Shown: positions 1 through 60,542 of the stretch, piece by piece
Numbering within the stretch: position 1 is the first letter of the stretch
Layout: every line of letters begins with the position of its first letter
DNA from: a virus
DNA length: 60,542 nucleotides
Direction: 5' to 3' (one strand)
Virus record (IMG/VR): IMGVR_UViG_3300050821_002162
Location: 1-60,542 of that record
Translations under genes and position numbers: made by a program
Notes under the pieces: generated by a model
The model's database searches: none
What the model saw: only the letters and a program-made list of their open reading frames with translations
Told to the model about the DNA's origin: nothing

Positions 1-130
1 CGCCGCATCCCACGCCGCAGCCCCCGCCGCAGCCCCCGCCGCATCCCTCGCCGCAGCCCACGCCGCAGCCCCCGCCGCAGCCCCCGCCGCAGCCCACGCC
101 GCATCCCTCGCCGCATCCCTCGCCGCAGCC
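1..130. repeat. 12-bp tandem repeat, left copy
   Basis: About eleven copies of a 12-bp unit of the form GCAGCCCNCGCC or GCATCCCNCGCC run to the junction with unique sequence at 131. The same array ends the window at 60428-60542; the first ~83 nt align to the last ~83 nt with a single A/T difference. On the minus strand the units read as Ala-Ala-(Arg/Trp/Gly)-(Asp/Ala). The repeat is therefore part of a coding sequence and marks where a circular molecule was opened. Confidence 0.95.
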
Positions 131-447
131 GTTATTTGACCGCGAGCGTAAGCGCGAGCAGACTTAATTGCCTCTGCTGGTCGTTGGTCCTTGGGGTAAT
201 GCTTTAGCCAAATGTGCTGGACGTGCTCTGCGCAGTCCGCAGCAAACAGCCTGCAAACTTTGTCGCCTCCATCGACCGCATGATCCAAAGCCCATAGGCA
301 ATCGTCTAGGCCGTTGGTTTCCAAGATTCGAGTCAAAGGCAATTCGGTTGACATACCAAAGCTCTTTCCTAGAGCTTCTCGTAGGTGCTTGTATCGTCCC
401 GCACAAGCGCCTGCATCTTTCAGCTTTTGTAAACTGGTTAGCAGCAT
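1..447 (-). CDS. Imm5-like Ala-rich repeat protein, N-terminal part (continues at window end)
   Basis: The minus frame starting at ATG 447, 2 nt after the stop of the upstream gene, stays open to base 1. It resumes at the right end of the window (60542-60337) once the ~83-nt terminal overlap is allowed for. The N-terminal ~100 residues (KLKDAGAC, RILETNGLDDCLWAL, AIKSARAYARGQ) resemble the helical Imm5-like putative immunity/bacteriocin-associated family. This is followed by an alanine-rich array (AARDAARDAAWAAAG). A start at ATG 354 is also possible but would drop family-like sequence. Similarity is judged by eye; the biochemical role is unknown. An immunity or anti-toxin role is inference. 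Confidence 0.75.
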   Translation of the reverse strand, partial: MLLTSLQKLKDAGACAGRYKHLREALGKSFGMSTELPLTRILETNGLDDCLWALDHAVDGGDKVCRLFAADCAEHVQHIWLKHYPKDQRPAEAIKSARAYARGQITAAARDAARDAAWAAAGAAAGAAAWAAARDAAGAAAGAAAWDAA

Positions 448-449
448 AT

Positions 450-602
450 TTAATAGCCTTTCTCGCGTGGCTTGTAGATGTTCAGAGCGTTGGCGATCCG
501 CCGCGCCATCGTGTGAGAGACTGCTCGGCAAACTATGTCGCAACCGCGCAAGACGAATTGCCTGACCGCGACAAACTTAGGAACTGGTTTCGTTTCGCTC
601 AT
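450..602 (-). CDS. small basic conserved phage protein (50 aa)
   Basis: ATG at 602, stop TAA at 450, encoding a 50-residue basic protein. It ends in SHTMARRIANALNIYKPREKG and begins MSETKPVPKFVAVRQFV. Small phage proteins of the type 'FVVVRxF...S.TMA.RIANALN' are frequent and have no known function. It lies in the leftward operon between the 75-aa winged-helix-like protein and the Imm5-like gene, whose ATG follows its stop by 2 nt, suggesting translational coupling. No strong Shine-Dalgarno sequence is visible. Confidence 0.75.
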   Translation of the reverse strand: MSETKPVPKFVAVRQFVLRGCDIVCRAVSHTMARRIANALNIYKPREKGY

Positions 603-636
603 AGTCTTGTCTTCGTATTACTCCAACTTCGTCTGC

Positions 637-864
637 TCACGATAGCCTGCCTCTCTGCACGAATTCCCTGCCAGCCTGAGTGAGATACCAATCGCTTGCG
701 ATGAAGTGTTCGATTAGTCCCTTTTTTCTCAGCGCCAGCAGGGTCTTCAGTCGATAGTCTTGGGAATACATCGTTCTAGTTTTCATTCTGGCGTCTTTGC
801 CGACATATTCACCAGTCCCTTTTAAGGCGTAGATGGCGAGCAGTTGTGGGCCGGTGATTTTCAT
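637..864 (-). CDS. small winged-helix-like protein (75 aa)
   Basis: A 75-residue protein whose start codon overlaps the stop of the clamp-loader-like gene (861-864, ATGA). The sequence has the cadence of a winged-helix domain: an N-terminal helix (TGPQLLAIYALKGTGEYVG), a second basic helix (DYRLKTLLALRKKGLIEHF) and a C-terminal strand pair (SDWYLTQAGREFVQRGRL). Such restriction-like 'KGLI...YxLTxxG' folds are common in phage. A DNA-binding role is plausible; the target is unknown. Confidence 0.75.
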   Translation of the reverse strand: MKITGPQLLAIYALKGTGEYVGKDARMKTRTMYSQDYRLKTLLALRKKGLIEHFIASDWYLTQAGREFVQRGRLS

Positions 865-1568
865 GCGCTCATCAACTCCGTTTCGAGCCGCATAAGCGAC
901 TCGCGAATGTTGTTGTTGGCTTCTTTCACGATGCGAGCGAAGTTTGGCCGCTCAACCGGATTGTCAGTTTCTGAATCCCAAATACGTTCGAGCAACGCGC
1001 TAGCATCTTTCGCGATCCCGTAGCTTGAGAACTCAAGCAATTGACAGCGCGACATGAAACGATCTTCCAGGTTCGCAATCGAATTTCCGGTGAAAATAAA
1101 AATGGTATTCGGTGGGCGGCTAGTTCCGTCCAATACGCTCAGGAAAGCATCTTGAGCGGCTCGGCTCATGGAATCGGCCTCGTCGGAAAGAACCATGTGC
1201 ATCTTGCTTGGCTTCTGCCAATCTTCCGCGAGTCTCGGAACGTACCAGCATTGTTTTACGAGAGACCGGACGGTTTCAATGTCGCATTCGCGGCTTGGAA
1301 TGTGATGCAGTTCGCACGGCATTTCTTCCGCGATGGCTCTCGCCATTGTCGTTTTTCCGGTGCCACTGGACCCCAGGAAGAAAAGATTGATTGGCTTTGG
1401 GTGCGCGATCAGATTAGCCGCTAGTCGCTTGGCTTTGTCGAGACCAACGAAATCGGAAACTCGCTTCGGTCGATATTTTTCAGTGAGTGGCTGTGGGAAC
1501 TCGAAACTTAGGTTGTTCGCTAAGTCTGAAATTAGACTTTCGCTTGTGAGTTGGAAGGATGCTGCCAT
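861..1568 (-). CDS. clamp-loader-like AAA+ ATPase (RFC/DnaX family)
   Basis: A 235-residue AAA+ protein. It has the RFC-type N-terminus (LTEKYRPKRVSDFVG, 28-42), Walker A GSSGTGKT (66-73), Walker B MVLSDEAD (125-132), sensor-1 Asn162 in FTGNS, and the clamp-loader SRC motif (SRCQ, 173-176). It is shorter than cellular RFC or DnaX and lacks a clear C-terminal collar domain. Known family members load sliding clamps; no phage polymerase or clamp was recognised here, so it would have to act on host partners or do another job. It is the first gene of the leftward operon and has a good promoter 58-86 bp upstream. Confidence 0.9.
   Translation of the reverse strand: MAASFQLTSESLISDLANNLSFEFPQPLTEKYRPKRVSDFVGLDKAKRLAANLIAHPKPINLFFLGSSGTGKTTMARAIAEEMPCELHHIPSRECDIETVRSLVKQCWYVPRLAEDWQKPSKMHMVLSDEADSMSRAAQDAFLSVLDGTSRPPNTIFIFTGNSIANLEDRFMSRCQLLEFSSYGIAKDASALLERIWDSETDNPVERPNFARIVKEANNNIRESLMRLETELMSA
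1524..1537. repeat. dispersed 14-bp motif GTCTGAAATTAGAC, copy 1
   Basis: Exact copy within the 5' coding part of the clamp-loader-like gene; here the arms extend to AAGTCT/AGACTT. Identical copies occur at 6866-6879 and 48111-48124, with close variants at 2359, 16098 and 58982. Confidence 0.7.
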
Positions 1569-1625
1569 AATCTCTTCTCCGTTTGGTTCGGATGTACGGG
1601 ATAACTTCCCGCTGCTACAGTCATA

Positions 1626-1654
1626 TTCTTAGCAAAGTAAGAATTCTTTGTCAA
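1626..1654 (-). promoter_or_regulatory. leftward promoter for the clamp-loader operon
   Basis: On the minus strand a perfect -35 TTGACA (1654-1649) is followed by a 17-nt spacer and TAAGAA (1631-1626); with an 18-nt spacer AAGAAT fits 4 of 6. The spacer contains the 10-bp palindrome AAGAATTCTT, a possible repressor site. It lies upstream of the ATG at 1568 and divergent from the 1917 operon. Confidence 0.6.
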
Positions 1655-1800
1655 GCTAATTCGTAATAAAGTCAGAAAATAAATCGAATCCGATAAGTTT
1701 TTAGTCCCTTGTCGTGCGGGCCTTGAGCGCCCATGAACGGTCAGCCGGGAGCATCGGAAAATTTCCCGCATTTTTTCCGACGTAAGAAGTACACGCATCG

Positions 1801-1877
1801 TTTCCGGTACGGAACTGTACAGGGTAAAACTTTCCTATTGACACGTGTGCTATAATCTACTTTCCAGTACACCGGAA
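1801..1877. promoter_or_regulatory. putative operators flanking the rightward early promoter
   Basis: A 10-bp direct repeat TTTCCRGTAC occurs at 1801-1810 and 1861-1870, exactly 60 bp apart on either side of the promoter. Each copy is part of an inverted repeat: TTCCG-GTA-CGGAA at 1802-1814 and TTCC...GGAA at 1862-1877. This arrangement suggests a repressor binding both sides of the promoter. The protein is not identified. Confidence 0.45.
1838..1856 (+). promoter_or_regulatory. extended -10 promoter for the AAA+/DUF1257 operon
   Basis: A perfect TATAAT at 1851-1856 is preceded by TGC, giving an extended -10 (TGN-TATAAT). A TTGACA lies at 1838-1843, but the 7-nt spacing is far too short for a standard -35, so the extended -10 is the likelier recognition element. 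The TTGACACGTG string also occurs in the leftward promoter at 57.1 kb, where the spacer is 17 nt. Confidence 0.6.
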
Positions 1878-1878
1878 G

Positions 1879-1892
1879 CGGGTAGTAACCCG
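1879..1892 (+). promoter_or_regulatory. small hairpin in the 5' leader
   Basis: CGGGT-AGTA-ACCCG forms a 5-bp stem with a 4-nt loop in the untranslated leader. It ends 14 nt before the ribosome-binding site AGAGGA (1907-1912) of the 1917 gene. Confidence 0.35.
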
Positions 1893-1916
1893 TAAACTCT
1901 GATAACAGAGGACGTT

Positions 1917-3398
1917 ATGACAAAGTTCCAAACTCAATTTAGAACTGCGAGGCGGGCAGGCACTCCTATTATAGTGGTCCGGAGTGCCGATTCTGTCTCA
2001 AGTGTCCAAAGCGTAATCTCTGCTTTGAACGGAAAGCAAGATGCAATCCCATTGCTCCAATGGGATGTAATGCGCGGACTCCAGGGCATAAACGAACTTG
2101 GCAAGCAAACCACAGCCGATGTTCTAAACGGACAGCTCGCCGAAATGGTAAGCGCTCGTCCAACCGATTGCCTTGGGTTAGCTCAGAACCTTCCGGCAGA
2201 CTGCATTCTCTTCGCACACAACCTGCAACTATTTTGGTCCGATGCGCCTGTTATCCAAGCCGTGCTCAACCTCAGAGATCGTTTCAAGGGTAATGGCTCT
2301 ATGCTGGTTTCCCTTGCGGTATCAGGAAGCACTCTTCCCGCTGAACTAACGGAGCACAGTCTAATTTTAGACGAAGCACTCCCGAGCGCTGAGGAATTGG
2401 CCTGCATCGTCGCTGAAACTTTCAAGGCGGCAGAACTTCCACCCCCCTCGGGAACTGCCAGCACAAACGCTGTAGACGCTGTTACAGGGCTATCAGCGTT
2501 TGCAGCAGAGCAGAGCTTAAGTCTTTCGATCTCTCGCGAGGGTTTCAACCTTTCCGAGTGCTGGGAGCGTAAGCGCAAGATGATTGAACAAACTCCAGGG
2601 CTACAAGTATGGTCCGGAAAAGAGACCTTCGCGGACCTTGGCGGACTGGATCAGTTCAAGAAGTACGTTACCGCTATATTTCAGGGAAACGACGCCCCGA
2701 AATGTGCGGTCTTTATGGATGAGATAGAAAAAGCCGTCGCGCAAGATGCGGGCAATTCAACTAAGACAGAACTAATCGGCATTCTGCTTTCTTGGTTTGC
2801 AGACCGCGAGGCGGACGGCTTAATCCTGCTCGGAGTACCAGGTGCGGGAAAATCGCAAGGTGTCAAAGCGATTGCCAACGAATTCGCGGTCCCCGTCATC
2901 TCCGCCAACGTTGCAGCAATGCAGGATCAGTTCGTTGGCAATTCAAATAAAAACTTACGCAAAGCGCTCGCGACAATAGACGCCATGAGCAATGGCAAGC
3001 CGTGCGTGTTTGCTACCTGTAACAAACTAGATTCTCTCTCTCCCGAATTGCGGCGCCGCTTTACGCTCGGAACTTTCTTCTTTGACCTTCCAACGAAGGA
3101 AGAGCGGTCTGCAATCTGGGATATTTACCTTGCGAAATACGGACCAACTAAAGGTCCGTTTCCCCAGGATGAAGGTTGGACGGGCGCAGAGATAAAAGAG
3201 TGCTGCAAAAAAGCGTATCGCCTGAATTTGTCTCTCTCCGAATCCGCGAAGTACATCGTTCCCGTTTCCAAGTCTTCAGCGGAAACCATAAAAGCACTCC
3301 GCCTGCAGGCTAGCGGAAAATTCTTGAGTGCTACAGACGCCGGTGTTTATCGCTACGAGGAGCAAGCCGTAGCTACCGGAAGAAAGATCAGGGATTGA
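1917..3398 (+). CDS. AAA+ ATPase with permuted Walker motifs
   Basis: A 493-residue protein. Residues 1-230 resemble the N-terminal alpha/beta part of Ycf46-like ATPases (ADCILFAHNLQLF, 94-106). The AAA core is out of normal order: a Walker B-like CAVFMDEIEKA (263-273) comes before Walker A GVPGAGKS (306-313). Sensor-1 (ATCN, 366-369) and the arginine-finger segment ELRRRF (377-382) then follow with no acidic Walker B between. In canonical AAA+ proteins Walker B lies ~55 residues after Walker A. The core is otherwise well conserved, so this is a real permutation rather than decay. It starts at ATG 1917 behind AGAGGA and heads a four-gene operon with DUF1257-, DUF2997- and DUF3150-like proteins. 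Function unknown; probably the motor of that module. Confidence 0.9.
   Translation: MTKFQTQFRTARRAGTPIIVVRSADSVSSVQSVISALNGKQDAIPLLQWDVMRGLQGINELGKQTTADVLNGQLAEMVSARPTDCLGLAQNLPADCILFAHNLQLFWSDAPVIQAVLNLRDRFKGNGSMLVSLAVSGSTLPAELTEHSLILDEALPSAEELACIVAETFKAAELPPPSGTASTNAVDAVTGLSAFAAEQSLSLSISREGFNLSECWERKRKMIEQTPGLQVWSGKETFADLGGLDQFKKYVTAIFQGNDAPKCAVFMDEIEKAVAQDAGNSTKTELIGILLSWFADREADGLILLGVPGAGKSQGVKAIANEFAVPVISANVAAMQDQFVGNSNKNLRKALATIDAMSNGKPCVFATCNKLDSLSPELRRRFTLGTFFFDLPTKEERSAIWDIYLAKYGPTKGPFPQDEGWTGAEIKECCKKAYRLNLSLSESAKYIVPVSKSSAETIKALRLQASGKFLSATDAGVYRYEEQAVATGRKIRD
2359..2372. repeat. variant of the dispersed motif (GTCTAATTTTAGAC)
   Basis: Within the AAA+ gene. The arms GTCTAA/TTAGAC pair perfectly around TT. 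It differs at one position from the reverse complement of the exact 14-bp motif. Confidence 0.5.
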
Positions 3399-3399
3399 C

Positions 3400-3723
3400 A
3401 TGCCGTGCTACACAAACAATATCGCTACCGTGGAATTCGGGAAAAACACCGATCTCGATTTATTGGCGCTCGCCATGAAGGAGATCGGAGAGACGGTTTA
3501 CTCTCGAACGGCAACGACACTAGACGCCTATGCCGTTCGTTTCAAAGATGGCAAATTGGAGTATGACGCGGATAACTTTACCCTCGCGCAAGTCGCGAAC
3601 CTAAAGCGCGCATACTCCGAGCAAGTAATCACACAGACCGCGAAAAGAAACGGATGGCAATTGTCATGGTCCGTAAACGCTAGCGGCAACAGGCAAGCCG
3701 AAGTACTGAGGGTTTCCCGATGA
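3400..3723 (+). CDS. DUF1257/Ycf35-like protein
   Basis: A 107-residue protein starting at ATG 3400, immediately after the AAA+ gene. The pattern of an N-terminal beta-strand, a helix (DLLALAMKEIGETVYSRT), then YDADNFTLAQVANLKRAYSEQ and a basic C-terminal strand matches the small DUF1257 (chloroplast Ycf35) family, which often sits beside Ycf46-type ATPases and DUF2997 proteins. The overlap with the next gene (GATGACAA) implies coupled translation. Family assignment is by pattern and context; no biochemical function is known. Confidence 0.7.
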   Translation: MPCYTNNIATVEFGKNTDLDLLALAMKEIGETVYSRTATTLDAYAVRFKDGKLEYDADNFTLAQVANLKRAYSEQVITQTAKRNGWQLSWSVNASGNRQAEVLRVSR

Positions 3724-3971
3724 CAAACGATAAGCTCACACTTGAAATACTCCAGGACGGGACAATCAAGTCAACAGCGGACGGCATTTCAGCCGCGAAT
3801 CACGATAACGCGGAAAGTTTTCTCCGCAATGTCTCAACCCTTGCCGGTGGAAAAGTAACGCGGACCTTGCGGACGGATCTTCGCCCGGAAGAGCTTCGCC
3901 GAGCGCTCGAAGAGCATAAGAAAGATGGTCACACCCACACTCATTCAGACGGAACCACACACAAACACTAA
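3720..3971 (+). CDS. DUF2997-like protein with His-rich tail
   Basis: An 83-residue protein starting 4 nt inside the previous gene. The N-terminal half (LTLEILQDGTIKSTADGIS followed by an ESFLRN helix) has the shape of DUF2997: two strands and a helix. The C-terminus is unusual, HTHTHSDGTTHKH, with six histidines in 13 residues, and could bind metal ions. It completes the AAA/DUF1257/DUF2997 set. Confidence 0.7.
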   Translation: MTNDKLTLEILQDGTIKSTADGISAANHDNAESFLRNVSTLAGGKVTRTLRTDLRPEELRRALEEHKKDGHTHTHSDGTTHKH

Positions 3972-3985
3972 AACTGGAGAACAGC

Positions 3986-4903
3986 ATGTCAACCGCAACA
4001 ATGAATCCGGCAGTAGACACGCAAGGTGCAAACCTTGCACGTGAAACCGTATGTATCGCGGTTTCGTTTGGTCTCTTGGGTAACTCCAAGAAAGTCGCGA
4101 ATTCCGCCGTGGAAGTCGATGCGGATAAGAGCCTAATCAAAGTATCGAAACAGCTCTTGGAATCGAAAGAGCTGGATGCGATCAGGAAAGCGGACGGAGA
4201 GCTTCGCCGATACTTATACGATATGTGCTTGCCGTTCGACATCGGCATTTACCTTTTGCCCGTCAAACTCATTCCAATGGTAGACAACAAACTCCGGCAG
4301 TACCAGGGCGACCGCGAAATACTGGTTGAGAATTTCCTCGCAGTCTATTCCTCGCTTTGCCGGACGGCGGAAGAAAATCTGCGGTCTCTCTTCAACCCTC
4401 GCGACTATCCACCGGAAAGTGTAGTGCGCTCGAAATTCTCTTTCCAATGGCGTTACATCTCTTTCGGTACACCAGAAGCGCTGAAAGCGATCTCTGCAGG
4501 AATGTTCGAGGAAGAGCGAACCAAGGCAGCTCAGCGTATGGAGGAAGCTTCCTCGGAGATTACCGCCGTCATGCGCTCAACTATGGCGGAGCTGGTCTCT
4601 CACTTGCGGGATCGTCTCACTCCAGGGGCGGACGGGAAACCCAAGATTCTTCGCGATACAGCCGTTACGAACCTTACTGACTTCCTTAAAACGTTCGATC
4701 TCCGCAACGTCACAAACGACACGGACCTTGCCGAAACCGTGGCGAAATGCCGGAAGATTCTTGCCGATACTCCAGACATGGAAGTGTTACGCAATGTTGC
4801 GAGTTATCGCGCCAAGGTCCAATCTGACATGAACGCGATTTCCCAGGAACTTGACAAGCTAGTCGCGGAGAAACCCTCGCGTAAGTTCCGCTTGGATGAC
4901 TAG
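3986..4903 (+). CDS. DUF3150-like protein of the AAA+ module
   Basis: A 305-residue, mainly helical protein starting at ATG 3986 behind GGAG. It has a conserved-looking N-terminal block (GLLGNSKKV, LIKVSKQLLESKELDAIRK, FDIGIYLLPVKLIP) and long helices with no catalytic motif, probably partly coiled coil (DMNAISQELDKLVAEK at the end). Proteins with this layout (DUF3150-like) accompany AAA+ ATPases in phage and bacterial operons. Its role as substrate adaptor or effector of the upstream ATPase is inference from co-transcription. A terminator follows 30 nt after its stop. Confidence 0.65.
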   Translation: MSTATMNPAVDTQGANLARETVCIAVSFGLLGNSKKVANSAVEVDADKSLIKVSKQLLESKELDAIRKADGELRRYLYDMCLPFDIGIYLLPVKLIPMVDNKLRQYQGDREILVENFLAVYSSLCRTAEENLRSLFNPRDYPPESVVRSKFSFQWRYISFGTPEALKAISAGMFEEERTKAAQRMEEASSEITAVMRSTMAELVSHLRDRLTPGADGKPKILRDTAVTNLTDFLKTFDLRNVTNDTDLAETVAKCRKILADTPDMEVLRNVASYRAKVQSDMNAISQELDKLVAEKPSRKFRLDD

Positions 4904-5187
4904 CGCGGCAAGTCTTCCTCGGTACTTCCTTCCACCCTAGAGACCTTCCCACCCTCTAGGGTGTTTTCTTGCTCGCTTCCCGATTGCGAATCACTTGCAG
5001 ATTGCCCGCTATTCGCCATTACAAGCGCTCTGAGCGCTCGCAACTCTTCTCTCTGTCTATTCCGTCTCTCTTTCTGCAGTTCGCTCTTGCAGGCCGTGCA
5101 ATATCTTCCCCACTCCGGATGTTCATTCGTTCCACCACACCTAGAACAAGCCCCGTTCCTGTACTTTGGCGGATTACCTGACTGCAT
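4900..5187 (-). CDS. small zinc-ribbon protein (95 aa)
   Basis: The leftward ATG at 5187 has a Shine-Dalgarno GGAG 4 nt upstream, which favours it over the longer TTG start at 5229. The N-terminal half contains a four-cysteine ribbon (CSRCGG...YCTACKSE) followed by a strongly basic helix (LQKERRNRQREELRALR), a typical nucleic-acid-binding arrangement. The C-terminal third is acidic and low in complexity and is encoded across the opposite-strand terminator hairpin. Its stop overlaps the end of the 3986 gene by 4 nt. Confidence 0.7.
   Translation of the reverse strand: MQSGNPPKYRNGACSRCGGTNEHPEWGRYCTACKSELQKERRNRQREELRALRALVMANSGQSASDSQSGSEQENTLEGGKVSRVEGSTEEDLPR
4933..4970 (+). terminator. 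rho-independent terminator of the AAA+ operon
   Basis: A perfect 10-bp stem, CACCCTAGAG (4933-4942) with CTCTAGGGTG (4954-4963), 11-nt loop, followed by TTTTCTT. It lies 30 nt downstream of the DUF3150-like gene and inside the 3' coding end of the convergent zinc-ribbon gene. Confidence 0.85.
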
Positions 5188-5284
5188 ACATCTCCAGTCT
5201 GAAGCTACATCCGTTCCTCGCGGAAACAATGTAGCTTCACGTAAACTTGCGTCAAACCCATCTTGCTCGTTCCAGGGACGGCAA

Positions 5285-5443
5285 AGCGCTTCGATTAGTC
5301 GCCTGTCGTTTTATTCTCCCGTCGTGTCAAGCTCGCCTCGCCTCGCGTTAGATGTTAGCGGTCTCTTAGCGCTCGATTCGCGGACCTTTGGCGCTCGATT
5401 CGCGACAACCAAAGCGCTTGCAAGAGCCATGTTATTGAGCGCT
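5285..5443. repeat. helically phased AGCGCT cluster and 14-bp direct repeat
   Basis: AGCGCT occurs at 5285, 5368, 5413 and 5438, and GGCGCT at 5390, so the last four are spaced 22, 23 and 25 bp. The 14-mer GCGCTCGATTCGCG is repeated exactly at 5369-5382 and 5391-5404. The pattern recalls iterons or a multi-site operator in a non-coding region. Confidence 0.5.
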
Positions 5444-5522
5444 ATGGTCCGTGCGCGTAATTGTAAGTTAGTTGTCACTGTGTTTGTAGTCGTTCCAGGC
5501 GCATAGTCGGACCGGAAAGGTT

Positions 5523-5570
5523 GTCCGCGCCCAGGCCCCGGCGTGACGGCGTGGACGGCTTTTTTCTTTC
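5523..5570 (+). terminator. possible rho-independent terminator
   Basis: GTCCGCGC (5523-5530) can pair with GCGTGGAC (5549-5556), with one G-T wobble. GGCTTTTTTCTTTC follows. The long GC-rich loop makes the call uncertain, and no upstream gene on this strand is evident. Confidence 0.35.
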
Positions 5571-5616
5571 CTGTGCGGGAGAAAAAATAAATTTGGTACA
5601 CAGTCCCACTTTAGAT

Positions 5617-5651
5617 TTGACTGGTACAGTGCGCCATGGTACAGTGCGCCA
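5617..5651 (+). promoter_or_regulatory. putative promoter overlapped by a 15-bp-period direct repeat
   Basis: TTGACT (5617-5622), 17-nt spacer, TACAGT (5640-5645). The 14-mer GGTACAGTGCGCCA is repeated exactly at 5623-5636 and 5638-5651, covering the spacer and the -10 element, as expected for an operator. A related GGTACACAGTCCCA lies at 5594. The start of the next frame (GTG 5652) would be nearly leaderless. Confidence 0.45.
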
Positions 5652-6110
5652 GTGATTGAACTGGTTGAATTGATTGCGTGGCGTTGTACGGTGTGCGGGT
5701 GGAAGTGGTTTGACCGCAAGGCTGGAGTACAGCCGAGCAGGTGTCCGAGCAGGAAGTGTAGAAAACTTGGGACGACGAAAGATGGAGGCGTAGATGGAAG
5801 TGGATTACCGGATAGAAGTTCTGAAAACGTTGTGCCGAGAAGCAAACCAATTGTGCGACGAGTGCCGACTGAGGCAGACACAAGCAGAGATGGACCACAT
5901 CAAGGCAGCAGACCGTCTGGGGATGTTGCGGACACTCTTGGAGGCGGCGGAAGAGGAACGGAACGAGGGGGAGCAGAAGAAAATGGAGGGGATGTTGAGA
6001 CCTCGGTAAAAACTCCAAAGTGTCCCGATGATGGCGAACTTATGGTCTGGAACAAGATCACGAAGCGGTGGGTCTGCGAGTGTGGATACCAAGGCAAGAA
6101 AACCTCTTGA
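5652..6110 (+). CDS. double zinc-ribbon protein with low-complexity middle
   Basis: A 152-residue frame from GTG 5652. Cysteine pairs occur at the N-terminus (CTVCGWKWF...CPSRKC) and at the C-terminus (CPDDGELMVW...WVCECGYQGKK). The ~75 residues between are Gly/Arg/Glu-rich and look like a by-product of the nested gene at 5794-6009, which occupies the same DNA in another frame. No Shine-Dalgarno is visible, so initiation may be leaderless from the promoter just upstream. Role unknown; a nucleic-acid-binding ribbon is plausible. Confidence 0.6.
   Translation: MIELVELIAWRCTVCGWKWFDRKAGVQPSRCPSRKCRKLGTTKDGGVDGSGLPDRSSENVVPRSKPIVRRVPTEADTSRDGPHQGSRPSGDVADTLGGGGRGTERGGAEENGGDVETSVKTPKCPDDGELMVWNKITKRWVCECGYQGKKTS
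5794..6009 (+). CDS. nested helical protein (71 aa) inside the 5652 gene
   Basis: ATG 5794 is preceded by a clear Shine-Dalgarno (GGAGG with 5-nt spacing). The 71-residue product is strongly helical and heptad-like (LCDECRLRQTQAEMDHIKA, LRTLLEAAEEERNEGEQ), with a CxxC pair. It is read in a different frame from the 152-aa zinc-ribbon protein and lies wholly inside it. The better codon sense and ribosome site argue that this frame is expressed. Function unknown. Confidence 0.6.
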   Translation: MEVDYRIEVLKTLCREANQLCDECRLRQTQAEMDHIKAADRLGMLRTLLEAAEEERNEGEQKKMEGMLRPR

Positions 6111-6340
6111 CAAAGAATGCCAAGAGGCATAAGTTCTCTTGCGTGCCGACACTAAACTTTGTGGTGAGCGACGAGTTGTTGAAGGCGATCAGGATCAGGT
6201 GTGCGGAGGAGAATGTTCCGCAGAAGGATTGGGTGCCGAGGGTGCTGGCCGAGGTGCTATCTTCCCCAGGATCGACCAGTGCGGCAGCGAAGGGGGATGC
6301 GGCTGGCGTCCCCCTTCCCGAGAAAGCAGGCAGGGAGTGA
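6107..6340 (+). CDS. small ribbon-helix-helix-like protein
   Basis: The frame TTG 6107 overlaps the preceding stop (TTGA); GTG 6143 is an alternative start. The middle (VPTLNFVVSDELLKAIRIRC then AEENVPQKDWVPRVLAEVL) has the strand-helix-helix form of ribbon-helix-helix DNA-binding proteins. The C-terminal ~25 residues are Ala/Gly-rich. It ends in a GTGA overlap with the next gene. It could be a local repressor, a guess based on fold and position. Confidence 0.55.
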   Translation: MTKNAKRHKFSCVPTLNFVVSDELLKAIRIRCAEENVPQKDWVPRVLAEVLSSPGSTSAAAKGDAAGVPLPEKAGRE

Positions 6341-6819
6341 GCGACATTGACGAGAAACTTGAACGGCTACTCCTGAACGACTACTGCCTTCAGGCGCAGT
6401 TGGACGTAATCATAAAAAACGAAGACTTGCTTCTCAGGAACGATAGGCTAATACTCAGACTGTTGCAGCGCTTGCCGACAGGCATGGCGATTGACATCAT
6501 AGGAGACCACATGAGCACAGTAGCGGGCACGACCAGCAACTTCCAGCAGCTTTACACTCCCTCGGGGTCGGTTGCCCCGGCAGGAACAACCCAAAAATGG
6601 TCGGTGGACGTAACCGACATTACGCTTACGCCGAGCGCCGATGGGACGACGTGCCAAGCGGCAGTTCCGGCAACCGAGACGGCAACGTCTTACAACCTGA
6701 CTTGCACGTCGAGCTACACTCCGCCCGGAGCAACCGGACCGATTACTGACACGATTAACGTTCCGATTACCCCGGCTGTGCCGACGCCGACCGGCATGAC
6801 CATCAACCAACTGTCATAG
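6337..6819 (+). CDS. coiled-coil plus Ig-like protein with internal start
   Basis: GTG 6337 overlaps the stop of the ribbon-helix-helix gene and gives 160 residues. Residues 1-55 are a leucine-rich helix (LERLLLNDYCLQAQLDVI, LLLRNDRLILRLLQRLP). From residue 59 on the protein is a Thr/Ser-rich beta domain (VDVTDITLTPSADGTTCQAA). An internal ATG at 6511 has a perfect AGGAG with 5-nt spacing, so the beta domain may also be made alone. A terminator follows directly. Possibly a surface or decoration Ig-like protein; unproven. Confidence 0.6.
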   Translation: MSDIDEKLERLLLNDYCLQAQLDVIIKNEDLLLRNDRLILRLLQRLPTGMAIDIIGDHMSTVAGTTSNFQQLYTPSGSVAPAGTTQKWSVDVTDITLTPSADGTTCQAAVPATETATSYNLTCTSSYTPPGATGPITDTINVPITPAVPTPTGMTINQLS

Positions 6820-6828
6820 CAACCTGGA

Positions 6829-6862
6829 CGGGCGAGAACTACGTGCGTCTCGCCCGATTTTT
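6829..6862 (+). terminator. rho-independent terminator
   Basis: CGGGCGAGA (6829-6837) pairs perfectly with TCTCGCCCG (6848-6856); loop 10 nt; then ATTTTT. It lies 10 nt after the stop of the 6337 gene. Confidence 0.85.
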
Positions 6863-6865
6863 CAA

Positions 6866-6879
6866 GTCTGAAATTAGAC
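6866..6879. repeat. dispersed 14-bp motif GTCTGAAATTAGAC, copy 2
   Basis: Exact copy in the only intergenic location, between the terminator and the Shine-Dalgarno AAGGAG of the 6892 gene. This is a position suited to an operator or mRNA leader element. Confidence 0.7.
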
Positions 6880-6891
6880 AAGGAGCGTCAC

Positions 6892-7176
6892 ATGTCATGG
6901 AGCGTATCGGCAATCGGTAAACCAGCAGCGGTTAAGATTGCTCTCGCGAAGCAGTTTGAGAGCGCGAAAAACAGTACCAAGAACATGCCGCACGAAAATG
7001 AGTCGGTTGGCGCGATTGAAACGATTGTGAACGGAGAACTAGACTTCCTCGCTGCCCGAACAAATCCTCTTGCAGTGCAGGTTACTGGAAGTGGTTCTGC
7101 TTACTATTCATCAGACGGTACTGGCAGCACTCAATTGCAATTTGAAGTGAAGCCGATACACGGATTTGTTGAGTAA
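6892..7176 (+). CDS. conserved small phage protein (94 aa)
   Basis: ATG 6892 behind AAGGAG. The form is strand-helix-...-strand: it starts with SWSVSAIGKPAAVKIALAKQ, has a central helix (ESVGAIETIVNGELD), and ends in beta strands (LAVQVTGSGSAYYSSDG, LQFEVKPIHGF). Small proteins of this pattern recur next to terminase genes in tailed phages without a known role. Confidence 0.65.
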   Translation: MSWSVSAIGKPAAVKIALAKQFESAKNSTKNMPHENESVGAIETIVNGELDFLAARTNPLAVQVTGSGSAYYSSDGTGSTQLQFEVKPIHGFVE

Positions 7177-7184
7177 CAAGATGT

Positions 7185-7394
7185 ATGCCGAAATCAACGC
7201 GCATGATCTCCGCCGCTGCCCGCTTCCGCCGCTTCAGGAAGTCGAAAAAGATGACGCAGAGGATGCTTGGGATGTTGCTCGGGATCACTCGGCGCTCGGT
7301 CATCAGCATCGAGCAGGGGAAACACGAACCGTCGCTGCGACACCTGAGCGAATTCGACGCACTTGTTGAAAGGCACAAGCAAAATGAAATTTAG
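7185..7394 (+). CDS. XRE-family helix-turn-helix regulator (69 aa)
   Basis: A 69-residue basic protein containing a Cro/C1-type HTH: KKMTQRMLGMLLGITRRSVI (about residues 21-40), then SIEQGKHEPS, the typical end of the recognition helix and turn. The first 20 residues are very basic. It is likely a local transcription regulator. It overlaps the next gene by 11 nt. Confidence 0.8.
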   Translation: MPKSTRMISAAARFRRFRKSKKMTQRMLGMLLGITRRSVISIEQGKHEPSLRHLSEFDALVERHKQNEI

Positions 7395-7743
7395 TCGCCT
7401 TGACGCATTCATAGTGGCTGCGGTTGTCATTCTGTTTTTGTTGGTGCGGTCCTATGGACAGACAATTTCTCGCGTGACTGGACCAGATCACAAACCCGCG
7501 CCGTATGCTTGTGTGGCCGGTCCAGACGAAAAGTGTGCGAGTGATCTGTGGTTTTCCGACTACACGAAACTCATGGCCCTCGTTAAGAAGTACACGCCAC
7601 CACAAGAAATCCAGGACGAAATGGCGGGCATGAGACTGCGGCTTAGCCAGCAGATACCCGCAGGCTATGGATGGGATGACGGGAAAAAGAGATTCGTCAA
7701 GTTGCCTGCCCCGCCGCCGACTCCTACCCCGGAGAAAAAATAA
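7384..7743 (+). CDS. membrane-anchored small protein with Pro-rich tail
   Basis: ATG 7384 is preferred over the upstream TTG because the sequence MKFSRLDAF begins a clean N-terminal membrane segment (AFIVAAVVILFLLVRSYG). The ~80-residue remainder is soluble, contains two cysteines (YACVAG...EKCASD) and ends APPPTPTPEKK. It is probably an inner-membrane protein with a periplasmic domain. Function unknown. Its stop overlaps the next start (TAATGG). Confidence 0.6.
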   Translation: MKFSRLDAFIVAAVVILFLLVRSYGQTISRVTGPDHKPAPYACVAGPDEKCASDLWFSDYTKLMALVKKYTPPQEIQDEMAGMRLRLSQQIPAGYGWDDGKKRFVKLPAPPPTPTPEKK

Positions 7744-8138
7744 TGGAGTCAGAGAAATCAGTTCCGCTTCCTCTTACTGGGGAAGAGATACAAGAAGCCG
7801 TCGTTTTCAAATTGCGCGAGTGTATGCAAAAAACCTGTCACTTGCACCCTGGAAACGCCTACACTTCGGCCAAGATCGAAGTCTCGGTCAAGATGACGCT
7901 GTTCGACTACGGTCGCGAAGTCCGAAACAACGAACTTGCGACGGTCGAAATCGACTCAGGACTGCCACAAGAGGGCGAGCCTGAGACCGTGGAAGGCGAG
8001 ATAAAGCTTGATCCGATGCCGCCTAACGTTCTGCGGCAGGAAACCGACCAAGCCGTCCCTGTGGCGACCGTTGTTGACGGGAAAAAGAAAATCAGGTATC
8101 TGAAATACGCTCCTAGAAAGAAGTCAGACCAGCCGTGA
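7743..8138 (+). CDS. hypothetical protein (131 aa)
   Basis: ATG 7743 overlaps the previous stop. The first half is a helix plus strands (LTGEEIQEAVVFKLRECMQ, SAKIEVSVKMTLFDYGREV); the second half is acidic, then ends very basic (GKKKIRYLKYAPRKKSDQP). It is not recognised, but its place just upstream of the terminase genes suggests a packaging or early function. Confidence 0.6.
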   Translation: MESEKSVPLPLTGEEIQEAVVFKLRECMQKTCHLHPGNAYTSAKIEVSVKMTLFDYGREVRNNELATVEIDSGLPQEGEPETVEGEIKLDPMPPNVLRQETDQAVPVATVVDGKKKIRYLKYAPRKKSDQP

Positions 8139-8482
8139 GCCTTGAAGACGAATTCACCCGCGACACCCGCGCAATGGAGCGCATCGCCGACGCTTTGGAG
8201 GCTTGGGTAAAGATTCAACAGGACAGGTACGAGAAAGAATTCCCTACTCCTAAGAGGAAGCGCGATGCAGAACTCATCCGATCAGACGACAGTACAGCCA
8301 AACGAGCCGAGCAGTTTAGTGATAAACCAAGCGCCGGATGGCTTGAAGAAAGTCCGAAAGAAGCGGAGCCGTCCCGGTTCGCCAAACGGTTCGACGAAGC
8401 TAGCAACAAAGCACCTGCCGCGAAAAGAAGCGGCACTACTGAGGTTCCTGAAGGGGACGGGGATAAATCCAAGCCAAGTTGA
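8135..8482 (+). CDS. hypothetical helical protein, long overlap with the next gene
   Basis: GTG 8135 forms a GTGA overlap with the preceding stop. Residues 1-45 look genuine (RDTRAMERIADALEAWVKI then a basic stretch FPTPKRKRD). The last ~70 residues are charged and low in complexity and share 218 nt with the 8265 gene in another frame. Either the protein is real with a disordered tail or only its first part matters. Not recognised. Confidence 0.45.
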   Translation: MSLEDEFTRDTRAMERIADALEAWVKIQQDRYEKEFPTPKRKRDAELIRSDDSTAKRAEQFSDKPSAGWLEESPKEAEPSRFAKRFDEASNKAPAAKRSGTTEVPEGDGDKSKPS

Positions 8483-9002
8483 AAACGCGCCAAACATTAC
8501 GTCGTTTTTCCCGAACCGAAAGTCGGTGATTGAAGCGATTCGGTTCTCGCAAGAGCCTGCGGTAAGCGCTTTTCTGAAAGTCTACGATGACACTCCCGCG
8601 TGCGACCGCAAGCAGATTTCGTTTGAGGCTGTCGCGCTCAAGGCGCAAGTGAACTTTACGGAATTGTTAGGGGCGATGATGTTTTCGTTTCGTTCTGTAC
8701 AGGCGCAGAAGAGCGCGGCGATTGCAATGGAAGCTCACCCTGGAATCGTTGCCGCGAGCACGAAGTTTGCCAGGAAACCGAAAGGCATTCAGGACCGCAA
8801 GATGATTCACGAAGCAGTGGGATTTTTGCCGACTGCTAAAGGCCAAAGCATCAACCTGAATTTTGGGGACCAGAATCCGAAAGAGTCGGACGACGACGCA
8901 GCAGCGGTCGAACCGCAAATTGACAAACTGTTTCCGAGAATTACCGAGCGGCAGGAGAACTGGCAGGCCGATAGGTCAAGAATGCTTGAAGGTGGAAACT
9001 GA
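8265..9002 (+). CDS. putative terminase small subunit
   Basis: A 245-residue protein with ATG 8265 behind AGAGGA. The N-terminal ~50 residues are basic (KKVRKKRSRPGSPNG); the middle is helical (ISFEAVALKAQVNFTELLG, SAAIAMEAHPGIVAASTKFA) and could be DNA-binding; the C-terminus is acidic. It sits immediately upstream of, and overlapping, the terminase large subunit, so the call rests on position. No diagnostic motif is visible. Confidence 0.55.
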   Translation: MQNSSDQTTVQPNEPSSLVINQAPDGLKKVRKKRSRPGSPNGSTKLATKHLPRKEAALLRFLKGTGINPSQVENAPNITSFFPNRKSVIEAIRFSQEPAVSAFLKVYDDTPACDRKQISFEAVALKAQVNFTELLGAMMFSFRSVQAQKSAAIAMEAHPGIVAASTKFARKPKGIQDRKMIHEAVGFLPTAKGQSINLNFGDQNPKESDDDAAAVEPQIDKLFPRITERQENWQADRSRMLEGGN

Positions 9003-11151
9003 TTTGTACAGTCCTCTCGTCATTGAACGAACTATTGACGGCTTCGAGGCCCGCGAAGGCTGGCGACCCACATACCGTTCGATCAGTGAAGTTGACGAGT
9101 GGAATGCCTACATCGAGTCTCTTACTAATGTCGAGCAAAACCAAGCTGGTAAGTCTTACTACCTAAAAGATGGATTGCGACTCACACAACGCCGCCAGAA
9201 GGAAATCGAGCGCTGGATTATCAGTGAGCAGTTTTTGTGTTTTGCTGACTCTGCTTACTGGGAGAGTCGGTATGCTTGGATCTGCAACGAACAGAACGAA
9301 ATCTTCCGCTACAAACCGCGCAAGTCGCAGGAGATTTTTCACAAGATTCTTGAGCCATTCGACGAGAACCAGTACGCGATAGAAATCTTCAGCATTAAAG
9401 CTCGCCAAGTTGGAATCACTACGGCAGTGGCGATGAAGTTCAAGCACCGTCTTAATTTTATTCCGCATACGCAGGCTGTCATGGCGTCCGTGAAAACGAC
9501 AAATTCTGAACTGATTGGCCGGATGCTAGAAATTTGCGAAGACCGGCAACCGTTCTGGCTGGGACCGTCAAAGATTTCTATTCGTGCATCTACGCCAAAG
9601 TGGTCAAACGGTTCGATTCTCTCGATCCAGAGCGGATCGCAGGCTATGGGAATAGCGCAAGGGTGGACGCCGACCTGTATACACGTTTCAGAGATTGCCG
9701 ACATTCCAAGGCCCAAGAAAGTATTGGAAGAAGGTTTGTTCCCAGCAGTCCACTCTTCCCGTAAGACCTTTTTTGTGCTTGAAGGAACCGGAGGAGACTC
9801 GACAAGCTGGCAAGCAGATAAGTGGCGTTACTACAAGGCAGAGCGAGAGCACGGTGGACGGTTTCTGTGCATGTTTATAACGTGGCCTTGCGCGACTGAC
9901 CTTTATCCGCAACCTGACTGGTTGCGACAACACCCCATCCCTGAAGCCTGGAGGCCGCTGGACGAGACGAAACGGATGCAGAGGAAGGCTGAGCTATACA
10001 TTCGATCAACCGACTACCTAGCGAGGATAATGGGCGCAAACTGGTCAATGCCTCCTGAACAGGCATGGTTTTGGGAGACAAAGTACCGGGAAGCGGTCCA
10101 GAGCCATACGGTCAAAGTCTTTCTATCACAGTATCCCGTAACCGACGACGAGGCGTTGCAGTCAAAAGATGACCTCGTGTTCTCGGATGACGTTATTGCA
10201 GACGTAGGCGACCGGCGCGAGCGAGAGTACGAAGCGTATGCCATTTGTGGGAAGTCAGTCTTGATCGGCCAAAACGACGAACCTTACGAACCTGACGCAT
10301 CAGAGATTGACGATACTAAGCCGAGAATCCCGGTTGCGTGGAAGTCAAAAAGCGGGCAGATGAATTTCTGGGAGATGATTCCTCTCAGGGAATTTAAAGA
10401 CACAGACGACGGGCAGTGTTTTAACAAAGTCCTGATCTTCAAGCACCCGGAAGAGGGCTGCAATTATTCTATCGGCATCGACACAGCAGACGGCCTTGGA
10501 TACCCGGACGAAGACAGGTCAGTTTGTACGGTCGTCGAGAGCCACACCGGAATGCAGCGCGACGAAGAAGCGGCAACGTTCGTATCAAACATGGTCAACC
10601 CGCCGCAAATGGTCTCGATTGCTGCGTGCCTCGCGGCTTACTACGGCCAGTGGTGGGACCAGCGAGCGCATACGCGAGACCCGCGAGGCGCGAAATTTAT
10701 CATCGAGCAGCGTGCGCGGTACGGCGACGATTGCCAGTTCCAGTTAAAGCTCATGGGATTTTTCTGGCACCATCGGTTCCATACTTACGACGACAAAGTT
10801 GTTCGTTCGGACAATGCCAAAAAAATCGGCTGGTTCTCGAATGCGTGGAGCGTGCCAATGTTGCTGAATCGCTTTACCGACGCGCTCCAAGGCGGCTGGT
10901 TAAAGATCAGCCATCCCATGACTCTGCGGCAGTTGAAAACTTGGGTACGAAAAACAGGCGCGACCGGAAAGACCAAGCTCGATCACGAAAGCGGCAAGCA
11001 CGACGACAACCTGCGAGCGATTGCGATGGCCTACTTTACGTCGCACGCGGAAGACGTGTTAGTCAATCGGCAACAAGCCAAGTACGGCAACCCGCACGAG
11101 AAGCAACCGGCAGTAAACGAAGACTGGCTGGAGAACACGATCACGGTGTAG
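8992..11151 (+). CDS. terL: terminase large subunit
   Basis: A ~719-residue packaging motor. The ATPase part has a deviant Walker A (KARQVGITT, 136-144) and a Walker B-like HVSEIAD (231-237). The nuclease part has SIGIDTADG (Asp497, Asp500) and a late KHDDN (Asp671/672), the RNase H-like metal site. The Walker A Lys/Arg arrangement (xARQxGxT) is common in phage terminases. GTG 8992 is chosen because the open frame upstream overlaps the small-subunit gene heavily; TTG 9004 is possible. It translocates DNA into the prohead and cuts it. Confidence 0.9.
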   Translation: METDLYSPLVIERTIDGFEAREGWRPTYRSISEVDEWNAYIESLTNVEQNQAGKSYYLKDGLRLTQRRQKEIERWIISEQFLCFADSAYWESRYAWICNEQNEIFRYKPRKSQEIFHKILEPFDENQYAIEIFSIKARQVGITTAVAMKFKHRLNFIPHTQAVMASVKTTNSELIGRMLEICEDRQPFWLGPSKISIRASTPKWSNGSILSIQSGSQAMGIAQGWTPTCIHVSEIADIPRPKKVLEEGLFPAVHSSRKTFFVLEGTGGDSTSWQADKWRYYKAEREHGGRFLCMFITWPCATDLYPQPDWLRQHPIPEAWRPLDETKRMQRKAELYIRSTDYLARIMGANWSMPPEQAWFWETKYREAVQSHTVKVFLSQYPVTDDEALQSKDDLVFSDDVIADVGDRREREYEAYAICGKSVLIGQNDEPYEPDASEIDDTKPRIPVAWKSKSGQMNFWEMIPLREFKDTDDGQCFNKVLIFKHPEEGCNYSIGIDTADGLGYPDEDRSVCTVVESHTGMQRDEEAATFVSNMVNPPQMVSIAACLAAYYGQWWDQRAHTRDPRGAKFIIEQRARYGDDCQFQLKLMGFFWHHRFHTYDDKVVRSDNAKKIGWFSNAWSVPMLLNRFTDALQGGWLKISHPMTLRQLKTWVRKTGATGKTKLDHESGKHDDNLRAIAMAYFTSHAEDVLVNRQQAKYGNPHEKQPAVNEDWLENTITV

Positions 11152-11160
11152 GAGAAAACA

Positions 11161-11382
11161 ATGGTTGACCCACTGTTTCAGTTCCATCGTCTTAACGAAG
11201 ATGGAATTAAGAAAGCCGAGGAAATCGCCGCGACTTTCAATGAGTGTCTCAGGGTACTGAAGACGATGTGTCCTGATGGCCGAGAATTTTCTATCGTCAA
11301 GACGAAACTGGAAGAGGCTTCTTTCTTTGCTAAGAAGTCGATGGCGAACGTGGCAGCAAACCAAGTGGACGGATATGCTTAA
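11161..11382 (+). CDS. Acb2/Tad1-hairpin-like protein (candidate cyclic-nucleotide sponge)
   Basis: A 73-residue, two-helix protein behind GGAG. The pattern FHRLNEDGIKKAEEIAATF, then a gap and GREFSIVKTKLEEASFFAKK closely resembles the small Acb2 (anti-CBASS 2)/DUF7681 hairpin family, in which a 'R..(S/A)...TKLEEA.(F/M)WA' helix is conserved. Known Acb2 proteins form hexamers that sequester cyclic di- and trinucleotides and so blunt CBASS and some Thoeris defences. Family membership here is judged by eye; anti-defence activity is inference. Confidence 0.65.
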   Translation: MVDPLFQFHRLNEDGIKKAEEIAATFNECLRVLKTMCPDGREFSIVKTKLEEASFFAKKSMANVAANQVDGYA

Positions 11383-11542
11383 CCACTGCGACAAATGCGG
11401 CAGACGATACAACGATGAATACTGCTCGACTCTGTGTCCACATCGCGGAATAGGGTACTGTGCTGTGTGCGATTGCGTGATATGCGTATGCGAAAAGGAA
11501 TCGTGTCCTGACTGGGAGCGCAGCGCGAAAGGCAGGTTGTAA
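11375..11542 (+). CDS. cysteine-rich zinc-binding miniprotein (55 aa)
   Basis: ATG 11375 overlaps the end of the Acb2-like gene by 8 nt. Nine or more cysteines in 55 residues (CDKCGRRYNDEYCSTLC, YCAVCDCVICVC) indicate two or more zinc sites. The longer in-frame start upstream would overlap the Acb2-like coding sequence and lacks cysteine-rich character. Function unknown. Confidence 0.65.
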   Translation: MLNHCDKCGRRYNDEYCSTLCPHRGIGYCAVCDCVICVCEKESCPDWERSAKGRL

Positions 11543-11547
11543 ATCTA

Positions 11548-12039
11548 GTGAGCGACTTGATTCTTCCCCCCGGCTATCGAACGCCGGTACAAATCCAGCA
11601 GAAGCAGAGAGTGTGCGTGTTGACCCACATCGACACTGGGCGAATTCTCTGCTTCTGCCTGGACGATGCTTTTGCTTCGAAGTTTGAGCACACTGGCTAT
11701 CTCAAGCACGAAATACATCATGCGTCCGAATACGATCTCTGGGCAAAGCGTCTTCGCGATCAGACTACTCGCGACAATGAAGCGGAAGACCATGCCTATC
11801 TCGAACGAGAAGATGCAGTACGCAAACGTCTGCGCCAGCAGTTGCAGGACGTTCTAATCTCCTCGCACTCGGCCAACGCCGACAAGATTGCTGCTAAAGG
11901 TGCTCTCCAGTGCCTCGAAACAATGGAAACTCGGAAGAAGCGCTACCGCTCCGAGAGCTTTATGGTTCAAGAGGGCTACGAGGCTACCGCTAATCCTGGC
12001 GATGACTTGGTGAATAAGATCATGGTTCCTAAGAAATGA
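11548..12039 (+). CDS. hypothetical protein (163 aa)
   Basis: GTG 11548. The N-terminal ~55 residues are beta-rich (RVCVLTHIDTGRILCFCLDD); the rest is a long charged helix (DNEAEDHAYLEREDAVRKR and following). Not recognised. It overlaps the glycosyltransferase start by 4 nt (ATGA), tying it to that cassette. Confidence 0.6.
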   Translation: MSDLILPPGYRTPVQIQQKQRVCVLTHIDTGRILCFCLDDAFASKFEHTGYLKHEIHHASEYDLWAKRLRDQTTRDNEAEDHAYLEREDAVRKRLRQQLQDVLISSHSANADKIAAKGALQCLETMETRKKRYRSESFMVQEGYEATANPGDDLVNKIMVPKK

Positions 12040-13223
12040 AACCAACGCCAATTTTGATCTGGTCAGATACTCCGTCTGCTCCAACCGGGCTTGCACGTAT
12101 TTGTCGCGACCTCGCAACGCGCATCGCCAAGTGTCTTCCTGATGCGTTTCGTGTCGCAACGGTAGGGTATGGAGCGCCGGGGTCTGCTAAGTTGCCATTC
12201 CCGCAATATCACTGGCATTTCAGGAACGACTGGTACATGCCAGAACTGCCGGACATTTGGGAAGACTTTTCGCAAGGCGAGAGCGGGATTCTTTTTACCA
12301 TTCAAGATCCGGCTCGCGTCCTGTGGCTTTCTAGGCCAGAGACATGCACGGATACACGTCTTCAAAATTGGCTGAAGAAGCGGCCATTCAGTTTGCATGG
12401 TTACTTTCCAATTGATGCTACCGGACCAAACGACAGGCTGTCGGTCATGTTGAAAGAGTGCTTTATTGGCTACGACCGCATTCTGTGTTACTCGGAGTGG
12501 GCGCGAAAGATTGTTGCTAATACGATTGGCGAGAAAGAGTCCACGAAGCGCGACCTCGATCAGTTACCGCACGGCATCGACACTAGCGTATTTTATCCTC
12601 GTCCACGCGCAAGGCAACGGCAAATGTTCGGGCAGATGTCGGTTGGGAGAGAAGTGGCTATTTCCGACGACGAACTATTGGTCGGAATCGTTGCGACAAA
12701 TCAGGCGAGAAAAGATTACGGCCTCGGCATTGCAACGTGTGCGGAACTGGCTAAGACACGCAAAGTTAGACTCTGGGTTCACACCGACGTGATGGATCGT
12801 CACTGGTCCATCCCGTACTTACTGGCAGACTTCGGACTTACTGGAGGAAATCTTATTTCTCTGGGACAGTTTAGCGACGATACGATGGCTAAGTTGTACT
12901 CGGCGTGCGACGTTACGCTGGCGATTGGACTGGGAGAGGGTTACGGATACCCAATCTTTGAGAGCCTCGCGTGCGGCTGTCCGGTGATCCACGGACACTA
13001 CGGCGGTGCATCTGAACATCTCCCCAGTGAAATGCTTGCCGAACCACAGGGAAGTCGCATTGAAGGGATCTACAGTTGTGTCCGTCCTGTATTCAGTCCG
13101 CAATACTGGTCCGAAAAAGTTCTGGCGCTTGAACCAAAACTTCGTCACGTTGTTCCGCCGCACCTGGACTGGGGTAATCTCTGGCCGCGATGGGAGTCAT
13201 GGTTTAGAAAGGGAGTCGCGTGA
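12036..13223 (+). CDS. GT-B glycosyltransferase (GT4-like)
   Basis: A 395-residue protein with the two-domain GT-B layout. The N-terminal Rossmann strand is MKPTPILIWSDTPSAPTGLA; the interdomain motif LPHGIDTSVFYP marks the start of the donor-binding domain. The donor site is GEGYGYPIFESLACGCPVI, the E-x7-E motif of GT4 retaining transferases. It would transfer a sugar from an activated nucleotide donor. It is the first of five sugar/methyl-transfer genes placed between terminase and portal. Confidence 0.85.
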   Translation: MKPTPILIWSDTPSAPTGLARICRDLATRIAKCLPDAFRVATVGYGAPGSAKLPFPQYHWHFRNDWYMPELPDIWEDFSQGESGILFTIQDPARVLWLSRPETCTDTRLQNWLKKRPFSLHGYFPIDATGPNDRLSVMLKECFIGYDRILCYSEWARKIVANTIGEKESTKRDLDQLPHGIDTSVFYPRPRARQRQMFGQMSVGREVAISDDELLVGIVATNQARKDYGLGIATCAELAKTRKVRLWVHTDVMDRHWSIPYLLADFGLTGGNLISLGQFSDDTMAKLYSACDVTLAIGLGEGYGYPIFESLACGCPVIHGHYGGASEHLPSEMLAEPQGSRIEGIYSCVRPVFSPQYWSEKVLALEPKLRHVVPPHLDWGNLWPRWESWFRKGVA

Positions 13224-13663
13224 AACTCAACCTCGGCTGCTCGTCCGCGCATCACGAAGGCTACACGAACGTTGACCTCGTTCCTCCTGCCGACGAGATT
13301 GTCGATCTCAGTTTGCGTTGGCCGTGGAAAGATAACAGTGTTGTTGCGATTCTTGGTATCGACATTGTTGAGCATCTTCCAGACAAGATGCACACGATGA
13401 ATGAAATGTGGCGCGTGCTCATGCCGGGAGCGATTGCGGAGTTGGAAGTGCCGACTACTAACGGCGAGTGCGCCTTCGCAGACCCGACTCACGTCAGTTT
13501 TTGGAACAGACGCAGCTTCTTCTACTACGAAGACGGCCACCCATACCGCAAGCAATACGCGAACGCCTACGGAATCATAGCCTGCTTCAAAGTCGTAGAA
13601 GAATACACGCGCACGATGCGAGACGGACCAAAGTTGCTTATCAAACTGGAGGCTGTAAAGTGA
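13220..13663 (+). CDS. SAM-dependent methyltransferase, class I
   Basis: A 147-residue protein beginning MKLNLGCSSAHHEGYTNVD, the SAM-binding motif I, with GIDIVEHLPDK...MNEMWRVLMPGA corresponding to the later strand and 'R.LKPGG' motif of type-11 methyltransferases. It is shorter than free-standing enzymes, so it is a minimal domain. GTG 13220 overlaps the previous stop. Likely a sugar or lipid-sugar methylase given its glycosyltransferase neighbours (inference). Confidence 0.8.
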   Translation: MKLNLGCSSAHHEGYTNVDLVPPADEIVDLSLRWPWKDNSVVAILGIDIVEHLPDKMHTMNEMWRVLMPGAIAELEVPTTNGECAFADPTHVSFWNRRSFFYYEDGHPYRKQYANAYGIIACFKVVEEYTRTMRDGPKLLIKLEAVK

Positions 13664-14361
13664 CTTTGACGATGGACTTGGCTATCGCCACACACCGTTG
13701 GCAAGGCTGGCAAGACTGCGTGGCTAGTTGGAACGATCACGCGACCGGGAAGCACCTTAACTTTATCGTTGAACATCTACCTGTTCTCGAAGCGTACCAG
13801 ATTGTCTACGAGCAGACTGGCAGCGACATTATTGCTCACGTCCACGACGATGTGATGATTTACGAATATGGTTGGGATGAACGAGTCTTGCGGCAGTTCG
13901 ATGACCCGAAAGTTGGACTCGTCGGATTCGCTGGTGCTCTTGGTCACGGCAGGCCGGATATGTACGATCCGCCTTACGAGATCGCCAAGATGGTCCGGTT
14001 GCACTTTATGTCAAACATGCGAACAGCGGAGCAGCACGGCCACAGATTTACCGGAGAGTCGGACGTTGCAGTTCTCGACGGGTTGGCTCTGTTTGTGCGC
14101 CGGGAAATCTTAGATTTGTGGGACGGGTGGCCGCTGGATGAGCCGTATGGTTTCTGGATGTACAGCGAGGCTCTGTGCTGCGAGACTCGACGCCAAGGGT
14201 ACAGGATACGAGTCGTCGGCGTGGACTGTGACCATCTTGGAGGGAAGACTTCTTCCGTTGCCAACGTCCAGGATTCCTACGAAGACGCGCACCGTTGGTT
14301 CTGGGAACAGAATCGGGACGTGATGCCTTTTGATGTTACAACCGGAGTGGTGGTGGACTAA
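13660..14361 (+). CDS. glycosyltransferase (GT-A-like)
   Basis: GTG 13660 overlaps the methyltransferase stop (GTGA); ATG 13672 is an alternative. The 233-residue protein has a metal-binding acidic motif HVHDDVMIYEYGWDE, then GLVGFAGALGHGRPDMY and a late aromatic cluster (DAHRWFWEQNRDV). This layout fits phage and bacterial GT-A enzymes that use a D-x-D/DD site. Acceptor unknown. Confidence 0.7.
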   Translation: MTLTMDLAIATHRWQGWQDCVASWNDHATGKHLNFIVEHLPVLEAYQIVYEQTGSDIIAHVHDDVMIYEYGWDERVLRQFDDPKVGLVGFAGALGHGRPDMYDPPYEIAKMVRLHFMSNMRTAEQHGHRFTGESDVAVLDGLALFVRREILDLWDGWPLDEPYGFWMYSEALCCETRRQGYRIRVVGVDCDHLGGKTSSVANVQDSYEDAHRWFWEQNRDVMPFDVTTGVVVD

Positions 14362-15035
14362 TGAATCCAGTTCTTATCTTGACGCACAATTGCGTTTCTC
14401 TTTCGGAAAGAGCCATCGCGTCTGTACTGATCCAAGATATAGAGACCAGTATCTACGTCATCGACAATGGCTCAACCGATGGGACTGTGGACAAGTTGCG
14501 AAGATACGTCTGCATTTCCTATGTCGCAAACAAAGGCGTAAGTCGAGGGTGGAACGACGGACTTGACATGAACTTTATCCGCTCGGAACACTGTCTCGTC
14601 GTCAACAACGATGTGGTCCTGCCGCCTTGGTTCTACCGCGAACTATTGAGTTACGAAGTTTCGTTCGTTTCTGGAGTATCCGTGGATAACATGGACATGA
14701 TCCGTGAACCCGCTGGAAGAATGTCGCTCTCTCCGTCGCCAGACTTCTCGGCTTTCTTGATTAGGCGCGATGCGTGGGAGAAAGTTGGACCGTTCGATGA
14801 GACGATGAAGTTCTATGCCAGTGACAACGACTGGCACGTGCGAGCGCATCGAGCGGGGGTAAAACTCTGGAAGGCGAACGTGCCGTTTTACCACGAGCGC
14901 AGTTCGACGCTGAATAACGCGCCATCGCAGGAAGCGCAAGAAATTCGAGATCAGGCAGACAAGGACCGTGCAGTTTTCTTCGAGAAGTACGGATGTGCTC
15001 CGTGGGGGCCGGGATATGACGAACTCTTCAAGTAG
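14361..15035 (+). CDS. family 2 glycosyltransferase
   Basis: A 224-residue GT2 enzyme; ATG 14361 forms a TAATG overlap with the previous gene. Motifs: IYVIDNGSTDGTVDKL (nucleotide site), CLVVNNDVVLPPWFY (NND in place of DxD), FLIRRDAWEKVGPFDE and DNDWHVRAHRAG (catalytic 'D.DW..R'). It most resembles rhamnosyl/galactosyl-type GT2 proteins; the substrate is unknown. Confidence 0.85.
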   Translation: MNPVLILTHNCVSLSERAIASVLIQDIETSIYVIDNGSTDGTVDKLRRYVCISYVANKGVSRGWNDGLDMNFIRSEHCLVVNNDVVLPPWFYRELLSYEVSFVSGVSVDNMDMIREPAGRMSLSPSPDFSAFLIRRDAWEKVGPFDETMKFYASDNDWHVRAHRAGVKLWKANVPFYHERSSTLNNAPSQEAQEIRDQADKDRAVFFEKYGCAPWGPGYDELFK

Positions 15036-15639
15036 GACGGCAGTTACTTATATAGTCTCTACTTACGACCGCCCTCGCAGTCTACGGATGACTCTGGCTT
15101 CACTGCAAGTGCAAACCGACACTGATTTTGAAGTCATAGTAGCGGATAATAATCCAACTACCGAGTGGACGCGGAACTGGAGTGTAGTTGACCTACTTCA
15201 AGACAACAGGTTCAAGCACTTCCATACTGCCAATTACGCCAACTCTCCAGGTTGGGACTGTTACCATTCGGCGGAGTGGGTAGGAAACGAAATAGCGAGT
15301 GGTGACTACATTTGCTGCCCTTCGGACGACTCTTACTACGTTCCTGTTTTCCAAGAAACGATGCTCGCGAAAGCCAGAGCAGAAGATTTAGGACTCGTGT
15401 ACTGCGACATGCTCTATGACCGTCGCATCGGTGGAAAGTACAGCGTCTTGAACGTACAGCCGCGCTCTTGCGCCATCGACAAAACAGGATTCATGGTCCG
15501 GCGCGACTGCTGGATTGGATTTCCGACAAAACCTCAGACGTTGAGCAGTTCTTGTTGCGACGGAGAGATGATCGAGGAATTGGTTCGACGCGGCGTGCGG
15601 CATGGCAAGGTGGAAGAGTGCTTGGTGGTTCACAATTGA
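15016..15639 (+). CDS. family 2 glycosyltransferase
   Basis: A 207-residue GT2-like protein; ATG 15016 overlaps the end of the previous gene by 20 nt. It starts TAVTYIVSTYDRPRSLRMTL and contains FEVIVADNNPTTEW, SGDYICCPSDDSYYVPVF (acidic SDD site) and a cysteine-rich LSSSCCDGEMIEELVRRG. It is the last transferase of the cassette. A TTGA overlap links it to the HTH gene. Confidence 0.8.
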   Translation: MTNSSSRTAVTYIVSTYDRPRSLRMTLASLQVQTDTDFEVIVADNNPTTEWTRNWSVVDLLQDNRFKHFHTANYANSPGWDCYHSAEWVGNEIASGDYICCPSDDSYYVPVFQETMLAKARAEDLGLVYCDMLYDRRIGGKYSVLNVQPRSCAIDKTGFMVRRDCWIGFPTKPQTLSSSCCDGEMIEELVRRGVRHGKVEECLVVHN

Positions 15640-15890
15640 GCAGCGCAGCCTATCATCGGAACGTGCAATCTCACGAAGCGTTGAGCCACTACCCGCCAGT
15701 TCAATCCCTCTCTCCGTGTGATGTTTTGTGGCTCTCTGAGTTGTCCGAAGGGAAGTCTTTCAAGCAACTCACAGGGGCAACGAGTGAAGGGGTAGCCAAG
15801 AATCGTTGCATTCGCATCCGTAAATTCTTGGGCGCGAAAAACACAACTCAGGCCGTGGCAATTGCAATTCGTCGTGGCATTATCAAATAG
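15636..15890 (+). CDS. LuxR/GerE-type helix-turn-helix protein
   Basis: A ~84-residue protein from TTG 15636 (GTG 15663 possible), consisting almost only of a LuxR-type HTH: SLSPCDVLWLSELSEGKSFK, then QLTGATSEGVAKNRCIRIRK and an amphipathic last helix (TTQAVAIAIRRGI). It has no receiver or ligand domain. Located between the sugar-transferase cassette and the portal gene, it may control one of them. Confidence 0.75.
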   Translation: MSSAAYHRNVQSHEALSHYPPVQSLSPCDVLWLSELSEGKSFKQLTGATSEGVAKNRCIRIRKFLGAKNTTQAVAIAIRRGIIK

Positions 15891-15910
15891 GACTGTAGTA
15901 GTATCGCCTC

Positions 15911-17956
15911 GTGCCAGAACAAAAACTTCTCGATTGGCAAGTACCTAATTTTGAAGCGAGTCCAGAGATTCGCCAAAACTGGGTAATCGAGCAGTGCCAG
16001 GAAGGAGAGACGTGGGTTGAGAGCCAGAACATTTCTTCGAGCGAAGCCAATCTTGCTCTGCTCAGTGCGGCAGGCACGGAAAAGCTAAAGTCCAACAGTC
16101 TAAAATCAGACATTCGCAAGTTCGTTGAGACCATATCCGACATTCGCGAGATCGCGACATACGGAAGTGGAGCTGAACAATTCAAGTCCATCGTTGAGAT
16201 GTTCAACAAAGTGGTGAAGGTCGTCTACCAGAAGTCCCACTTTCCTCGCCAGTCTCGGCAAGCTCTCCAGTATTCCGTCGCTCTCAAGCGTGGCTACCTC
16301 TGGCCGCGCTACATCCGAAACGAGTTTGGTTGGGGAACCGGAGACATCGAATTCTGCGCTCTTGGACCAAGAGAGGTGTTGCCGACTCAGGTTCCTACGT
16401 CGAACGACATTCAGGGTGCATACTCGGTAACGATTGTCGAAGCTATGGGTGTTGCTGAGGCTCATGCGCGTTTCCCTAACGACCAAGCATCTCTCATCCC
16501 GATTTCAAGATTCAAGTACACGTCACCTAATCAGGTGAGGCGTCACGAATACTGGGACCGGCGCTACGGAAACGAAAAGCAGAACTGGGAGCAGCGATAT
16601 TGCGAAATCAGGCATACTTTTGTGCGCGACCTTCGCATCAACCGTACTGGCAAGATGCTTCCGATGGGGGACTGGGGAGAACGGGACGGGAAACAAGTGC
16701 CGCTGACGAGTTGGTCCTACGAGGTTCCCTCAGTTGGCGCTATTATGTCGTGGACGAATCCCGAGAACGGTCTAGCCGCATCGCGCCAAGCCAAACCGGA
16801 AGACTGCCGGATTTACCCAAACTTGCGGCAAATTATTACTAATCCTGGAATGAATCAGCCGCTCTACGATGGGCCAGCGTTTGACTTACACGGTCAGATG
16901 CCGCCTGTGCAATACGACGTGGACGACTGGCCGTGGATGGCTATTGGCTACTCATTGCTTGACGACGTAGCAAGCGTAGAGAAAGGCAGTAGGGCGTTTC
17001 TCGACCTGATGTATCGCGTCCTTCGCGCCAAAATGAATCCGCTGAAAGGCTACGATCTCAATGCGGGTGTGCCAAACGACATACTGAAAGAAATCGACTG
17101 GCTTGCGGAAAACGGAGATACGGTAGGAACCGATGGAGACCCGAGAAAAGCGTTGCAGTCGCTGCTCCCTGATAGCGTGAACGTCAACCGGGAAGACTTC
17201 AATATGTACGAACTTCTCGACAAGTTGCGCCAGAAGACTCTCGGCCTAAACGATCTCGGAAGCCTCGCGCAGCTCAAGTTCAACTTGTCGAGCGAGACGG
17301 CAGACAAGCTACTCGAAACGATTGGACCAATCGCCAAGGGTATAGCCGGTAACTTGGAGGTCGCGCACTCGAAGATCGCGCAGATGCTGAAATACATGAT
17401 CTTGCAGTATTTCAGCACTCGCAAACTGATGTCTTACATCGGACCCGATGGCATGTCTACCAAGGTGTTTGACTTCGAGCCAAACTCGATTGTTCCGTCA
17501 CATATGCCGTGGGAAACAAAGAAAGACGAGACGAGTCAAGTCTCGCGCCTCGAACGGGCAAAGTGGTTCGCGCAGAATCTCGACGTGATATCCGTTCCGA
17601 GTTTCCTGTTGAACGTCACGCAGATGCAGGAACAAATGAAGTGGCTTAACTTCCTGCAACGCCAGATGCCAGTGTCGTTCTCGACGGCGATGAAAAAACT
17701 AGGAGTGGACAATTGGGGAGACACGCCCGGTGCTACCGAATTCGAGAAATACAAGCACGAACAATTTGAGTTACTGGAAATGAAAGCGAAGGCCGCGCAG
17801 ATAGCGCAGGTAGAAGGATTGGGCGGGGGCGACGAAAAGGGTAAGGGTCAAGGGAAAGGCGGAGGCAGACCGCCGACCGGGAAGAAGCCGCCAAAGCTCG
17901 AACAGCGCGGCCAGACCAACGGCAAGCCGAGAACCGTTATGAGTCAGAGCCAGTAA
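15911..17956 (+). CDS. portal protein
   Basis: A 681-residue protein following the terminase region and preceding scaffold and capsid genes, as for portals. It has an N-terminal helical clip-like part, a long mixed alpha/beta body (PRHEVLPTQ-type region near residue 155) and a C-terminal helical segment (MKWLNFLQRQMPVSFSTAMK) followed by a Gly/Lys-rich tail (GGGDEKGKGQGKGGG). GTG 15911. A portal forms the dodecameric DNA-entry ring. The call rests on size, order and general resemblance to podovirus portals. Confidence 0.8.
   Translation: MPEQKLLDWQVPNFEASPEIRQNWVIEQCQEGETWVESQNISSSEANLALLSAAGTEKLKSNSLKSDIRKFVETISDIREIATYGSGAEQFKSIVEMFNKVVKVVYQKSHFPRQSRQALQYSVALKRGYLWPRYIRNEFGWGTGDIEFCALGPREVLPTQVPTSNDIQGAYSVTIVEAMGVAEAHARFPNDQASLIPISRFKYTSPNQVRRHEYWDRRYGNEKQNWEQRYCEIRHTFVRDLRINRTGKMLPMGDWGERDGKQVPLTSWSYEVPSVGAIMSWTNPENGLAASRQAKPEDCRIYPNLRQIITNPGMNQPLYDGPAFDLHGQMPPVQYDVDDWPWMAIGYSLLDDVASVEKGSRAFLDLMYRVLRAKMNPLKGYDLNAGVPNDILKEIDWLAENGDTVGTDGDPRKALQSLLPDSVNVNREDFNMYELLDKLRQKTLGLNDLGSLAQLKFNLSSETADKLLETIGPIAKGIAGNLEVAHSKIAQMLKYMILQYFSTRKLMSYIGPDGMSTKVFDFEPNSIVPSHMPWETKKDETSQVSRLERAKWFAQNLDVISVPSFLLNVTQMQEQMKWLNFLQRQMPVSFSTAMKKLGVDNWGDTPGATEFEKYKHEQFELLEMKAKAAQIAQVEGLGGGDEKGKGQGKGGGRPPTGKKPPKLEQRGQTNGKPRTVMSQSQ
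16098..16111. repeat. variant of the dispersed motif (GTCTAAAATCAGAC)
   Basis: Within the 5' part of the portal gene; two differences from the reverse complement of the exact motif, with both GTCT/AGAC arms intact. Confidence 0.35.
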
Positions 17957-17971
17957 GGTAAAAGGCGTAAA

Positions 17972-18214
17972 ATGGGACAGCCGACAGTGAAAAACATAAA
18001 AGTCTACGCAGTCGTTGAATCCGTAGTTGAGTCGAAAGGTAATCCGCAAGAACTCACCGACTATTTACGCAAGAACCACTTCACCGGGACTGCGAATTTC
18101 ACCTACGATGCAGCGTTTAATCAGGGTGGAATTCGGACGATTGTGACGAAAGAGCACATCCAGTTGACAATGAAAGAACTGGACCAAATCCTTACTGCAC
18201 GAAATAGTAGTTGA
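17972..18214 (+). CDS. hypothetical protein (80 aa)
   Basis: ATG 17972, 15 nt after the portal stop. The sequence is strand-rich (NIKVYAVVESVVESKGNPQ, GTANFTYDAAFNQGG) and ends in a helix (HIQLTMKELDQILTAR). Not recognised. Probably co-transcribed with the portal. Confidence 0.6.
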   Translation: MGQPTVKNIKVYAVVESVVESKGNPQELTDYLRKNHFTGTANFTYDAAFNQGGIRTIVTKEHIQLTMKELDQILTARNSS

Positions 18215-18240
18215 CAAGCGTTTGCGTTTCGGGCTACAAG
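18211..18240 (+). promoter_or_regulatory. putative promoter for the capsid operon
   Basis: TTGACA (18211-18216), 18-nt spacer, TACAAG (18235-18240), overlapping the stop of the 80-aa gene. A transcript from here would run straight into the hairpin at 18286, so read-through control is possible. Confidence 0.4.
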
Positions 18241-18285
18241 TCTTATTGACGAGCTACGTTGTTCTCCTCCGGTTGGATTGAGAAG

Positions 18286-18320
18286 CGCCTCTCGACTGAA
18301 AACGTCGTGAGGCGTTTTCC
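18286..18320 (+). terminator. terminator or attenuator hairpin
   Basis: CGCCTC (18286-18291) pairs with GAGGCG (18309-18314), and inside it CGAC (18293-18296) pairs with GTCG (18304-18307). TTTTCC follows. The U-run is short, so termination may be partial. A second small inverted repeat, TTTTCC/GGAAAA, lies just downstream before the next gene. Confidence 0.5.
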
Positions 18321-18346
18321 ATTTCACAACGGAAAATGGAGGATGT

Positions 18347-18466
18347 ATGGCAAAAGGAAAAGGCAAGCACCTAGTCATCAAGGGTTCGTCCCACATGGGG
18401 AAGCACGGCGGCGGCAAGAAAAAGCGCAAGGGTGGCGGCAAGAAACGTCGGCGCAGCAAGCGCTAG
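18347..18466 (+). CDS. very basic 39-aa protein
   Basis: ATG 18347 to stop 18466, with GGAGG just upstream. Of 39 residues, over half are Lys, Arg, Gly or His (MAKGKGKHLVIKGSSHMGK, then GGGKKKRKGGGKKRRRSKR). No fold is expected. Its protamine-like composition and its place directly before the capsid genes suggest binding to DNA, RNA or the acidic capsid interior (inference). Confidence 0.7.
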   Translation: MAKGKGKHLVIKGSSHMGKHGGGKKKRKGGGKKRRRSKR

Positions 18467-18475
18467 GAGCGTCCC

Positions 18476-18691
18476 ATGTCGAGACGCAAAAAAATCGGCT
18501 ATCCGCGACTTGAGGCACCCTCGAAACTGCCTGCTCAGTCTAGTCGGGTGACTGGGCGCGGAAAGAAAAAGCGGCTCAAGATAGTGGACCGAGCGGTTGG
18601 ATTTAGCAAAGGCCGCTTGAAGGGTCGCTTGAAAAACAATGCGTCCAACAAAGGGACGTGGAAGGCCGCAGGAAGGCGGCGAAAGCGCTAA
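18476..18691 (+). CDS. basic 71-aa protein
   Basis: ATG 18476 behind GGAG, 9 nt after the 39-aa gene. It is rich in Lys/Arg throughout (SRRKKIGYPRLEAPSKLP, VTGRGKKKRLKIVDRAVGF) and ends KAAGRRRKR. A second nucleic-acid-binding-type peptide in tandem with the 39-aa protein. Its stop overlaps the next ATG (TAATG). Confidence 0.7.
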   Translation: MSRRKKIGYPRLEAPSKLPAQSSRVTGRGKKKRLKIVDRAVGFSKGRLKGRLKNNASNKGTWKAAGRRRKR

Positions 18692-18963
18692 TGGCCGCTC
18701 AACCTACGCCGCAACCGGATTCACAGCCACAGGGTGGGTCTCCTTCTCCGGGGGGAGTCCCACCAGCACAGCAACAGGCGAATCCGTTGCAGCAACAGCT
18801 CGCGGCGGCAGCAAAGGCGCTTGAGCAGATGGCGCAGCAAAACCCAGTCGTCCAGGGCGAATTGATGGAAGCGAGAAGCGCCCTCGTGAAAGCTCTCCAA
18901 AAAACTATGATGGCAGCGCGGCCACAGCAAGAGCAGCAGGCTGGACCATCCCAAGGACAATAA
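18691..18963 (+). CDS. Gln/Pro-rich helical protein (90 aa)
   Basis: ATG 18691 overlaps the preceding stop. The first third is a Pro/Gln-rich linker (PTPQPDSQPQGGSPSPGG); the remainder is a helix (ALEQMAQQNPVVQGELMEAR). Similar short proteins lie just before scaffolds in podovirus-type genomes; role unknown. Confidence 0.65.
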   Translation: MAAQPTPQPDSQPQGGSPSPGGVPPAQQQANPLQQQLAAAAKALEQMAQQNPVVQGELMEARSALVKALQKTMMAARPQQEQQAGPSQGQ

Positions 18964-18966
18964 TTC

Positions 18967-19806
18967 ATGGCTACTGTAGCGGAAGTGCTCAAGAGTGCCG
19001 GTGTTGCCGATGACGTTGCGGCAGGTCTTCCGAAAGAAGTTGTTTCCGCGCTCTCGGGACTCGTTGCTGACGCTGACACGAAGCTCTCGACAGCCGCGCA
19101 AGCCGCACAGAAAGCAGAAGAAGCTCGCCGCCAAGCCGAACTTGAGCGCAAGGAAATCGAAGACTACGTTTCCAAGTACGAAACCTCGCTGAACGAGCAG
19201 GGATCGCTCAAAGCGAAGTACGATGCAGCGGTTGCCTACATGGAGTCACTCAAGGCTCAGGGCTTCGACGTGAAAATTCCTGGCACAGAAGGCAATGGCG
19301 ACGGCAAGAAGCCGGTCGTACCGGGGAGTCCGGCAATTGGAGGCAACGCAGTGGATGAAGGCAAGATTCTTGGCCGCGTCGGAAGCGTGATGAGTCAGTG
19401 GCTGGATGCAAACAACGAGCATATCCGGCTTTACGGCGTACCAATCCCAGACCCTTCGACCTCGATTGCGGAAGAGGCCCGTCTCGCTCGGAAGTCGGTT
19501 GCAGAATACATCGCCGACAAGTATCACTTCCGTGAGCGGCAGACGGAGAAGCAGAAAGAAGCCTACGACGCTCGCGTTGCCGCCGACGTGAAGGTCAAGC
19601 TCGACGAAGAGCGCCGGAAAGATGCAGAGAAGCGCGGCAGCAATCCCAACCTGCGCGAAGGCGAGTCCTCGCGGTCGAGTTTTGTTCCTAAAATCAAAGG
19701 CGACGAATTCCACAAGTCGGATGGGAACGTTCCTGTCCGTGAGCGTCACCGGAGACTGCTCGAAAATCTCCACAAGGACGTTGAACAGATCAGATCGGTT
19801 GCGTAG
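18967..19806 (+). CDS. putative scaffolding protein
   Basis: A 279-residue, mostly helical and charged protein immediately upstream of the capsid gene. It has an early coiled coil (AAQAAQKAEEARRQAELERK), a Gly/Pro-rich hinge near residue 110, and a basic C-terminus (VRERHRRLLENLHKDVEQI). Length, composition and position match scaffolding proteins that guide prohead assembly; no protease partner was seen. Confidence 0.7.
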   Translation: MATVAEVLKSAGVADDVAAGLPKEVVSALSGLVADADTKLSTAAQAAQKAEEARRQAELERKEIEDYVSKYETSLNEQGSLKAKYDAAVAYMESLKAQGFDVKIPGTEGNGDGKKPVVPGSPAIGGNAVDEGKILGRVGSVMSQWLDANNEHIRLYGVPIPDPSTSIAEEARLARKSVAEYIADKYHFRERQTEKQKEAYDARVAADVKVKLDEERRKDAEKRGSNPNLREGESSRSSFVPKIKGDEFHKSDGNVPVRERHRRLLENLHKDVEQIRSVA

Positions 19807-19821
19807 GAAAGGTAATTCAAT

Positions 19822-21087
19822 ATGGCACCGCCCCTTTACGATCCGCAATATAACGAGATTGAAGTCGGAACCCGCGAAAGCATCCGAAAGAATGTGATTT
19901 CCGAGTGCTTCTTTGTGGACACTCCACTCCAAGACATCCTCCGTCGCTACGGCGTTGTCGAAGACTTCTTGGGCGGATCGGGAATGGTGGAAGCCTACAA
20001 CTATGCTCGGTTGCAGGGCATGGCTGTTACTCCCGGACAGACGATCACGGTGACGCGAAACCAGATTGCGAGCGCCTCGAAGTTTTACGAGAAGGCGTAT
20101 GCGGTCTTCACCCAGATTGAAGACTTTGAGTTGGATGTCATCAATCGGGCTGGAGACACGCAGGCAATCGACCAGCGAGCGTTGCTCGAAGCGAACCTAG
20201 TTTCGCAGATGAACACGATGCTCGAAATGGATGGCTACCGTCACGGACAGCCGAGCGCGGCGAATGGTGGAACGTCGGGAGTTTCGGACGACCGCACAAA
20301 GTCTTCAAACGGATTCTTTGAGGGTTTCTCTAACGGCGTTGACCCGTCTCCCGATGGGAACGTATTCACGCTAACAGGCGGCGTGACGCGCAACGGAGCG
20401 ACCGGCCAAGCCTACAACTCGACGCCGTTTTATTGCGGCCAGTCGAACGGCAATCCTGGTCCGATTACCTATCCGGTCCTGACCAACGTTGTTGCCCAAT
20501 TGTTGACGCTCAACGCGAAAGCCAAAGTCGGCATTACGAGTCCGTTTGGATGGGCCGCTCTCGTGAACATGCTGCGAGCGATTGCTCGCGTTGACCAGCA
20601 AAGCGTGAAAGAAGGTACAGACTTCGGCTGGCCTTCGGTTGACTTCTTTGGCGTAAAGATTTACGCCGATCCGCTGTGTCCTTCCGGCAAGACTTGGAAC
20701 TACCTCCCCGGTGGGAATACGGCTGCTTTCGGAACGGCGGCTCCGAACACGAACTTCGTTGACGGTAGCGGAAACACGACTAAACTGTCCGCCTATACGA
20801 CCCCGACGTATCTGTCAAACGGTGTGGCGGTCGCAGTCGGTGCGGCTTCCCCGACTGGATCGAACTTCCCATCGGCGACGACGATTCAGCCGTCCGAGTT
20901 GCTGTTCTTGTTCGATCCAGAGGCAGTCAAGTTGCGTCCGACCGCCGAGAAGAGTTGGTTCTTTGCGACCAAGATCAAAGAGATTCCCGACAACATCAGC
21001 GCTGCGAATATGTTCCAGCGGCTTGCGACGAACCTTTACATTTTTAACCCTCGACACGGATTGATTGTGTCCGGGTTCACCGCGTAA
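19822..21087 (+). CDS. major capsid protein
   Basis: A 421-residue protein with ATG 19822, directly after the scaffold-like gene. The sequence is alpha/beta mixed, with a long N-terminal helix region, a central GITSPFGWAALVNMLRAIAR segment and a conserved-looking C-terminal part (ELLFLFDPEAVKLRPTAEKS, ending NPRHGLIVSGF). Size and gene order fit an HK97-fold capsid protein of the podovirus type. Confidence 0.8.
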   Translation: MAPPLYDPQYNEIEVGTRESIRKNVISECFFVDTPLQDILRRYGVVEDFLGGSGMVEAYNYARLQGMAVTPGQTITVTRNQIASASKFYEKAYAVFTQIEDFELDVINRAGDTQAIDQRALLEANLVSQMNTMLEMDGYRHGQPSAANGGTSGVSDDRTKSSNGFFEGFSNGVDPSPDGNVFTLTGGVTRNGATGQAYNSTPFYCGQSNGNPGPITYPVLTNVVAQLLTLNAKAKVGITSPFGWAALVNMLRAIARVDQQSVKEGTDFGWPSVDFFGVKIYADPLCPSGKTWNYLPGGNTAAFGTAAPNTNFVDGSGNTTKLSAYTTPTYLSNGVAVAVGAASPTGSNFPSATTIQPSELLFLFDPEAVKLRPTAEKSWFFATKIKEIPDNISAANMFQRLATNLYIFNPRHGLIVSGFTA

Positions 21088-21099
21088 GGAGAGCCTCCA

Positions 21100-21714
21100 A
21101 TGTCACCGATGCAGCGCAATGAGTTTTTACCGCAAGACCTAGTGACGATCTATACCTCTCCTTCCGGGTTGACCGACACGCGCACTGGCTACGCCTATGC
21201 GATGGGTGGCCTTGTTGTTGGCGGATACTTCGACCTGACCGAACAGGAAGCGCAATTGTACGGTCGCCAACAGTTGCACCAGGGGCGGTATCGCTTCGTG
21301 CAAATCGACTCCAGTGCGAACGCTGCGAACATCGTCCAGGGAAGTATCGGCTTGATGAAGACCTTGGCGGCTGGCGTGAACGTCATCACCAGCTACGACA
21401 AGGGATTGGCTGGAGCGATTCGTCCGGTGGTCTTCCTGAATGCTCCCTCGGCAGCGCAGGTGGCGGCGGGAGTTTGGGTCTTCATTCAAGAGTTGGGCGA
21501 CTGTCAAGTGCTCGGAAAGTCTGGCGGCGTGACCAACGCGACACCGGCAGTGGGAGACGTTATCAATTCCATTGCGAATGGCTTTGTGGACGACCTCGCC
21601 ACGCCGGGATCAATCGTTCCGACAACGATTGGCGAAGCGTTGACTGCGCCGAGCCACACGGCGACGGCGCTGTTCCGCTGCTTGCTCGACAACGTGCCAA
21701 TAATTCAGGGGTAA
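21100..21714 (+). CDS. capsid-associated protein (decoration or head fibre)
   Basis: A 204-residue beta-rich, Gly/Ala-rich protein (GYAYAMGGLVVGGYFDLTEQ, AAGVNVITSYDKGLAGAIRP) right after the capsid gene. Such low-charge beta proteins in this position are commonly head decoration proteins. It has no diagnostic motif. Confidence 0.6.
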   Translation: MSPMQRNEFLPQDLVTIYTSPSGLTDTRTGYAYAMGGLVVGGYFDLTEQEAQLYGRQQLHQGRYRFVQIDSSANAANIVQGSIGLMKTLAAGVNVITSYDKGLAGAIRPVVFLNAPSAAQVAAGVWVFIQELGDCQVLGKSGGVTNATPAVGDVINSIANGFVDDLATPGSIVPTTIGEALTAPSHTATALFRCLLDNVPIIQG

Positions 21715-21735
21715 GGGCAAAGACAGGAGATAACT

Positions 21736-22065
21736 GTGCAGCTATTAACCGCCAAGGGCTACGAGGGTGGCCTGACGATTGGGCAGCGCAAGGCGTTCGT
21801 GTTCTACGCCAACGGACCAACGTCCTATGCGAATCCGGCAGGGGATGTCGTTTCTGCTCCAAGCGGTCTGTATTTGGATGCAGTCAATGACACGATGTCT
21901 GTCAGTAAGCTCTACTTCGTTGAGTTCTACCCAAGCTCTGTTGGATCAACGCGAGCGACGTGGACGGCAAAATACTTCGTTGCGGCGACGGCATTGGAAG
22001 TGGCTAACGGGGTAAATCTTAGCGCCGAGCAGTTTCAGTTCTTGGCGTTTGGCGGAGACTTCTAA
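21736..22065 (+). CDS. capsid-region structural protein (109 aa)
   Basis: GTG 21736 with GGAG upstream. A beta-rich 109-residue protein (GLTIGQRKAFVFYANGPTS, SKLYFVEFYPSSVGSTRA, TWTAKYFVAATALEVANG). It is the last gene before a strong terminator, so it closes the capsid operon. Possibly a second decoration or head-completion protein. Confidence 0.6.
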   Translation: MQLLTAKGYEGGLTIGQRKAFVFYANGPTSYANPAGDVVSAPSGLYLDAVNDTMSVSKLYFVEFYPSSVGSTRATWTAKYFVAATALEVANGVNLSAEQFQFLAFGGDF

Positions 22066-22088
22066 GCGAATTTAATCCGGGGTAACGT

Positions 22089-22124
22089 GGGGAGCGTGCG
22101 TCGTGGACGCGCCTCCCCTTTTTT
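22089..22124 (+). terminator. rho-independent terminator after the capsid operon
   Basis: GGGGAG (22089-22094) with CTCCCC (22113-22118); inner GCGTC/GACGC stem (22098-22102 with 22106-22110); followed directly by TTTTTT. Confidence 0.85.
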
Positions 22125-22137
22125 ACAGGTGAATATG

Positions 22138-22659
22138 TCACGTTGGGAAGTTGAGACGCGCAAACTCGCCAAAGTATTTCAGCGCGGCAGCGTCATAGGC
22201 TCGTGCGGCTTCTTCCGCTGTATCGAAGTAGCCTTGATAAACTTTTTTCCCTTTAACGATAAGTTGTGCTCTCCAACGAGAGTTCCAGACAACACCCTTA
22301 TACCCGGAAGTATTGTGTTTTCTTTTCTCGCAGTTTGCTCCATTTTGAGAGACGGTGCAGATGCGAAGATTTTCTTTTCGGTTGTCCAGCGTGTTTCGAT
22401 TCTTATGATCGTGGCTCTCGCCATCCTGCATCACTTCATTGTGCATGGCTACAGTTTGCTTACGACCACCCTCTCGGGAGTCGCGATACGCATAAAAGGA
22501 CTTCGTGTATTTGTTCCAAACTGCGTACCAGTTCCACCGGACAAGGCGGTCGTACTCAGAGGAATTGACGATTGCGTCTTGACGTTGCGTGAGAGCGATA
22601 AGGCGGATAGACTGATCGAGCGGCTGGACAACGACGTGTCGTTTCACGTTGCGTTTCAT
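22138..22659 (-). CDS. HNH homing endonuclease with AP2 DNA-binding domain
   Basis: A 173-residue protein on the strand opposite its neighbours; ATG 22659 is preceded by AGGA. The HNH core reads MHNEVM...DHKNRNTLDNRKENLRI...NGANCEKRK. It is followed by a C-terminal AP2 domain (SGYKGVVWNSRWRAQL, GYFDTAEEAARAYDAAALKY). Known members are mobile, cutting intronless or uninserted alleles. It sits between capsid and connector genes, with a terminator from the other strand beside its 3' end. A second, related copy lies at 36930-37460. Confidence 0.9.
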   Translation of the reverse strand: MKRNVKRHVVVQPLDQSIRLIALTQRQDAIVNSSEYDRLVRWNWYAVWNKYTKSFYAYRDSREGGRKQTVAMHNEVMQDGESHDHKNRNTLDNRKENLRICTVSQNGANCEKRKHNTSGYKGVVWNSRWRAQLIVKGKKVYQGYFDTAEEAARAYDAAALKYFGEFARLNFPT

Positions 22660-22742
22660 AGTTCCTACCCTAATAGGAATTGTGCGGTCTGGCCGCACTT
22701 CTCCATCCTACCACAAGGGGGTGCCTTATTTCTTATATAAGT

Positions 22743-23786
22743 ATGGCAAAATCCCTTGCTCAAGGCGAGATACCGGGAGTTTCTTTAGAGCTTGTAAAAA
22801 CCAAATTGAATGAAGCACTCGGACACATCTACGACGAGAGCGTTTTCAGTTTCCAACTCGGCAACTCCGGTGGATGGCTCATTCCCGGACTCGTAGCGAG
22901 CTTAGGGACGGTGACAGTCACTCCCTACAGCCCTTACGTTTTCGCTGATGCGGTCGCTTCAGGAATATGGGCGCAGTACGCATTAACGACGCCTAGCATC
23001 ACCAGTTTCCAGTTTAGGAACCCTTCCTATGCTCTCTACGACATCATCGCCTATAACACGGCCTACGACGGAAGCCTTGGGAAGCTCCCGCTGGGAGCTG
23101 TGCCGCTAGGATGGGCGGGAAGCTCGTACATCACGCTCGACCGGCCTTGGATGGAGCCTGCAAGCGGGCCAGGGCAGAACTACTACATTTACCAAGCATA
23201 CTTCCCGGTTCCAGTGTCTGATTTCAGAGCGTTTGTGGAAATTCGAGACACAACGAACGGTGACTATGTATCTTTTACCCGACTATCGCAGGACGATCTT
23301 TCGGTAGAAGACCCGCAGAGGGTAGTCTTTGGTCCGGCGCTCCCAACTTATGCTGTTCCGTTCGGTATCGACCAGCGTCCGGGGAGTCCGACGCTTGGAT
23401 ACCGGCGCTACGAAATTTGGCCGCACATCTTGTCCGTCTGGCCTTTGAGCTTCACGTTCAAGCGGCGTGGAGCGTTGCTGGTCAATCCCGGAGATACCGT
23501 TCCGTACCCGCTGACTGAAGAGCTTGTTACGTTTCGAGCAAAAGAGGTTCTCTATCAGTACAAAGAGGCGCAGAAAGGCGAGCAAGTCCAGCGCGGATCG
23601 GGTGCGGATTGGCGGTTTTTGTCGGAGGCAGCGCGTGCGGAGTATAAAGAGTGTCTCAAGAAAATCAGGGCCATCGACGCAAACCTGCATCGCGAGTTCT
23701 TGACACGCCAAAAGAAGCGTCCACAGTGGACGCAGGACGGGTTCTCGACTAATCGGCTTGGGCAATTGAACGTAGGGAGTTGGTGA
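22743..23786 (+). CDS. virion connector/tail protein (347 aa)
   Basis: ATG 22743 is preceded by the palindrome CTTATATAAG (22732-22741) and no clear Shine-Dalgarno, perhaps because the mobile HNH gene was inserted just upstream. A beta-rich body with aromatic segments (YALYDIIAYNTAYDGSLGKL, FGIDQRPGSPTLGYRRYEIW) and a helical, basic C-terminus. By position it is a head-tail connector or adaptor. Not recognised at family level. Confidence 0.65.
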   Translation: MAKSLAQGEIPGVSLELVKTKLNEALGHIYDESVFSFQLGNSGGWLIPGLVASLGTVTVTPYSPYVFADAVASGIWAQYALTTPSITSFQFRNPSYALYDIIAYNTAYDGSLGKLPLGAVPLGWAGSSYITLDRPWMEPASGPGQNYYIYQAYFPVPVSDFRAFVEIRDTTNGDYVSFTRLSQDDLSVEDPQRVVFGPALPTYAVPFGIDQRPGSPTLGYRRYEIWPHILSVWPLSFTFKRRGALLVNPGDTVPYPLTEELVTFRAKEVLYQYKEAQKGEQVQRGSGADWRFLSEAARAEYKECLKKIRAIDANLHREFLTRQKKRPQWTQDGFSTNRLGQLNVGSW

Positions 23787-23790
23787 GCAA

Positions 23791-24162
23791 ATGTTCGCAG
23801 TGACGATTACCATTACCGACCGAACGCAGACGCCGCAAAATCTTTATACCCTCATCACAAAAGGTTCGCAGACAGGGTACACGGTCGCGCCTGCCGCTGG
23901 CATCGCTCCGTCGAACTTGACGCAATCGCAAACTGGATGCGTGTCTTACTTGTCCATTCAGGCGTCTTACAAGAATGGTGGGACCACCGTCTACAAGGGA
24001 GACGAGAACGTAAAGAATGACGGGAGCCGCCAAGCCAAAGAGTTGAACGCGGGAGACACGGACGTGCAACAAGCGTACTCGTACAGCACGAACCTGAACG
24101 AAATCTATCTCACTGCGAGCGCAAATGCCGCTGTCGTGAATGTGGAGTTTCACTACGCATGA
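23791..24162 (+). CDS. structural protein (123 aa)
   Basis: ATG 23791. A Thr/Asn-rich beta protein (FAVTITITDRTQTPQNLYTL, TDVQQAYSYSTNLNEIYLTA) ending VVNVEFHYA. Its stop overlaps the start of the first exported fibre gene (ATGA). Probably a virion component; specific role unknown. Confidence 0.6.
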   Translation: MFAVTITITDRTQTPQNLYTLITKGSQTGYTVAPAAGIAPSNLTQSQTGCVSYLSIQASYKNGGTTVYKGDENVKNDGSRQAKELNAGDTDVQQAYSYSTNLNEIYLTASANAAVVNVEFHYA

Positions 24163-25889
24163 AAACCATTTGGCTCGTGTCTGTGTTCCTGTTGCTGACA
24201 GCTAGCGCCTTCGCGCAGTTTGGCTCACACGATGTCTTGTACGTTGGGAGCGCTCCGTCTGGATCGTGCGTGGCCGGTTCCAGAATTCAGCAACTGACAA
24301 CCGGGGCTGGTACTACTTATAGCTGCCAAAGCATTGTTGCTGGCGTGGGAACGTGGACGGCGATTTCTGGTGGCGGTGGAGGAGGGAACGTCTCGACTGG
24401 ACAGACAAACGTCTACACTGGCGGATTTCTGCAAGACTTCTCGGCGGCAACGATGGAATTGCCAGAGGGTGCTGGGTTTGTGACAACGGTGGACAGTACG
24501 GTTGGGTTTGATACGACTACACAAATCCTCCACTTCTGGGGTCCAGGTGCGGCAGATTCCTTTAACGTCGTCACATCGAGCACGAGCACGACAGCCACAC
24601 AGCCGATTTTCGCCACAGCCACGGCTGGCTTGTACGCTCCGAGAGCCATTGCAGGAACTGATCTCCCGGCAGTCGCTGTTCAGACTGGTCAGACGAATGT
24701 CTATACCGCTGGCCTACAAGACTTCACGTCAGCGACGATGGAAATACCGGAAGGTGCGGGATTCACGACAAACGTAAACAGCACGATTGGTTTGGACACG
24801 ACGGCGAACATCACGCACTTGTGGACGAACAATGCCGACAGTTCGATATGCGCTGCGACGGCCACGGACACGACTACGACGCACGCCATGTTCGCAACAG
24901 CGGTAGCCGGGATCTGCAACACTCGCGCTATAGCAACCGGTGACTTGCCTACTTCCGGCATTTCTAACGTCGCCTATCTCAACGCCGGGAACACCTTCAC
25001 CGCAGCCGGGACACTGAATCTGACCTCGGCTTCGGCAACTGCCGGTCTAATTGTTCCGATTGCAGCAGGCGCGGCACCCATTGCGAATGGTGCGATTTCT
25101 TTCAATTCAACATCCAGTGCGTATGTAGGCGGCGCAGGAGGAGTCAGCACGTACAATTTCGCTCTTGCTGCTCTTAGTGGAACGAGTACGACCTGCACCA
25201 ACCAGTTCTTCACAGTCATCAGTGCCGCCGCCGCTCCAACCTGCACCACCCCAACCGCAGCAATGGTGACGAACGCCGTCTCTACTATCGCGGCGAACTC
25301 CGGCAACAGCGCGATGACGCTGGACATGAGTGCCTCTACAGGAGCGAATTCGTTCCGTGTCGAATCTAAATCTGGGGCCACGGCAACATCGAACGGGTCT
25401 ATTGATTACGATAGCGGACCTGGACTGATGCACCTTGCAACGAGTGCCGTGGATGCGACCGCCGTGACCTCTCCAGCATCCATCTCGCAAACTTCCCAGA
25501 CGGCTGCGATTTCAACAGCCACTCTTTGCACTGCCGCTCAATGTCCGAGAGTAAACGGACAGTATGAAGTTCATTGGGACTTCTGGGGAAGCGGTACGGC
25601 CTGTTCCAGCGTGACATCAGGGTCGGTCACATTTCTTCTCACATGGACCGACGCAAATGCCGTTACACATTCGGCAGTTGCTTTACAAATGATGGGTCAG
25701 ACGGGAGCCTCCACGACCGCAATGGGTGGAACGTTTCCCTTTCAAACTGCGCTGGCAAACGAATCGGCAAGCGGTGTATTTTCCTTCACTACTAACGGTA
25801 CGATCATTCAGTATGCGACCGGATACACAGCTTGTACAACAGGGACGGGTACCTACAATCTGACCGCCACAGTGGAGAGAAAACAGTGA
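24159..25889 (+). CDS. exported fibre-like protein with tandem 95-residue repeats
   Basis: A 576-residue protein opening with a textbook Sec signal peptide (MKTIWLVSVFLLLTASAFAQ, likely cut at AFA-Q). Residues ~80-172 and ~175-265 are tandem repeats of each other (TGQTNVYTxGxLQDF, EGAGFxTxVxST, ATAVAG..x.RAIA.GDLP). The rest is Thr/Ser/Ala/Gly-rich beta sequence typical of tail fibres, with four or more cysteines near the C-terminus. A signal peptide on a tail-region protein is unusual: it implies export to the periplasm or cell surface, not assembly in the cytoplasm alone. Confidence 0.75.
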   Translation: MKTIWLVSVFLLLTASAFAQFGSHDVLYVGSAPSGSCVAGSRIQQLTTGAGTTYSCQSIVAGVGTWTAISGGGGGGNVSTGQTNVYTGGFLQDFSAATMELPEGAGFVTTVDSTVGFDTTTQILHFWGPGAADSFNVVTSSTSTTATQPIFATATAGLYAPRAIAGTDLPAVAVQTGQTNVYTAGLQDFTSATMEIPEGAGFTTNVNSTIGLDTTANITHLWTNNADSSICAATATDTTTTHAMFATAVAGICNTRAIATGDLPTSGISNVAYLNAGNTFTAAGTLNLTSASATAGLIVPIAAGAAPIANGAISFNSTSSAYVGGAGGVSTYNFALAALSGTSTTCTNQFFTVISAAAAPTCTTPTAAMVTNAVSTIAANSGNSAMTLDMSASTGANSFRVESKSGATATSNGSIDYDSGPGLMHLATSAVDATAVTSPASISQTSQTAAISTATLCTAAQCPRVNGQYEVHWDFWGSGTACSSVTSGSVTFLLTWTDANAVTHSAVALQMMGQTGASTTAMGGTFPFQTALANESASGVFSFTTNGTIIQYATGYTACTTGTGTYNLTATVERKQ

Positions 25890-26026
25890 AAAATAACAAG
25901 TTATGGTTGGTAACTACATTCCTTTGCGTAGCGGTCATTATCGCGTCTGCTATCTCGGTATTTCAGGGACACGTTCACGCGGATGCCACTTCCTACGCTC
26001 TGGGCGCGGCGGTATCTGCACGCTGA
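25886..26026 (+). CDS. small single-pass membrane peptide (46 aa)
   Basis: GTG 25886 overlaps the previous stop (GTGA). MKNNKLWLV leads into a hydrophobic span (TTFLCVAVIIASAISVF) with a short polar tail. It could equally be a small membrane protein or a secretion-signal remnant. It sits inside the run of exported proteins. Confidence 0.5.
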   Translation: MKNNKLWLVTTFLCVAVIIASAISVFQGHVHADATSYALGAAVSAR

Positions 26027-26033
26027 CTTGGGA

Positions 26034-27428
26034 ATGAGAATATATTCGAAACTCGGATGCCTAACCTTTCTGCTTGCGATGGCAATCTCATCCCATGCTC
26101 AAATACCATGTTCTACGGTCACGCCCGTAACTCCAAACGTTGGGCTTAGTATTCCACCGTTCTTGACTCCGGGTGGTCCGAATTCTAATAATTGGAACGT
26201 TCTCTACAACACAAACTTCACGTGTTTGGATAGTTATTTGTCCGGTAACACTGGACTTCCAGCGCTAAAAATAAACGCATACGAGGACATTCTCGAAATC
26301 CCCACTCCGCGCAATCCTCTTCCTGGATACGAGCGCTGGTACGGCAACCTCTCGACGCACCAGTTGTCCTGCATTACATCGAGTGGAGCAGCGTGCGCTG
26401 CATTTGGCGGAACGGTCACGAGCGTTGGACTTCTCGGTACGGCGAATCAGATAGCCGTCTCTGGAACAAGTCCCATCACAAACTCTGGAACGTTTACGCT
26501 GACGCTCGACCCAGCGGGTGTTTATCTCCCTGCGGCAAGTCTCACCGTAAACGGTGGCCTCGACGTATCCCAGAATACACTCGGGCTACGAACCGACTGC
26601 GCGAACGGTCAAGCTCTACTATGGTCCACGAGCACGCTTACGTGGAACTGTACTACGGTAACGGTCAGTGGAGGAGCAAACACTGCGCTCTCGAATCTCG
26701 CAACGGTCGCCATAAACGCTTCTCTCATACCTGGGACAGATGACGCTTTCGACCTTGGTTCGCTGGGTTTTCGTTGGGACGATTTTTGGCTGACTGGAGT
26801 AATCGGATGGACCAACGGCAGCGGCACGGCAAACGTAGGCATTTCTTCCCCTAGCGCTGGCGTGATAAACGTCGGAAACGGATCACAGGGAGATGCGACT
26901 GGGACGATTCAGGCTGCAAAATTTGTCGGCACAGGGAGCAATGCAAGCATAGTCGGACTTGGGCAAGGTACAGCGCAAGCCGCGCTAGCCAACATCGGCG
27001 GCTGGATGGCTCCTACGACGGTCCCTACTGGTTATTGGATGGTCGTGCCGAGCGCTCCCGTCAGCGGGAATGGTCTTTTGCTTCTGTCTTCCACTACAAG
27101 CCAGACGGGATGCACGGCATCGGCAACGATTCTCTGTGGGAGTTTTATGACTCCCATAACAATCATTGCTTCTGGAACTGCTGCTCTTCCAAGCGGCTCT
27201 CCTATTACGTCTTCCAGTTGCGCTACAGCAGTAACGGTTTCAGCGAGTGGCGTAGTATCTACGGACAGCATTAAGTGGTCTTATAACGCCGCACCAACCA
27301 CAGTTCCAGGTATTTTAATTGTTAGTCCGTACGTAACCACGAACAACGTAAACTTCCTCTTATGTAACCCAAACTCCACTAATCAAACTCCTTCGGCCAC
27401 AACTATTAACTGGGAGGTTCTCAGGTGA
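26034..27428 (+). CDS. exported fibre-like protein with NWNV-type N-terminal domain
   Basis: ATG 26034; 464 residues. Signal peptide MRIYSKLGCLTFLLAMAISS ends at SHA-Q. The next ~60 residues (PNVGLSIPPFLTPGG..., NWNVLYNTNFTCLDSYLSG) match the N-terminal domain of the 34653 protein and a type seen at the start of phage tail fibres. The remainder is low-charge beta sequence with Gly/Ser/Thr repeats. Likely a fibre or adhesin delivered through the Sec pathway. Confidence 0.7.
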   Translation: MRIYSKLGCLTFLLAMAISSHAQIPCSTVTPVTPNVGLSIPPFLTPGGPNSNNWNVLYNTNFTCLDSYLSGNTGLPALKINAYEDILEIPTPRNPLPGYERWYGNLSTHQLSCITSSGAACAAFGGTVTSVGLLGTANQIAVSGTSPITNSGTFTLTLDPAGVYLPAASLTVNGGLDVSQNTLGLRTDCANGQALLWSTSTLTWNCTTVTVSGGANTALSNLATVAINASLIPGTDDAFDLGSLGFRWDDFWLTGVIGWTNGSGTANVGISSPSAGVINVGNGSQGDATGTIQAAKFVGTGSNASIVGLGQGTAQAALANIGGWMAPTTVPTGYWMVVPSAPVSGNGLLLLSSTTSQTGCTASATILCGSFMTPITIIASGTAALPSGSPITSSSCATAVTVSASGVVSTDSIKWSYNAAPTTVPGILIVSPYVTTNNVNFLLCNPNSTNQTPSATTINWEVLR

Positions 27429-30331
27429 AAAGTGGATTGTTTATTATGTGCGTGTTGGTCCTGACTAGCTTCGCACACGGACAAGCCTGCGGGCCTCCAG
27501 CGTATCCTTGCTTCCAGTCAGGGACGAACACGATAAACTATCCGGCAACGATGCCAAGTTTCGGATCGAACACTTGCAATTCGACCAACATTTACACGAT
27601 GGCACAGTGCGGCAATCTCATCGGCGCTAACACGACGGCGACTCCTGCCGATTTCCAGACTCAGATTGTCCGCGTCACGGATCAGGCAACAAACGGGAAT
27701 GCGAACACGCTTTGGCAAACCTACGACGAGCCTAGTGTGAACGCTTGGAACACGGACGACTCGGCTTTCCTCGCGACGGTCAATGGCGGAGGGCAGTACG
27801 TGTTCTTGTGGAACACTGCTGCAAACTCGCAATTCACTGGTCCTGCAAATACGAGCCAAGCTCTTTGCACTAGCGGCGTCCCTCCTTGCGCTGGCTTCGT
27901 TATTTTTCAGAACACTACTGTCATGTCGTGGGTTCACAGGGACCATGCGTGGAGCGTGGATAACCAGACTGGCCCTGGAATCTACATGCAGGACAACACG
28001 ATCACGCTGACGCAGGGGTCTGGAGGAGTAAGTACAGCCAACACATTCGACTGGACTAATTCACAGTGCTTGATGAACACGGTGAACGGCTATCCGAGCG
28101 ATGCCTCGGTTCACGCGACGATTAATTCGTGGACTACGAGCGGAACGACGGTCACTTTCAATACGACCTTGTTTAATAGTTTCGCGGTCGGCCAAACGAT
28201 TGCGCTTAGCGGGTTCGCTGGAGCGGGTACTAGCTTCAACGGTACTTCGATTACGGTCACTGCCGTTGTCGGGGGTTTACCTAACCAGACGGCATTCAAA
28301 GCGACTATCAACAGCGCTCCTGCGTCGAACACCGACACTGGGACTGGGACGGCAACAACTTATCCGCTCAACCGATGGACTGGGGCACTAGGCGTTACTC
28401 ACGATGAAACAACTTTTGCGATGCCATTTTCTATTTTGGGCAGTCAAGGCAGCGGCTACTATCAGGCTCGGTGGGTAGTTGGTCAGCCGGGATGCCGCCT
28501 CTGGAACACGATGACCGGCGTAGTCACGAACAACGGCGTACTTGTTGGCACGATTACAGACGCACCGTGGGGTGGAGCCTACGGAGGAAAATCCGACCGC
28601 TGGAAAATCCACGACTCAAACCAGCCAAATACGACTTTCACGGAATCTGCTCCGACGCAAAGCACGTTCGTCTATGGCTCTTATTACGTGGACGACTATT
28701 TCTGGGATGGAGGACTGAACGCAATTCCTTGTGGCACTGGAGCACCGAAGTGGCTAGCGAGTACCCACTACGACGACGGCGACCGCGTGGTTCCGTTGGT
28801 GAACAACGCTGGCGGCTATATGTATCAGATCATCAACACAATTCCCGGAACGAGCGGCACAAGCGTTGCAGCGTGGAACCAGACTCCTGGGAGCGATACG
28901 TCTGACAACGTTGGCACGAGTTCTCCTCTGACGTGGCGCAATACAGGAATCGGAGCAAACACTGGGGGGCAGTTCACAATCGCTTCTTGGTCGCTCACAA
29001 GCAACTCAGTGACCTTTACCGGAGTCTACCCCTGTCTTCTCGCAACCTGCCCGCAGTATGTCGCTGGCAACACTCCTACGATAAGCGGCCTAGTCCACGG
29101 TAGTTATTTGAACGGACTACAGACAGTGACCGCTGCTACGGCGACATCTTTTACGATTTCTTTTACCCACGCCAATGATTCCGCGACCGAGGTTGGAAAC
29201 GCGCAGGCGTATTTCACATACTCGTGCAACGGTCACAAATGGAAAGGCGCTCTCGGGGTAGCACTTGGCAAGAACTTCCAGTACGACTCTTATCTCAACC
29301 CGCAAGTTCCGAGATTGAATCTTGGGCCATCGGCCAGCTCCAAAGGCGATCAGCATCTCGGGAACACGAACAACAACACGACCGACACAGCATGGTTCTG
29401 GATTGCCGCGTCGAACGTTGGAACGAACGTCGATCTAGTGAATGGCGGGAGAACTTATTCTGGCACGGTGACGGCGAACGGGACCAAGAACGTCGTCTTG
29501 GCGTCTGGCTCGAACTTCGATACCAGCGGTTTCTGGAATGGGGATGCGATCACGATTAATGGCGTAGGGTACGTCGTGTCTTCGGTAACGGACGCAACCC
29601 ATCTTACGACAACGGCAAACGTTACAAGCGGCTCAGGGGTGAATTATTCACTTACCCAGACCAGTCTCCCAGGTGCTCTCTATGGTGAGAGTTTTTTCAT
29701 CGCTCCGCCATACTCTTCCCCTGGTGTGATAAATACGACGACCGTAAATCAGGTTCGCAGAGCGTTCCATTGCTTTAACAGTGGCTGGCCGTGGTCTTTT
29801 GATGCGAGATACTGTATTTCCGTCGTTTCGCAGACTGGCAAGTACGCTCTATTTGTCAGCGACATGTTTGGGCAACTAGGAAGCCGCCAGAATCAGGCAA
29901 GTTGCAATATCGGTGGGCCGGACTACGGAACCGAAGGTGGTGCTAATGACGGTGGTGCCAACAACTACGAAGTCGGAAGCGTCATCTTGCCTAATCTCGC
30001 GCAGAACAACGGCGGAAACTATATTTTCCAAGTGCTGAACTGCACGGCAAACGGCGGCAGTGGGTCAGCTTGCACGCTCGGAAACGTGCATCCCAAGTGG
30101 CCGCAGGGCGGAACGCCGTTTGGTCAGTCCAGCCCAACGACAATTGCAGAGAACTCTCCAGGAACGATCACGTGGGTGCTTTCGCCGGACGTAAACGATG
30201 TGACCAAGGCGGCTATTGCCAACTGCCGCGTGGACGATTTCGTCGCAATCTTGAGTCGAAGTGGAATAGGGAAGGCAAGTACGATCATTCAGGGGAACAC
30301 GATACTCAATGGAAACGTGGTGATTGAATGA
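27425..30331 (+). CDS. large exported beta-rich protein (968 aa)
   Basis: GTG 27425 overlaps the previous gene. Signal peptide [20 protein letters not shown]. The mature protein is Asn/Thr/Gly-rich, with many Trp and Cys and recurring blade-like segments ([38 protein letters not shown]) that suggest a beta-propeller. An inserted Ig-like part includes [17 protein letters not shown]. No catalytic motif seen. Probably a surface or receptor-binding protein. Confidence 0.65.
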
Positions 30332-30894
30332 AAAGACTTGGATTCTTGCTTTTACTGTCTTCGTTTGCTGGAGCGCAGTGTAGCGGTACAGCGCCGTCAA
30401 CTTGTCTTCCGCCGCTTGGAGTCGGAGGCGGAACGCAAACCGTGCAATCGTCCATCACGCTGATTGACAACGGACTTCCCAACCCTTTGCCTGCGACTGG
30501 TTACTATCATCTGTCGATTGCTGGCGGGGAAATTCAGGAATCGAACGATGGCGTTGCGTATCACAGTCTCGTTGGGGCGAAGGGAGCTACGGGCGCAACT
30601 GGCGCAACGGGTTCAACTGGTCCAGCGGGTCCGACCGGCTCTACCGGCGCTCAAGGTCCAGCGGGTGCAACGGGACCGACTGGAGCGACAGGCGCTCAAG
30701 GTTCGCAGGGGGTACAGGGAGTACAGGGACCAGCGGGAGCGCAAGGAGCAGTCGGCGCAACAGGCGCAACCGGCGCACGAGGTCCGCAAGGGGTTCCTGG
30801 CGTGATTGTTGGCAACACGATTACCGTGACCGAACTTTGTAATAACGTAAGTGGCAAGAGAACGTGTACTCTCAAGGTGTTGGCGATCCAATAG
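30328..30894 (+). CDS. exported collagen-like protein
   Basis: 188 residues, ATG 30328 overlapping the previous stop. Signal peptide [17 protein letters not shown], a ~65-residue beta head, then about 25 uninterrupted Gly-X-Y triplets (residues 83-157, e.g. [19 protein letters not shown]) and a short C-terminal domain with two cysteines ([19 protein letters not shown]). Collagen-like triple helices occur in phage fibres; with a signal peptide this one may be displayed on the host surface. Confidence 0.75.
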
Positions 30895-30902
30895 GAGACC
30901 AA

Positions 30903-31379
30903 ATGGGGCAAGCGTTACTGAAAGTCGTAACCGAGACTGTCTCGTGGCACCTTGTATGGCTGTGGCTGTGGTTTGAGATTGGCGTTATCTTGTACATCGC
31001 CAAGCGAGCGTACTATCTCGTGACCGGCCCGAATCCGGTTGCTAGTACCTACAGCCAGTTCATTAAGCGCTGTTGGTTGCCGCTGTTCATTCGCACCACG
31101 ATTGATAGCGTGATCTTCTGGGTGTGTTTCAATCCTGCCTTAGCCTCGGACGGTCTGAACTACTTGGGATGGCAGAAATTTTCCTGGGTGGTTGGCCTGC
31201 TCACCCAGTTCGCTCCGGTGGCGTTCTTCTTCGGGCATACGGTTGACTCGATTATGGACGTGGCCGTAAGCAAAATCCCGTTTCTCAAGAACTTCTTGCC
31301 GCAGATGCCAAGTCCGCTTGCTGCTACTCCAGCGCAGGCAGAGGCAAAAGCACAGGCAAAGGCAGAGGCATTGGCATGA
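30903..31379 (+). CDS. multi-pass membrane protein of the lysis region
   Basis: ATG 30903 behind AGGAG. 158 residues with about three membrane spans (WHLVWLWLWFEIGVILYIA; TTIDSVIFWVCFNPALA; VVGLLTQFAPVAFFFGHTV) and an Ala/Lys repeat tail (AQAEAKAQAKAEALA). It starts the lysis block and could be a holin or accessory membrane protein; family not recognised. Confidence 0.65.
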   Translation: MGQALLKVVTETVSWHLVWLWLWFEIGVILYIAKRAYYLVTGPNPVASTYSQFIKRCWLPLFIRTTIDSVIFWVCFNPALASDGLNYLGWQKFSWVVGLLTQFAPVAFFFGHTVDSIMDVAVSKIPFLKNFLPQMPSPLAATPAQAEAKAQAKAEALA

Positions 31380-31525
31380 GCAAAAAGAAGCAGCCTAAAC
31401 CGCCAGTTCCTGCTCCGATACCAATAGATGACGGTGCGGAGAATCACGAACTGCCCGAGCATCACATTCCAACGCTCGGAAAGATCATCGAGCAGGAACG
31501 CAAGAAACAGGAGGACGAACAATGA
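31376..31525 (+). CDS. small Pro/charged protein (49 aa)
   Basis: ATG 31376 overlaps the previous stop and its own stop overlaps the next start (both ATGA), so it is embedded in a coupled operon. The product begins MSKKKQPKPPVPAPIPIDDG and ends with a charged helix (GKIIEQERKKQEDEQ). Function unknown. Confidence 0.65.
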   Translation: MSKKKQPKPPVPAPIPIDDGAENHELPEHHIPTLGKIIEQERKKQEDEQ

Positions 31526-31761
31526 TTACAGCACTCGCGATGTTTGCAGGACATATCGGTTTTTTCGGCCAGACAGGAGCAATCTGGGCGTTGCTTGGTT
31601 TTGTTTGCTTCTGCGTTATCGTAGCGATCCTGTTCAAGATCGTCTTTCTGGCGCTGCCTGCGTTGGGCGTAACTGAACCGTGGATCAGTATTATTTTTTG
31701 GGTCATGGTGTTGGTGCTGTTCATTGCGTTCATCAACTACGCGCTGGGGTGGGGATTCTGA
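31522..31761 (+). CDS. holin candidate (79 aa, two membrane spans)
   Basis: A 79-residue hydrophobic protein with two strong membrane helices (IWALLGFVCFCVIVAILFKI and WISIIFWVMVLVLFIAFINY) separated by a short turn, two genes ahead of the endolysin. Size, topology and position fit a class II-like holin, though no family was recognised. Confidence 0.6.
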   Translation: MITALAMFAGHIGFFGQTGAIWALLGFVCFCVIVAILFKIVFLALPALGVTEPWISIIFWVMVLVLFIAFINYALGWGF

Positions 31762-32175
31762 TTGACAGTGAACGACAAAGGAAATGGCAGGACGCACGAA
31801 CCGTCCCTGCGTGAGCTAACCGCCGAACTCGACGGCATCCGGGGAATTTTCGACGAAAAGATAGACCGAGTTCGGGAAGTAGCCGACGAGCGCGACCGTC
31901 GCTACGAGCAACGTTTTGTTGCAATGGACGAGAAAACCGGACTTGCTCTTACCTCCAGCAAGGAAGCAGTAAATAAAGCCGAAGTCGCACAAGAAAAGCG
32001 CTTCGACAACACGAACGAGTGGCGAGCAGCAATGCAGGACCGGGACCGAAACCAGATGCCTCGTACCGAGATTGAACAACGTTTTAATGCACTTACTGGC
32101 GCTTTTCGCTGGGGAGCAGGAATTGGCATCACGATCATATTCGGGGTTTTAGCCTTGTACTTCAAGGGACACTGA
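31762..32175 (+). CDS. coiled-coil protein with C-terminal membrane anchor
   Basis: 137 residues from TTG 31762 (GTG 31768 possible). A long charged coiled coil (LTAELDGIRGIFDEKIDRVR, EVADERDRRYEQRFVAMDEK) ends in a C-terminal hydrophobic span (WGAGIGITIIFGVLALYF). Tail-anchored coiled coils of this kind accompany holins and endolysins, so a lysis-accessory role is inferred. It overlaps the endolysin start by 1 nt. Confidence 0.65.
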   Translation: MTVNDKGNGRTHEPSLRELTAELDGIRGIFDEKIDRVREVADERDRRYEQRFVAMDEKTGLALTSSKEAVNKAEVAQEKRFDNTNEWRAAMQDRDRNQMPRTEIEQRFNALTGAFRWGAGIGITIIFGVLALYFKGH

Positions 32176-32645
32176 TGGACGCAGCATCGGAAGTTAAACT
32201 CGCGCTTGTATGTCCAAAACTGGCAACGCTGATCCGTGCTCTTGCGGGCATGGTTACGGATGAGCCGATCCGGGTGACGCAGGGACTGCGAACGTGGGCC
32301 GAGCAAGAAGCGATCTACCAGCAAGGACGGACCACGCCGGGGGAGATCGTGACCAACGCTCGGCCAGGATATTCTTGGCATCAGTTCGGACTTGCCGTAG
32401 ACGTTGCTCCGTTCGACTCCGAAGGGAATCCCGACTGGAACGAAACTCACCCAGTCTGGAAACAACTAATTACGTTCGGAGAGTCGCTCGGGATGTATTC
32501 TGGGGATGAGTTCACGCACCACGACGATCCACATTTCCAGTTGACGGGTATTTTCCCTGTAACTCCGAACGACGATGCGAGGCAGATTTTGCAGACACAA
32601 GGTTTGCAGGCTGTATGGGACACGGCTGGGTTGACGGCGGCATGA
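32175..32645 (+). CDS. endolysin, M15-type L,D-endopeptidase
   Basis: 156 residues. The zinc site of VanY/CwlK-type M15 peptidases is intact: SWHQFGLAVD with His69 and Asp76, and DDPHFQL with His120; QGLRTWAEQEAIYQQG matches the substrate-side motif. It has no signal peptide and no wall-binding domain. It would cut peptide stems of peptidoglycan at the end of infection once the holin opens the membrane. Confidence 0.9.
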   Translation: MDAASEVKLALVCPKLATLIRALAGMVTDEPIRVTQGLRTWAEQEAIYQQGRTTPGEIVTNARPGYSWHQFGLAVDVAPFDSEGNPDWNETHPVWKQLITFGESLGMYSGDEFTHHDDPHFQLTGIFPVTPNDDARQILQTQGLQAVWDTAGLTAA

Positions 32646-32836
32646 TAACGTTGCACAACGCTGTTGTGCCGTTCGATGGCGACGAGATCGTAATTGGCGA
32701 GTCTGAAACCATTAAGGACTACACGGTTGACCACTCGCAGCCAAGCGGCGATTGCACGCGAGTTGAGCTTGACGGCGGAACGGTATACTTGGTCACGGAG
32801 TCGATTGATGAGATTGAGGCGATGATACGAAAATAA
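32642..32836 (+). CDS. FlbD-like small protein (64 aa)
   Basis: ATG 32642 overlaps the endolysin stop. A 64-residue beta-rich protein: MITLHNAVVPFDGDEIVIGE then CTRVELDGGTVYLVTESIDE and a final helix EIEAMI. The second half resembles the 'T.V.L.nG..Y.V.Es..Ei...I' pattern of FlbD-like proteins found widely outside flagellar systems. Function unknown. Confidence 0.6.
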   Translation: MITLHNAVVPFDGDEIVIGESETIKDYTVDHSQPSGDCTRVELDGGTVYLVTESIDEIEAMIRK

Positions 32837-32874
32837 CCAGCATCATCTCTCGCCTCGGACAGAACATTCAGTTT

Positions 32875-33102
32875 GTGGCCGCGTGCGCTCATTTCTTCGC
32901 TGCTGGGTATCTGGTCTTGTTGTTTCCGAGTCACGCGCTCTGGATTGCGGTTGGCATTACAGCCTACGCAGCCGTGAAAGAGTTTTTCTTTGATGCTCGG
33001 TACGAAGAAGACCCGCCTCAGACGTGGCAGGATGACTTACAGGACTTCGCGGGCTACGTGGCGGGCGCGTGGGTTACGTTCTTGATAGTCAAGGTTTCTT
33101 GA
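32875..33102 (+). CDS. small membrane protein (75 aa)
   Basis: GTG 32875 is the first usual start. The frame is open ~57 nt further upstream with plausible sequence, but only non-standard starts (ATA, ACG) are available there. Two hydrophobic spans (AHFFAAGYLVLLFPSHALW, and a C-terminal GYVAGAWVTFLIVKV) flank a charged FFFDARYEEDPPQTWQDD loop. Possibly lysis-related by position. Confidence 0.55.
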   Translation: MAACAHFFAAGYLVLLFPSHALWIAVGITAYAAVKEFFFDARYEEDPPQTWQDDLQDFAGYVAGAWVTFLIVKVS

Positions 33103-33118
33103 AATAGGAGGCACGACG

Positions 33119-33694
33119 ATGCAGACACGAAGAGGTTTTATCCAGCGCATGTTTATGGCGCTTGGCGCGGTTGCAATCTCGGGGAGCACGTTGTTCCTGA
33201 CTGCTTGTGGGAACGTCGCAAACGATCTCGTGACGGCGTTCAATTCGATTTTGAACATTCTGTCGGCGGCTGGATTGGTTCCGGGTGGGGCGCTTGTTGT
33301 GACGGCACTCGAAGCTGTGCTTTCGGAAGTCACGGCTTACATAAACGCGCCTGCGGCAGACAAGACTTCCATCGGACAGGATTTATCGCTTGCAATTCAG
33401 CTTGCACAAGCGAGATTGCAGACATGGTTCACCGGCCTTGGCCTTACCGGGACACTGGCTGTGGTCATCGAGAGCTTAGTCAGCGTTCTTTTGAGCACGC
33501 TGGCTGGATTCTTGCCGCCGCTGCCTGTTCCTGTGACGCTGAGTAAAGAGATCAAGGAATCGCGAGACACTATCGTGTACAGGCCAGTAGCGGTTATCCA
33601 CTGTACCAAGAGTGGACTGAGAGCAGCGTCGAAGCAATTCCAGTCCAGTTTCAACTCGGTGCTGACAGCAAAGGGATACCAAAAAGTATTCTAG
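33119..33694 (+). CDS. Tat-type lipoprotein (191 aa)
   Basis: The N-terminus MQTRRGFIQRMFMALGAVA carries a twin-arginine motif (TRRGFIQ) and a lipobox LTAC with Cys30. The mature part is Ala/Leu-rich helical (ALEAVLSEVTAYINAPAADK) with a Pro-rich patch (FLPPLPVPVTLSKEI) and a basic end. A lipidated protein next to the endolysin could be an outer-membrane spanin or a superinfection-exclusion protein. Tat targeting, if real, would be exceptional for either. Confidence 0.65.
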   Translation: MQTRRGFIQRMFMALGAVAISGSTLFLTACGNVANDLVTAFNSILNILSAAGLVPGGALVVTALEAVLSEVTAYINAPAADKTSIGQDLSLAIQLAQARLQTWFTGLGLTGTLAVVIESLVSVLLSTLAGFLPPLPVPVTLSKEIKESRDTIVYRPVAVIHCTKSGLRAASKQFQSSFNSVLTAKGYQKVF

Positions 33695-33703
33695 GGGGCA
33701 ACG

Positions 33704-34462
33704 ATGGCAACGGGAAAGATGCTTGGCAAGTTAGCGCCGAAGTACAACGCTCGCACGCGGGACTTCTCAAAATACTTTGGGACAATTATTCCTCCGCCTC
33801 CGCCTGAGAAAGTCTGGCGAGAATACAAGATTCCTCCCGACGCTTGGCAGATGTTCGGTAACGACACGATAGGCGACTGCACGTGTGCGGCGATTGCCCA
33901 CATGCTGATGCTTGTCACAGTGCATACCGGGGCGATGGTGACGCCGACTCTCGACGACGTTATCAAAGCCTACACTGCCGTGTCTGGGTACGATCCGGCG
34001 ACCGGCCTCAACGACAACGGTGCGGCCATTACGGACGTCCTCGATTACTGGCGCGGTACAGGCATCGCAGGCCACAAGATTCTTGGCTGGGCGCAGGTTG
34101 ACCATACGAATGTCGAACAGATCAAGCAGGCCATTTGGCTGTTTGGCGGGATTGACATTGGCGTACAGTTGCCAAAGTCAGCTATGGTCCAGAACGCCGC
34201 TAGCCAGTCTTGGGAAGTGGTTGTAGACGACGGTGGCATTGACGGTGGGCATTCGATTCCGAACTTTGGCTACGGATCTCAAGGAACGAACTGCATCACC
34301 TGGGGAGCGCGGCAGGGAATGTCTTGGGCGTGGTTTGAAAAATACTGCGACGAGGCGTATGCGATTATTACGCAAGACTGGTTTGACCAGACAACAAAGA
34401 ACACGCCGAGTGGGATTGATCTTGCGACTCTCGAAGCCGACTTAAAGGCGCTTTCTGTGTGA
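33704..34462 (+). CDS. papain-like cysteine peptidase (C1/C39-like)
   Basis: 252 residues. A catalytic-type cysteine segment NDTIGDCTCAAIAHMLMLV, a later GGHSIPNFGYGSQG (likely His) and WGARQGMSWAWFEKYCDEAY form the Cys-His arrangement of papain-fold peptidases. An N-terminal PPPPPEKVWREYKIPPD precedes it, as in the widespread phage and bacterial proteins of this type. It may process peptidoglycan or virion proteins; no signal peptide. Confidence 0.7.
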   Translation: MATGKMLGKLAPKYNARTRDFSKYFGTIIPPPPPEKVWREYKIPPDAWQMFGNDTIGDCTCAAIAHMLMLVTVHTGAMVTPTLDDVIKAYTAVSGYDPATGLNDNGAAITDVLDYWRGTGIAGHKILGWAQVDHTNVEQIKQAIWLFGGIDIGVQLPKSAMVQNAASQSWEVVVDDGGIDGGHSIPNFGYGSQGTNCITWGARQGMSWAWFEKYCDEAYAIITQDWFDQTTKNTPSGIDLATLEADLKALSV

Positions 34463-34497
34463 ACGATCCGCTTTACAACCAAGTGGAGGTTTCGAGT

Positions 34498-34650
34498 ATG
34501 CCGACTGAGCGATTCAGGAGCAAAGAAGCATACCGAAAATGGCGTGCGTACCGCCACATTCACGGAATCAAGTCTCGTGCCAGCCGTGTTGTTGTTGGCG
34601 GGAAGGCGCACAAGGTTAATCACACGAAGAAAGCAAAGCGGAAGCGGTGA
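34498..34650 (+). CDS. small basic conserved protein (50 aa)
   Basis: ATG 34498, preceded by GGAGG, is preferred to GTG 34459. The product starts MPTERFRSKEAYRKWRAYRH, then IHGIKSRASRVVVGGKAH, and ends KKAKRKR. The RFRSKEAYRKWxAYxHIHGI pattern is a recurrent small phage protein of unknown role, probably nucleic-acid binding. It overlaps the next gene's alternative GTG start. Confidence 0.7.
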   Translation: MPTERFRSKEAYRKWRAYRHIHGIKSRASRVVVGGKAHKVNHTKKAKRKR

Positions 34651-34652
34651 AT

Positions 34653-35576
34653 ATGAAATACCTAGTGTTTTTAGTTTTGGTGGCCGCCGCCTTCGCGCAG
34701 ACCACACCGAACATCGGCTTGAATATTCCAAACTTCAACACGCCGACATGGAATGTTCCGCTCAACCAGAACTTCACACTGCTCGACAGTATGCTTTCCG
34801 GTGGGACGGCGATACCTAGACTAAAGATTGAAGGCACAGGGCAGGGTGCCATACCAACCCAGCAGCCCTTCGAAGTTCACAATACTTCTTTTTCCGCAGT
34901 GGGTCTTTTTTCTCATAATGTTGCCTCCTATAATAGTCCAGACTTGGTATTCGCCAAGTCTGGAGGCTCAGAAACGTCACCGGCCTTGATAGCGCTCGGT
35001 AGTTATTTAGGGTACGTAGATTTCTACGGATACGACGGAACGACTTACGCCAAGGGAGCACAAATAAACGCACAGGTCGGCAGCGTAAGTTGGTCGCCCA
35101 CGGTACACAGCACTAATCTCAGCTTTCAAACTACTGCGGCAGGAGGGACTGGTCCGACCGAAGTGTTTCGCATGGGATCGAATACCGATAACGGCGGCGA
35201 CATAAATGTGAATTCTTCCCACTTAGATTTCTCCTTGCCGCTAACTAAGTGTTTCCTCTGGGCTTCGACGGACGGTTTTAGTGGTCTTCCTGATATAAGT
35301 GTTTGCCGTATCGCCGCTTCAACCCTCGCCATTGGCAACGGGACGGACGGCGATAAGACTGGTTCATTGGCTGTCGCCGTAATTGTTCCGGGAATCATTT
35401 ATAGCGCGGCGGGCACAGCATTGCCTTCGTGTGGCAGTAGCATCAAAGGCGCTCGGGCGGTTGTGAGCGATGCAACCTCGCCAACCTACATGGGGACTTA
35501 CACAAGCGGTGGCGGGATTACCGTGGGTGTCATTTGCAGTTTCAACGGTAGCACGTATTCTTGGCTGACTCACTAA
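34653..35576 (+). CDS. exported fibre-like protein with NWNV-type N-terminal domain
   Basis: ATG 34653 (GTG 34647 also possible, overlapping the previous stop). A ~307-residue protein with signal peptide MKYLVFLVLVAAAFAQ, then NIGLNIPNFNTPTWNVPLNQ and NFTLLDSMLSGGTAIPRLK, the same N-terminal domain as the 26034 protein. A beta-rich low-charge body follows. Likely the second fibre or adhesin of this exported set. Confidence 0.75.
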   Translation: MKYLVFLVLVAAAFAQTTPNIGLNIPNFNTPTWNVPLNQNFTLLDSMLSGGTAIPRLKIEGTGQGAIPTQQPFEVHNTSFSAVGLFSHNVASYNSPDLVFAKSGGSETSPALIALGSYLGYVDFYGYDGTTYAKGAQINAQVGSVSWSPTVHSTNLSFQTTAAGGTGPTEVFRMGSNTDNGGDINVNSSHLDFSLPLTKCFLWASTDGFSGLPDISVCRIAASTLAIGNGTDGDKTGSLAVAVIVPGIIYSAAGTALPSCGSSIKGARAVVSDATSPTYMGTYTSGGGITVGVICSFNGSTYSWLTH

Positions 35577-35583
35577 ATGCCCG

Positions 35584-36942
35584 ATGGCCACTCAATTCCA
35601 GTGGATCACGTACGCCGCAGCCCGTAGCCTTCTCGCTGGACGACTAGCGGACCCCTCTAAAACATTCTGGACAGACGCTGAAATTGGGATTTATTTGCAG
35701 GAAGCGCTGAGAACTTGGAACGCTCTCACAGAGCAGTGGAATGCCAATTTCTCTTTCCTGACAAGCGGAGGTGGAGGGTACGGTGTCGGAGGATATGGAC
35801 AAGGCGGGTACGGTAGCGGCGGTGGTGCCGTTACATGGTATGACATCTCGCAATTATCAAATTCTCCTCGCGCCCGAACTCTGCACGACTCTGATCTTTA
35901 CACGATCATGGAGTACCACCTTCTTGAGCCGCCAACCGGAGCAATGTGGACTGGGACAAGCCAGTTCTCAATAGCCGATCTCCAAGGCGCGTTGCAACGA
36001 CGCCGAGACGAAGTGATTCAGGTGGCGGGATGCAATCTCGCACAATTACCACCGCTAGCTTCCACCTACAACCAGCGCAGAACGTTTTTCCCTGACTCAA
36101 CTTTAGAGCCAATGAGAATGAGATTTGTCCCCGACTCGACGGCAGGCCCGATCACGCTTTGTCGGGAAGACACGCTCCAGTTTGATGCCTTCGAGCCGGG
36201 ATACCTCCAGAGTCCAGCTTTGCCTTCGTCTTGGAGCGTCATTACCGAACCCCCGCTCGCTTTCGACGTGGACACCGCTCCAGGCGTGACAGGGAACTAC
36301 GATGTAATTTCTCTACAGGCTGGTCCGACCTTTCAGCCTCCTTTTGCTACGCTTTTGGGGATTCCGGACGATTTCGCGTGGGTTGCCAAAATGGGAGCGC
36401 TTTCGGACTTGCTCGGTAGGGAGTCGGAAGCGACTGACAGGCTGCGAGCGGACTATTACGCACAGCGATACGCGGACGGTTTGAAGCTGATAAAAGAGAG
36501 CAACTGGCTCGTCTCGGCCACCATAAACGGATTGCCCTGCGACACACCTTCCCTGAAAGATTTTGATGCTTTCTCGCCGGAATGGGAGCTTAACGCAGCC
36601 GCGTGGAGCACTTTGGTGCAGGCTGGAGTCGATTTCGTAGCTCCGTGCCCCGTAGGGATCGTCTCTAGCGTCGGAATGGTGCTTGTAGGCAATGCTCCCA
36701 TCCCGGTTCTCGACTCCGATTACGTTCAAGTCAGCCGGGATGTGTGGGACGCAGTGCTCTCGTATGCTCAGTTCCTAGCGGTCCAAAAAATGGGGGGTGC
36801 TGAGTTCACGAGCGCGATGGAACTAGAAAAACAGTTCTTCGAGGCGGCTAAGGCTACCAATAAACGCCTCGCCAATATGGGGATTTTCTCGGATGTTGTA
36901 CATAGTGTTGGTAAAAAGCAGGACGTGAGTCAACCAAGATGA
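35584..36942 (+). CDS. virion structural protein (452 aa), tail or adaptor
   Basis: 452 residues starting MATQFQWITYAAARSLLAGR. It has an N-terminal helical part (WTDAEIGIYLQEALRTWNAL), a Gly/Tyr-rich loop (GGYGVGGYGQGGYGSGGG) and a C-terminal region with helices (DAVLSYAQFLAVQKMGGAEF). This shape (DNA-contacting adaptor with 'W..A.R' N-terminus) fits a tail or adsorption complex protein. The 3' end overlaps the convergent HNH gene by 13 nt. Confidence 0.65.
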   Translation: MATQFQWITYAAARSLLAGRLADPSKTFWTDAEIGIYLQEALRTWNALTEQWNANFSFLTSGGGGYGVGGYGQGGYGSGGGAVTWYDISQLSNSPRARTLHDSDLYTIMEYHLLEPPTGAMWTGTSQFSIADLQGALQRRRDEVIQVAGCNLAQLPPLASTYNQRRTFFPDSTLEPMRMRFVPDSTAGPITLCREDTLQFDAFEPGYLQSPALPSSWSVITEPPLAFDVDTAPGVTGNYDVISLQAGPTFQPPFATLLGIPDDFAWVAKMGALSDLLGRESEATDRLRADYYAQRYADGLKLIKESNWLVSATINGLPCDTPSLKDFDAFSPEWELNAAAWSTLVQAGVDFVAPCPVGIVSSVGMVLVGNAPIPVLDSDYVQVSRDVWDAVLSYAQFLAVQKMGGAEFTSAMELEKQFFEAAKATNKRLANMGIFSDVVHSVGKKQDVSQPR

Positions 36943-37460
36943 GCGAAGTCTCCACAGTTCCGTTTGGCTGCATCACAAAACGCTATATAGGCGGCTTCTG
37001 GGGTATCGAAATAGCCAATGGTGATTTCCTTTTTGTTGACCTGTATTCTTGCTTTCCATTTGTTGCGTGTACGATCAAACGTCACACCTTTGTAACCAGA
37101 CAGGTTGTCTTTTCGTTTTTTGGCGTTCCACTGATTTTGCGACTGCGATGCTGGTCGCAAGTTCTCACGTCGATTATCAAGAGTATCGTGATTCCAGTGA
37201 TCGGCTTGACGTGGATCGTCACGACTCAAACCGAGAACCTCGCGACTCATAAAAATGGTGAATCTTTTACCTTTTTCATCTGGCGCACTGTTTCGCGCTG
37301 CGTAGAACGATTGGGTGTGTTCTCGCCATTTCGCATACCACTTCCACTGATTGAGCCACTTGTAGCGAGTGGCATCGACCTTGGTAACTTGGCCTTGTGT
37401 CAGCGGGATTTCGCGGTAGGATGGATTCGAGGGTTGAGGTTCCTGCTCAAACAGGTTCAT
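36930..37460 (-). CDS. HNH homing endonuclease with AP2 domain (second copy)
   Basis: 176 residues from ATG 37460, preceded by GAGG. HNH core MSREVLGL...DHWNHDTLDNRRENLRPAS...NQWNAKKRK and an AP2 domain SGYKGVTFDRTRNKWKARI, GYFDTPEAAYIAFCDAAKR. Same domain order and orientation as the copy at 22138-22659. It is opposite to its neighbours and lies between two structural genes, as expected for a mobile endonuclease. Confidence 0.9.
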   Translation of the reverse strand: MNLFEQEPQPSNPSYREIPLTQGQVTKVDATRYKWLNQWKWYAKWREHTQSFYAARNSAPDEKGKRFTIFMSREVLGLSRDDPRQADHWNHDTLDNRRENLRPASQSQNQWNAKKRKDNLSGYKGVTFDRTRNKWKARIQVNKKEITIGYFDTPEAAYIAFCDAAKRNCGDFAHLG

Positions 37461-37505
37461 GCGGTGCCTCCCGAAAGGCATTGCAACTCAACCCCATTTT
37501 AACAT

Positions 37506-40346
37506 ATGGCGAAGGACTATCCACGCAACAAGGGCGGCGAACGTTTGGGGATGCACGGAATGGACCTCGTGAATCCTCCCGATGGCTTGCGTCCGGGTAA
37601 GCTAGCATACGCGCAGAACGTTCGTGCCTACGTTGGAGAACGAACTTCGACGCGAGCGATGGAAGATTCCTCGGTGATGACTCTTGGTTCTTCCGTCCAT
37701 TCGCTTCGCCGGTTGAACGATCTCACGCCTGCCGGACCAGCGTTGGGATATGTCCTGATCGGAGGTGCGGCGGGGATTCTTTATGCCAATGGCGTGCAAG
37801 TCGCTCACGGATTGAGCGGCAATCCCCTGTCGCTGATTCCTTTCCGACCAGCGGCAAGCGTTCAACCGTGGATGTACGTCGGAGACTCGCAAGTTGGCGG
37901 CGTCTTCACCGATTCGTCTCTCGGCAGTTCATTGGTCCCGAACGGGATGCTGAAAGTGCGTTCGGACGGACTGTGCTACGCGATGGGCATAGCTGAGCCA
38001 CAAGCAGCGCCAACAATCACTTCGATTCCAGTCCCGTCCGCAAGCGCAATCTCTTTGTTGGGTCCAGTCACGATGTCCTACTGGAGCAATCTTGGTACAG
38101 GTTCTGCTCCAGCACAATTCATCTGGAAAAATGTCAGCGATCCGAGTGCGAGCGGTCCTGCACTGACAGCGATTCCTCCGATTGGAACGAATACCGGAAA
38201 TTCGCTCTTGTTAAACGCCGCTGGAGACTCTGGCGTAAATCCTATTGCGTGGACGCAATACCAGACCTACAACGGCACGGTCAACACCGACATAATCGGC
38301 GGCACGTTCAACGTTCACTGGGTAAACGGCAATCAGTTTGGCGGCTTGGCTCCAGGTGGAAGCATTGTTATCGGAACGACGCTTTACACGATTGCAACGG
38401 TCCCATCGAATACTTTGCTGACCCTGACAGCGACAGCAGGGACACAAAACAACGTTGCCTACGAAGCAGTCGCTAATCTCGGGACTGTGCCCCTGTTTAC
38501 GCCAGCGCCAGGTGGCGGCGGCTATCAGAACTTCAGGTGCGCTTTTACCGGAACGTTCTACGTGCCAGCGGCGGGGAACTATACGCTCGTTGCTCATTTC
38601 AAAGACGACATCATTTGGGGCATCGGGAACAGTCCAAACGGCAACGTGACTCTTGTCAGTTACACAGGTGGGTCTTACTTTGGGCAGAACGCTTTCGCCG
38701 GTCAGACCAAGACAGCGTTGCAGGGCTACCCTCTACTTCCTAGAAATCCAGACGAGTTCGACACAGGAAATGGTTTTGGTGGTTCCAACACGTTCGGTGG
38801 ATCAAACGTAGTTCTGAACTTCTCGCAAGCAGGAAACTATCCCTTCGAGATTGACTGGGACTTCTGGTATCACTTCTTCGCACAACTTACGCTGAAGTGC
38901 AACGGCCAAGATATTCTCCCGGTTTCGGCAGCGGTCATCACGGAAGCTCAGTACCGCTACACTTACCGTTCGTCCAAGACGGGAGCAACATCCAACCCGT
39001 CTCCCGCCTCGATGGAGCAAACTCTGTCCGTGTTGGCGAACACCGTTACGGCCACTCCATCTACCGACCCGCAGGTGGACAAGATCGACTGGTACAGGCT
39101 CGATACTGGGCTGCAAAACTTTACTTACGTAGGAACAGGGCCGAATACGACACTTCCGTTCTCCGACATTTTGCTCGACACGGCAGTCGCAGCGAATCCG
39201 ATTCTACAGTTCGACAACTTCCAGCCGTTCCCGTCGATTGATCTGCCTCGCGGTGGAACGGTAAACGTGACAGGTGGAGTGGTGACGTGGGTTTCTGGAG
39301 ATAAGTTCAATCCGCGATGGCTTCCGGGTACGATCATCATCATCGGGACTGTTCCTTTTACGCTCGACAAGCGCCCAACGTCTACGCTTCAGTTGACGGC
39401 CAGCAACGTCACTGTCACAGGCGGGATCGAGACTATCGTTGTTCCCGCAGACGGGACAAACTTAGTCTACGAAATAGACGAACCGGACCTTGCGGCACAG
39501 CCGTTGCCCTACTTGTTTGGCCCAACCGACAACATCAATTTCATTTTCGGCGTAGGTGATCTTCTGCGTCCGGGGACACTCTATTGGTGCAAGGGCAATA
39601 ACCTAGACTCTGCACCGGATACTAACCAAATGGACGTTACGAGTCCATCGGAAGTTCTAGTCAATGGTGCGATGAGCGGTGGACGTGGCATCTTGTTCTC
39701 GACGGAGCGGGCGTGGCTTATCATGCCGAACTTCTTCAACGCTCTTGCGACTGTTCAAGGGACGGTTGGTTCGACATGGACCTTGCAGGAATCGAGCATT
39801 GACCGTGGCCTTTATATTCCAAGAGCACTCGCAATGGAAGCGAGCGGAAACATCTTTTTCCGCGTAAAAGACGGCATTCATTTGTCTCCGGGTGGTGCGG
39901 TTTCCAAGTCGATCACCGACGAAGATATTTACAATGTGTTCCCACACGAAGGCGTGATTGCAGAACCTGTGACTCGTGGCGCGTACACCGTTTGGCCTCC
40001 AGACGACACGAAGCCGCAGTATCAAAGCATGGAGTGCGCGAACGGCTATCTGTACTATGACTATCTCGACATCAACGGCTTCTACCGAACTCTGGTCTAC
40101 GACATCCAAGGGAAGGGATGGGTGGTGGACGCCTATCAGTATCCAGCGCGGATTCATCGCCTCGAAGAAGGCGGAAACGTGAACGGAACGCTTATCGGAT
40201 GTTCGGACGGATCGGTGCGGCCTCTCGTCGATTCGGGCGTAGAGCAGGCGTGCGCGATTGTGCTGACGCGATGTGAGATTGCAGGAGACGTGAGAGCACT
40301 TAAAAACTTCGGAGATTTATACATTGAAGGTGAGAGTTTGAGCTAA
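37506..40346 (+). CDS. large tail/adsorption protein with PA14-like insert (946 aa)
   Basis: 946 residues. The N-terminus (MHGMDLVNPPDGLRPGKLAY, AQNVRAYVGE) matches the start of podovirus-type tail-complex proteins that list and stabilise the portal vertex. A middle segment resembles PA14/lectin beta-sandwiches (GTFYVPAAGNYTLVAHFKDD, NYPFEIDWDFWYHFFAQLTL). The C-terminal half is blade-like (GRGILFSTERAWLIMPNFFN, IFFRVKDGIHLSPGGAV). Probably part of the tail tube or needle complex with a carbohydrate-binding insert. Confidence 0.65.
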   Translation: MAKDYPRNKGGERLGMHGMDLVNPPDGLRPGKLAYAQNVRAYVGERTSTRAMEDSSVMTLGSSVHSLRRLNDLTPAGPALGYVLIGGAAGILYANGVQVAHGLSGNPLSLIPFRPAASVQPWMYVGDSQVGGVFTDSSLGSSLVPNGMLKVRSDGLCYAMGIAEPQAAPTITSIPVPSASAISLLGPVTMSYWSNLGTGSAPAQFIWKNVSDPSASGPALTAIPPIGTNTGNSLLLNAAGDSGVNPIAWTQYQTYNGTVNTDIIGGTFNVHWVNGNQFGGLAPGGSIVIGTTLYTIATVPSNTLLTLTATAGTQNNVAYEAVANLGTVPLFTPAPGGGGYQNFRCAFTGTFYVPAAGNYTLVAHFKDDIIWGIGNSPNGNVTLVSYTGGSYFGQNAFAGQTKTALQGYPLLPRNPDEFDTGNGFGGSNTFGGSNVVLNFSQAGNYPFEIDWDFWYHFFAQLTLKCNGQDILPVSAAVITEAQYRYTYRSSKTGATSNPSPASMEQTLSVLANTVTATPSTDPQVDKIDWYRLDTGLQNFTYVGTGPNTTLPFSDILLDTAVAANPILQFDNFQPFPSIDLPRGGTVNVTGGVVTWVSGDKFNPRWLPGTIIIIGTVPFTLDKRPTSTLQLTASNVTVTGGIETIVVPADGTNLVYEIDEPDLAAQPLPYLFGPTDNINFIFGVGDLLRPGTLYWCKGNNLDSAPDTNQMDVTSPSEVLVNGAMSGGRGILFSTERAWLIMPNFFNALATVQGTVGSTWTLQESSIDRGLYIPRALAMEASGNIFFRVKDGIHLSPGGAVSKSITDEDIYNVFPHEGVIAEPVTRGAYTVWPPDDTKPQYQSMECANGYLYYDYLDINGFYRTLVYDIQGKGWVVDAYQYPARIHRLEEGGNVNGTLIGCSDGSVRPLVDSGVEQACAIVLTRCEIAGDVRALKNFGDLYIEGESLS

Positions 40347-40347
40347 C

Positions 40348-42246
40348 ATGCCAGCCGCTTTAGTCATCAACGGAACTGATCCAGTTAAACACCAAGGGAG
40401 CTACGGTGTTGCTGCCGATCTCGGTTTGGGTGCTACCACAACTACGGCGGTAGGTCATTTCTTACACGACACCGTAACCGGACACGTACTAATATGTGCC
40501 GTTAATTATTACGTTTATGCGAACAAAGGAACAACGATAGTAGGAACGGCTTTCATACCGTCTATAGTCGCGCCAACAACCCCTGGTTTTTCTTGGATAT
40601 TGGCTGGTGTGATAACCAGCGATACGCAGACCGTGACTGACCTCAATGCCAGCGGGGGTAGTGGGACGTTTTGTAACGTCACCGCTATTTACTTCATTCT
40701 TAATGCCCCTGTGATGGCTAGTTCTGTCAACACGACTGTGGTTTTTAATTTCACTGGCACTCTTGGTTCACCACAACAGGATGGGTCCGCCTACGGTGGT
40801 TTTGAATTAACTGAATGGAGCGGGATTCCTGCAACTGATGTTGCTACGGTTGTAACTAACAAAGGAATAAACGCAACTGTCGATGCTGGCACTATAACGC
40901 CACCAGCCAGTGCTATTGATTTACTGATTGTCGCAGGGAGCATTATTACTCCAGACGCGAATGGTTCTACAAGTACGAGCGTAGGTCCGGGATACACAGG
41001 GTTAGATAATCTGGTAAATTCCAACACTCCGGGTTCGGGTTTTGTGACCTCGGTTGGGCAACTTGGAACGCAATACCAACTCAACCTACCTATTGGATCG
41101 TATGCGACGGCATTTAGCGCGGCAGTAGACGGTCCCTCTCCAGATCCGGCGAATCCAGCGATCCAGCCTTGGTCGGTAGTCGCTGTAGCATTTAGTCCTT
41201 CCGGTGGAGGCGGAACTACCCCGATCTTACTTGTGTCGCCGCTAAGTCTGGTGTTCTCCGCTATTCAATTCGGTGCTAATCCAGCATCGCAAAACGTTGC
41301 TATTTCAAACGGAGATGGCGGGGTTTTGAACTGGGTCTTGAACTCGGATTCCGCTTGGCTTACCCCTGTTCCCGCAAGCGGGACGGGAAACGGAACGGTC
41401 GTGGCAAACGTAAATATCGCTGGACTTGCGCCGGGAACATATACGGGACACCTGACGGTGAGCGCGGCAAGCGCTACTGGGTCGCCGCAGATTGTGCTTG
41501 TCACGCTGAACATTTTGACAAGTACCGGTGGCGGAGGTGGCGGCGGAGGTGGTGGCGGAGGTGGCGGCGGAGGTGGTGGCGGAGGAGGCGGCGGAGGAGG
41601 CGGCGGAGGAGGTGGAGGGGGGGGTGGTGGCGGGATAACGACGTGCATCCCGAACTACGCGAGTGGTGTGTTCGTTCCCGACTTGTCGCTCTACATTCAG
41701 CCGACAACGGCGCTCCACTCAATTCCTGTGCCGACTGGTTCGATTGCTGCAAACGAAACGAGCGTGCAAGGCCGCAACGCGGTTATCCTCGATTTTAATA
41801 ACAGCGAAGGTCTCTCCGCACGCGACTTGGGAGTAGTGTTTACGTGGCCGGTTGGTAATGGCACTGTTTTGGATTTGTGGCAACCGACGATCATCCCAGA
41901 GCAGGATGACCTCTACAACCGATTCAGTTACCACTTTCTAGTCAACGCCTTGGGTTTGACAGGATACGGCCATATTCGGGAGTTGAACATCGCGCACAAC
42001 GCCACTGCACCGATCACGCTTTTGCTGATATTCGATCAGCGTCCGAACATCAGCATTACGATACCTGCCTCAAGTGGTGGAGCAGTGAAAGTAAAAGTTT
42101 CGGTCCCGCCGCAGAAATTCAAAATGGTGGAAGGATTCTTGTCTTCATCGCAACCGTTCATGCTCTGGGGGGAGTCATGCGAACTTAAGCTCGGGCAGTG
42201 GGGAAGGAGTGACGGTTACAAAGTTTTGAAGCCGTTCAGTGGATGA
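40348..42246 (+). CDS. tail protein with BACON/Ig domain and 36-Gly linker
   Basis: 632 residues. Residues 1-~275 are a beta domain; ~295-390 is a BACON-like Ig domain (SPLSLVFSAIQFGANPASQN, SDSAWLTPVPASGTGNGT, AGLAPGTYTGHLTVSAASA). Next come exactly 36 consecutive glycines (Gly394-Gly429, bases 41527-41634) and a C-terminal virion domain (~430-632, ending FMLWGESCELKLGQWGRSDG). The polyglycine would act as a flexible tether between an adhesin part and the virion part. BACON domains often bind glycans or mucins. Confidence 0.75.
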   Translation: MPAALVINGTDPVKHQGSYGVAADLGLGATTTTAVGHFLHDTVTGHVLICAVNYYVYANKGTTIVGTAFIPSIVAPTTPGFSWILAGVITSDTQTVTDLNASGGSGTFCNVTAIYFILNAPVMASSVNTTVVFNFTGTLGSPQQDGSAYGGFELTEWSGIPATDVATVVTNKGINATVDAGTITPPASAIDLLIVAGSIITPDANGSTSTSVGPGYTGLDNLVNSNTPGSGFVTSVGQLGTQYQLNLPIGSYATAFSAAVDGPSPDPANPAIQPWSVVAVAFSPSGGGGTTPILLVSPLSLVFSAIQFGANPASQNVAISNGDGGVLNWVLNSDSAWLTPVPASGTGNGTVVANVNIAGLAPGTYTGHLTVSAASATGSPQIVLVTLNILTSTGGGGGGGGGGGGGGGGGGGGGGGGGGGGGGGGGGGGITTCIPNYASGVFVPDLSLYIQPTTALHSIPVPTGSIAANETSVQGRNAVILDFNNSEGLSARDLGVVFTWPVGNGTVLDLWQPTIIPEQDDLYNRFSYHFLVNALGLTGYGHIRELNIAHNATAPITLLLIFDQRPNISITIPASSGGAVKVKVSVPPQKFKMVEGFLSSSQPFMLWGESCELKLGQWGRSDGYKVLKPFSG

Positions 42247-43028
42247 GTTCGCCTACTTCATTTCGTTTGCCGTTCGTCATGACCCCGGACGTTCACCCGG
42301 ACGTACAGGCGGCGATCAGGTACGCCTTCAGCGGAATCAAAGACCTACAAGATGCGGTTACGGCAATCGTTCCGAAGCTCGGAGGCAAGGGAACAGTCAC
42401 AGAGAACATCGTTACCAACGTCTCCGGTGGCGGCGGAGGCGGTTCCGCACCTTCAAGCATAGGAACGGTCAACCAGCAAGTCACAGGCGCGTATTCTCTT
42501 CTCCAAGCTGATTTTGGAGCGCTCGTCCTACTCGAAACGGCAGCGACGTTTGCGGTCACTCTCCCAAACACACTTTCTGCTCCCTTTTTTACGATCATCG
42601 AGAACGAGTGTCTTGGGTTGGCAACGCTGACACCGACGACTGGGACGGTCAATAACAACGCTTCTTACTTGCTTGGAGTCGGCCAGTTTGCGCTCGTGTT
42701 TTTCGACGGGACAAATTGGTGGGCAACGACGATACCTCAGACTCTCGGCGCGGTCTCATGCCAGTGGGTTGACAGCTATAACGCCGTTACGGGAATCTTC
42801 CACACGAGCCAGCCGCGAGCCTCGTGCCTAGCGGACTCGACCGTTGGCAGTGGACCTGTGGTTTTGGATAGCTCTCCGACGATCTTCGACCCAACGCTGT
42901 TTGCTCCCATGAGCATAAAGAACTTGAAGATATTTAGTTCAAACGCGAACGCAATCGCAGGTGGCCTTGTAGTTGGTAATTTATACCGAGATGGTTCTGA
43001 TCCTGACCACGTTTGTTGTGTTCATTAG
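42243..43028 (+). CDS. virion protein (261 aa), fibre/tail tip
   Basis: ATG 42243 overlaps the previous stop. A helical N-terminus (HPDVQAAIRYAFSGIKDLQ), a beta domain (TAATFAVTLPNTLSAPFFTI, NNNASYLLGVGQFALVFFDG) and the typical end NANAIAGGLVVGNLYRDGSD, PDHVCCVH, seen at the C-terminus of many phage virion proteins ('A..GGL..G.lYR.g.dPd.vCvVh'). Confidence 0.7.
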   Translation: MSSPTSFRLPFVMTPDVHPDVQAAIRYAFSGIKDLQDAVTAIVPKLGGKGTVTENIVTNVSGGGGGGSAPSSIGTVNQQVTGAYSLLQADFGALVLLETAATFAVTLPNTLSAPFFTIIENECLGLATLTPTTGTVNNNASYLLGVGQFALVFFDGTNWWATTIPQTLGAVSCQWVDSYNAVTGIFHTSQPRASCLADSTVGSGPVVLDSSPTIFDPTLFAPMSIKNLKIFSSNANAIAGGLVVGNLYRDGSDPDHVCCVH

Positions 43029-43057
43029 GTTGACTCGTAGTGCATAATGGTGGCGTC

Positions 43058-43690
43058 ATGCTGAAACGATGGTTGCGTTATCTTTGGGAAAACGAAGACG
43101 GCTTCTTTGGAATCGGCATGGGTCCGAACCAAGGACAGGAAAACGAAGCTTCTGCGCTGACAGGCATCGGAAATTTCGGAACGAGCGAAGGCGAGAAAGA
43201 CATCCTCCTGTCCGATAATTTCTGGCAAGCGATTCTGTCCGGCGATCCGGGGCAAATTAGCAAAGTTCTCGGTCCAGAGATGAGCGCGGTCAACAAGCAG
43301 GGCCAGCAAGCAAAGAAAACGGCATCGGAGTTTGGCAATCGCGGCGGCGGAACGAACGCCTATATGCAAACGACGGACGACTCAACTCGAACTGCTATTG
43401 ACAGCATGATTTCGCGCTTGACCGGAACGGCAGCAGGGGCGCTGGGATCGAGCGGCAGCGGACTGCTCAGCACTGGCCTGTCTGCCCACAATGCAGCGTT
43501 CAATGCGGACACGACGATTCACGATGAAAACCAGGCGAAGTGGGGGGATATTTTCAAGAGCGCAGTTGATGTGGGGACAGCAGCGTTCAAGGGATTCAAG
43601 GGTATGGGTAAAACTAAAACTCCAGACAGTGGAGGATTAGATCAAAGCGTTTCTGGCGATCCTACCAACGGTGATTTCGGAGAATTTTAA
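43058..43690 (+). CDS. internal virion protein (210 aa)
   Basis: ATG 43058 chosen because MLKRWLRYLWENEDGFFGIG follows; the GTG at 43040 adds only a few residues. Gly/Ser/Ala-rich with amphipathic helices (QQAKKTASEFGNRGGGTNAY, SMISRLTGTAAGALGSSGSG) and a Gly/Lys-rich end. It is the first of three genes resembling podovirus ejection proteins. Confidence 0.65.
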   Translation: MLKRWLRYLWENEDGFFGIGMGPNQGQENEASALTGIGNFGTSEGEKDILLSDNFWQAILSGDPGQISKVLGPEMSAVNKQGQQAKKTASEFGNRGGGTNAYMQTTDDSTRTAIDSMISRLTGTAAGALGSSGSGLLSTGLSAHNAAFNADTTIHDENQAKWGDIFKSAVDVGTAAFKGFKGMGKTKTPDSGGLDQSVSGDPTNGDFGEF

Positions 43691-45096
43691 TGCCCCAACT
43701 CGTTGACAATCTGCTTGAAGGTTTCGCAAATGCAGCGGGTGCGACTGATACTGCGAACAGACTCAGGGGAGAAAGACAGCACCGTCAGAATCTCGATGAC
43801 ACGGCGCTTGAAGATGCTGTACAGGTTCACATGGATACCATGAAAGGTATTCAAGCAAGACTCGGCTCGAATCCAAACGATCCAGAACTGCAAAAGCAGT
43901 TGAGCGGCGAGCGCGACCAACTGTTCCAACTCCTGCATCCGGCGAACAATCCAGATGCACTGGGGCGAGTCAAGAAACTCTTTCGGCACGTATTCCGGCA
44001 GCAGGAACCTACGTCGAAGCAGCCGGTAAACAATCTTCCTTCGGTTGCGGCAATGACTGCGGCTGCACCCCAAGGTGAATTTGGTAGTTTATCGCCGGAA
44101 GATCAGAAGAAAGCGCTTCGCATTAAAGCTGGTCTCGACCCTCGCGCTATCGCAGACAAGCCAGACCCCGAGAACTGGACGGTCGTAACGGGCGTCACAT
44201 CAGACGGAAAGCCGTTTACGTTTCAACACAACAGCAAGAGCCACGAGAGTCTTGGACTCGATGGTAAGCCGATTCCACCTGAGATGTTGCAGGGGTTCAC
44301 CGTACCGCCGAAAGGTACTGGACCGAAAGTCGGTTCCTTTGGTGAATTCTTGCAAGCGTCTTATGGGCCGCATCCTACCGCTCAACAGCAGATTCAGGGG
44401 CGCAGGCTTTGGGCGCAGGCGAATGCCGGTACAACGGTTGGCGAGCACGTCCTTCTCGTTCCACAGTTGGACGGGAAGATTTTACCCATCACGGTTGTGA
44501 CAACAAGCACTAAGACGTTTGACGGTGGTGCGCCTGTCAGTAAGCCTCCAGGTGAGCAGAAAAAAGACCTTGGGAACATGACGAAAAAAACCGCTGGCGT
44601 GGCTTCGGTTGGCGATCCAGTAGGCGCAAAGCGGACTACCGCACAGAACAAAGCCGACAACGATTTCGTGGAAGCAACGAAACTGGCAAGCCTTGCAGAC
44701 CAAGTAGCGCAGAAACCGGATGACGCGGTAAACCTAAAAGGCTTCGCGATAGCCCTTGAGAGAGCGCGTGCTGGACGTTTCACGACACAGGCATTGGATG
44801 TCATGCTTGATGCCGGATGGTTGAACAGAATCAATACGTGGCTCTTAAAACCGGAGTCTGGATCGTTCCCAGCGGACATAATTCGTCAATTGGTGGACGG
44901 CGCACATGAAAACCTGAAGGCGGCGAAGGCGGCGAAAGACGCAGCGTTCGCAGAGAGCGGTGCTAGCGGCGGCGGGGGAGAGAAGAAAGGCAAGGTAAGC
45001 CTCGCCAAAGCCAAAGCTCTACCAGAGAACAAGGGAAAGTCCGACGAAGAAATCAAAAAGCACATCGAAAGCCTCCACTATGAGGTAGTTCCGTAA
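43690..45096 (+). CDS. internal virion/ejection protein (468 aa)
   Basis: 468 residues overlapping the previous stop by 1 nt. Helical start (MPQLVDNLLEGFANAAGATD), Gln/Pro-rich middle, and a C-terminal segment rich in Ala/Lys (NLKAAKAAKDAAFAESGAS, then GGGGEKKGKVSLAKAKALPE). Such proteins are packed in the capsid and enter the cell with the DNA; assignment is by order, size and composition. Confidence 0.6.
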   Translation: MPQLVDNLLEGFANAAGATDTANRLRGERQHRQNLDDTALEDAVQVHMDTMKGIQARLGSNPNDPELQKQLSGERDQLFQLLHPANNPDALGRVKKLFRHVFRQQEPTSKQPVNNLPSVAAMTAAAPQGEFGSLSPEDQKKALRIKAGLDPRAIADKPDPENWTVVTGVTSDGKPFTFQHNSKSHESLGLDGKPIPPEMLQGFTVPPKGTGPKVGSFGEFLQASYGPHPTAQQQIQGRRLWAQANAGTTVGEHVLLVPQLDGKILPITVVTTSTKTFDGGAPVSKPPGEQKKDLGNMTKKTAGVASVGDPVGAKRTTAQNKADNDFVEATKLASLADQVAQKPDDAVNLKGFAIALERARAGRFTTQALDVMLDAGWLNRINTWLLKPESGSFPADIIRQLVDGAHENLKAAKAAKDAAFAESGASGGGGEKKGKVSLAKAKALPENKGKSDEEIKKHIESLHYEVVP

Positions 45097-45097
45097 C

Positions 45098-47380
45098 ATG
45101 CCTGAGAACGATCCCTACGCAGCCATCGCGGAGCAAGGCGACCCCTATGCGGCGATAGCGGAAAAAACAGAAGCCACTAAGCTTCCAGAGAAAACGGCGA
45201 AGAAGCCGGGATACTTCACGCCTGAAAACTTCCAGAATCTAGCGTCCGAAGCTGGCGAGCGCGAGCAGGAATATCAGAGGCGAGCCACGTATCCAGGACC
45301 GGCACGACTCGTTATGAGACAGGGGAAGCCTGTCTACGAACCAGTCGGAGAGCAGCCAACATTGGCGAGTCGATCTGGTGCTGGCTTAATGTCTGGCGTC
45401 GAAGCAATTGTGCGCGTTGTCGATCAGGTTACGGCTGGATTACTGGACCCTAAGACTGCCGTCGCGTTTCTTGTTAGCAAGGTTAGTCCTGCCGCTGCCG
45501 GTGCATACTTTTCAGCGCAGAGCACTTTAGGTTCAAAAGACGCAGCCAAGGACATCGCGAAAAATGGCTTGACACCGGAGAATGCGGAACGAGGTTTGCT
45601 ATCGCTTGCCGGGATTGCCGGTGGAGCATCGGCGGGCCTAGAAGGATCGGCGTCTCCAAAGCCTGCCGGGGAACTCCTGAAAGGCTTGAAAGAACGTGCT
45701 CAAAACGTAGCTCGTCGCGTGACTACCGCAAAGTCAGGCGTAACCAACGCCGTCGTAGATGCTGGCGACCAATACGCAGGCGAGTTGGGTAAAAACCAGC
45801 AAGCACGACGGGAAGCCGTCCAAGAGAACATCGACAAAGACACAAAGGAGAAAGCCGACATCGACCGCAACGAACGCGAGACGGCGGAAACGAACGCTAA
45901 GATCGAAGCAGAGAATAAAGCCTCGCGTGATGCTGTTGCTCGCAAGGCGGAACTGGCAAAGTCGGTTGACGAACAGAGTGTAGCCGTAGGTAAGAGCATC
46001 GAAGATGTCGAGTCGAAGGTCTACGCCGCTGGCGACCAGAAGTTTAAGAACGTCCGTACTGCGCTTGGTATCAACGAGACGAACAAAGGACCAGAGTTAC
46101 CGCCTGAACCTCTCATTGAAACAGTAAAAGACATACAGAAAAACGTCCTTCAAGACATTCCGGAAAACGTAAAGGAATTTCGTGCCATCCTGAACATGGA
46201 AGGAGAACAGCCAAGCGAAGCCGAGTCGGATGTTCGCGTGTTACCGACTCGTACCCTGTACGGACAGCCAATATCTGAGACCAACGTAGAGTCTTTTCCT
46301 GTGACTCCAAACGAACCAGTTCCGGGAGAGGAATTAGAACCTGCAACGCCTCTGACGTGGGACAAACTCCAGTCTCTCAAGAGTCGCATTGACGCTCGCC
46401 TGCGAAGCCGTGGACGAATCAATGGTGACTTGAAGCGCGGTCTGTTCCAAGCTCGCGATGCGGTTGTCGAACAGATGGGAAGGATTGCGAGTCAGAGAGA
46501 GGGCGCGGCGGCGGCATGGCAGGATGCACGCAACTTCTGGCGGGAGATGAAAGAAGACTTCCACGAGTCTACCGGACCACAGGGATCAGCCTCTCCCGTC
46601 GCGCAAGCGCTCAACGCTGTTGACCCAAAGAACATAAGGGGAGTGGTTCTCCGAACGCAGAGCGAAGTTGAGAATCGCGCTGTAAAAATACTACGAAAGT
46701 ACCGCGAGTATGGCGGCTGGGAAGCGGCAACGCAGATAGAGCAACTTAATCGAGACTACAAAGAGATGACCGGCCTTCCCAAGAAGGCGGAAGTCAAGCC
46801 TGCTGCAGAAGCGCCCAAGCACAAGATTACCGGCTTCAAAGAAGTTCCAGAGCAACCTCTGCCTCCTACCGTCAACCCGGAGCAAGTCTCGCGGCAGGCA
46901 ATTCAGCAAACCGCAGAGCGTGTTGGCAGACTGAACGTCTGGGATGCACGCATTTTTGCCTCGTCTGTGATTGCTGGACTGATGGCTCCGTTTCTCGGAG
47001 TCAAGGGTGGAATTGAACTTGGTGCGGCCTATGTTGTCACGAAGTACCTGATGTCTGATGCACTGACAAAGCCCAACGTAATTAACTGGATTGCGAAGAC
47101 TCCACCATCGGAACTCGCCGCGTTACGCAAACTTCCACAGGCACAGCTTGTCAACATCAAGAATGGGATTACAACTGCCGGGGAACTGACGAAGGCTAAG
47201 ACGATCTCGCCTGAACTGGCAGACTTCCTTGGACCAGAGAACGTGAAACGCATTCTTGCTGCCTCGGGAGCGGTCGCTGGAAGTCAGCAACGAAAGAGAA
47301 AGCCTCCCGGTGAGCAAAAGCGCGACCTTCAGGAAATGCGCCACTCGAATCCCGCGTTGCCAGTAGGCGTCGATCAGTGA
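45098..47380 (+). CDS. large internal virion/ejection protein (760 aa)
   Basis: 760 residues. The N-terminus repeats DPYAAIAEQGDPYAAIAEK, a doublet typical of ejection proteins. There is a membrane-active-looking hydrophobic stretch (TAVAFLVSKVSPAAAGAYFS), a long coiled coil around 225-280 (NIDKDTKEKADIDRNERETA), and further helices toward the end. It is likely to span the envelope during DNA delivery (inference). Confidence 0.65.
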   Translation: MPENDPYAAIAEQGDPYAAIAEKTEATKLPEKTAKKPGYFTPENFQNLASEAGEREQEYQRRATYPGPARLVMRQGKPVYEPVGEQPTLASRSGAGLMSGVEAIVRVVDQVTAGLLDPKTAVAFLVSKVSPAAAGAYFSAQSTLGSKDAAKDIAKNGLTPENAERGLLSLAGIAGGASAGLEGSASPKPAGELLKGLKERAQNVARRVTTAKSGVTNAVVDAGDQYAGELGKNQQARREAVQENIDKDTKEKADIDRNERETAETNAKIEAENKASRDAVARKAELAKSVDEQSVAVGKSIEDVESKVYAAGDQKFKNVRTALGINETNKGPELPPEPLIETVKDIQKNVLQDIPENVKEFRAILNMEGEQPSEAESDVRVLPTRTLYGQPISETNVESFPVTPNEPVPGEELEPATPLTWDKLQSLKSRIDARLRSRGRINGDLKRGLFQARDAVVEQMGRIASQREGAAAAWQDARNFWREMKEDFHESTGPQGSASPVAQALNAVDPKNIRGVVLRTQSEVENRAVKILRKYREYGGWEAATQIEQLNRDYKEMTGLPKKAEVKPAAEAPKHKITGFKEVPEQPLPPTVNPEQVSRQAIQQTAERVGRLNVWDARIFASSVIAGLMAPFLGVKGGIELGAAYVVTKYLMSDALTKPNVINWIAKTPPSELAALRKLPQAQLVNIKNGITTAGELTKAKTISPELADFLGPENVKRILAASGAVAGSQQRKRKPPGEQKRDLQEMRHSNPALPVGVDQ

Positions 47381-48297
47381 ACAGTGCGGAGATCCTGGCT
47401 GCGATGGACAGGTGTCATCGCGCCGGAGTCTATTCTCGCGACTGGGAATTTACCAGACTCCATCCAACCGAAATCCTGAGACGTTCTGTAGACGTTGGCC
47501 TGATGTCCGGGGAAGACGATCCCGGCCAAGCGGCAGGAGACCATGTTATGACTCTGGCCGCAGAGCGCGGCCTGGACATAGAAGGTTCCGGCGTCTATCC
47601 CATCGCTTTACACACAGCGTCGTTAGCGGACTTAGTGACAACTCTTTTGCGTTGTGGTGACTTGAGAGCACGTCCCGAGGACAAAACGGTGGGAAGTGTC
47701 AATTGGGTCTCTTCGGCTTACCTGGGCGCATCGGGCGTGCGGCTGCATAGGGTTCTGTTGGTGTCTCGATGGTCGAGCGACCGTGCCAAGGCAGAACGGT
47801 ATTCGTGGCACACGCTTGGGGAACAATCCGTGTACGAATTACCTATGACCATCCACGTCGTTGTTTTAGGACAGAGGCGGGATGGGAAGTACCACGGAAG
47901 TTTTTCCAAAGGTTGGCTACACCCTCATGGTCGAATGTTGCGAATCAGGAAACGAAGCGGCGAGAGCTTCTCTGGCCGATGGACGATAGCTTGGCGCGAA
48001 GAGCAGGACACGATCTCGCGTGACAAGTGGAGCGAGACGATGGAAGCAGACGGCGTAATGGAAGACTCGATGTTTGAGATCGAGTGCGAGCCTCCGTCTC
48101 AAAAGATGTCGTCTGAAATTAGACTTCTTGCCGAGAACAAACTGCGACAGATTCAAGAGTACAAGCGCGTGCCGGACATGAATCCCAGTTCTTGTTTTTG
48201 GCCTACGCCGTGTCAGTTTGTGGGTTGTTGCTGGCAATTCCTGAAGCCATCGGAACGGAACGGATTTGTGCCAGTTTCGCAACTAAGTCTTCCGTAG
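47377..48297 (+). CDS. PD-(D/E)XK-nuclease-like protein with C-terminal Cys cluster
   Basis: 306 residues, GTG 47377 overlapping the previous stop. The N-terminal half carries a helical WEFTRLHPTEILRRSVDVG block; the end has MNPSSCFWPTPCQFVGCCW, a cysteine cluster of the sort that closes phage RecB/Cas4-like nucleases. A clear catalytic D...ExK is not obvious, so activity is uncertain. Its last 95 nt overlap the convergent integrase gene. It may be part of the virion or of DNA processing. Confidence 0.5.
   Translation: MNSAEILAAMDRCHRAGVYSRDWEFTRLHPTEILRRSVDVGLMSGEDDPGQAAGDHVMTLAAERGLDIEGSGVYPIALHTASLADLVTTLLRCGDLRARPEDKTVGSVNWVSSAYLGASGVRLHRVLLVSRWSSDRAKAERYSWHTLGEQSVYELPMTIHVVVLGQRRDGKYHGSFSKGWLHPHGRMLRIRKRSGESFSGRWTIAWREEQDTISRDKWSETMEADGVMEDSMFEIECEPPSQKMSSEIRLLAENKLRQIQEYKRVPDMNPSSCFWPTPCQFVGCCWQFLKPSERNGFVPVSQLSLP
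48111..48124. repeat. dispersed 14-bp motif GTCTGAAATTAGAC, copy 3
   Basis: Exact copy inside the 3' half of the 47377 gene, ~80 nt upstream of the region shared with the integrase gene. Confidence 0.7.
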
Positions 48298-49078
48298 ACG
48301 GGTGCTGGTATTTCAAGGCCGTTACTGCCGAGCTGTGGCCCATGATGTCCATAATTCCGCGTAAGCTAATCAGTGCTCCAATTTCAGTACCGAAGCCGTG
48401 ACGGGCCGTATATAAGCACATTGCTTTCGGCAAGCCTGCTTTGTCGCGTGCCTTGACAAACGGCTTCTGAATGCTCCCCAAGTGGCCGGACTTTGAGAAC
48501 GTCGGAAAGACCCAACCTTGACGCGGTTCCCCATCTTCCATGTGACGGCGCTTCAGGACCGTCAGCGATTCGTTGAGCAATGGAATCGCACGTCTCGCAG
48601 CTTTCGTTTTTCCTTTCGGGTTTTGGTAGATGGCTCGTGCAAAGTCCATGAACTCCCAGCGTAGCGAGAAACATTCTTTAGGGCGCATCCCAGTAGACCG
48701 AAGGATCTCGAAGGCGTCTTTCGGGTTGCCGTGCATGTAGGAAGCAATCTGCGCGGCGTCCTCGCGGGACATAGCAATGCTTCTGCCCCATTCTTTTCTT
48801 AATTTAATTTTAGGAACGCTTGTGGTCACTTCCATTTCAAATGCTTTGGCAAGGATGCGGCGAAGTGTTCGCAAGGCTGTGTTCGCATTCGCCGCTCCCC
48901 CAGGGAAGCTCGCCGTCTCGCAGAGATGGTTGCTGATGCGGTCGAGAGACAGTTTCGACAGATGAGTTTTTAGGAGCAGGTCTGCTCCGTGGTGGTAAAA
49001 CTTCTGGCTTGCAATTTCCAGGCTGTGAGTGTGATCTACCCACTCTAAGAATTCTGGGATGAACTGGGAGAGTTTCAT
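48203..49078 (-). CDS. int: tyrosine recombinase/integrase
   Basis: 291 residues. N-terminal SAM-like DNA-binding half (residues 1-95), then the catalytic domain: Arg132 in STGMRPKE, a basic beta-hairpin (KGKTKAARRAIPLLNE), box II YTARHGFGTEI (Arg226; the usual His is replaced by Tyr223), His247 in MGHSS, and nucleophile Tyr257 in ALKYQHPS. It integrates or excises the phage genome, so the virus is temperate. Last gene of the leftward operon; no attP core was identified. Confidence 0.9.
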   Translation of the reverse strand: MKLSQFIPEFLEWVDHTHSLEIASQKFYHHGADLLLKTHLSKLSLDRISNHLCETASFPGGAANANTALRTLRRILAKAFEMEVTTSVPKIKLRKEWGRSIAMSREDAAQIASYMHGNPKDAFEILRSTGMRPKECFSLRWEFMDFARAIYQNPKGKTKAARRAIPLLNESLTVLKRRHMEDGEPRQGWVFPTFSKSGHLGSIQKPFVKARDKAGLPKAMCLYTARHGFGTEIGALISLRGIMDIMGHSSAVTALKYQHPSTEDLVAKLAQIRSVPMASGIASNNPQTDTA

Positions 49079-49389
49079 AGTATGACTCCGCCGTGAATCT
49101 CACTGTCCCGTAGTTGGTGGACATGAAAACAGTTAGGATGGATGTTCACGTAATCGACCTTTCGCGGAAGGATAATAGCCCCCTCGATCTCGCTGGCGTC
49201 GGGGCAAAGGTCGTACCAAGCCGTGTAGATTTCGTCCCACGTTGGATAGCGGCGAGGATGCGAAATTGACATGTGCCAGTAACCAAGTTCTAGAGCGATC
49301 AGGGCAGAGACTTCTCCCCAGTGATACCAATCGCCGCCCATCGGGTGATTGAATTTTTTCCACTTAGCTTTGGAACTGAGAGCAATCAC
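49075..49389 (-). CDS. DUF7694-like small protein (104 aa)
   Basis: 104 residues, its stop overlapping the integrase start. NHPMGGDWYHWGEVSALIAL, WHMSISHPRRYPTWDEIYTA and YVNIHPNCFHVHQLRDSE match the compact phage family with 'WH.SIS...RYPTW.Ei...RYdlcP...vNiHPNcfHl'. Function unknown, but frequent in early operons of temperate phages. Confidence 0.75.
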   Translation of the reverse strand: MIALSSKAKWKKFNHPMGGDWYHWGEVSALIALELGYWHMSISHPRRYPTWDEIYTAWYDLCPDASEIEGAIILPRKVDYVNIHPNCFHVHQLRDSEIHGGVIL

Positions 49390-49790
49390 GAGAACCCCTT
49401 GTCGTTCATAAATTCGGCGGCGACGTTTCCGCCGCTCGGTTTGGGATTAGCCACTTTAGTTGGAATGCTGGTCACTCCCTCGGGGATCGGGTTGAGATGA
49501 GAAAAGACAGCGCCGGGAGAAACGCTAGCGGGTGGCAGAAGAGTTCTGGTTGCGTCCGTCAGTTGCATTGGACTCCCAGAAAGCCTCTGCTGAAACCCGA
49601 TCAGCGAGTTTATCTCCTGCTCTAACCGCGAGAGCCTGTCTTGCCAGTGGACGAGCTTCGAGACCATAGCTATCGCCTTTGCGCGGTCGCGGATTGCTTG
49701 CGCGAGGCGGGCGTCAATCTCGGCGTTCGCTAGGCTTATGGTACGTTCGCCTACGGTACGGCGTTTCGTTCTCACTTCATCGTCCGTCAT
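49386..49790 (-). CDS. coiled-coil protein (134 aa)
   Basis: ATG 49790 with AGGAGG upstream. The N-terminal 70 residues are a charged coiled coil (ARLAQAIRDRAKAIAMVSKL, HWQDRLSRLEQEINSLIGFQ), followed by a Pro/Ser-rich tail. It overlaps the next gene by 4 nt. Not recognised. Confidence 0.6.
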   Translation of the reverse strand: MTDDEVRTKRRTVGERTISLANAEIDARLAQAIRDRAKAIAMVSKLVHWQDRLSRLEQEINSLIGFQQRLSGSPMQLTDATRTLLPPASVSPGAVFSHLNPIPEGVTSIPTKVANPKPSGGNVAAEFMNDKGFS

Positions 49791-49818
49791 CCGGGCTACT
49801 CCCTCCTTATGGACCCAC

Positions 49819-50130
49819 TCACAGCCATCGTTTTAGTTCTTCCGCCGTTCGTCCGCGAATGACAACCGGCTTACGAGTGAGGCTCTCTTGCACGATTTCC
49901 GCTAGCTTCAGGGCGTCATTGGTTCCGAGTTTCTGAATCTGCTCCGCAACCCACACCACGTCTGGCGAGTAGGCGAACAGCAGTTCTATCTTCTGCGGCA
50001 GGTTGGGAACGAACTCGTTCAGCCATTTATGAATCGGCTGGCCCTGCTTGAGTTTTTCGAGGTTTCCCGGCTCAAGCACAAGCATCACGCATACATTGCC
50101 TGCCTCGTCGTGCAATCGCGCTGCAATCAT
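49819..50130 (-). CDS. hypothetical protein (103 aa)
   Basis: ATG 50130. A compact alpha/beta protein: RLHDEAGNVCVMLVLEPGNL, KIELLFAYSPDVVWVAEQIQ and a C-terminal helix (RTAEELKRWL). No family recognised; part of the leftward early operon. Confidence 0.6.
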   Translation of the reverse strand: MIAARLHDEAGNVCVMLVLEPGNLEKLKQGQPIHKWLNEFVPNLPQKIELLFAYSPDVVWVAEQIQKLGTNDALKLAEIVQESLTRKPVVIRGRTAEELKRWL

Positions 50131-50141
50131 TGGTCAGCCTT

Positions 50142-50243
50142 TCAGCCGCAAAAGTGGTACACGCATCCGATAAATCCAAGCACAAGAATCCACGAGACCG
50201 TCCGAATCAAATCGGCTAGCGCGTCGTTTATTTCAGGCGTCAT
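50142..50243 (-). CDS. small membrane peptide (33 aa)
   Basis: ATG 50243 preceded by AGGGGAG and by a TAATG overlap with the 50243-50350 gene. 33 residues: an amphipathic start (MTPEINDALADLIRTV) and a hydrophobic span (SWILVLGFIGCVYHFC). Too short for database-type recognition, but the ribosome site and coupling are strong. Confidence 0.65.
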   Translation of the reverse strand: MTPEINDALADLIRTVSWILVLGFIGCVYHFCG

Positions 50244-50350
50244 TACTCCCCTTTCTGCCCACGCTCAGCCCGCACCCGCTCAATATCCCCAACGATCACA
50301 CGCATGTTCATGGGCACGCTTTCGTCCTTTGCCGTAGGCTTCCTTGGCAT
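50243..50350 (-). CDS. miniprotein (35 aa) ending VRAERGQKGE
   Basis: ATG 50350 to TAA 50243; the stop overlaps the next ATG (TAATG). Sequence MPRKPTAKDESVPMNMRVIV then GDIERVRAERGQKGE. The last ten codons and the following Shine-Dalgarno repeat those just upstream of 50387, where the reading is VVRAERQKGEK. It overlaps the 50280 gene in another frame. Role unknown. Confidence 0.5.
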   Translation of the reverse strand: MPRKPTAKDESVPMNMRVIVGDIERVRAERGQKGE

Positions 50351-50387
50351 AAGTCCACCAGTAGCCGATCAAGTAAAATAGTCTCAT
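50280..50387 (-). CDS. aromatic miniprotein (35 aa)
   Basis: ATG 50387, with AGGGG 8 nt upstream and preceded by TAA-ATG. The product starts MRLFYLIGYWWTYAKEAYGK and ends basic (GRKRAHEHACDRWGY). It shares most of its DNA with the 50243-50350 frame; one or both may be translated. Confidence 0.45.
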   Translation of the reverse strand: MRLFYLIGYWWTYAKEAYGKGRKRAHEHACDRWGY

Positions 50388-50427
50388 TTACTTTTCCCCT
50401 TTCTGACGCTCAGCCCGCACCACAGCC

Positions 50428-50985
50428 TCAGCCCCACTGTTCTGCCATTGCTTCGGCAATTCCCGGTTTCGTGCGGCTGCGATTTGCGCGTCTCTCGGCG
50501 CTCGGCGCTTCCTTCCAGCATGCCTGCTCCCCGTCGCCAAGGTCGTTCGTCTTTTCCAGCGGCGTCAGCCCCTTGAGCCATAACCCTGTAGTTTTCTTGA
50601 AAGGATCGCCGAAAAAGTAAGGCTGTACGATCTGATCCGGGCCGCGCCAGAGCGAGGACAAGCGCCCGATTGGATTCTCGATAGCGATGCGCGGGATTGG
50701 AAACCTCCACAGAGCCTTGACGGTATGCAGGCCCATCAGCAATGCTTCCTCTCGCCATTCGATACGCTGCCATCTCGCTCCGCTAACCGTCAGAAACGTA
50801 CAATCCGGGTGAAAAATTGCCAAGTCCCACTCGCCATTCACAACCTCGTTATCGAATACGGACGTTTGCAGGTGCGGCCCAAGAATCTCGGTTGGCCGGT
50901 AGTCGCAACTCCAGGCGTCATGCCCGCGTCGGCGAAACGCCTCGCGCACAACTCCAGAACACTCCATACCAACCAGAACTCTCAT
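50428..50985 (-). CDS. DNA cytosine-methyltransferase-like protein
   Basis: 185 residues. MRVLVGMECSGVVREAFRRR, GHDAWSCDYRPTE, DLAIFHPDCTFLTVSGARW (in place of a P-C catalytic motif) and the C-terminal SRTKPGIAEAMAEQWG match the short phage proteins annotated as C5-cytosine methyltransferases. The usual PP-C motif reads HPDC here, so catalytic activity is uncertain. It could protect phage DNA or act as a modified-base enzyme. ATGA overlaps with the upstream gene. Confidence 0.75.
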   Translation of the reverse strand: MRVLVGMECSGVVREAFRRRGHDAWSCDYRPTEILGPHLQTSVFDNEVVNGEWDLAIFHPDCTFLTVSGARWQRIEWREEALLMGLHTVKALWRFPIPRIAIENPIGRLSSLWRGPDQIVQPYFFGDPFKKTTGLWLKGLTPLEKTNDLGDGEQACWKEAPSAERRANRSRTKPGIAEAMAEQWG

Positions 50986-51356
50986 CGCACTACAGCCAGT
51001 AATTGTTTAGCGCGTTCCACCCATGCGGGTATGGCAATCTGCGAAGTTCCCGCGAAAGGTCCACACTGCCAATCGAGGGCGGCCTGCAACGCTTCGCGCA
51101 TCTCTCGGAGTTCTCGGTCGCGAGAGGCCAGCAGGGAAGCAGCGTAGGCTTCGGCAAAGGTGAACGCAAATCGGCGATAACCGGGATCAGATAAACCGAA
51201 ATTCTGCCCCGTCTGCTTAAGCCAGAACTGTTCGGCTGACATTGGTGCTCCTTGGGCTGCTACGAACGCACTCGTTTTGTCTGCGGCTCGGTGCTCCCCC
51301 GCTTGCGTCACTATTGTGTGGTTTGGATTCGCGCCTGCGTTGTTCGGCGGATTCAT
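50982..51356 (-). CDS. hypothetical protein (124 aa)
   Basis: 124 residues with ATGA overlaps at both ends. The middle is a helix bundle typical of small phage proteins (RFAFTFAEAYAASLLASRDR, ELREMREALQAALDWQCG), followed by AIPAWVERAKQLL. Not recognised beyond that. Confidence 0.6.
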   Translation of the reverse strand: MNPPNNAGANPNHTIVTQAGEHRAADKTSAFVAAQGAPMSAEQFWLKQTGQNFGLSDPGYRRFAFTFAEAYAASLLASRDRELREMREALQAALDWQCGPFAGTSQIAIPAWVERAKQLLAVVR

Positions 51357-51514
51357 TGGGCATCACCTGCCTTTCGCTGGTGCTTGATAGAGTTTACCCA
51401 CACGTCTATGTCCGGCAATTCGCGGAGGAGGATAATCATCGCGCTATCGCTCGGCGGGACCTTGCGAAAATTGCATTCTCTCGCCAACCACTCGATTAGT
51501 TCAGGACCGCTCAT
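51353..51514 (-). CDS. small protein (53 aa)
   Basis: ATG 51514 is preferred because of a perfect GGAGGAGAAC-ATG upstream. The product reads MSGPELIEWLARECNFRKVP then SDSAMIILLRELPDIDVWVN. It overlaps the next gene by 4 nt. No known function. Confidence 0.65.
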   Translation of the reverse strand: MSGPELIEWLARECNFRKVPPSDSAMIILLRELPDIDVWVNSIKHQRKAGDAQ

Positions 51515-51821
51515 GTTCTCCTCCTTGGGCTGGTGCTGCTTGCGGCTCTCGGGACGCCGAATCATGCCAAGCAGCACGACATTCTCCGAGATATGCTCCA
51601 CCGTGCTCCGAGAAGATTGGACCGCGCACACTCCGCATAACGCTTGGGCAATTCGGGCACTGCTCGGGCTGTGCGGGCGGGTGACGGTCCACGGCTGCTT
51701 GCCACGCACGCCACGAAACATCGTAATACGCAGCCCGGTAACGATCACTGCGAAGCGGCTGTGTGTCCCACCACTTATCGAATGCCTCTCGCTGCTCCTG
51801 CCGTGTTGCTTCCTCAGTCAT
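51501..51821 (-). CDS. small conserved phage protein (106 aa)
   Basis: 106 residues. The segment EAFDKWWDTQPLRSDRYRAA, YYDVSWRAWQAAVDR is the 'FekWw...y...a...fa..aW.aa' pattern of short early phage proteins. A two-cysteine patch (EQCPNCPS) follows. Function unknown. Confidence 0.65.
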   Translation of the reverse strand: MTEEATRQEQREAFDKWWDTQPLRSDRYRAAYYDVSWRAWQAAVDRHPPAQPEQCPNCPSVMRSVRGPIFSEHGGAYLGECRAAWHDSASREPQAAPAQGGEHERS

Positions 51822-52006
51822 GGCTTACTCGCTCCACACTTGTCGCAGTGATACATGTACCCGACCATGCAGCCGAGATTTTCTCGCCACATGATTGCCC
51901 CGCACTTGCAGAACACGGTCGCTTTAACGAGATAGCGTAACGAATCTAACGCATCGGGCTTCTTAGGCTTATTCTTGGGCTGTGTTGCTTCCTTTGCTCC
52001 ACTCAT
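51818..52006 (-). CDS. zinc-ribbon protein (62 aa)
   Basis: 62 residues with two CxxC knuckles in the C-terminal half: VFCKCGAIMWRENLG and YHCDKCGASKP. The N-terminus is Lys/Pro-rich. ATGA overlap with the next gene. Likely a small nucleic-acid-binding ribbon. Confidence 0.65.
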   Translation of the reverse strand: MSGAKEATQPKNKPKKPDALDSLRYLVKATVFCKCGAIMWRENLGCMVGYMYHCDKCGASKP

Positions 52007-52009
52007 GGC

Positions 52010-52297
52010 TCAATCTCCTGCCTGAATTTGGTGGCGGCATACGTATGGCAATCTTCCGAGAAACGCTTCCACTTTCTCGGTGTTAATCGCGTATACAGGC
52101 CAAACAAGGTCAGTGCCGCATGTCCAATGGGCATCTGGCTCAGTCGGCGGACCTACTAGGAAGAAAGCAGGATTGTCAGCGGACGGCTGTTTCTGCCCAA
52201 TACCTGACGGGTGAGTCCCAGCATGGCTATGATTCTTCGGCCAAGGACAAGTCGCCATGACGCGAATCAATTGCGGCTGTGCTCTATCCCCGGTCAT
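52010..52297 (-). CDS. hypothetical protein (95 aa)
   Basis: ATG 52297 overlaps the phospholipase stop (ATGA). The sequence includes CPWPKNHSHAGTHPSGIGQK, PDAHWTCGTDLVWPVYAINT and KVEAFLGRLPYVCRH; Cys/His spacing could bind metal. Family not known. Confidence 0.6.
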   Translation of the reverse strand: MTGDRAQPQLIRVMATCPWPKNHSHAGTHPSGIGQKQPSADNPAFFLVGPPTEPDAHWTCGTDLVWPVYAINTEKVEAFLGRLPYVCRHQIQAGD

Positions 52298-53454
52298 TGG
52301 AACTCTCCGCTCATGCTCGCCGCGTTGCAGTCCCGCGCATTCAAGCAACCGAGCGCGAACTGGTCTTCGGCAAACTTCAGGATGCTGCCGAAGTCGTAAA
52401 CCGTATGGTCAACCGATCCCGGCGCGGTCAGCAGCGGGCTATTGACCCATGCTGCCACCCTGATCCCGTCCCCGAACTTGTCCACGCTCGGCGGCGGTAC
52501 GTGGTCGTAGTACCCGCCCCAATCGTCGTAGACCACGATCACGACCGTGCTCGCCCACTCGGGACTGGCTTGCAAGGCGTTCACGTTCGCCATGATCCAC
52601 GCCTCGTTGTCGTGCATGGAAGCCATCGGATGACCGGACGCTTTGAACGGCGGTATCAGGTACGTTATCTGTGCAAGCGTGCCCGCCGCCACGTCTGCCG
52701 GGAAGCTGTCGATGTCGTGCATGTTCGTCTGCCAGTCGGCCCCGTAACGCAGGTGGTAAACGTAGTCCCATCCGACCCAAGTGAACCCTTCGTCCTCGCC
52801 TTCGAGCGGCGTGTAGGCTGCCCACGTCACGCCAGCAGCGTCGGCTAAGTCGGAGATCGTTTGCACTGGTGCGGTATGCCCTGCTCGTATGTCGCAGGGA
52901 AACTGTTTGGTGATGACTCCGGTAACTGCGTCCATGTTTCGTGCCGTGGTCGTCGCCGGTGCGCTACATCCCCAGACGTGAGAGTTTGTCGGGTTGTCGA
53001 TGAAGTCCGCAGTCTGGGCCGCGATTATGAACCAGTGACTCGTGAACGATGGTCCGGCAATTGGAGCGAACATGTGATCGAGCACAACGCCGGACTGTGC
53101 CAAGCTCCACAGTTGCGGGATGTCCGACTGCCAGAGCTGCACGTAAGCCTGATTAACGCCATTGATTGTTGGGCAGAACGCAGCAAAGCCGTCCATCTTG
53201 CCGGCGTCGATGTCGTGATGAGCGTCTGACCAAGTGTGGCCGCAGTTTGCCAGTGGCGGATCGGTTGAATGCGCGAGGTTGACCGCGACGCCGTTCTTCA
53301 TGTGGCCCATCAACGCGCCCTCCGCGCCAGGATAAGTTCCGAACACGTGATCGAACGATCGGTTTTCAGGCACGATGATTACAACGTGTTGGACGCCGGG
53401 AATCTGCGCCAACATAGAAACGCTCAGTGCAAGTACGGCGAGTAAAGTTTTCAT
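52294..53454 (-). CDS. secreted phospholipase C/acid phosphatase-type phosphoesterase
   Basis: 386 residues from ATG 53454, overlapping the RecT stop. Signal peptide MKTLLAVLALSVSMLAQ. All landmarks of the PLC/AcpA phosphoesterase family (PF04185 type) are present: HVVIIVPENRSFDHVFGTYP (23-42), IAGPSFTSHWF (132-142, nucleophile region), VVYDDWGGYYDHVPPP (307-322), FGDGIRVAAWVNSP (327-340) and YDFGSILKFAE. It hydrolyses phosphate esters outside the cytoplasm. It is coupled by overlaps to recombination genes, an unusual cargo for a phage early operon; possibly phosphate scavenging, host membrane or lysogen fitness. Confidence 0.85.
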   Translation of the reverse strand: MKTLLAVLALSVSMLAQIPGVQHVVIIVPENRSFDHVFGTYPGAEGALMGHMKNGVAVNLAHSTDPPLANCGHTWSDAHHDIDAGKMDGFAAFCPTINGVNQAYVQLWQSDIPQLWSLAQSGVVLDHMFAPIAGPSFTSHWFIIAAQTADFIDNPTNSHVWGCSAPATTTARNMDAVTGVITKQFPCDIRAGHTAPVQTISDLADAAGVTWAAYTPLEGEDEGFTWVGWDYVYHLRYGADWQTNMHDIDSFPADVAAGTLAQITYLIPPFKASGHPMASMHDNEAWIMANVNALQASPEWASTVVIVVYDDWGGYYDHVPPPSVDKFGDGIRVAAWVNSPLLTAPGSVDHTVYDFGSILKFAEDQFALGCLNARDCNAASMSGEFQ

Positions 53455-54620
53455 ATCACACCGTCCAGCCACGCCAAGACGCCCTGAAACTGTTCCGCCG
53501 TAAGTTCATTTCCTGACTCGACTCCGTACTGCTCCGTGTACCACATCTTGACATCGCCTTGTGGCACGCCTTTCTCTTTGGCTTTTGCGTAGCAGAGCTT
53601 CCAGTTGTGCTCGGGAGTCTTCTTGGCCGTCTGGCTCGTCTCTTGTGCTGGTGCGTTATCCTGAGCAGGCTGTGCGGCGGCGTTGGGCTGTTTACCGAGG
53701 CTTGCCTTCCATGCCGCGTGTTTGGAGCACTTGGGTAGATGTCCTCCCTTGGCCTTGCACTCGGAACACTGCTGGTCGGACCCCGGTTTAACTTCAGATT
53801 CGGCGTAGAAACAATCCGGCTTGTGCTTGCCGTTCGGCATCCTACAGTCGCCGCAGATTACTTCGTCCGGCTTCTTGGAAGTCTGGTCCATTCCCGAGAG
53901 CGCCGGTGCCTGCGTCATGCCTTCGTTCCCATGTCCACGGTTCGGCTCCGAACTGACACTCAACGTCGCCATCTCGTTCTTGACATCGAGAACGCCTGCC
54001 TCTTGTCTCGTGTCAGGCGGAATGTCCATGACTTCCTCTGCCAGTTTCATGCCCTTGAGCGCATCTGCGAACTTGTCGCGCAGACCGAATCCTCGCGAGC
54101 GCATCTGGAGCATTCTTTTCGGGTTGGTGATCCAAGGCGTGTCCTGTCCGTTGTACCCACGCTTCCCCCAGAGTTTTGCCGTCTTCGCGTCCGCCACGGA
54201 GAATTTGACTTCGTGCCACGCTTGCTCTTTTCGTTTGATCTGGAAAACCGCCGTGTAGTTATCTTCAAAAGGGGTGCCAGTGTAAAACTCTTTGTGATCC
54301 TCGTAATCGGGATGCGCCTGGACGACTGCGAGAGAGAGATCACCCCAGATAGACGGTCGGCCATTGATAATCGCAATCCCCTGCATCGCTTGGAGCGGAG
54401 GTACTCCCAACTCTGCCCCCATTTGCATTGCTAGGAAACAGTTACCCGGCTTTCCCTTAAAGTCTTTCGGAACGAAGTCGCTGCTTGCAAGCAACTTCGC
54501 AAGGCCCATCGCTTCGGTCATGTTCGTCGGCGTGAATACTGCTAGCCGCGTGAGTTTGTTGGGTTGAGATTCGGTGATTCGGATGGGAGCTACAGCAAGA
54601 GCATCCTGCTTTTCTGCCAT
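53451..54620 (-). CDS. recT: RecT-family single-strand annealing protein with zinc knuckles
   Basis: 389 residues. RecT core in residues ~25-200: MTEAMGLAKLLASSDFVPKD, NCFLAMQMGAELGVPPLQAM, IINGRPSIWGDLSL, TPWITNPKRMLQMRSRGFGL. An extension then carries two tandem CCHC knuckles: Cys256-x2-Cys259-x6-His266-x3-Cys270, and Cys285-x2-Cys288-x5-His294-x3-Cys298. A Pro/Ala-rich linker and a C-terminal helical domain (ELTAEQFQGVLAWLDG) follow. It anneals ssDNA in phage recombination with the RecB-like nuclease next door. The knuckles are not part of ordinary RecT. Confidence 0.9.
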   Translation of the reverse strand: MAEKQDALAVAPIRITESQPNKLTRLAVFTPTNMTEAMGLAKLLASSDFVPKDFKGKPGNCFLAMQMGAELGVPPLQAMQGIAIINGRPSIWGDLSLAVVQAHPDYEDHKEFYTGTPFEDNYTAVFQIKRKEQAWHEVKFSVADAKTAKLWGKRGYNGQDTPWITNPKRMLQMRSRGFGLRDKFADALKGMKLAEEVMDIPPDTRQEAGVLDVKNEMATLSVSSEPNRGHGNEGMTQAPALSGMDQTSKKPDEVICGDCRMPNGKHKPDCFYAESEVKPGSDQQCSECKAKGGHLPKCSKHAAWKASLGKQPNAAAQPAQDNAPAQETSQTAKKTPEHNWKLCYAKAKEKGVPQGDVKMWYTEQYGVESGNELTAEQFQGVLAWLDGVI

Positions 54621-54635
54621 AACGGTCTCCTTTTT

Positions 54636-54672
54636 TCTCGGTACTCTTAGCCCCGAGAGGCTTAAATCTCGG
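54636..54672 (-). promoter_or_regulatory. mutually exclusive hairpins in the recT leader
   Basis: In the leftward transcript the segments CCGAGA (54672-54667), TCTCGG (54658-54653) and CCGAGA (54641-54636) can pair as 1+2 or 2+3. Segment 3 is followed by AAAAAAGGAGA, the recT ribosome-binding region. The arrangement suggests a translational switch or attenuator. Confidence 0.45.
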
Positions 54673-54712
54673 CCACGCGCAGTCTCTATATGCCCTGCCA
54701 GTTTCGCTCTGG

Positions 54713-55759
54713 CTATAACATGGCCGAGTTCTGTACAGAATTAGATTCTACTGCTGTTTGTATCTGAATCAACTTTGGTCGGTGCGCGTATTCGCAACGG
54801 TCCCAGTAAGGGCAATACTTTGGGCTGCAACCCCACCAATCAGGATTGGCCGGAAGAAACACGCCAGTCTTGATCGCGTGCTGGACTGCCACGAATCCAT
54901 TCAGGAACACTTGGTTGTCCTTCTCGTCTCGCTTCGATACGAGCGGGACATGCTTCAAATCTTTCCGCTTCGGAGTCTGAACAAGATAGTCAAGTATCAC
55001 CGCATCCGGAGGTTTCTTATTGAGAACCGTTTCTGCGACCGCATAGCAAGAGAGTTGGTCGGAGTCGTCTGCTGCACTCTTGTTAGGTGACTTCCCAGAC
55101 GTTTTGCTATCGCGAATGATAACCATCGTCCCATCTGTCTCTCGAATGTCCATCTCTCCGCACAAGTCAATCCCTTTGCGAGCCTGGGAGTTTAGCGACG
55201 TTGCTACGGAATGCAAAATCTTCCGGTCGTAAGTGGTCAATGCGTCCTCGGCTTGTTTGTGCAACTCGGAAGCACGGAACCGAAGGAACATATCCATGTT
55301 GATTGAAAACCGTCGCGAGACCTGGACCTCGACTGGCAAGTCGGTACTCATGTGGATCGTTGGCGCAACACTCTCACAGTGCAAGCCAGCAAGGTTGACA
55401 GCCTTGTCTTTCGCTTCACCCACGACGGTATCCGCAGACAGACCCTCGGCCTTCTCGTCCGGGTCAGGCTCAATCGGTTCTCGCTGTTGCAAGTAATCGA
55501 AAGCGCCTTCTGCAACCCCCATCGCGTCTTTTTTTGAAAGCAATTCTCCAGACTGAATCCGGTTCGTCAAATTGGCCGCGATAGATTGGTGCGTGGCCGT
55601 CCCTGTGTGAAGATGAGAGCGAGGTGGACGCGGTATGCCCATGATGTGTTGAAACATAAACTGGATTCCGCAGTTACGCGCCTGATTCATGCCAGAGACG
55701 TGCAACTGTTGACGAAGTTTTACCTGCATCGTCGCTAGCGCGTCACTAGAAAGGGACAT
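54713..55759 (-). CDS. RecB/Cas4-like PD-(D/E)XK exonuclease
   Basis: 348 residues. Catalytic motifs: HTGTATH (51-57), GEMDI (Asp204), IIRDSKTSGK (Asp217-x-Lys219) and QLSCY (235-239). Four cysteines, Cys30 with Cys311-x4-Cys316-x5-Cys322, match the iron-sulfur clasp of AddB/Cas4-type nucleases. It resects DNA ends to feed the neighbouring RecT. It overlaps the ParB-like gene by 14 nt. Confidence 0.85.
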   Translation of the reverse strand: MSLSSDALATMQVKLRQQLHVSGMNQARNCGIQFMFQHIMGIPRPPRSHLHTGTATHQSIAANLTNRIQSGELLSKKDAMGVAEGAFDYLQQREPIEPDPDEKAEGLSADTVVGEAKDKAVNLAGLHCESVAPTIHMSTDLPVEVQVSRRFSINMDMFLRFRASELHKQAEDALTTYDRKILHSVATSLNSQARKGIDLCGEMDIRETDGTMVIIRDSKTSGKSPNKSAADDSDQLSCYAVAETVLNKKPPDAVILDYLVQTPKRKDLKHVPLVSKRDEKDNQVFLNGFVAVQHAIKTGVFLPANPDWWGCSPKYCPYWDRCEYAHRPKLIQIQTAVESNSVQNSAML

Positions 55760-56552
55760 TGACTGCCTCGACCAACTTCATGAAAAGTTTCCGGTTAACT
55801 GCTAGCCAGTTGTTCTCTTTCGAGTCCAGTTCCGCCTCGGTGAGGCTGGCTACGAGCGCCAGGGCTGCACTCCGAATCGTGACAAGGCCATTGTCTTTTG
55901 CCTTGTGCGCTTTCTTCGGCGCTGCAATCTTGCCGTTCCCTTTTGCTTTCGAGATTGCCGCTTTCTGCTGATCCTGCGAGAGCTTTGCGATAGAGACAGC
56001 CGCTGAACCCTTCAAGCGACCGTCCTTCATCGCCTGCTCTGCTTCGGGGCTGAGATTGACAAGCGCTTCTCTCTTGCGGACCCAACGGAGCGCTGCTTTC
56101 AAGTCTTCGCCTTGAGCGCCAGGAAAATAGATCACGGCAACTTGCTCCTCGGTCTTGGCGTACTGCTTCATAAGACGCTTGATGTTGTAGGCGTCGTCCA
56201 ACTCGGTTGTCTGGTTCCGCATCCGGTTCTCGGAGATAGCGGTTAGGAATCCCTCTTCCTCGGAGCACTGGACATAAGTGCAGCGCAATTGCACCGGCTG
56301 ACCCATGAGGTTGCGCTTGTTAATCTCGCTCACGGCTCGGTAGCGCGAGAATCCCGCAACAAGTACGGCCTTGCCGCCGTCGTTCCTGATCGGAACAGGT
56401 GTGTGCTGTCCGTTGACCAAAATGTCCTGAATCAGCCACTCGATATCCGGCAGAACGTGTCGGCCATTCAGCGCCGGTTTAATGGTGATGTCTTCCGGCA
56501 ATAAGCGGTACTCGCTGGTACGGCTGTGAGGAACTGAAAATTGGACGGCCAT
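55746..56552 (-). CDS. ParB-like nuclease-domain protein
   Basis: 268 residues. The ParB/Srx N-terminal motifs are clear: PDIEWLIQDILVNGQHTPVP, GKAVLVAGFSRYRAV, and TAISENRMRNQTTELDDAYN. A helix-turn-helix region follows (RLMKQYAKTEEQVAVIYFPG), with a Lys-rich linker (NGKIAAPKKAHKAKDNG) and a C-terminal helix. In phages such proteins act in regulation or DNA partition/nicking; here the operon context is recombination and early control. Confidence 0.8.
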   Translation of the reverse strand: MAVQFSVPHSRTSEYRLLPEDITIKPALNGRHVLPDIEWLIQDILVNGQHTPVPIRNDGGKAVLVAGFSRYRAVSEINKRNLMGQPVQLRCTYVQCSEEEGFLTAISENRMRNQTTELDDAYNIKRLMKQYAKTEEQVAVIYFPGAQGEDLKAALRWVRKREALVNLSPEAEQAMKDGRLKGSAAVSIAKLSQDQQKAAISKAKGNGKIAAPKKAHKAKDNGLVTIRSAALALVASLTEAELDSKENNWLAVNRKLFMKLVEAVNVPF

Positions 56553-56555
56553 AAT

Positions 56556-56756
56556 TTAGCCTCGAAAGTCTTTCGCGTTTGGACAATTGCTGAAATGAGA
56601 TTCGCAGTTCCCAGATTCGTCCACGTCCATCGGCATCTTCTTGCCGCGAGGCGTCGTCCACCATTCGATTCTCTCTCCACAGCCTCGACAGTTCGCATCG
56701 TTCTCGAACTTGTACCCAGCAGCCTTGAGAGCTTCGATGGTTTCTGGAAACGGCAT
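56556..56756 (-). CDS. zinc-binding protein (66 aa)
   Basis: 66 residues. CRGCGERIEWWTTPRGKKMP and NCESHFSNCPNAKDFRG form the 'CrgC...ieWwkTP.Gk.mP...H...CP.A..FR' zinc protein that recurs in phage early operons. Function unknown. Confidence 0.75.
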   Translation of the reverse strand: MPFPETIEALKAAGYKFENDANCRGCGERIEWWTTPRGKKMPMDVDESGNCESHFSNCPNAKDFRG

Positions 56757-56763
56757 ACAGACC

Positions 56764-56925
56764 TCAGATGATGATGTCTTTTGTTAGTTCGACCTTAACG
56801 AGTTCCCACGACTTGCCTGCTTCTTTGTCTGCTTTTCGTGCGGCGTGCTGCAAGGATTGAGCAGCAACCGGAACGGTTTTGGTGGCTTCATTTCCGCCTG
56901 AGTACGTTGCGTTATAGACTTTCAC
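56764..56925 (-). CDS. small protein (53 aa)
   Basis: GTG 56925 is favoured by AAGGAG 5 nt upstream and a GTGA overlap with the preceding zinc-ribbon gene. The sequence is KVYNATYSGGNEATKTVPVA with a helix SLQHAARKADKEAGKSWE and an LVKVELTKDI strand, a compact beta-alpha-beta protein. Not recognised. Confidence 0.6.
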   Translation of the reverse strand: MKVYNATYSGGNEATKTVPVAAQSLQHAARKADKEAGKSWELVKVELTKDIII

Positions 56926-57056
56926 TTCTGCTCCTTCGAAGGCCAGATGTGGCCGCACTTCCGGCAAACTCGGTCTAAATTAAGACGAGTGTAGACCTGA
57001 CCTGAACCACATGCCGGACATTCGAGTTTTGGTTTTTCCTCGACTTTTGATTTCAT
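56922..57056 (-). CDS. zinc-ribbon protein (44 aa), first gene of the early operon
   Basis: ATG 57056 to TGA 56922. The 44 residues contain a classical ribbon: LECPACGSGQVYTRLNLDRV, CRKCGHIWP. It follows the leftward promoter directly (leader ~10 nt from the -10). First product of the operon; may be a regulator or RNA/DNA-binding protein. Confidence 0.75.
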   Translation of the reverse strand: MKSKVEEKPKLECPACGSGQVYTRLNLDRVCRKCGHIWPSKEQK

Positions 57057-57064
57057 GCTCGCTA

Positions 57065-57093
57065 CTTATCGCACACGCACACGCACGTGTCAA
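57065..57093 (-). promoter_or_regulatory. leftward early promoter
   Basis: Minus-strand TTGACA (57093-57088), 17-nt spacer made of CGTG/TGCG alternation, GATAAG (57070-57065). It contains CACGTG and shares the 10-mer TTGACACGTG with the 1838 site. It drives the 57.06-48.2 kb operon. Confidence 0.7.
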
Positions 57094-57128
57094 GTAGATT
57101 CGTAAGAAAAATTATTTTGCTTAGTGAC

Positions 57129-57158
57129 TTGACAAGTGGGATCTGGTTGGGAAATAAT
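57129..57158 (+). promoter_or_regulatory. rightward replication-operon promoter
   Basis: TTGACA (57129-57134), 18-nt spacer, AATAAT (57153-57158). It lies back-to-back with the leftward early promoter, 35 bp away, and opens a leader of nearly 390 nt before ATG 57546. Confidence 0.7.
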
Positions 57159-57545
57159 TTGGTCAGTTCTGGAGCGTCGGGCGGGCGGGTGCTTTGGCGA
57201 AACTTCTTCGCCGAGGTTCACGCCAACACCCACCGCAACTCGCTTCGATTGAACCTCGGCGAATGATTCCCATAAATCACAATTCGGAACCTTCAGTGCT
57301 ATTCGCCGGAAATTCCTCCGCGAGAGGACGGCTGATCCTGGCACCCAGTTCCGCAAAAAAAGGGCCAGTTCGATGCACAAGTACGGGAATAGTCAAGGCT
57401 GGTTAATCCGGGCAACGGGCTGCTACTCGATGCAGCGCACAACGCTTACGTCCCGGTCGATAGGGGATAAAGCCGTACCTAGCTATTCCAAGGGTCCAAA
57501 CCCTAGTTCCTACTGGGAAAGCGTGTCTCCGAGAGATTCTAATTT
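57159..57545. other. non-coding leader/control region
   Basis: No convincing frame in 387 nt. It contains a perfect 14-bp inverted repeat (57207-57263), a smaller hairpin AGGGT-CCAA-ACCCT (57491-57504) and possible short stems before the first start codon. It could hold a structured RNA leader, a small RNA or a replication/recombination site. No tRNA fold was found. Confidence 0.6.
57207..57263. repeat. perfect 14-bp inverted repeat
   Basis: TTCGCCGAGGTTCA (57207-57220) and its exact reverse complement TGAACCTCGGCGAA (57250-57263) are separated by 29 nt. They lie ~50 nt downstream of the rightward promoter. Confidence 0.75.
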
Positions 57546-57923
57546 ATGACCAAGCCATCATACGAAGAAGTATTCGCCTACTGTGAAACTCGCCATCGGT
57601 CTGTAGATCCGGTGGCTTTTTTCTTGCACTACGAAACAAATGGCTGGATGGTTGGGAAAGTCCCAATGAAAAACTGGAAAGCCGGGATAGCGAATTGGGA
57701 CCGAATGCAGCAAACACGGAATGGAGGGAACCAGTATGCGAAGCAACTCCCAGAAACGTTTGCCGAGCGAGACGAGAGGGCAAGTACTGCGGCCTTCGAG
57801 CGAGCAAGACAGGATCGACTTGGCTTTACAGAAGATGTGCCGACGATTGAACAAAGTCATAACGGTCGAGCGGATCAATCTCTGGCACGAAGACCTCGCG
57901 CCCTACCCAGTGGAGGGCATTGA
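57546..57923 (+). CDS. replication-initiation-like protein (125 aa)
   Basis: 125 residues. PVAFFLHYETNGWMVGKVPM, KNWKAGIANWDRM is the 'F...Y..NGW..GK.PMKdWKaavr.W' module found at the C-terminus of phage replication organisers, with an upstream helix (PSYEEVFAYCETRHRSV). Here it is almost the whole protein. The last ~60 residues overlap the next gene in another frame and are Arg/Ala-rich. Confidence 0.65.
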   Translation: MTKPSYEEVFAYCETRHRSVDPVAFFLHYETNGWMVGKVPMKNWKAGIANWDRMQQTRNGGNQYAKQLPETFAERDERASTAAFERARQDRLGFTEDVPTIEQSHNGRADQSLARRPRALPSGGH

Positions 57924-58302
57924 ATACGCTTTTGATTGTTGGGGCGCAAACGCGAAGGCTCTGCCAGTCCTCGCAGATATTGTAGGGATGCTACAAACGT
58001 GGACGATCCCCAATGCAGGCGAGAGAGACGAGCCAGGATGCGAGAAGTGCAAAGACGGATTCATTGTCACAAACCCAGAGAAGTCGGTCGCCGATTGGGT
58101 TGTGACGCCATGCGAGTGCATCCGAGACCGTTCACTACGTAATCGAGAACAGCGCGATCCTAATCCACTCACTCAGGAAGAAGTAGTGGCTTTGGCTCAG
58201 AGGCTACGTGATGTGTCTGGCACGCAGCCGAATCGTTTTCCAAACGGCAACCCAAGAATGAATCGGCCTCTTACACAGGCGCGAGCGTTGCTAAATATAT
58301 AG
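57736..58302 (+). CDS. helicase-loader-like protein with Cys motif
   Basis: ATG 57736 is preferred over ATG 57721 because GGAGG precedes it. 188 residues: a basic start, a helical domain (ALQKMCRRLNKVITVERINL, VEGIEYAFDCWGANAKALPV) like phage replication loader proteins, then a CEKCKDGFIV...TPCEC zinc-type knuckle and a polar tail. It overlaps the previous gene by 188 nt. A replisome-loader role is inferred. Confidence 0.6.
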   Translation: MRSNSQKRLPSETRGQVLRPSSEQDRIDLALQKMCRRLNKVITVERINLWHEDLAPYPVEGIEYAFDCWGANAKALPVLADIVGMLQTWTIPNAGERDEPGCEKCKDGFIVTNPEKSVADWVVTPCECIRDRSLRNREQRDPNPLTQEEVVALAQRLRDVSGTQPNRFPNGNPRMNRPLTQARALLNI

Positions 58303-58312
58303 CGCAAATTAA

Positions 58313-58516
58313 ATGAGCCGATGGGACACTCCGATACGCTGGGAAGAGATGACACAACTAGCCTCACAGTGTTTGAGGAATGAAGTGGAAAGAGACCAGC
58401 GGGACGGAACAAAACGAATGAACGCACTTCGAGCTGGGCAGTGCTATTGGTGCAACCGCCGTGCCCACCCCCCACACGTTCGTTGCGCCGGTTCAATGAA
58501 GGGAATGGCCGCATGA
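58313..58516 (+). CDS. small zinc-type protein (67 aa)
   Basis: ATG 58313, 11 nt after the previous stop. 67 residues: a charged helix (QLASQCLRNEVERDQRDGTK) and a CYWCNRRAHPPHVRC cysteine/histidine knuckle. Its stop overlaps the next ATG (ATGA). Confidence 0.6.
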   Translation: MSRWDTPIRWEEMTQLASQCLRNEVERDQRDGTKRMNALRAGQCYWCNRRAHPPHVRCAGSMKGMAA

Positions 58517-59142
58517 GTGTACAGCCGGTTGTGATACCTCCACAGGATGCCACCCCAGCAAGCACAGGACGAGCCAGAGCGCGATTCGATGAGTTGGTGG
58601 CCCTCGGGAAGCAAGCCGTGGAATCGGGCCGGATATGGGCAAGAATAGGCCGGTTGGCGGTCCAGATGGAGCAGGACCAGGACTACGCCGCGCTCGGATT
58701 CGATTCAATGGGCGCTTGCATCATGGAAATAGAGCTACTATCAGGTTATGACCGATCTTCCATCTACGCCTACAAAACTCTCTACGAAGAAGCCAGTCCG
58801 AATGCTGGGGAAACGATCTTGCAGATGCCCCTTGGTTCGGCGCAAATCTATCGGCAGCTTCCATCGGCGCTGCAACGCAACCCAGTAGTCCAGACGGCGG
58901 CGAGAACCAAGCCAAAAGACTTTCGCGTGACATTGGCAAGAGATTATCCGCAAGCGCTGGTCGAGACGCGCACTAGACTTCTTCTGAATTTAGACAACTC
59001 GGTATATATCTTGTGGGAAGAGTTTATGAGAATCTGCCGAGAAGTCAGCGGAGATCCGTCATTGACCTACGAACAGGCGCTGGAACTTTACTTGCTCGCG
59101 CCAGCGCTTCAGGAAATGAGGAATGCCCGTAACGAAGACTAA
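58513..59142 (+). CDS. hypothetical DNA-binding-type protein (209 aa)
   Basis: ATG 58513. 209 residues, mostly helical (FDELVALGKQAVESGRIWAR, LLSGYDRSSIYAYKTLYEEA, LGSAQIYRQLPSALQRNPVV). The 'YDRSSIYAYKTLYEEA' helix pair looks like an HTH. A Pro/Arg region (RTKPKDFRVTLARDYPQALV) follows. No firm family. Confidence 0.6.
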   Translation: MSVQPVVIPPQDATPASTGRARARFDELVALGKQAVESGRIWARIGRLAVQMEQDQDYAALGFDSMGACIMEIELLSGYDRSSIYAYKTLYEEASPNAGETILQMPLGSAQIYRQLPSALQRNPVVQTAARTKPKDFRVTLARDYPQALVETRTRLLLNLDNSVYILWEEFMRICREVSGDPSLTYEQALELYLLAPALQEMRNARNED

Positions 59143-59389
59143 AGACGGTCGCACGCTTCTAACTGGGAAAGACTACACGGAGCTTCGCCTGCATGTTTAT
59201 ATTAGGGACAAAGGATTCTGCCAGCGTTGCGGGATTCGTGTTCGTTACGAGCAACAAGGTTTTGACGATGACTACCATTTGGCACACGTAATTCCCCGGC
59301 GAATGGGCGGCGGATCACGCGACGATACGATGGAAAACACGCACGTATTGTGCGCGAAATGCCACAGGAAGGAACATAATCAGGCATGA
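59123..59389 (+). CDS. HNH endonuclease
   Basis: 88 residues. The HNH fold is complete: FCQRCGIRVRYEQQG (zinc pair), DDYHLAHVIPRRMGGGSRDD (His catalytic) and NTHVLCAKCHRKEHN (second zinc pair, final His). It overlaps the previous gene by 20 nt and the next by 4. Unlike the AP2 copies it is a stand-alone HNH in the replication operon; a nicking or packaging-adjacent role is possible. Confidence 0.85.
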   Translation: MPVTKTKDGRTLLTGKDYTELRLHVYIRDKGFCQRCGIRVRYEQQGFDDDYHLAHVIPRRMGGGSRDDTMENTHVLCAKCHRKEHNQA

Positions 59390-59937
59390 GCGATCTTCAG
59401 CGTAGAACCGAAGCACTCTTGCGTAGCCGTGGGTACTTGACCGGCAGCGTCGAACGTCGCAAGCGATTCCCAGCGCCGAAGTCGCAGCCGTGCAAGGCGT
59501 GCGGTTTGTCGCAGATGATCGACATCGCTCACGATCTTTGGAATGTGTTCGATCTCGTTGCGGTGCGTCCGAAGATTCAAGAGTACATAAACACAGAACC
59601 GGCAAGCTCAGTAGTATTTGTCCAAGTAACCAGTTTCAACAACCATGCAGACCGTCGCAACAAGATCATTGCCAGTTCGGAAGCGAGGCTATGCCTGCTC
59701 TCTGGTGTCCAGATTCTCATTCAGTCTTGGGGGAAGAAAGACAACCGATGGGTCGCAAAGGATGAATGGATAACGATAGACCAGTTCGTGCAAGGATTGC
59801 CGGATACCGTGGAACAGTTTTACGAAGACGAAAGGCGGCAGAAATTGTTGGACCGTAAGAGCAAACTACCCGCTCTTCCACCCGGAACAACCTTGCCGCT
59901 CTCGCCATATTTGCAGGATGACGAAATGCCGTTCTAG
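59386..59937 (+). CDS. putative PD-(D/E)XK-type nuclease
   Basis: 183 residues, ATG 59386 overlapping the HNH stop. A CKACG knuckle is followed by DLWNVFDLVAVRP and VVFVQVTSFNNHADRRNKII, which resemble the D...(E/Q)xK arrangement of small phage restriction-fold nucleases ('D...fadl...vQvT...R..KI'). The C-terminus is Pro-rich and acidic. Catalysis unproven. Converges with the 59934 gene by 4 nt. Confidence 0.55.
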   Translation: MSDLQRRTEALLRSRGYLTGSVERRKRFPAPKSQPCKACGLSQMIDIAHDLWNVFDLVAVRPKIQEYINTEPASSVVFVQVTSFNNHADRRNKIIASSEARLCLLSGVQILIQSWGKKDNRWVAKDEWITIDQFVQGLPDTVEQFYEDERRQKLLDRKSKLPALPPGTTLPLSPYLQDDEMPF

Positions 59938-60146
59938 TGAAGTTTGCTGAGACTCGCCAAGTACGTCACAAGGTCCACGGAAGCGAGATAGAGAATCCTG
60001 ATCCAGACCGCAACAAGCAGCGCGGTCGCAATCCAGCAGGGCCATTGATACCACGCCAGAGATTGTTTATCCCATAGTTTCTTACGTCGTTCCTCGTAAG
60101 CGTAGTCGTCCGCTCGTTCCATGAGTTTGTCGTATTCGTGTTTCAA
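59934..60146 (-). CDS. small membrane protein (70 aa)
   Basis: TTG 60146 overlaps the stop of the upstream zinc-ribbon gene (TTGA); ATG 60122 is an alternative. A charged coiled-coil start (KHEYDKLMERADDYAYEERR) and one membrane span (WPCWIATALLVAVWIRILYL). Its stop overlaps the convergent 59386 gene. Confidence 0.6.
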   Translation of the reverse strand: MKHEYDKLMERADDYAYEERRKKLWDKQSLAWYQWPCWIATALLVAVWIRILYLASVDLVTYLASLSKLH

Positions 60147-60340
60147 TTTTCGCCTCGCTTTCGTTGCAGGATTTGGTCTACCAGTTGTGGAAAAGTCGTA
60201 ACGGTTTCTCTGTCCAAAATGCTTGCCAATGGCCGCAGAGCAATCGACTCGCAGACGGGGCAACGGTTGGTTCCCATTACGGAAACTTCCTCACAATTGA
60301 AACAGAGCTGCGCCAGTCGAAGTGGCACGGAGATTATCAC
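60143..60340 (-). CDS. zinc-ribbon protein (65 aa)
   Basis: GTG 60340 overlaps the stop of the Imm5-like gene. 65 residues with LCFNCEEVSVMGTNRCPVCE and the tail SIALRPLASILDR, the 'lCfnCe.v....t.rCP.C.s.al.pLasilnR' pattern of a widespread small phage zinc ribbon. Probably nucleic-acid binding. Confidence 0.75.
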   Translation of the reverse strand: MIISVPLRLAQLCFNCEEVSVMGTNRCPVCESIALRPLASILDRETVTTFPQLVDQILQRKRGEN

Positions 60341-60542
60341 GCTTGCACCGCCTGCTCTGCGTGCCAGTCTTCGGTCACTTCATCGTTGAGGTAGGAGACA
60401 AGGCGAGCAGTTTGCCACTTCTGTTCCGCATCCCACGCCGCATCCCTCGCCGCAGCCCCCGCCGCATCCCTCGCCGCAGCCCCCGCCGCAGCCCCCGCCG
60501 CATCCCTCGCCGCAGCCCACGCCGCAGCCCCCGCCGCAGCCC
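60337..60542 (-). CDS. Imm5-like Ala-rich repeat protein, C-terminal part (continues from base 1)
   Basis: The frame open at the right edge reads the 12-bp repeat as AARDAAWDAEQ-type sequence and ends KWQTARLVSYLNDEVTEDWH, then AEQAVQA and TGA at 60339-60337. With the ~83-nt terminal overlap removed (circle of about 60,459 bp) it joins in frame to the part starting at 447. The W-Q-T-x-R-L-x-x-Y-L ending is typical of this repeat family. Confidence 0.75.
   Translation of the reverse strand, partial: AAAGAAAWAAARDAAGAAAGAAARDAAGAAARDAAWDAEQKWQTARLVSYLNDEVTEDWHAEQAVQA
60428..60542. repeat. 12-bp tandem repeat, right copy
   Basis: Nearly ten units of GCAGCCCNCGCC/GCATCCCNCGCC. The order of the last six units is the same as units 2-7 of the left copy, so the two ends overlap rather than being independent arrays. 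Confidence 0.95.

Follow-up and report, generated by a model that had tools for sequence, protein, structure and literature searches.

The tail fibers and spikes of the phage lineage analyzed here (receptor-binding or receptor-processing proteins) are probably made as pre-proteins that the host Sec system exports, that mature in the periplasm, and that attach to virions at lysis. The sequences give good support to export and oxidation, since we found in them conserved signals for Sec and signal peptidase I, a Q that is almost always exposed by cleavage, tail-type N domains in the mature proteins, and paired cysteines; we infer that the mature fibers and spikes are then incorporated into virions. 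On balance, we lean toward the broader view that at least three unrelated lineages of Acidobacteriota tailed phages finish their tails outside the cytoplasm, with fibers and spikes that would be exported, disulfide bonded, held in the periplasm, and added only at lysis. The analyzed DNA (the window), a virus record of 60,542 bases from IMG/VR, represents the podovirus-like genome of a soil phage.

To call signal peptides, we used a rule of our own in place of SignalP. It scores a positive n-region, a hydrophobic core free of charges, and small residues at −3 and −1, and it was run on all 348 open reading frames (ORFs) of at least 60 aa in six frames, with all starts. An earlier note on this DNA had described clean signal peptides on the products of the genes starting at 24159, 26034, 27425, 30328, and 34653. 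All were present, and exactly these five headed the scan, with scores of 11.28 to 13.63; non-gene frames scored up to 11.1, and 34653 had the highest score in the window. Each of the five proteins has an n-h-c signal with small residues at −3 and −1 and Q at +1, whereas signal-less synthesis in the cytoplasm is usual, although not defining, for tail fibers and spikes. The pattern extends beyond position 30,894, where the noted run had ended, to 34653 and past this genome.

All five genes lie on the + strand. Predicted exported fiber-like protein 1 (24159 to 25889, 576 aa) has its signal peptide at 24159 to 24215 (MKTIWLVSVFLLLTASAFA, followed by Q), and its mature part starts with QFGSHD and contains 10 Cys. 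Its N domain (about 24216 to 24368, with two invariant Cys) is lineage specific and is common to the first signal-peptide gene of relatives L060, L006, L007, L062, and L078. Fiber-like protein 2 (26034 to 27428, 464 aa; signal peptide at 26034 to 26099, MRIYSKLGCLTFLLAMAISSHA followed by Q) and fiber-like protein 5 (34653 to 35576, 307 aa; signal peptide at 34653 to 34697, MKYLVFLVLVAAAFA followed by Q) carry tail fiber N domains at about 26103 to 26273 (..NVGLSIPPF..NWNVLYNTNFTCLDSYL..) and about 34698 to 34835 (NIGLNIPNF..TWNVPLNQNFTLLDSML), respectively. Residues 93 to 181 of 34653 also match the tail fiber family PHROG 9942 (E 3e-8), and the C-terminal part of 26034 is 57% identical to a protein of L028; in searches of phages, neither this part nor the C-terminal part of 24159 had a match. 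Predicted exported protein 3 (27425 to 30331, 968 aa; signal peptide at 27425 to 27481) begins with a GTG that overlaps the previous stop, has 18 Cys in its mature part, and has no recognized domain. It is 49% identical to L028:5946-8189, with an identical 11-residue motif, and had no other homologue in viral contigs, in the capsid relatives searched, or in GenBank phage or plasmid records. Predicted exported protein 4 (30328 to 30894; signal peptide at 30328 to 30375) carries Gly-X-Y repeats, and the collagen-like body that had been noted was borne out by a match to PF01391 (E 7e-14) and by matches to PHROG collagen-like tail fiber and minor tail families; at 188 aa, it is the one member of the noted run of four "long" proteins that is short. 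The tail fiber N domains claimed for the run were recovered with an N-domain HMM in 26034 and 34653 and were not detected in 27425; 24159 has a different N domain. A recognized virion-attachment N domain was found for none of 24159, 27425, and 30328. AlphaFold structure predictions of 26034 and 27425 were discarded (pLDDT 35 and 27).

The five genes are located in the structural module. A portal-like gene at 15911 (PHROG 156, E 5e-4) and a capsid gene at 19822, named from homology to the major head protein of the Tunturi phages, are followed by neck-type genes, and the signal-peptide genes lie between these and the tail genes at 35584 to 40346; the tail-type genes of the window are mostly without PHROG matches. 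The start codons of three signal-peptide genes (24159, 27425, and 30328) overlap the stop codon of the preceding gene (ATGA or GTGA), an arrangement like that expected in a coupled late operon. Signal-peptide genes occupy a comparable position in relatives.

Other features of the window were observed. Two ORFs that resemble each other and look like genes for HNH/AP2-type homing endonucleases (22138 to 22698 and 36930 to 37481, both on the − strand) lie antisense at gene junctions of the structural module. Between 24159 and 26034, a short ORF (25886 to 26026, +) with a hydrophobic segment (KNNKLWLVTTFLCVAVIIASAISVFQ) perhaps encodes a small membrane protein. In the structural/lysis region, the ORF at 33119 to 33694 (+) starts with MQTRRGFIQRMFMALGAVAISGSTLFLTAC followed by G, which resembles a Tat-type (RRGF) lipoprotein precursor and may be a further exported product. 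A Gly-rich 12/24-base repeat (41527 to 41627, +) within the ORF at 40348 to 42246 may mark a signal-less fiber or hinge protein. Outside the tail module, a phosphoesterase-family protein (52294 to 53472, −; PF04185, E 7e-55) has its own signal peptide (MKTLLAVLALSVSMLA, followed by Q) and is a predicted exported auxiliary enzyme. The two contig ends (1 to 130 and 60426 to 60542) fall within one 12/36-base tandem repeat (CCGCAGCCCCCG); a circular genome broken inside this repeat is therefore probable.

Next, uncultured relatives were examined. A capsid search of IMG/VR returned 26 loci, or 32 with a profile, and every relative with enough sequence encodes at least one signal-peptide protein, usually of 400 to 2400 aa and mostly with cleavage between A and Q; the signal peptides of some relatives (L075 and L076) are near or below the rule threshold and were called by eye. 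In close relatives (81 to 94% capsid identity) with long enough contigs, between one and five signal-peptide proteins of up to 2408 aa are encoded in succession after the neck-type genes, and in more distant relatives (41 to 51% capsid identity) the signal-peptide genes either occupy that place or close the structural module. L031/L074 showed no signal-peptide protein, but its contig ends before the expected place. The bodies of these proteins are hypervariable and differ almost completely among relatives. They include a pectate-lyase-like spike domain (PF12708, Pect-lyase_RHGA_epim; PHROG tail spike families), a GDSL esterase, and a beta-helix; depolymerase or esterase folds are usual in spike bodies. 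One relative, L030, with a capsid 93% identical to that of the window, is a contig of a single-cell genome (L030 and L104, CAJEYI010000005.1). A host assignment through this genome was rejected; its 16S and size look, in our reading, Patescibacteria-like, and GC contents of 55 to 57% versus 46.5% also suggest that the phage was co-sorted and was not infecting the cell.

The N domains of the mature proteins were then compared with those of known virion proteins. Many members of the lineage have, after the signal peptide, a domain of about 100 residues (QT..C..G..SGL.STN..GVIP.CTVTVYLTGT..ATIY.D..G.PL.NPFTA..G...FYA..GYD). This head-binding-like domain occurs among GenBank phages in tail spikes and fibers of Serratia, Escherichia, Klebsiella, and Pseudomonas phages (best tblastn value, 9e-5), which an HMM of the Acidobacteria-phage copies finds at 2e-12 to 5e-8; no match was found in plasmids. 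These spikes, such as the Serratia phage Spe5P4 tail spike and the Alux-21 head-binding-domain protein, share the N domain (..ATVTVYLTGT..ATG..NPF.A...G...FYAPDG.YD..) and a variable enzymatic body. However, they start at the domain and have no signal (in all six of the Proteobacteria-phage proteins examined, the matched part begins at about residue 14), whereas in the Acidobacteria-phage versions a Sec signal and an inserted N-terminal segment are present, mostly together with a Cys pair. As 26034 and 34653 do, the signal-peptide genes of close relatives L030, L004, and L008 encode a tail-type N domain; in these relatives, the head-binding-like-domain HMM places it directly behind the signal peptide.

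The N domain of 26034 and 34653 is of a second type (LTKPEVG..DTWG..LNT..D.ID). It is common to L003 and to gp13 of Tunturi_1 and Tunturi_2, is matched at lower significance in Tunturi_5 gp337 (E 0.005), and is homologous to the signal-less Tunturi_4 gp112 (HMM E 3e-6). The same domain is found in the tail fibers gp19 of Sinorhizobium phage phiM5 and gp45 of Ochrobactrum phage vB_OspP_OH, which, unlike 26034 and 34653, have no signal peptide and zero or one Cys. The link to phiM5 gp19 is moderate (HMM E 0.008 within a set of a few thousand ORFs; hhalign profile-profile probability, 91%), and the sequence record of that protein states "detected in phage particle proteome." Collagen-like phage tail proteins (PHROG 6320, 1806, and others) have Gly-X-Y repeats as 30328 does; 30328 adds a signal peptide.

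Searching IMG/VR with a profile of the head-binding-like domain identified 64 loci, and in 60 of them (53 by rule and 7 by eye: L117, L143, L151, L153, L155, L159, and L161) a signal peptide immediately precedes the domain. Three of the remaining loci (L168, L170, and L171) are of a short signal-less type. The fourth, L139:4001-4297, is the sole Acidobacteria-type copy of the domain with no signal peptide, and the conserved Cys pair is also absent from it (NYS and PNA versus GYC and PSC). Signal-peptide proteins that lack both Cys of the pair occur in L068, L070, L120, L123, L125, L140, and L144; L068 and L070 have a different Cys pair further on (TICVY..SSCF), which hints at a moved disulfide.

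The only GenBank phages that match the window capsid are Tunturi_1 and Tunturi_2 (27.5% identity), which are podoviruses of Tunturiibacter psychrotolerans (Demina et al. 2025, PMC11924767). From these distant cultured relatives, we infer that the window phage infects Acidobacteriota. Four of the five cultured Acidobacteriota phages (Tunturi_1, 2, 4, and 5) have signal peptides on annotated tail fibers or spikes, of the same kind as those in the window. The Tunturi_1 proteins that bear them are gp12, gp13, gp16, the "tail spike" gp14, and the "virion structural protein" gp17; among the Tunturi_2 counterparts, gp13 is annotated as tail fiber, gp14 as pectin lyase, and gp17 as virion structural protein. 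In the siphovirus Tunturi_4, the "tail protein" gp113 and the "virion structural protein" gp114 carry them, and the "tail fiber" gp111 does so only if its start is moved upstream; in the jumbo myovirus Tunturi_5, they occur on the "tail fiber" proteins gp337, gp341, and gp342 and on the "virion structural" protein gp338. The podovirus Tunturi_3 offered no convincing case, since its single borderline tail-gene match (score, 10.0) needs a start 140 codons downstream. Because Tunturi 3, 4, and 5 are unrelated to one another and to Tunturi_1/2 (PMC11924767), the trait is present in three unrelated phage types of one host phylum. The words signal peptide, mass spectrometry, and SDS-PAGE are absent from the main text of that report (PMC11924767). 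No signal-less structural protein of Tunturi_1 significantly resembles a tail spike, yet the phage forms plaques; a spike role for its signal-peptide proteins is thus suggested by elimination, an argument weakened by the poor family coverage of these proteins.

Whether the signal peptides are used is addressed by the cysteines. Even numbers of Cys would be predicted for proteins whose disulfides form in an oxidizing compartment. In signal-peptide fiber proteins with complete ends, clustered by similarity, 63 clusters contain Cys, and the mature count is even in 58 of them and odd in the other 5 (p = 8e-13, for related sequences whose dependence clustering lessens but does not remove); a first set of 38 had given 35 even and 3 odd. 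Signal-less structural proteins of the same phages have 28 even and 34 odd counts. This parity argues that the signal peptides are used. It replaced the percentage of Cys, which is weak evidence of oxidation because signal-less tail spikes also reach about 2%.

Q stands at +1 of a plausible cleavage site in 51 of 59 signal-peptide proteins, compared with 42 of 266 signal-less proteins by chance. A "Q-rule" with pyroglutamate formation has been described for Bacteroidetes in a text from which Acidobacteria are absent (PMC5837995). Q occupies +1 in 15 of the 25 signal peptides predicted on the Granulicella tundricola plasmid pACIX901 (L046 and L053 to L055), which suggests, in a small sample of one plasmid with a simple predictor, that Acidobacteriota follow a similar rule. 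The phage signals thus seem to conform to the export habit of the host phylum, and the mature fibers would probably bear an N-terminal pyroglutamate. Under our signal-peptide rule, the long structural proteins of T7, crAss001 (first 50 kb), FCL-2, and B124-14 yielded no calls. With Tunturi_3 added to these controls, 1 of 96 long proteins received a weak call; in the comparison set, 49 of 246 were called (Fisher p = 6e-7, with the control entered as 1 versus 95). Bacteroidetes phages with Q-rule hosts were considered as a second case of the trait and rejected, as no long tail protein of crAss001 (first 50 kb), FCL-2, or B124-14 has a signal peptide.

A path for tail completion can be proposed from these data. 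The pre-proteins would be translocated by Sec into the periplasm, where the signal would be removed, exposing an N-terminal Q that probably forms pyroglutamate. Disulfides would form and the chains would trimerize in the periplasm, and virions in the cytoplasm would remain fiber-less until lysis. When lysis opens the inner membrane, the mature fibers would dock on the tails of DNA-filled particles. Post-lysis docking has a precedent in P22, whose spikes can reportedly attach to finished particles outside the cell (Israel, Anderson and Levine, 1967, on P22 morphogenesis in vitro from heads and base-plate parts; cited in PMC3741392). The literature searched, in which subscription journals are poorly covered, contained no description of tail fibers with signal peptides in tailed phages.

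The earlier note had offered a phage-encoded surface layer or adhesin, or assembly in the periplasm, as explanations for exported tail-region proteins. Export is well supported beyond the window, because signal peptides are kept across the lineage and in unrelated Acidobacteriota phages despite hypervariable bodies, and because the mature cysteines are paired; of the options offered, periplasmic assembly appears to be the best supported. A surface layer or adhesin is less likely, because the mature N domains match virion spikes and fibers and the genes lie in tail modules of plaque-forming phages; the genes are coupled within the module and lineage-wide, and are not separate or sporadic as morons would be. 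More generally, the exported proteins could be non-virion parts built from tail-protein domains (secreted or surface enzymes, adhesins, or a coat) that serve receptor destruction before lysis, biofilm release, or a superinfection block. We regard this as rather unlikely, although signal peptides, paired cysteines, and the host-like CHB_HEX_C_1 and Big_2 domains in some bodies fit secreted proteins. Porphyromonas phages are also reported to encode five Q-rule proteins of unknown function that were proposed to modify the host surface (PMC10367356). Those proteins resemble the ones described here in their glutamine-exposing signal peptides, matched to host export habits, but they belong to Bacteroidetes phages and were not identified as tail fibers or spikes. 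Against a non-virion role stand the N-domain matches to known virion spikes and fibers, the coupling to neck genes within tail modules, and the plaques formed by Tunturi_1 with no significant signal-less spike candidate.

A dual use, in which one exported pool supplies virions and also, ahead of lysis, removes or blocks receptors from the periplasmic or outer face, seems improbable. Up to five different exported proteins in a row per phage, perhaps exceeding the needs of one tail, and the depolymerase or esterase bodies are consistent with it, but no outer membrane export step was seen. It is very unlikely that the hydrophobic N termini serve not for export but as virion anchors or as leaders cut by a phage protease during cytoplasmic assembly, as is thought for Porphyromonas phage capsid proteins whose predicted signal peptides would be cut by the prohead protease (PMC10367356). 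The canonical n-h-c structure with A-Q sites like those of host exported proteins, the even Cys parity, homologous fibers elsewhere that do without such a segment, and L139, which lacks both the signal peptide and the conserved Cys, all argue for export instead. That the signals are functionless relics of recently captured host secreted genes, as host-like signal peptides with Q at +1 might suggest, is the least credible reading, given that they are lineage-wide and occur in three unrelated cultured phage types, that the hydrophobic core of the 27425 signal has diverged from that of L028 but remains hydrophobic, and that the head-binding-like domain has no plasmid match.

Assembly of exported fibers and spikes onto virions at lysis could be tested directly, since cultured phage-host pairs exist in the Tunturi phages. 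If true, it would break the working rule that virion parts of tailed phages are produced and assembled in the cytoplasm; absent signal peptides have even been counted toward a phage origin of diversified proteins (PMC6199706). Infectivity would be completed at lysis, and host Sec, signal peptidase, and disulfide enzymes would be phage assembly factors. The receptor-binding proteins of phages of a dominant soil phylum could then be misread as host secreted proteins in metagenomes, and Caudoviricetes assembly would have an extracytoplasmic branch.
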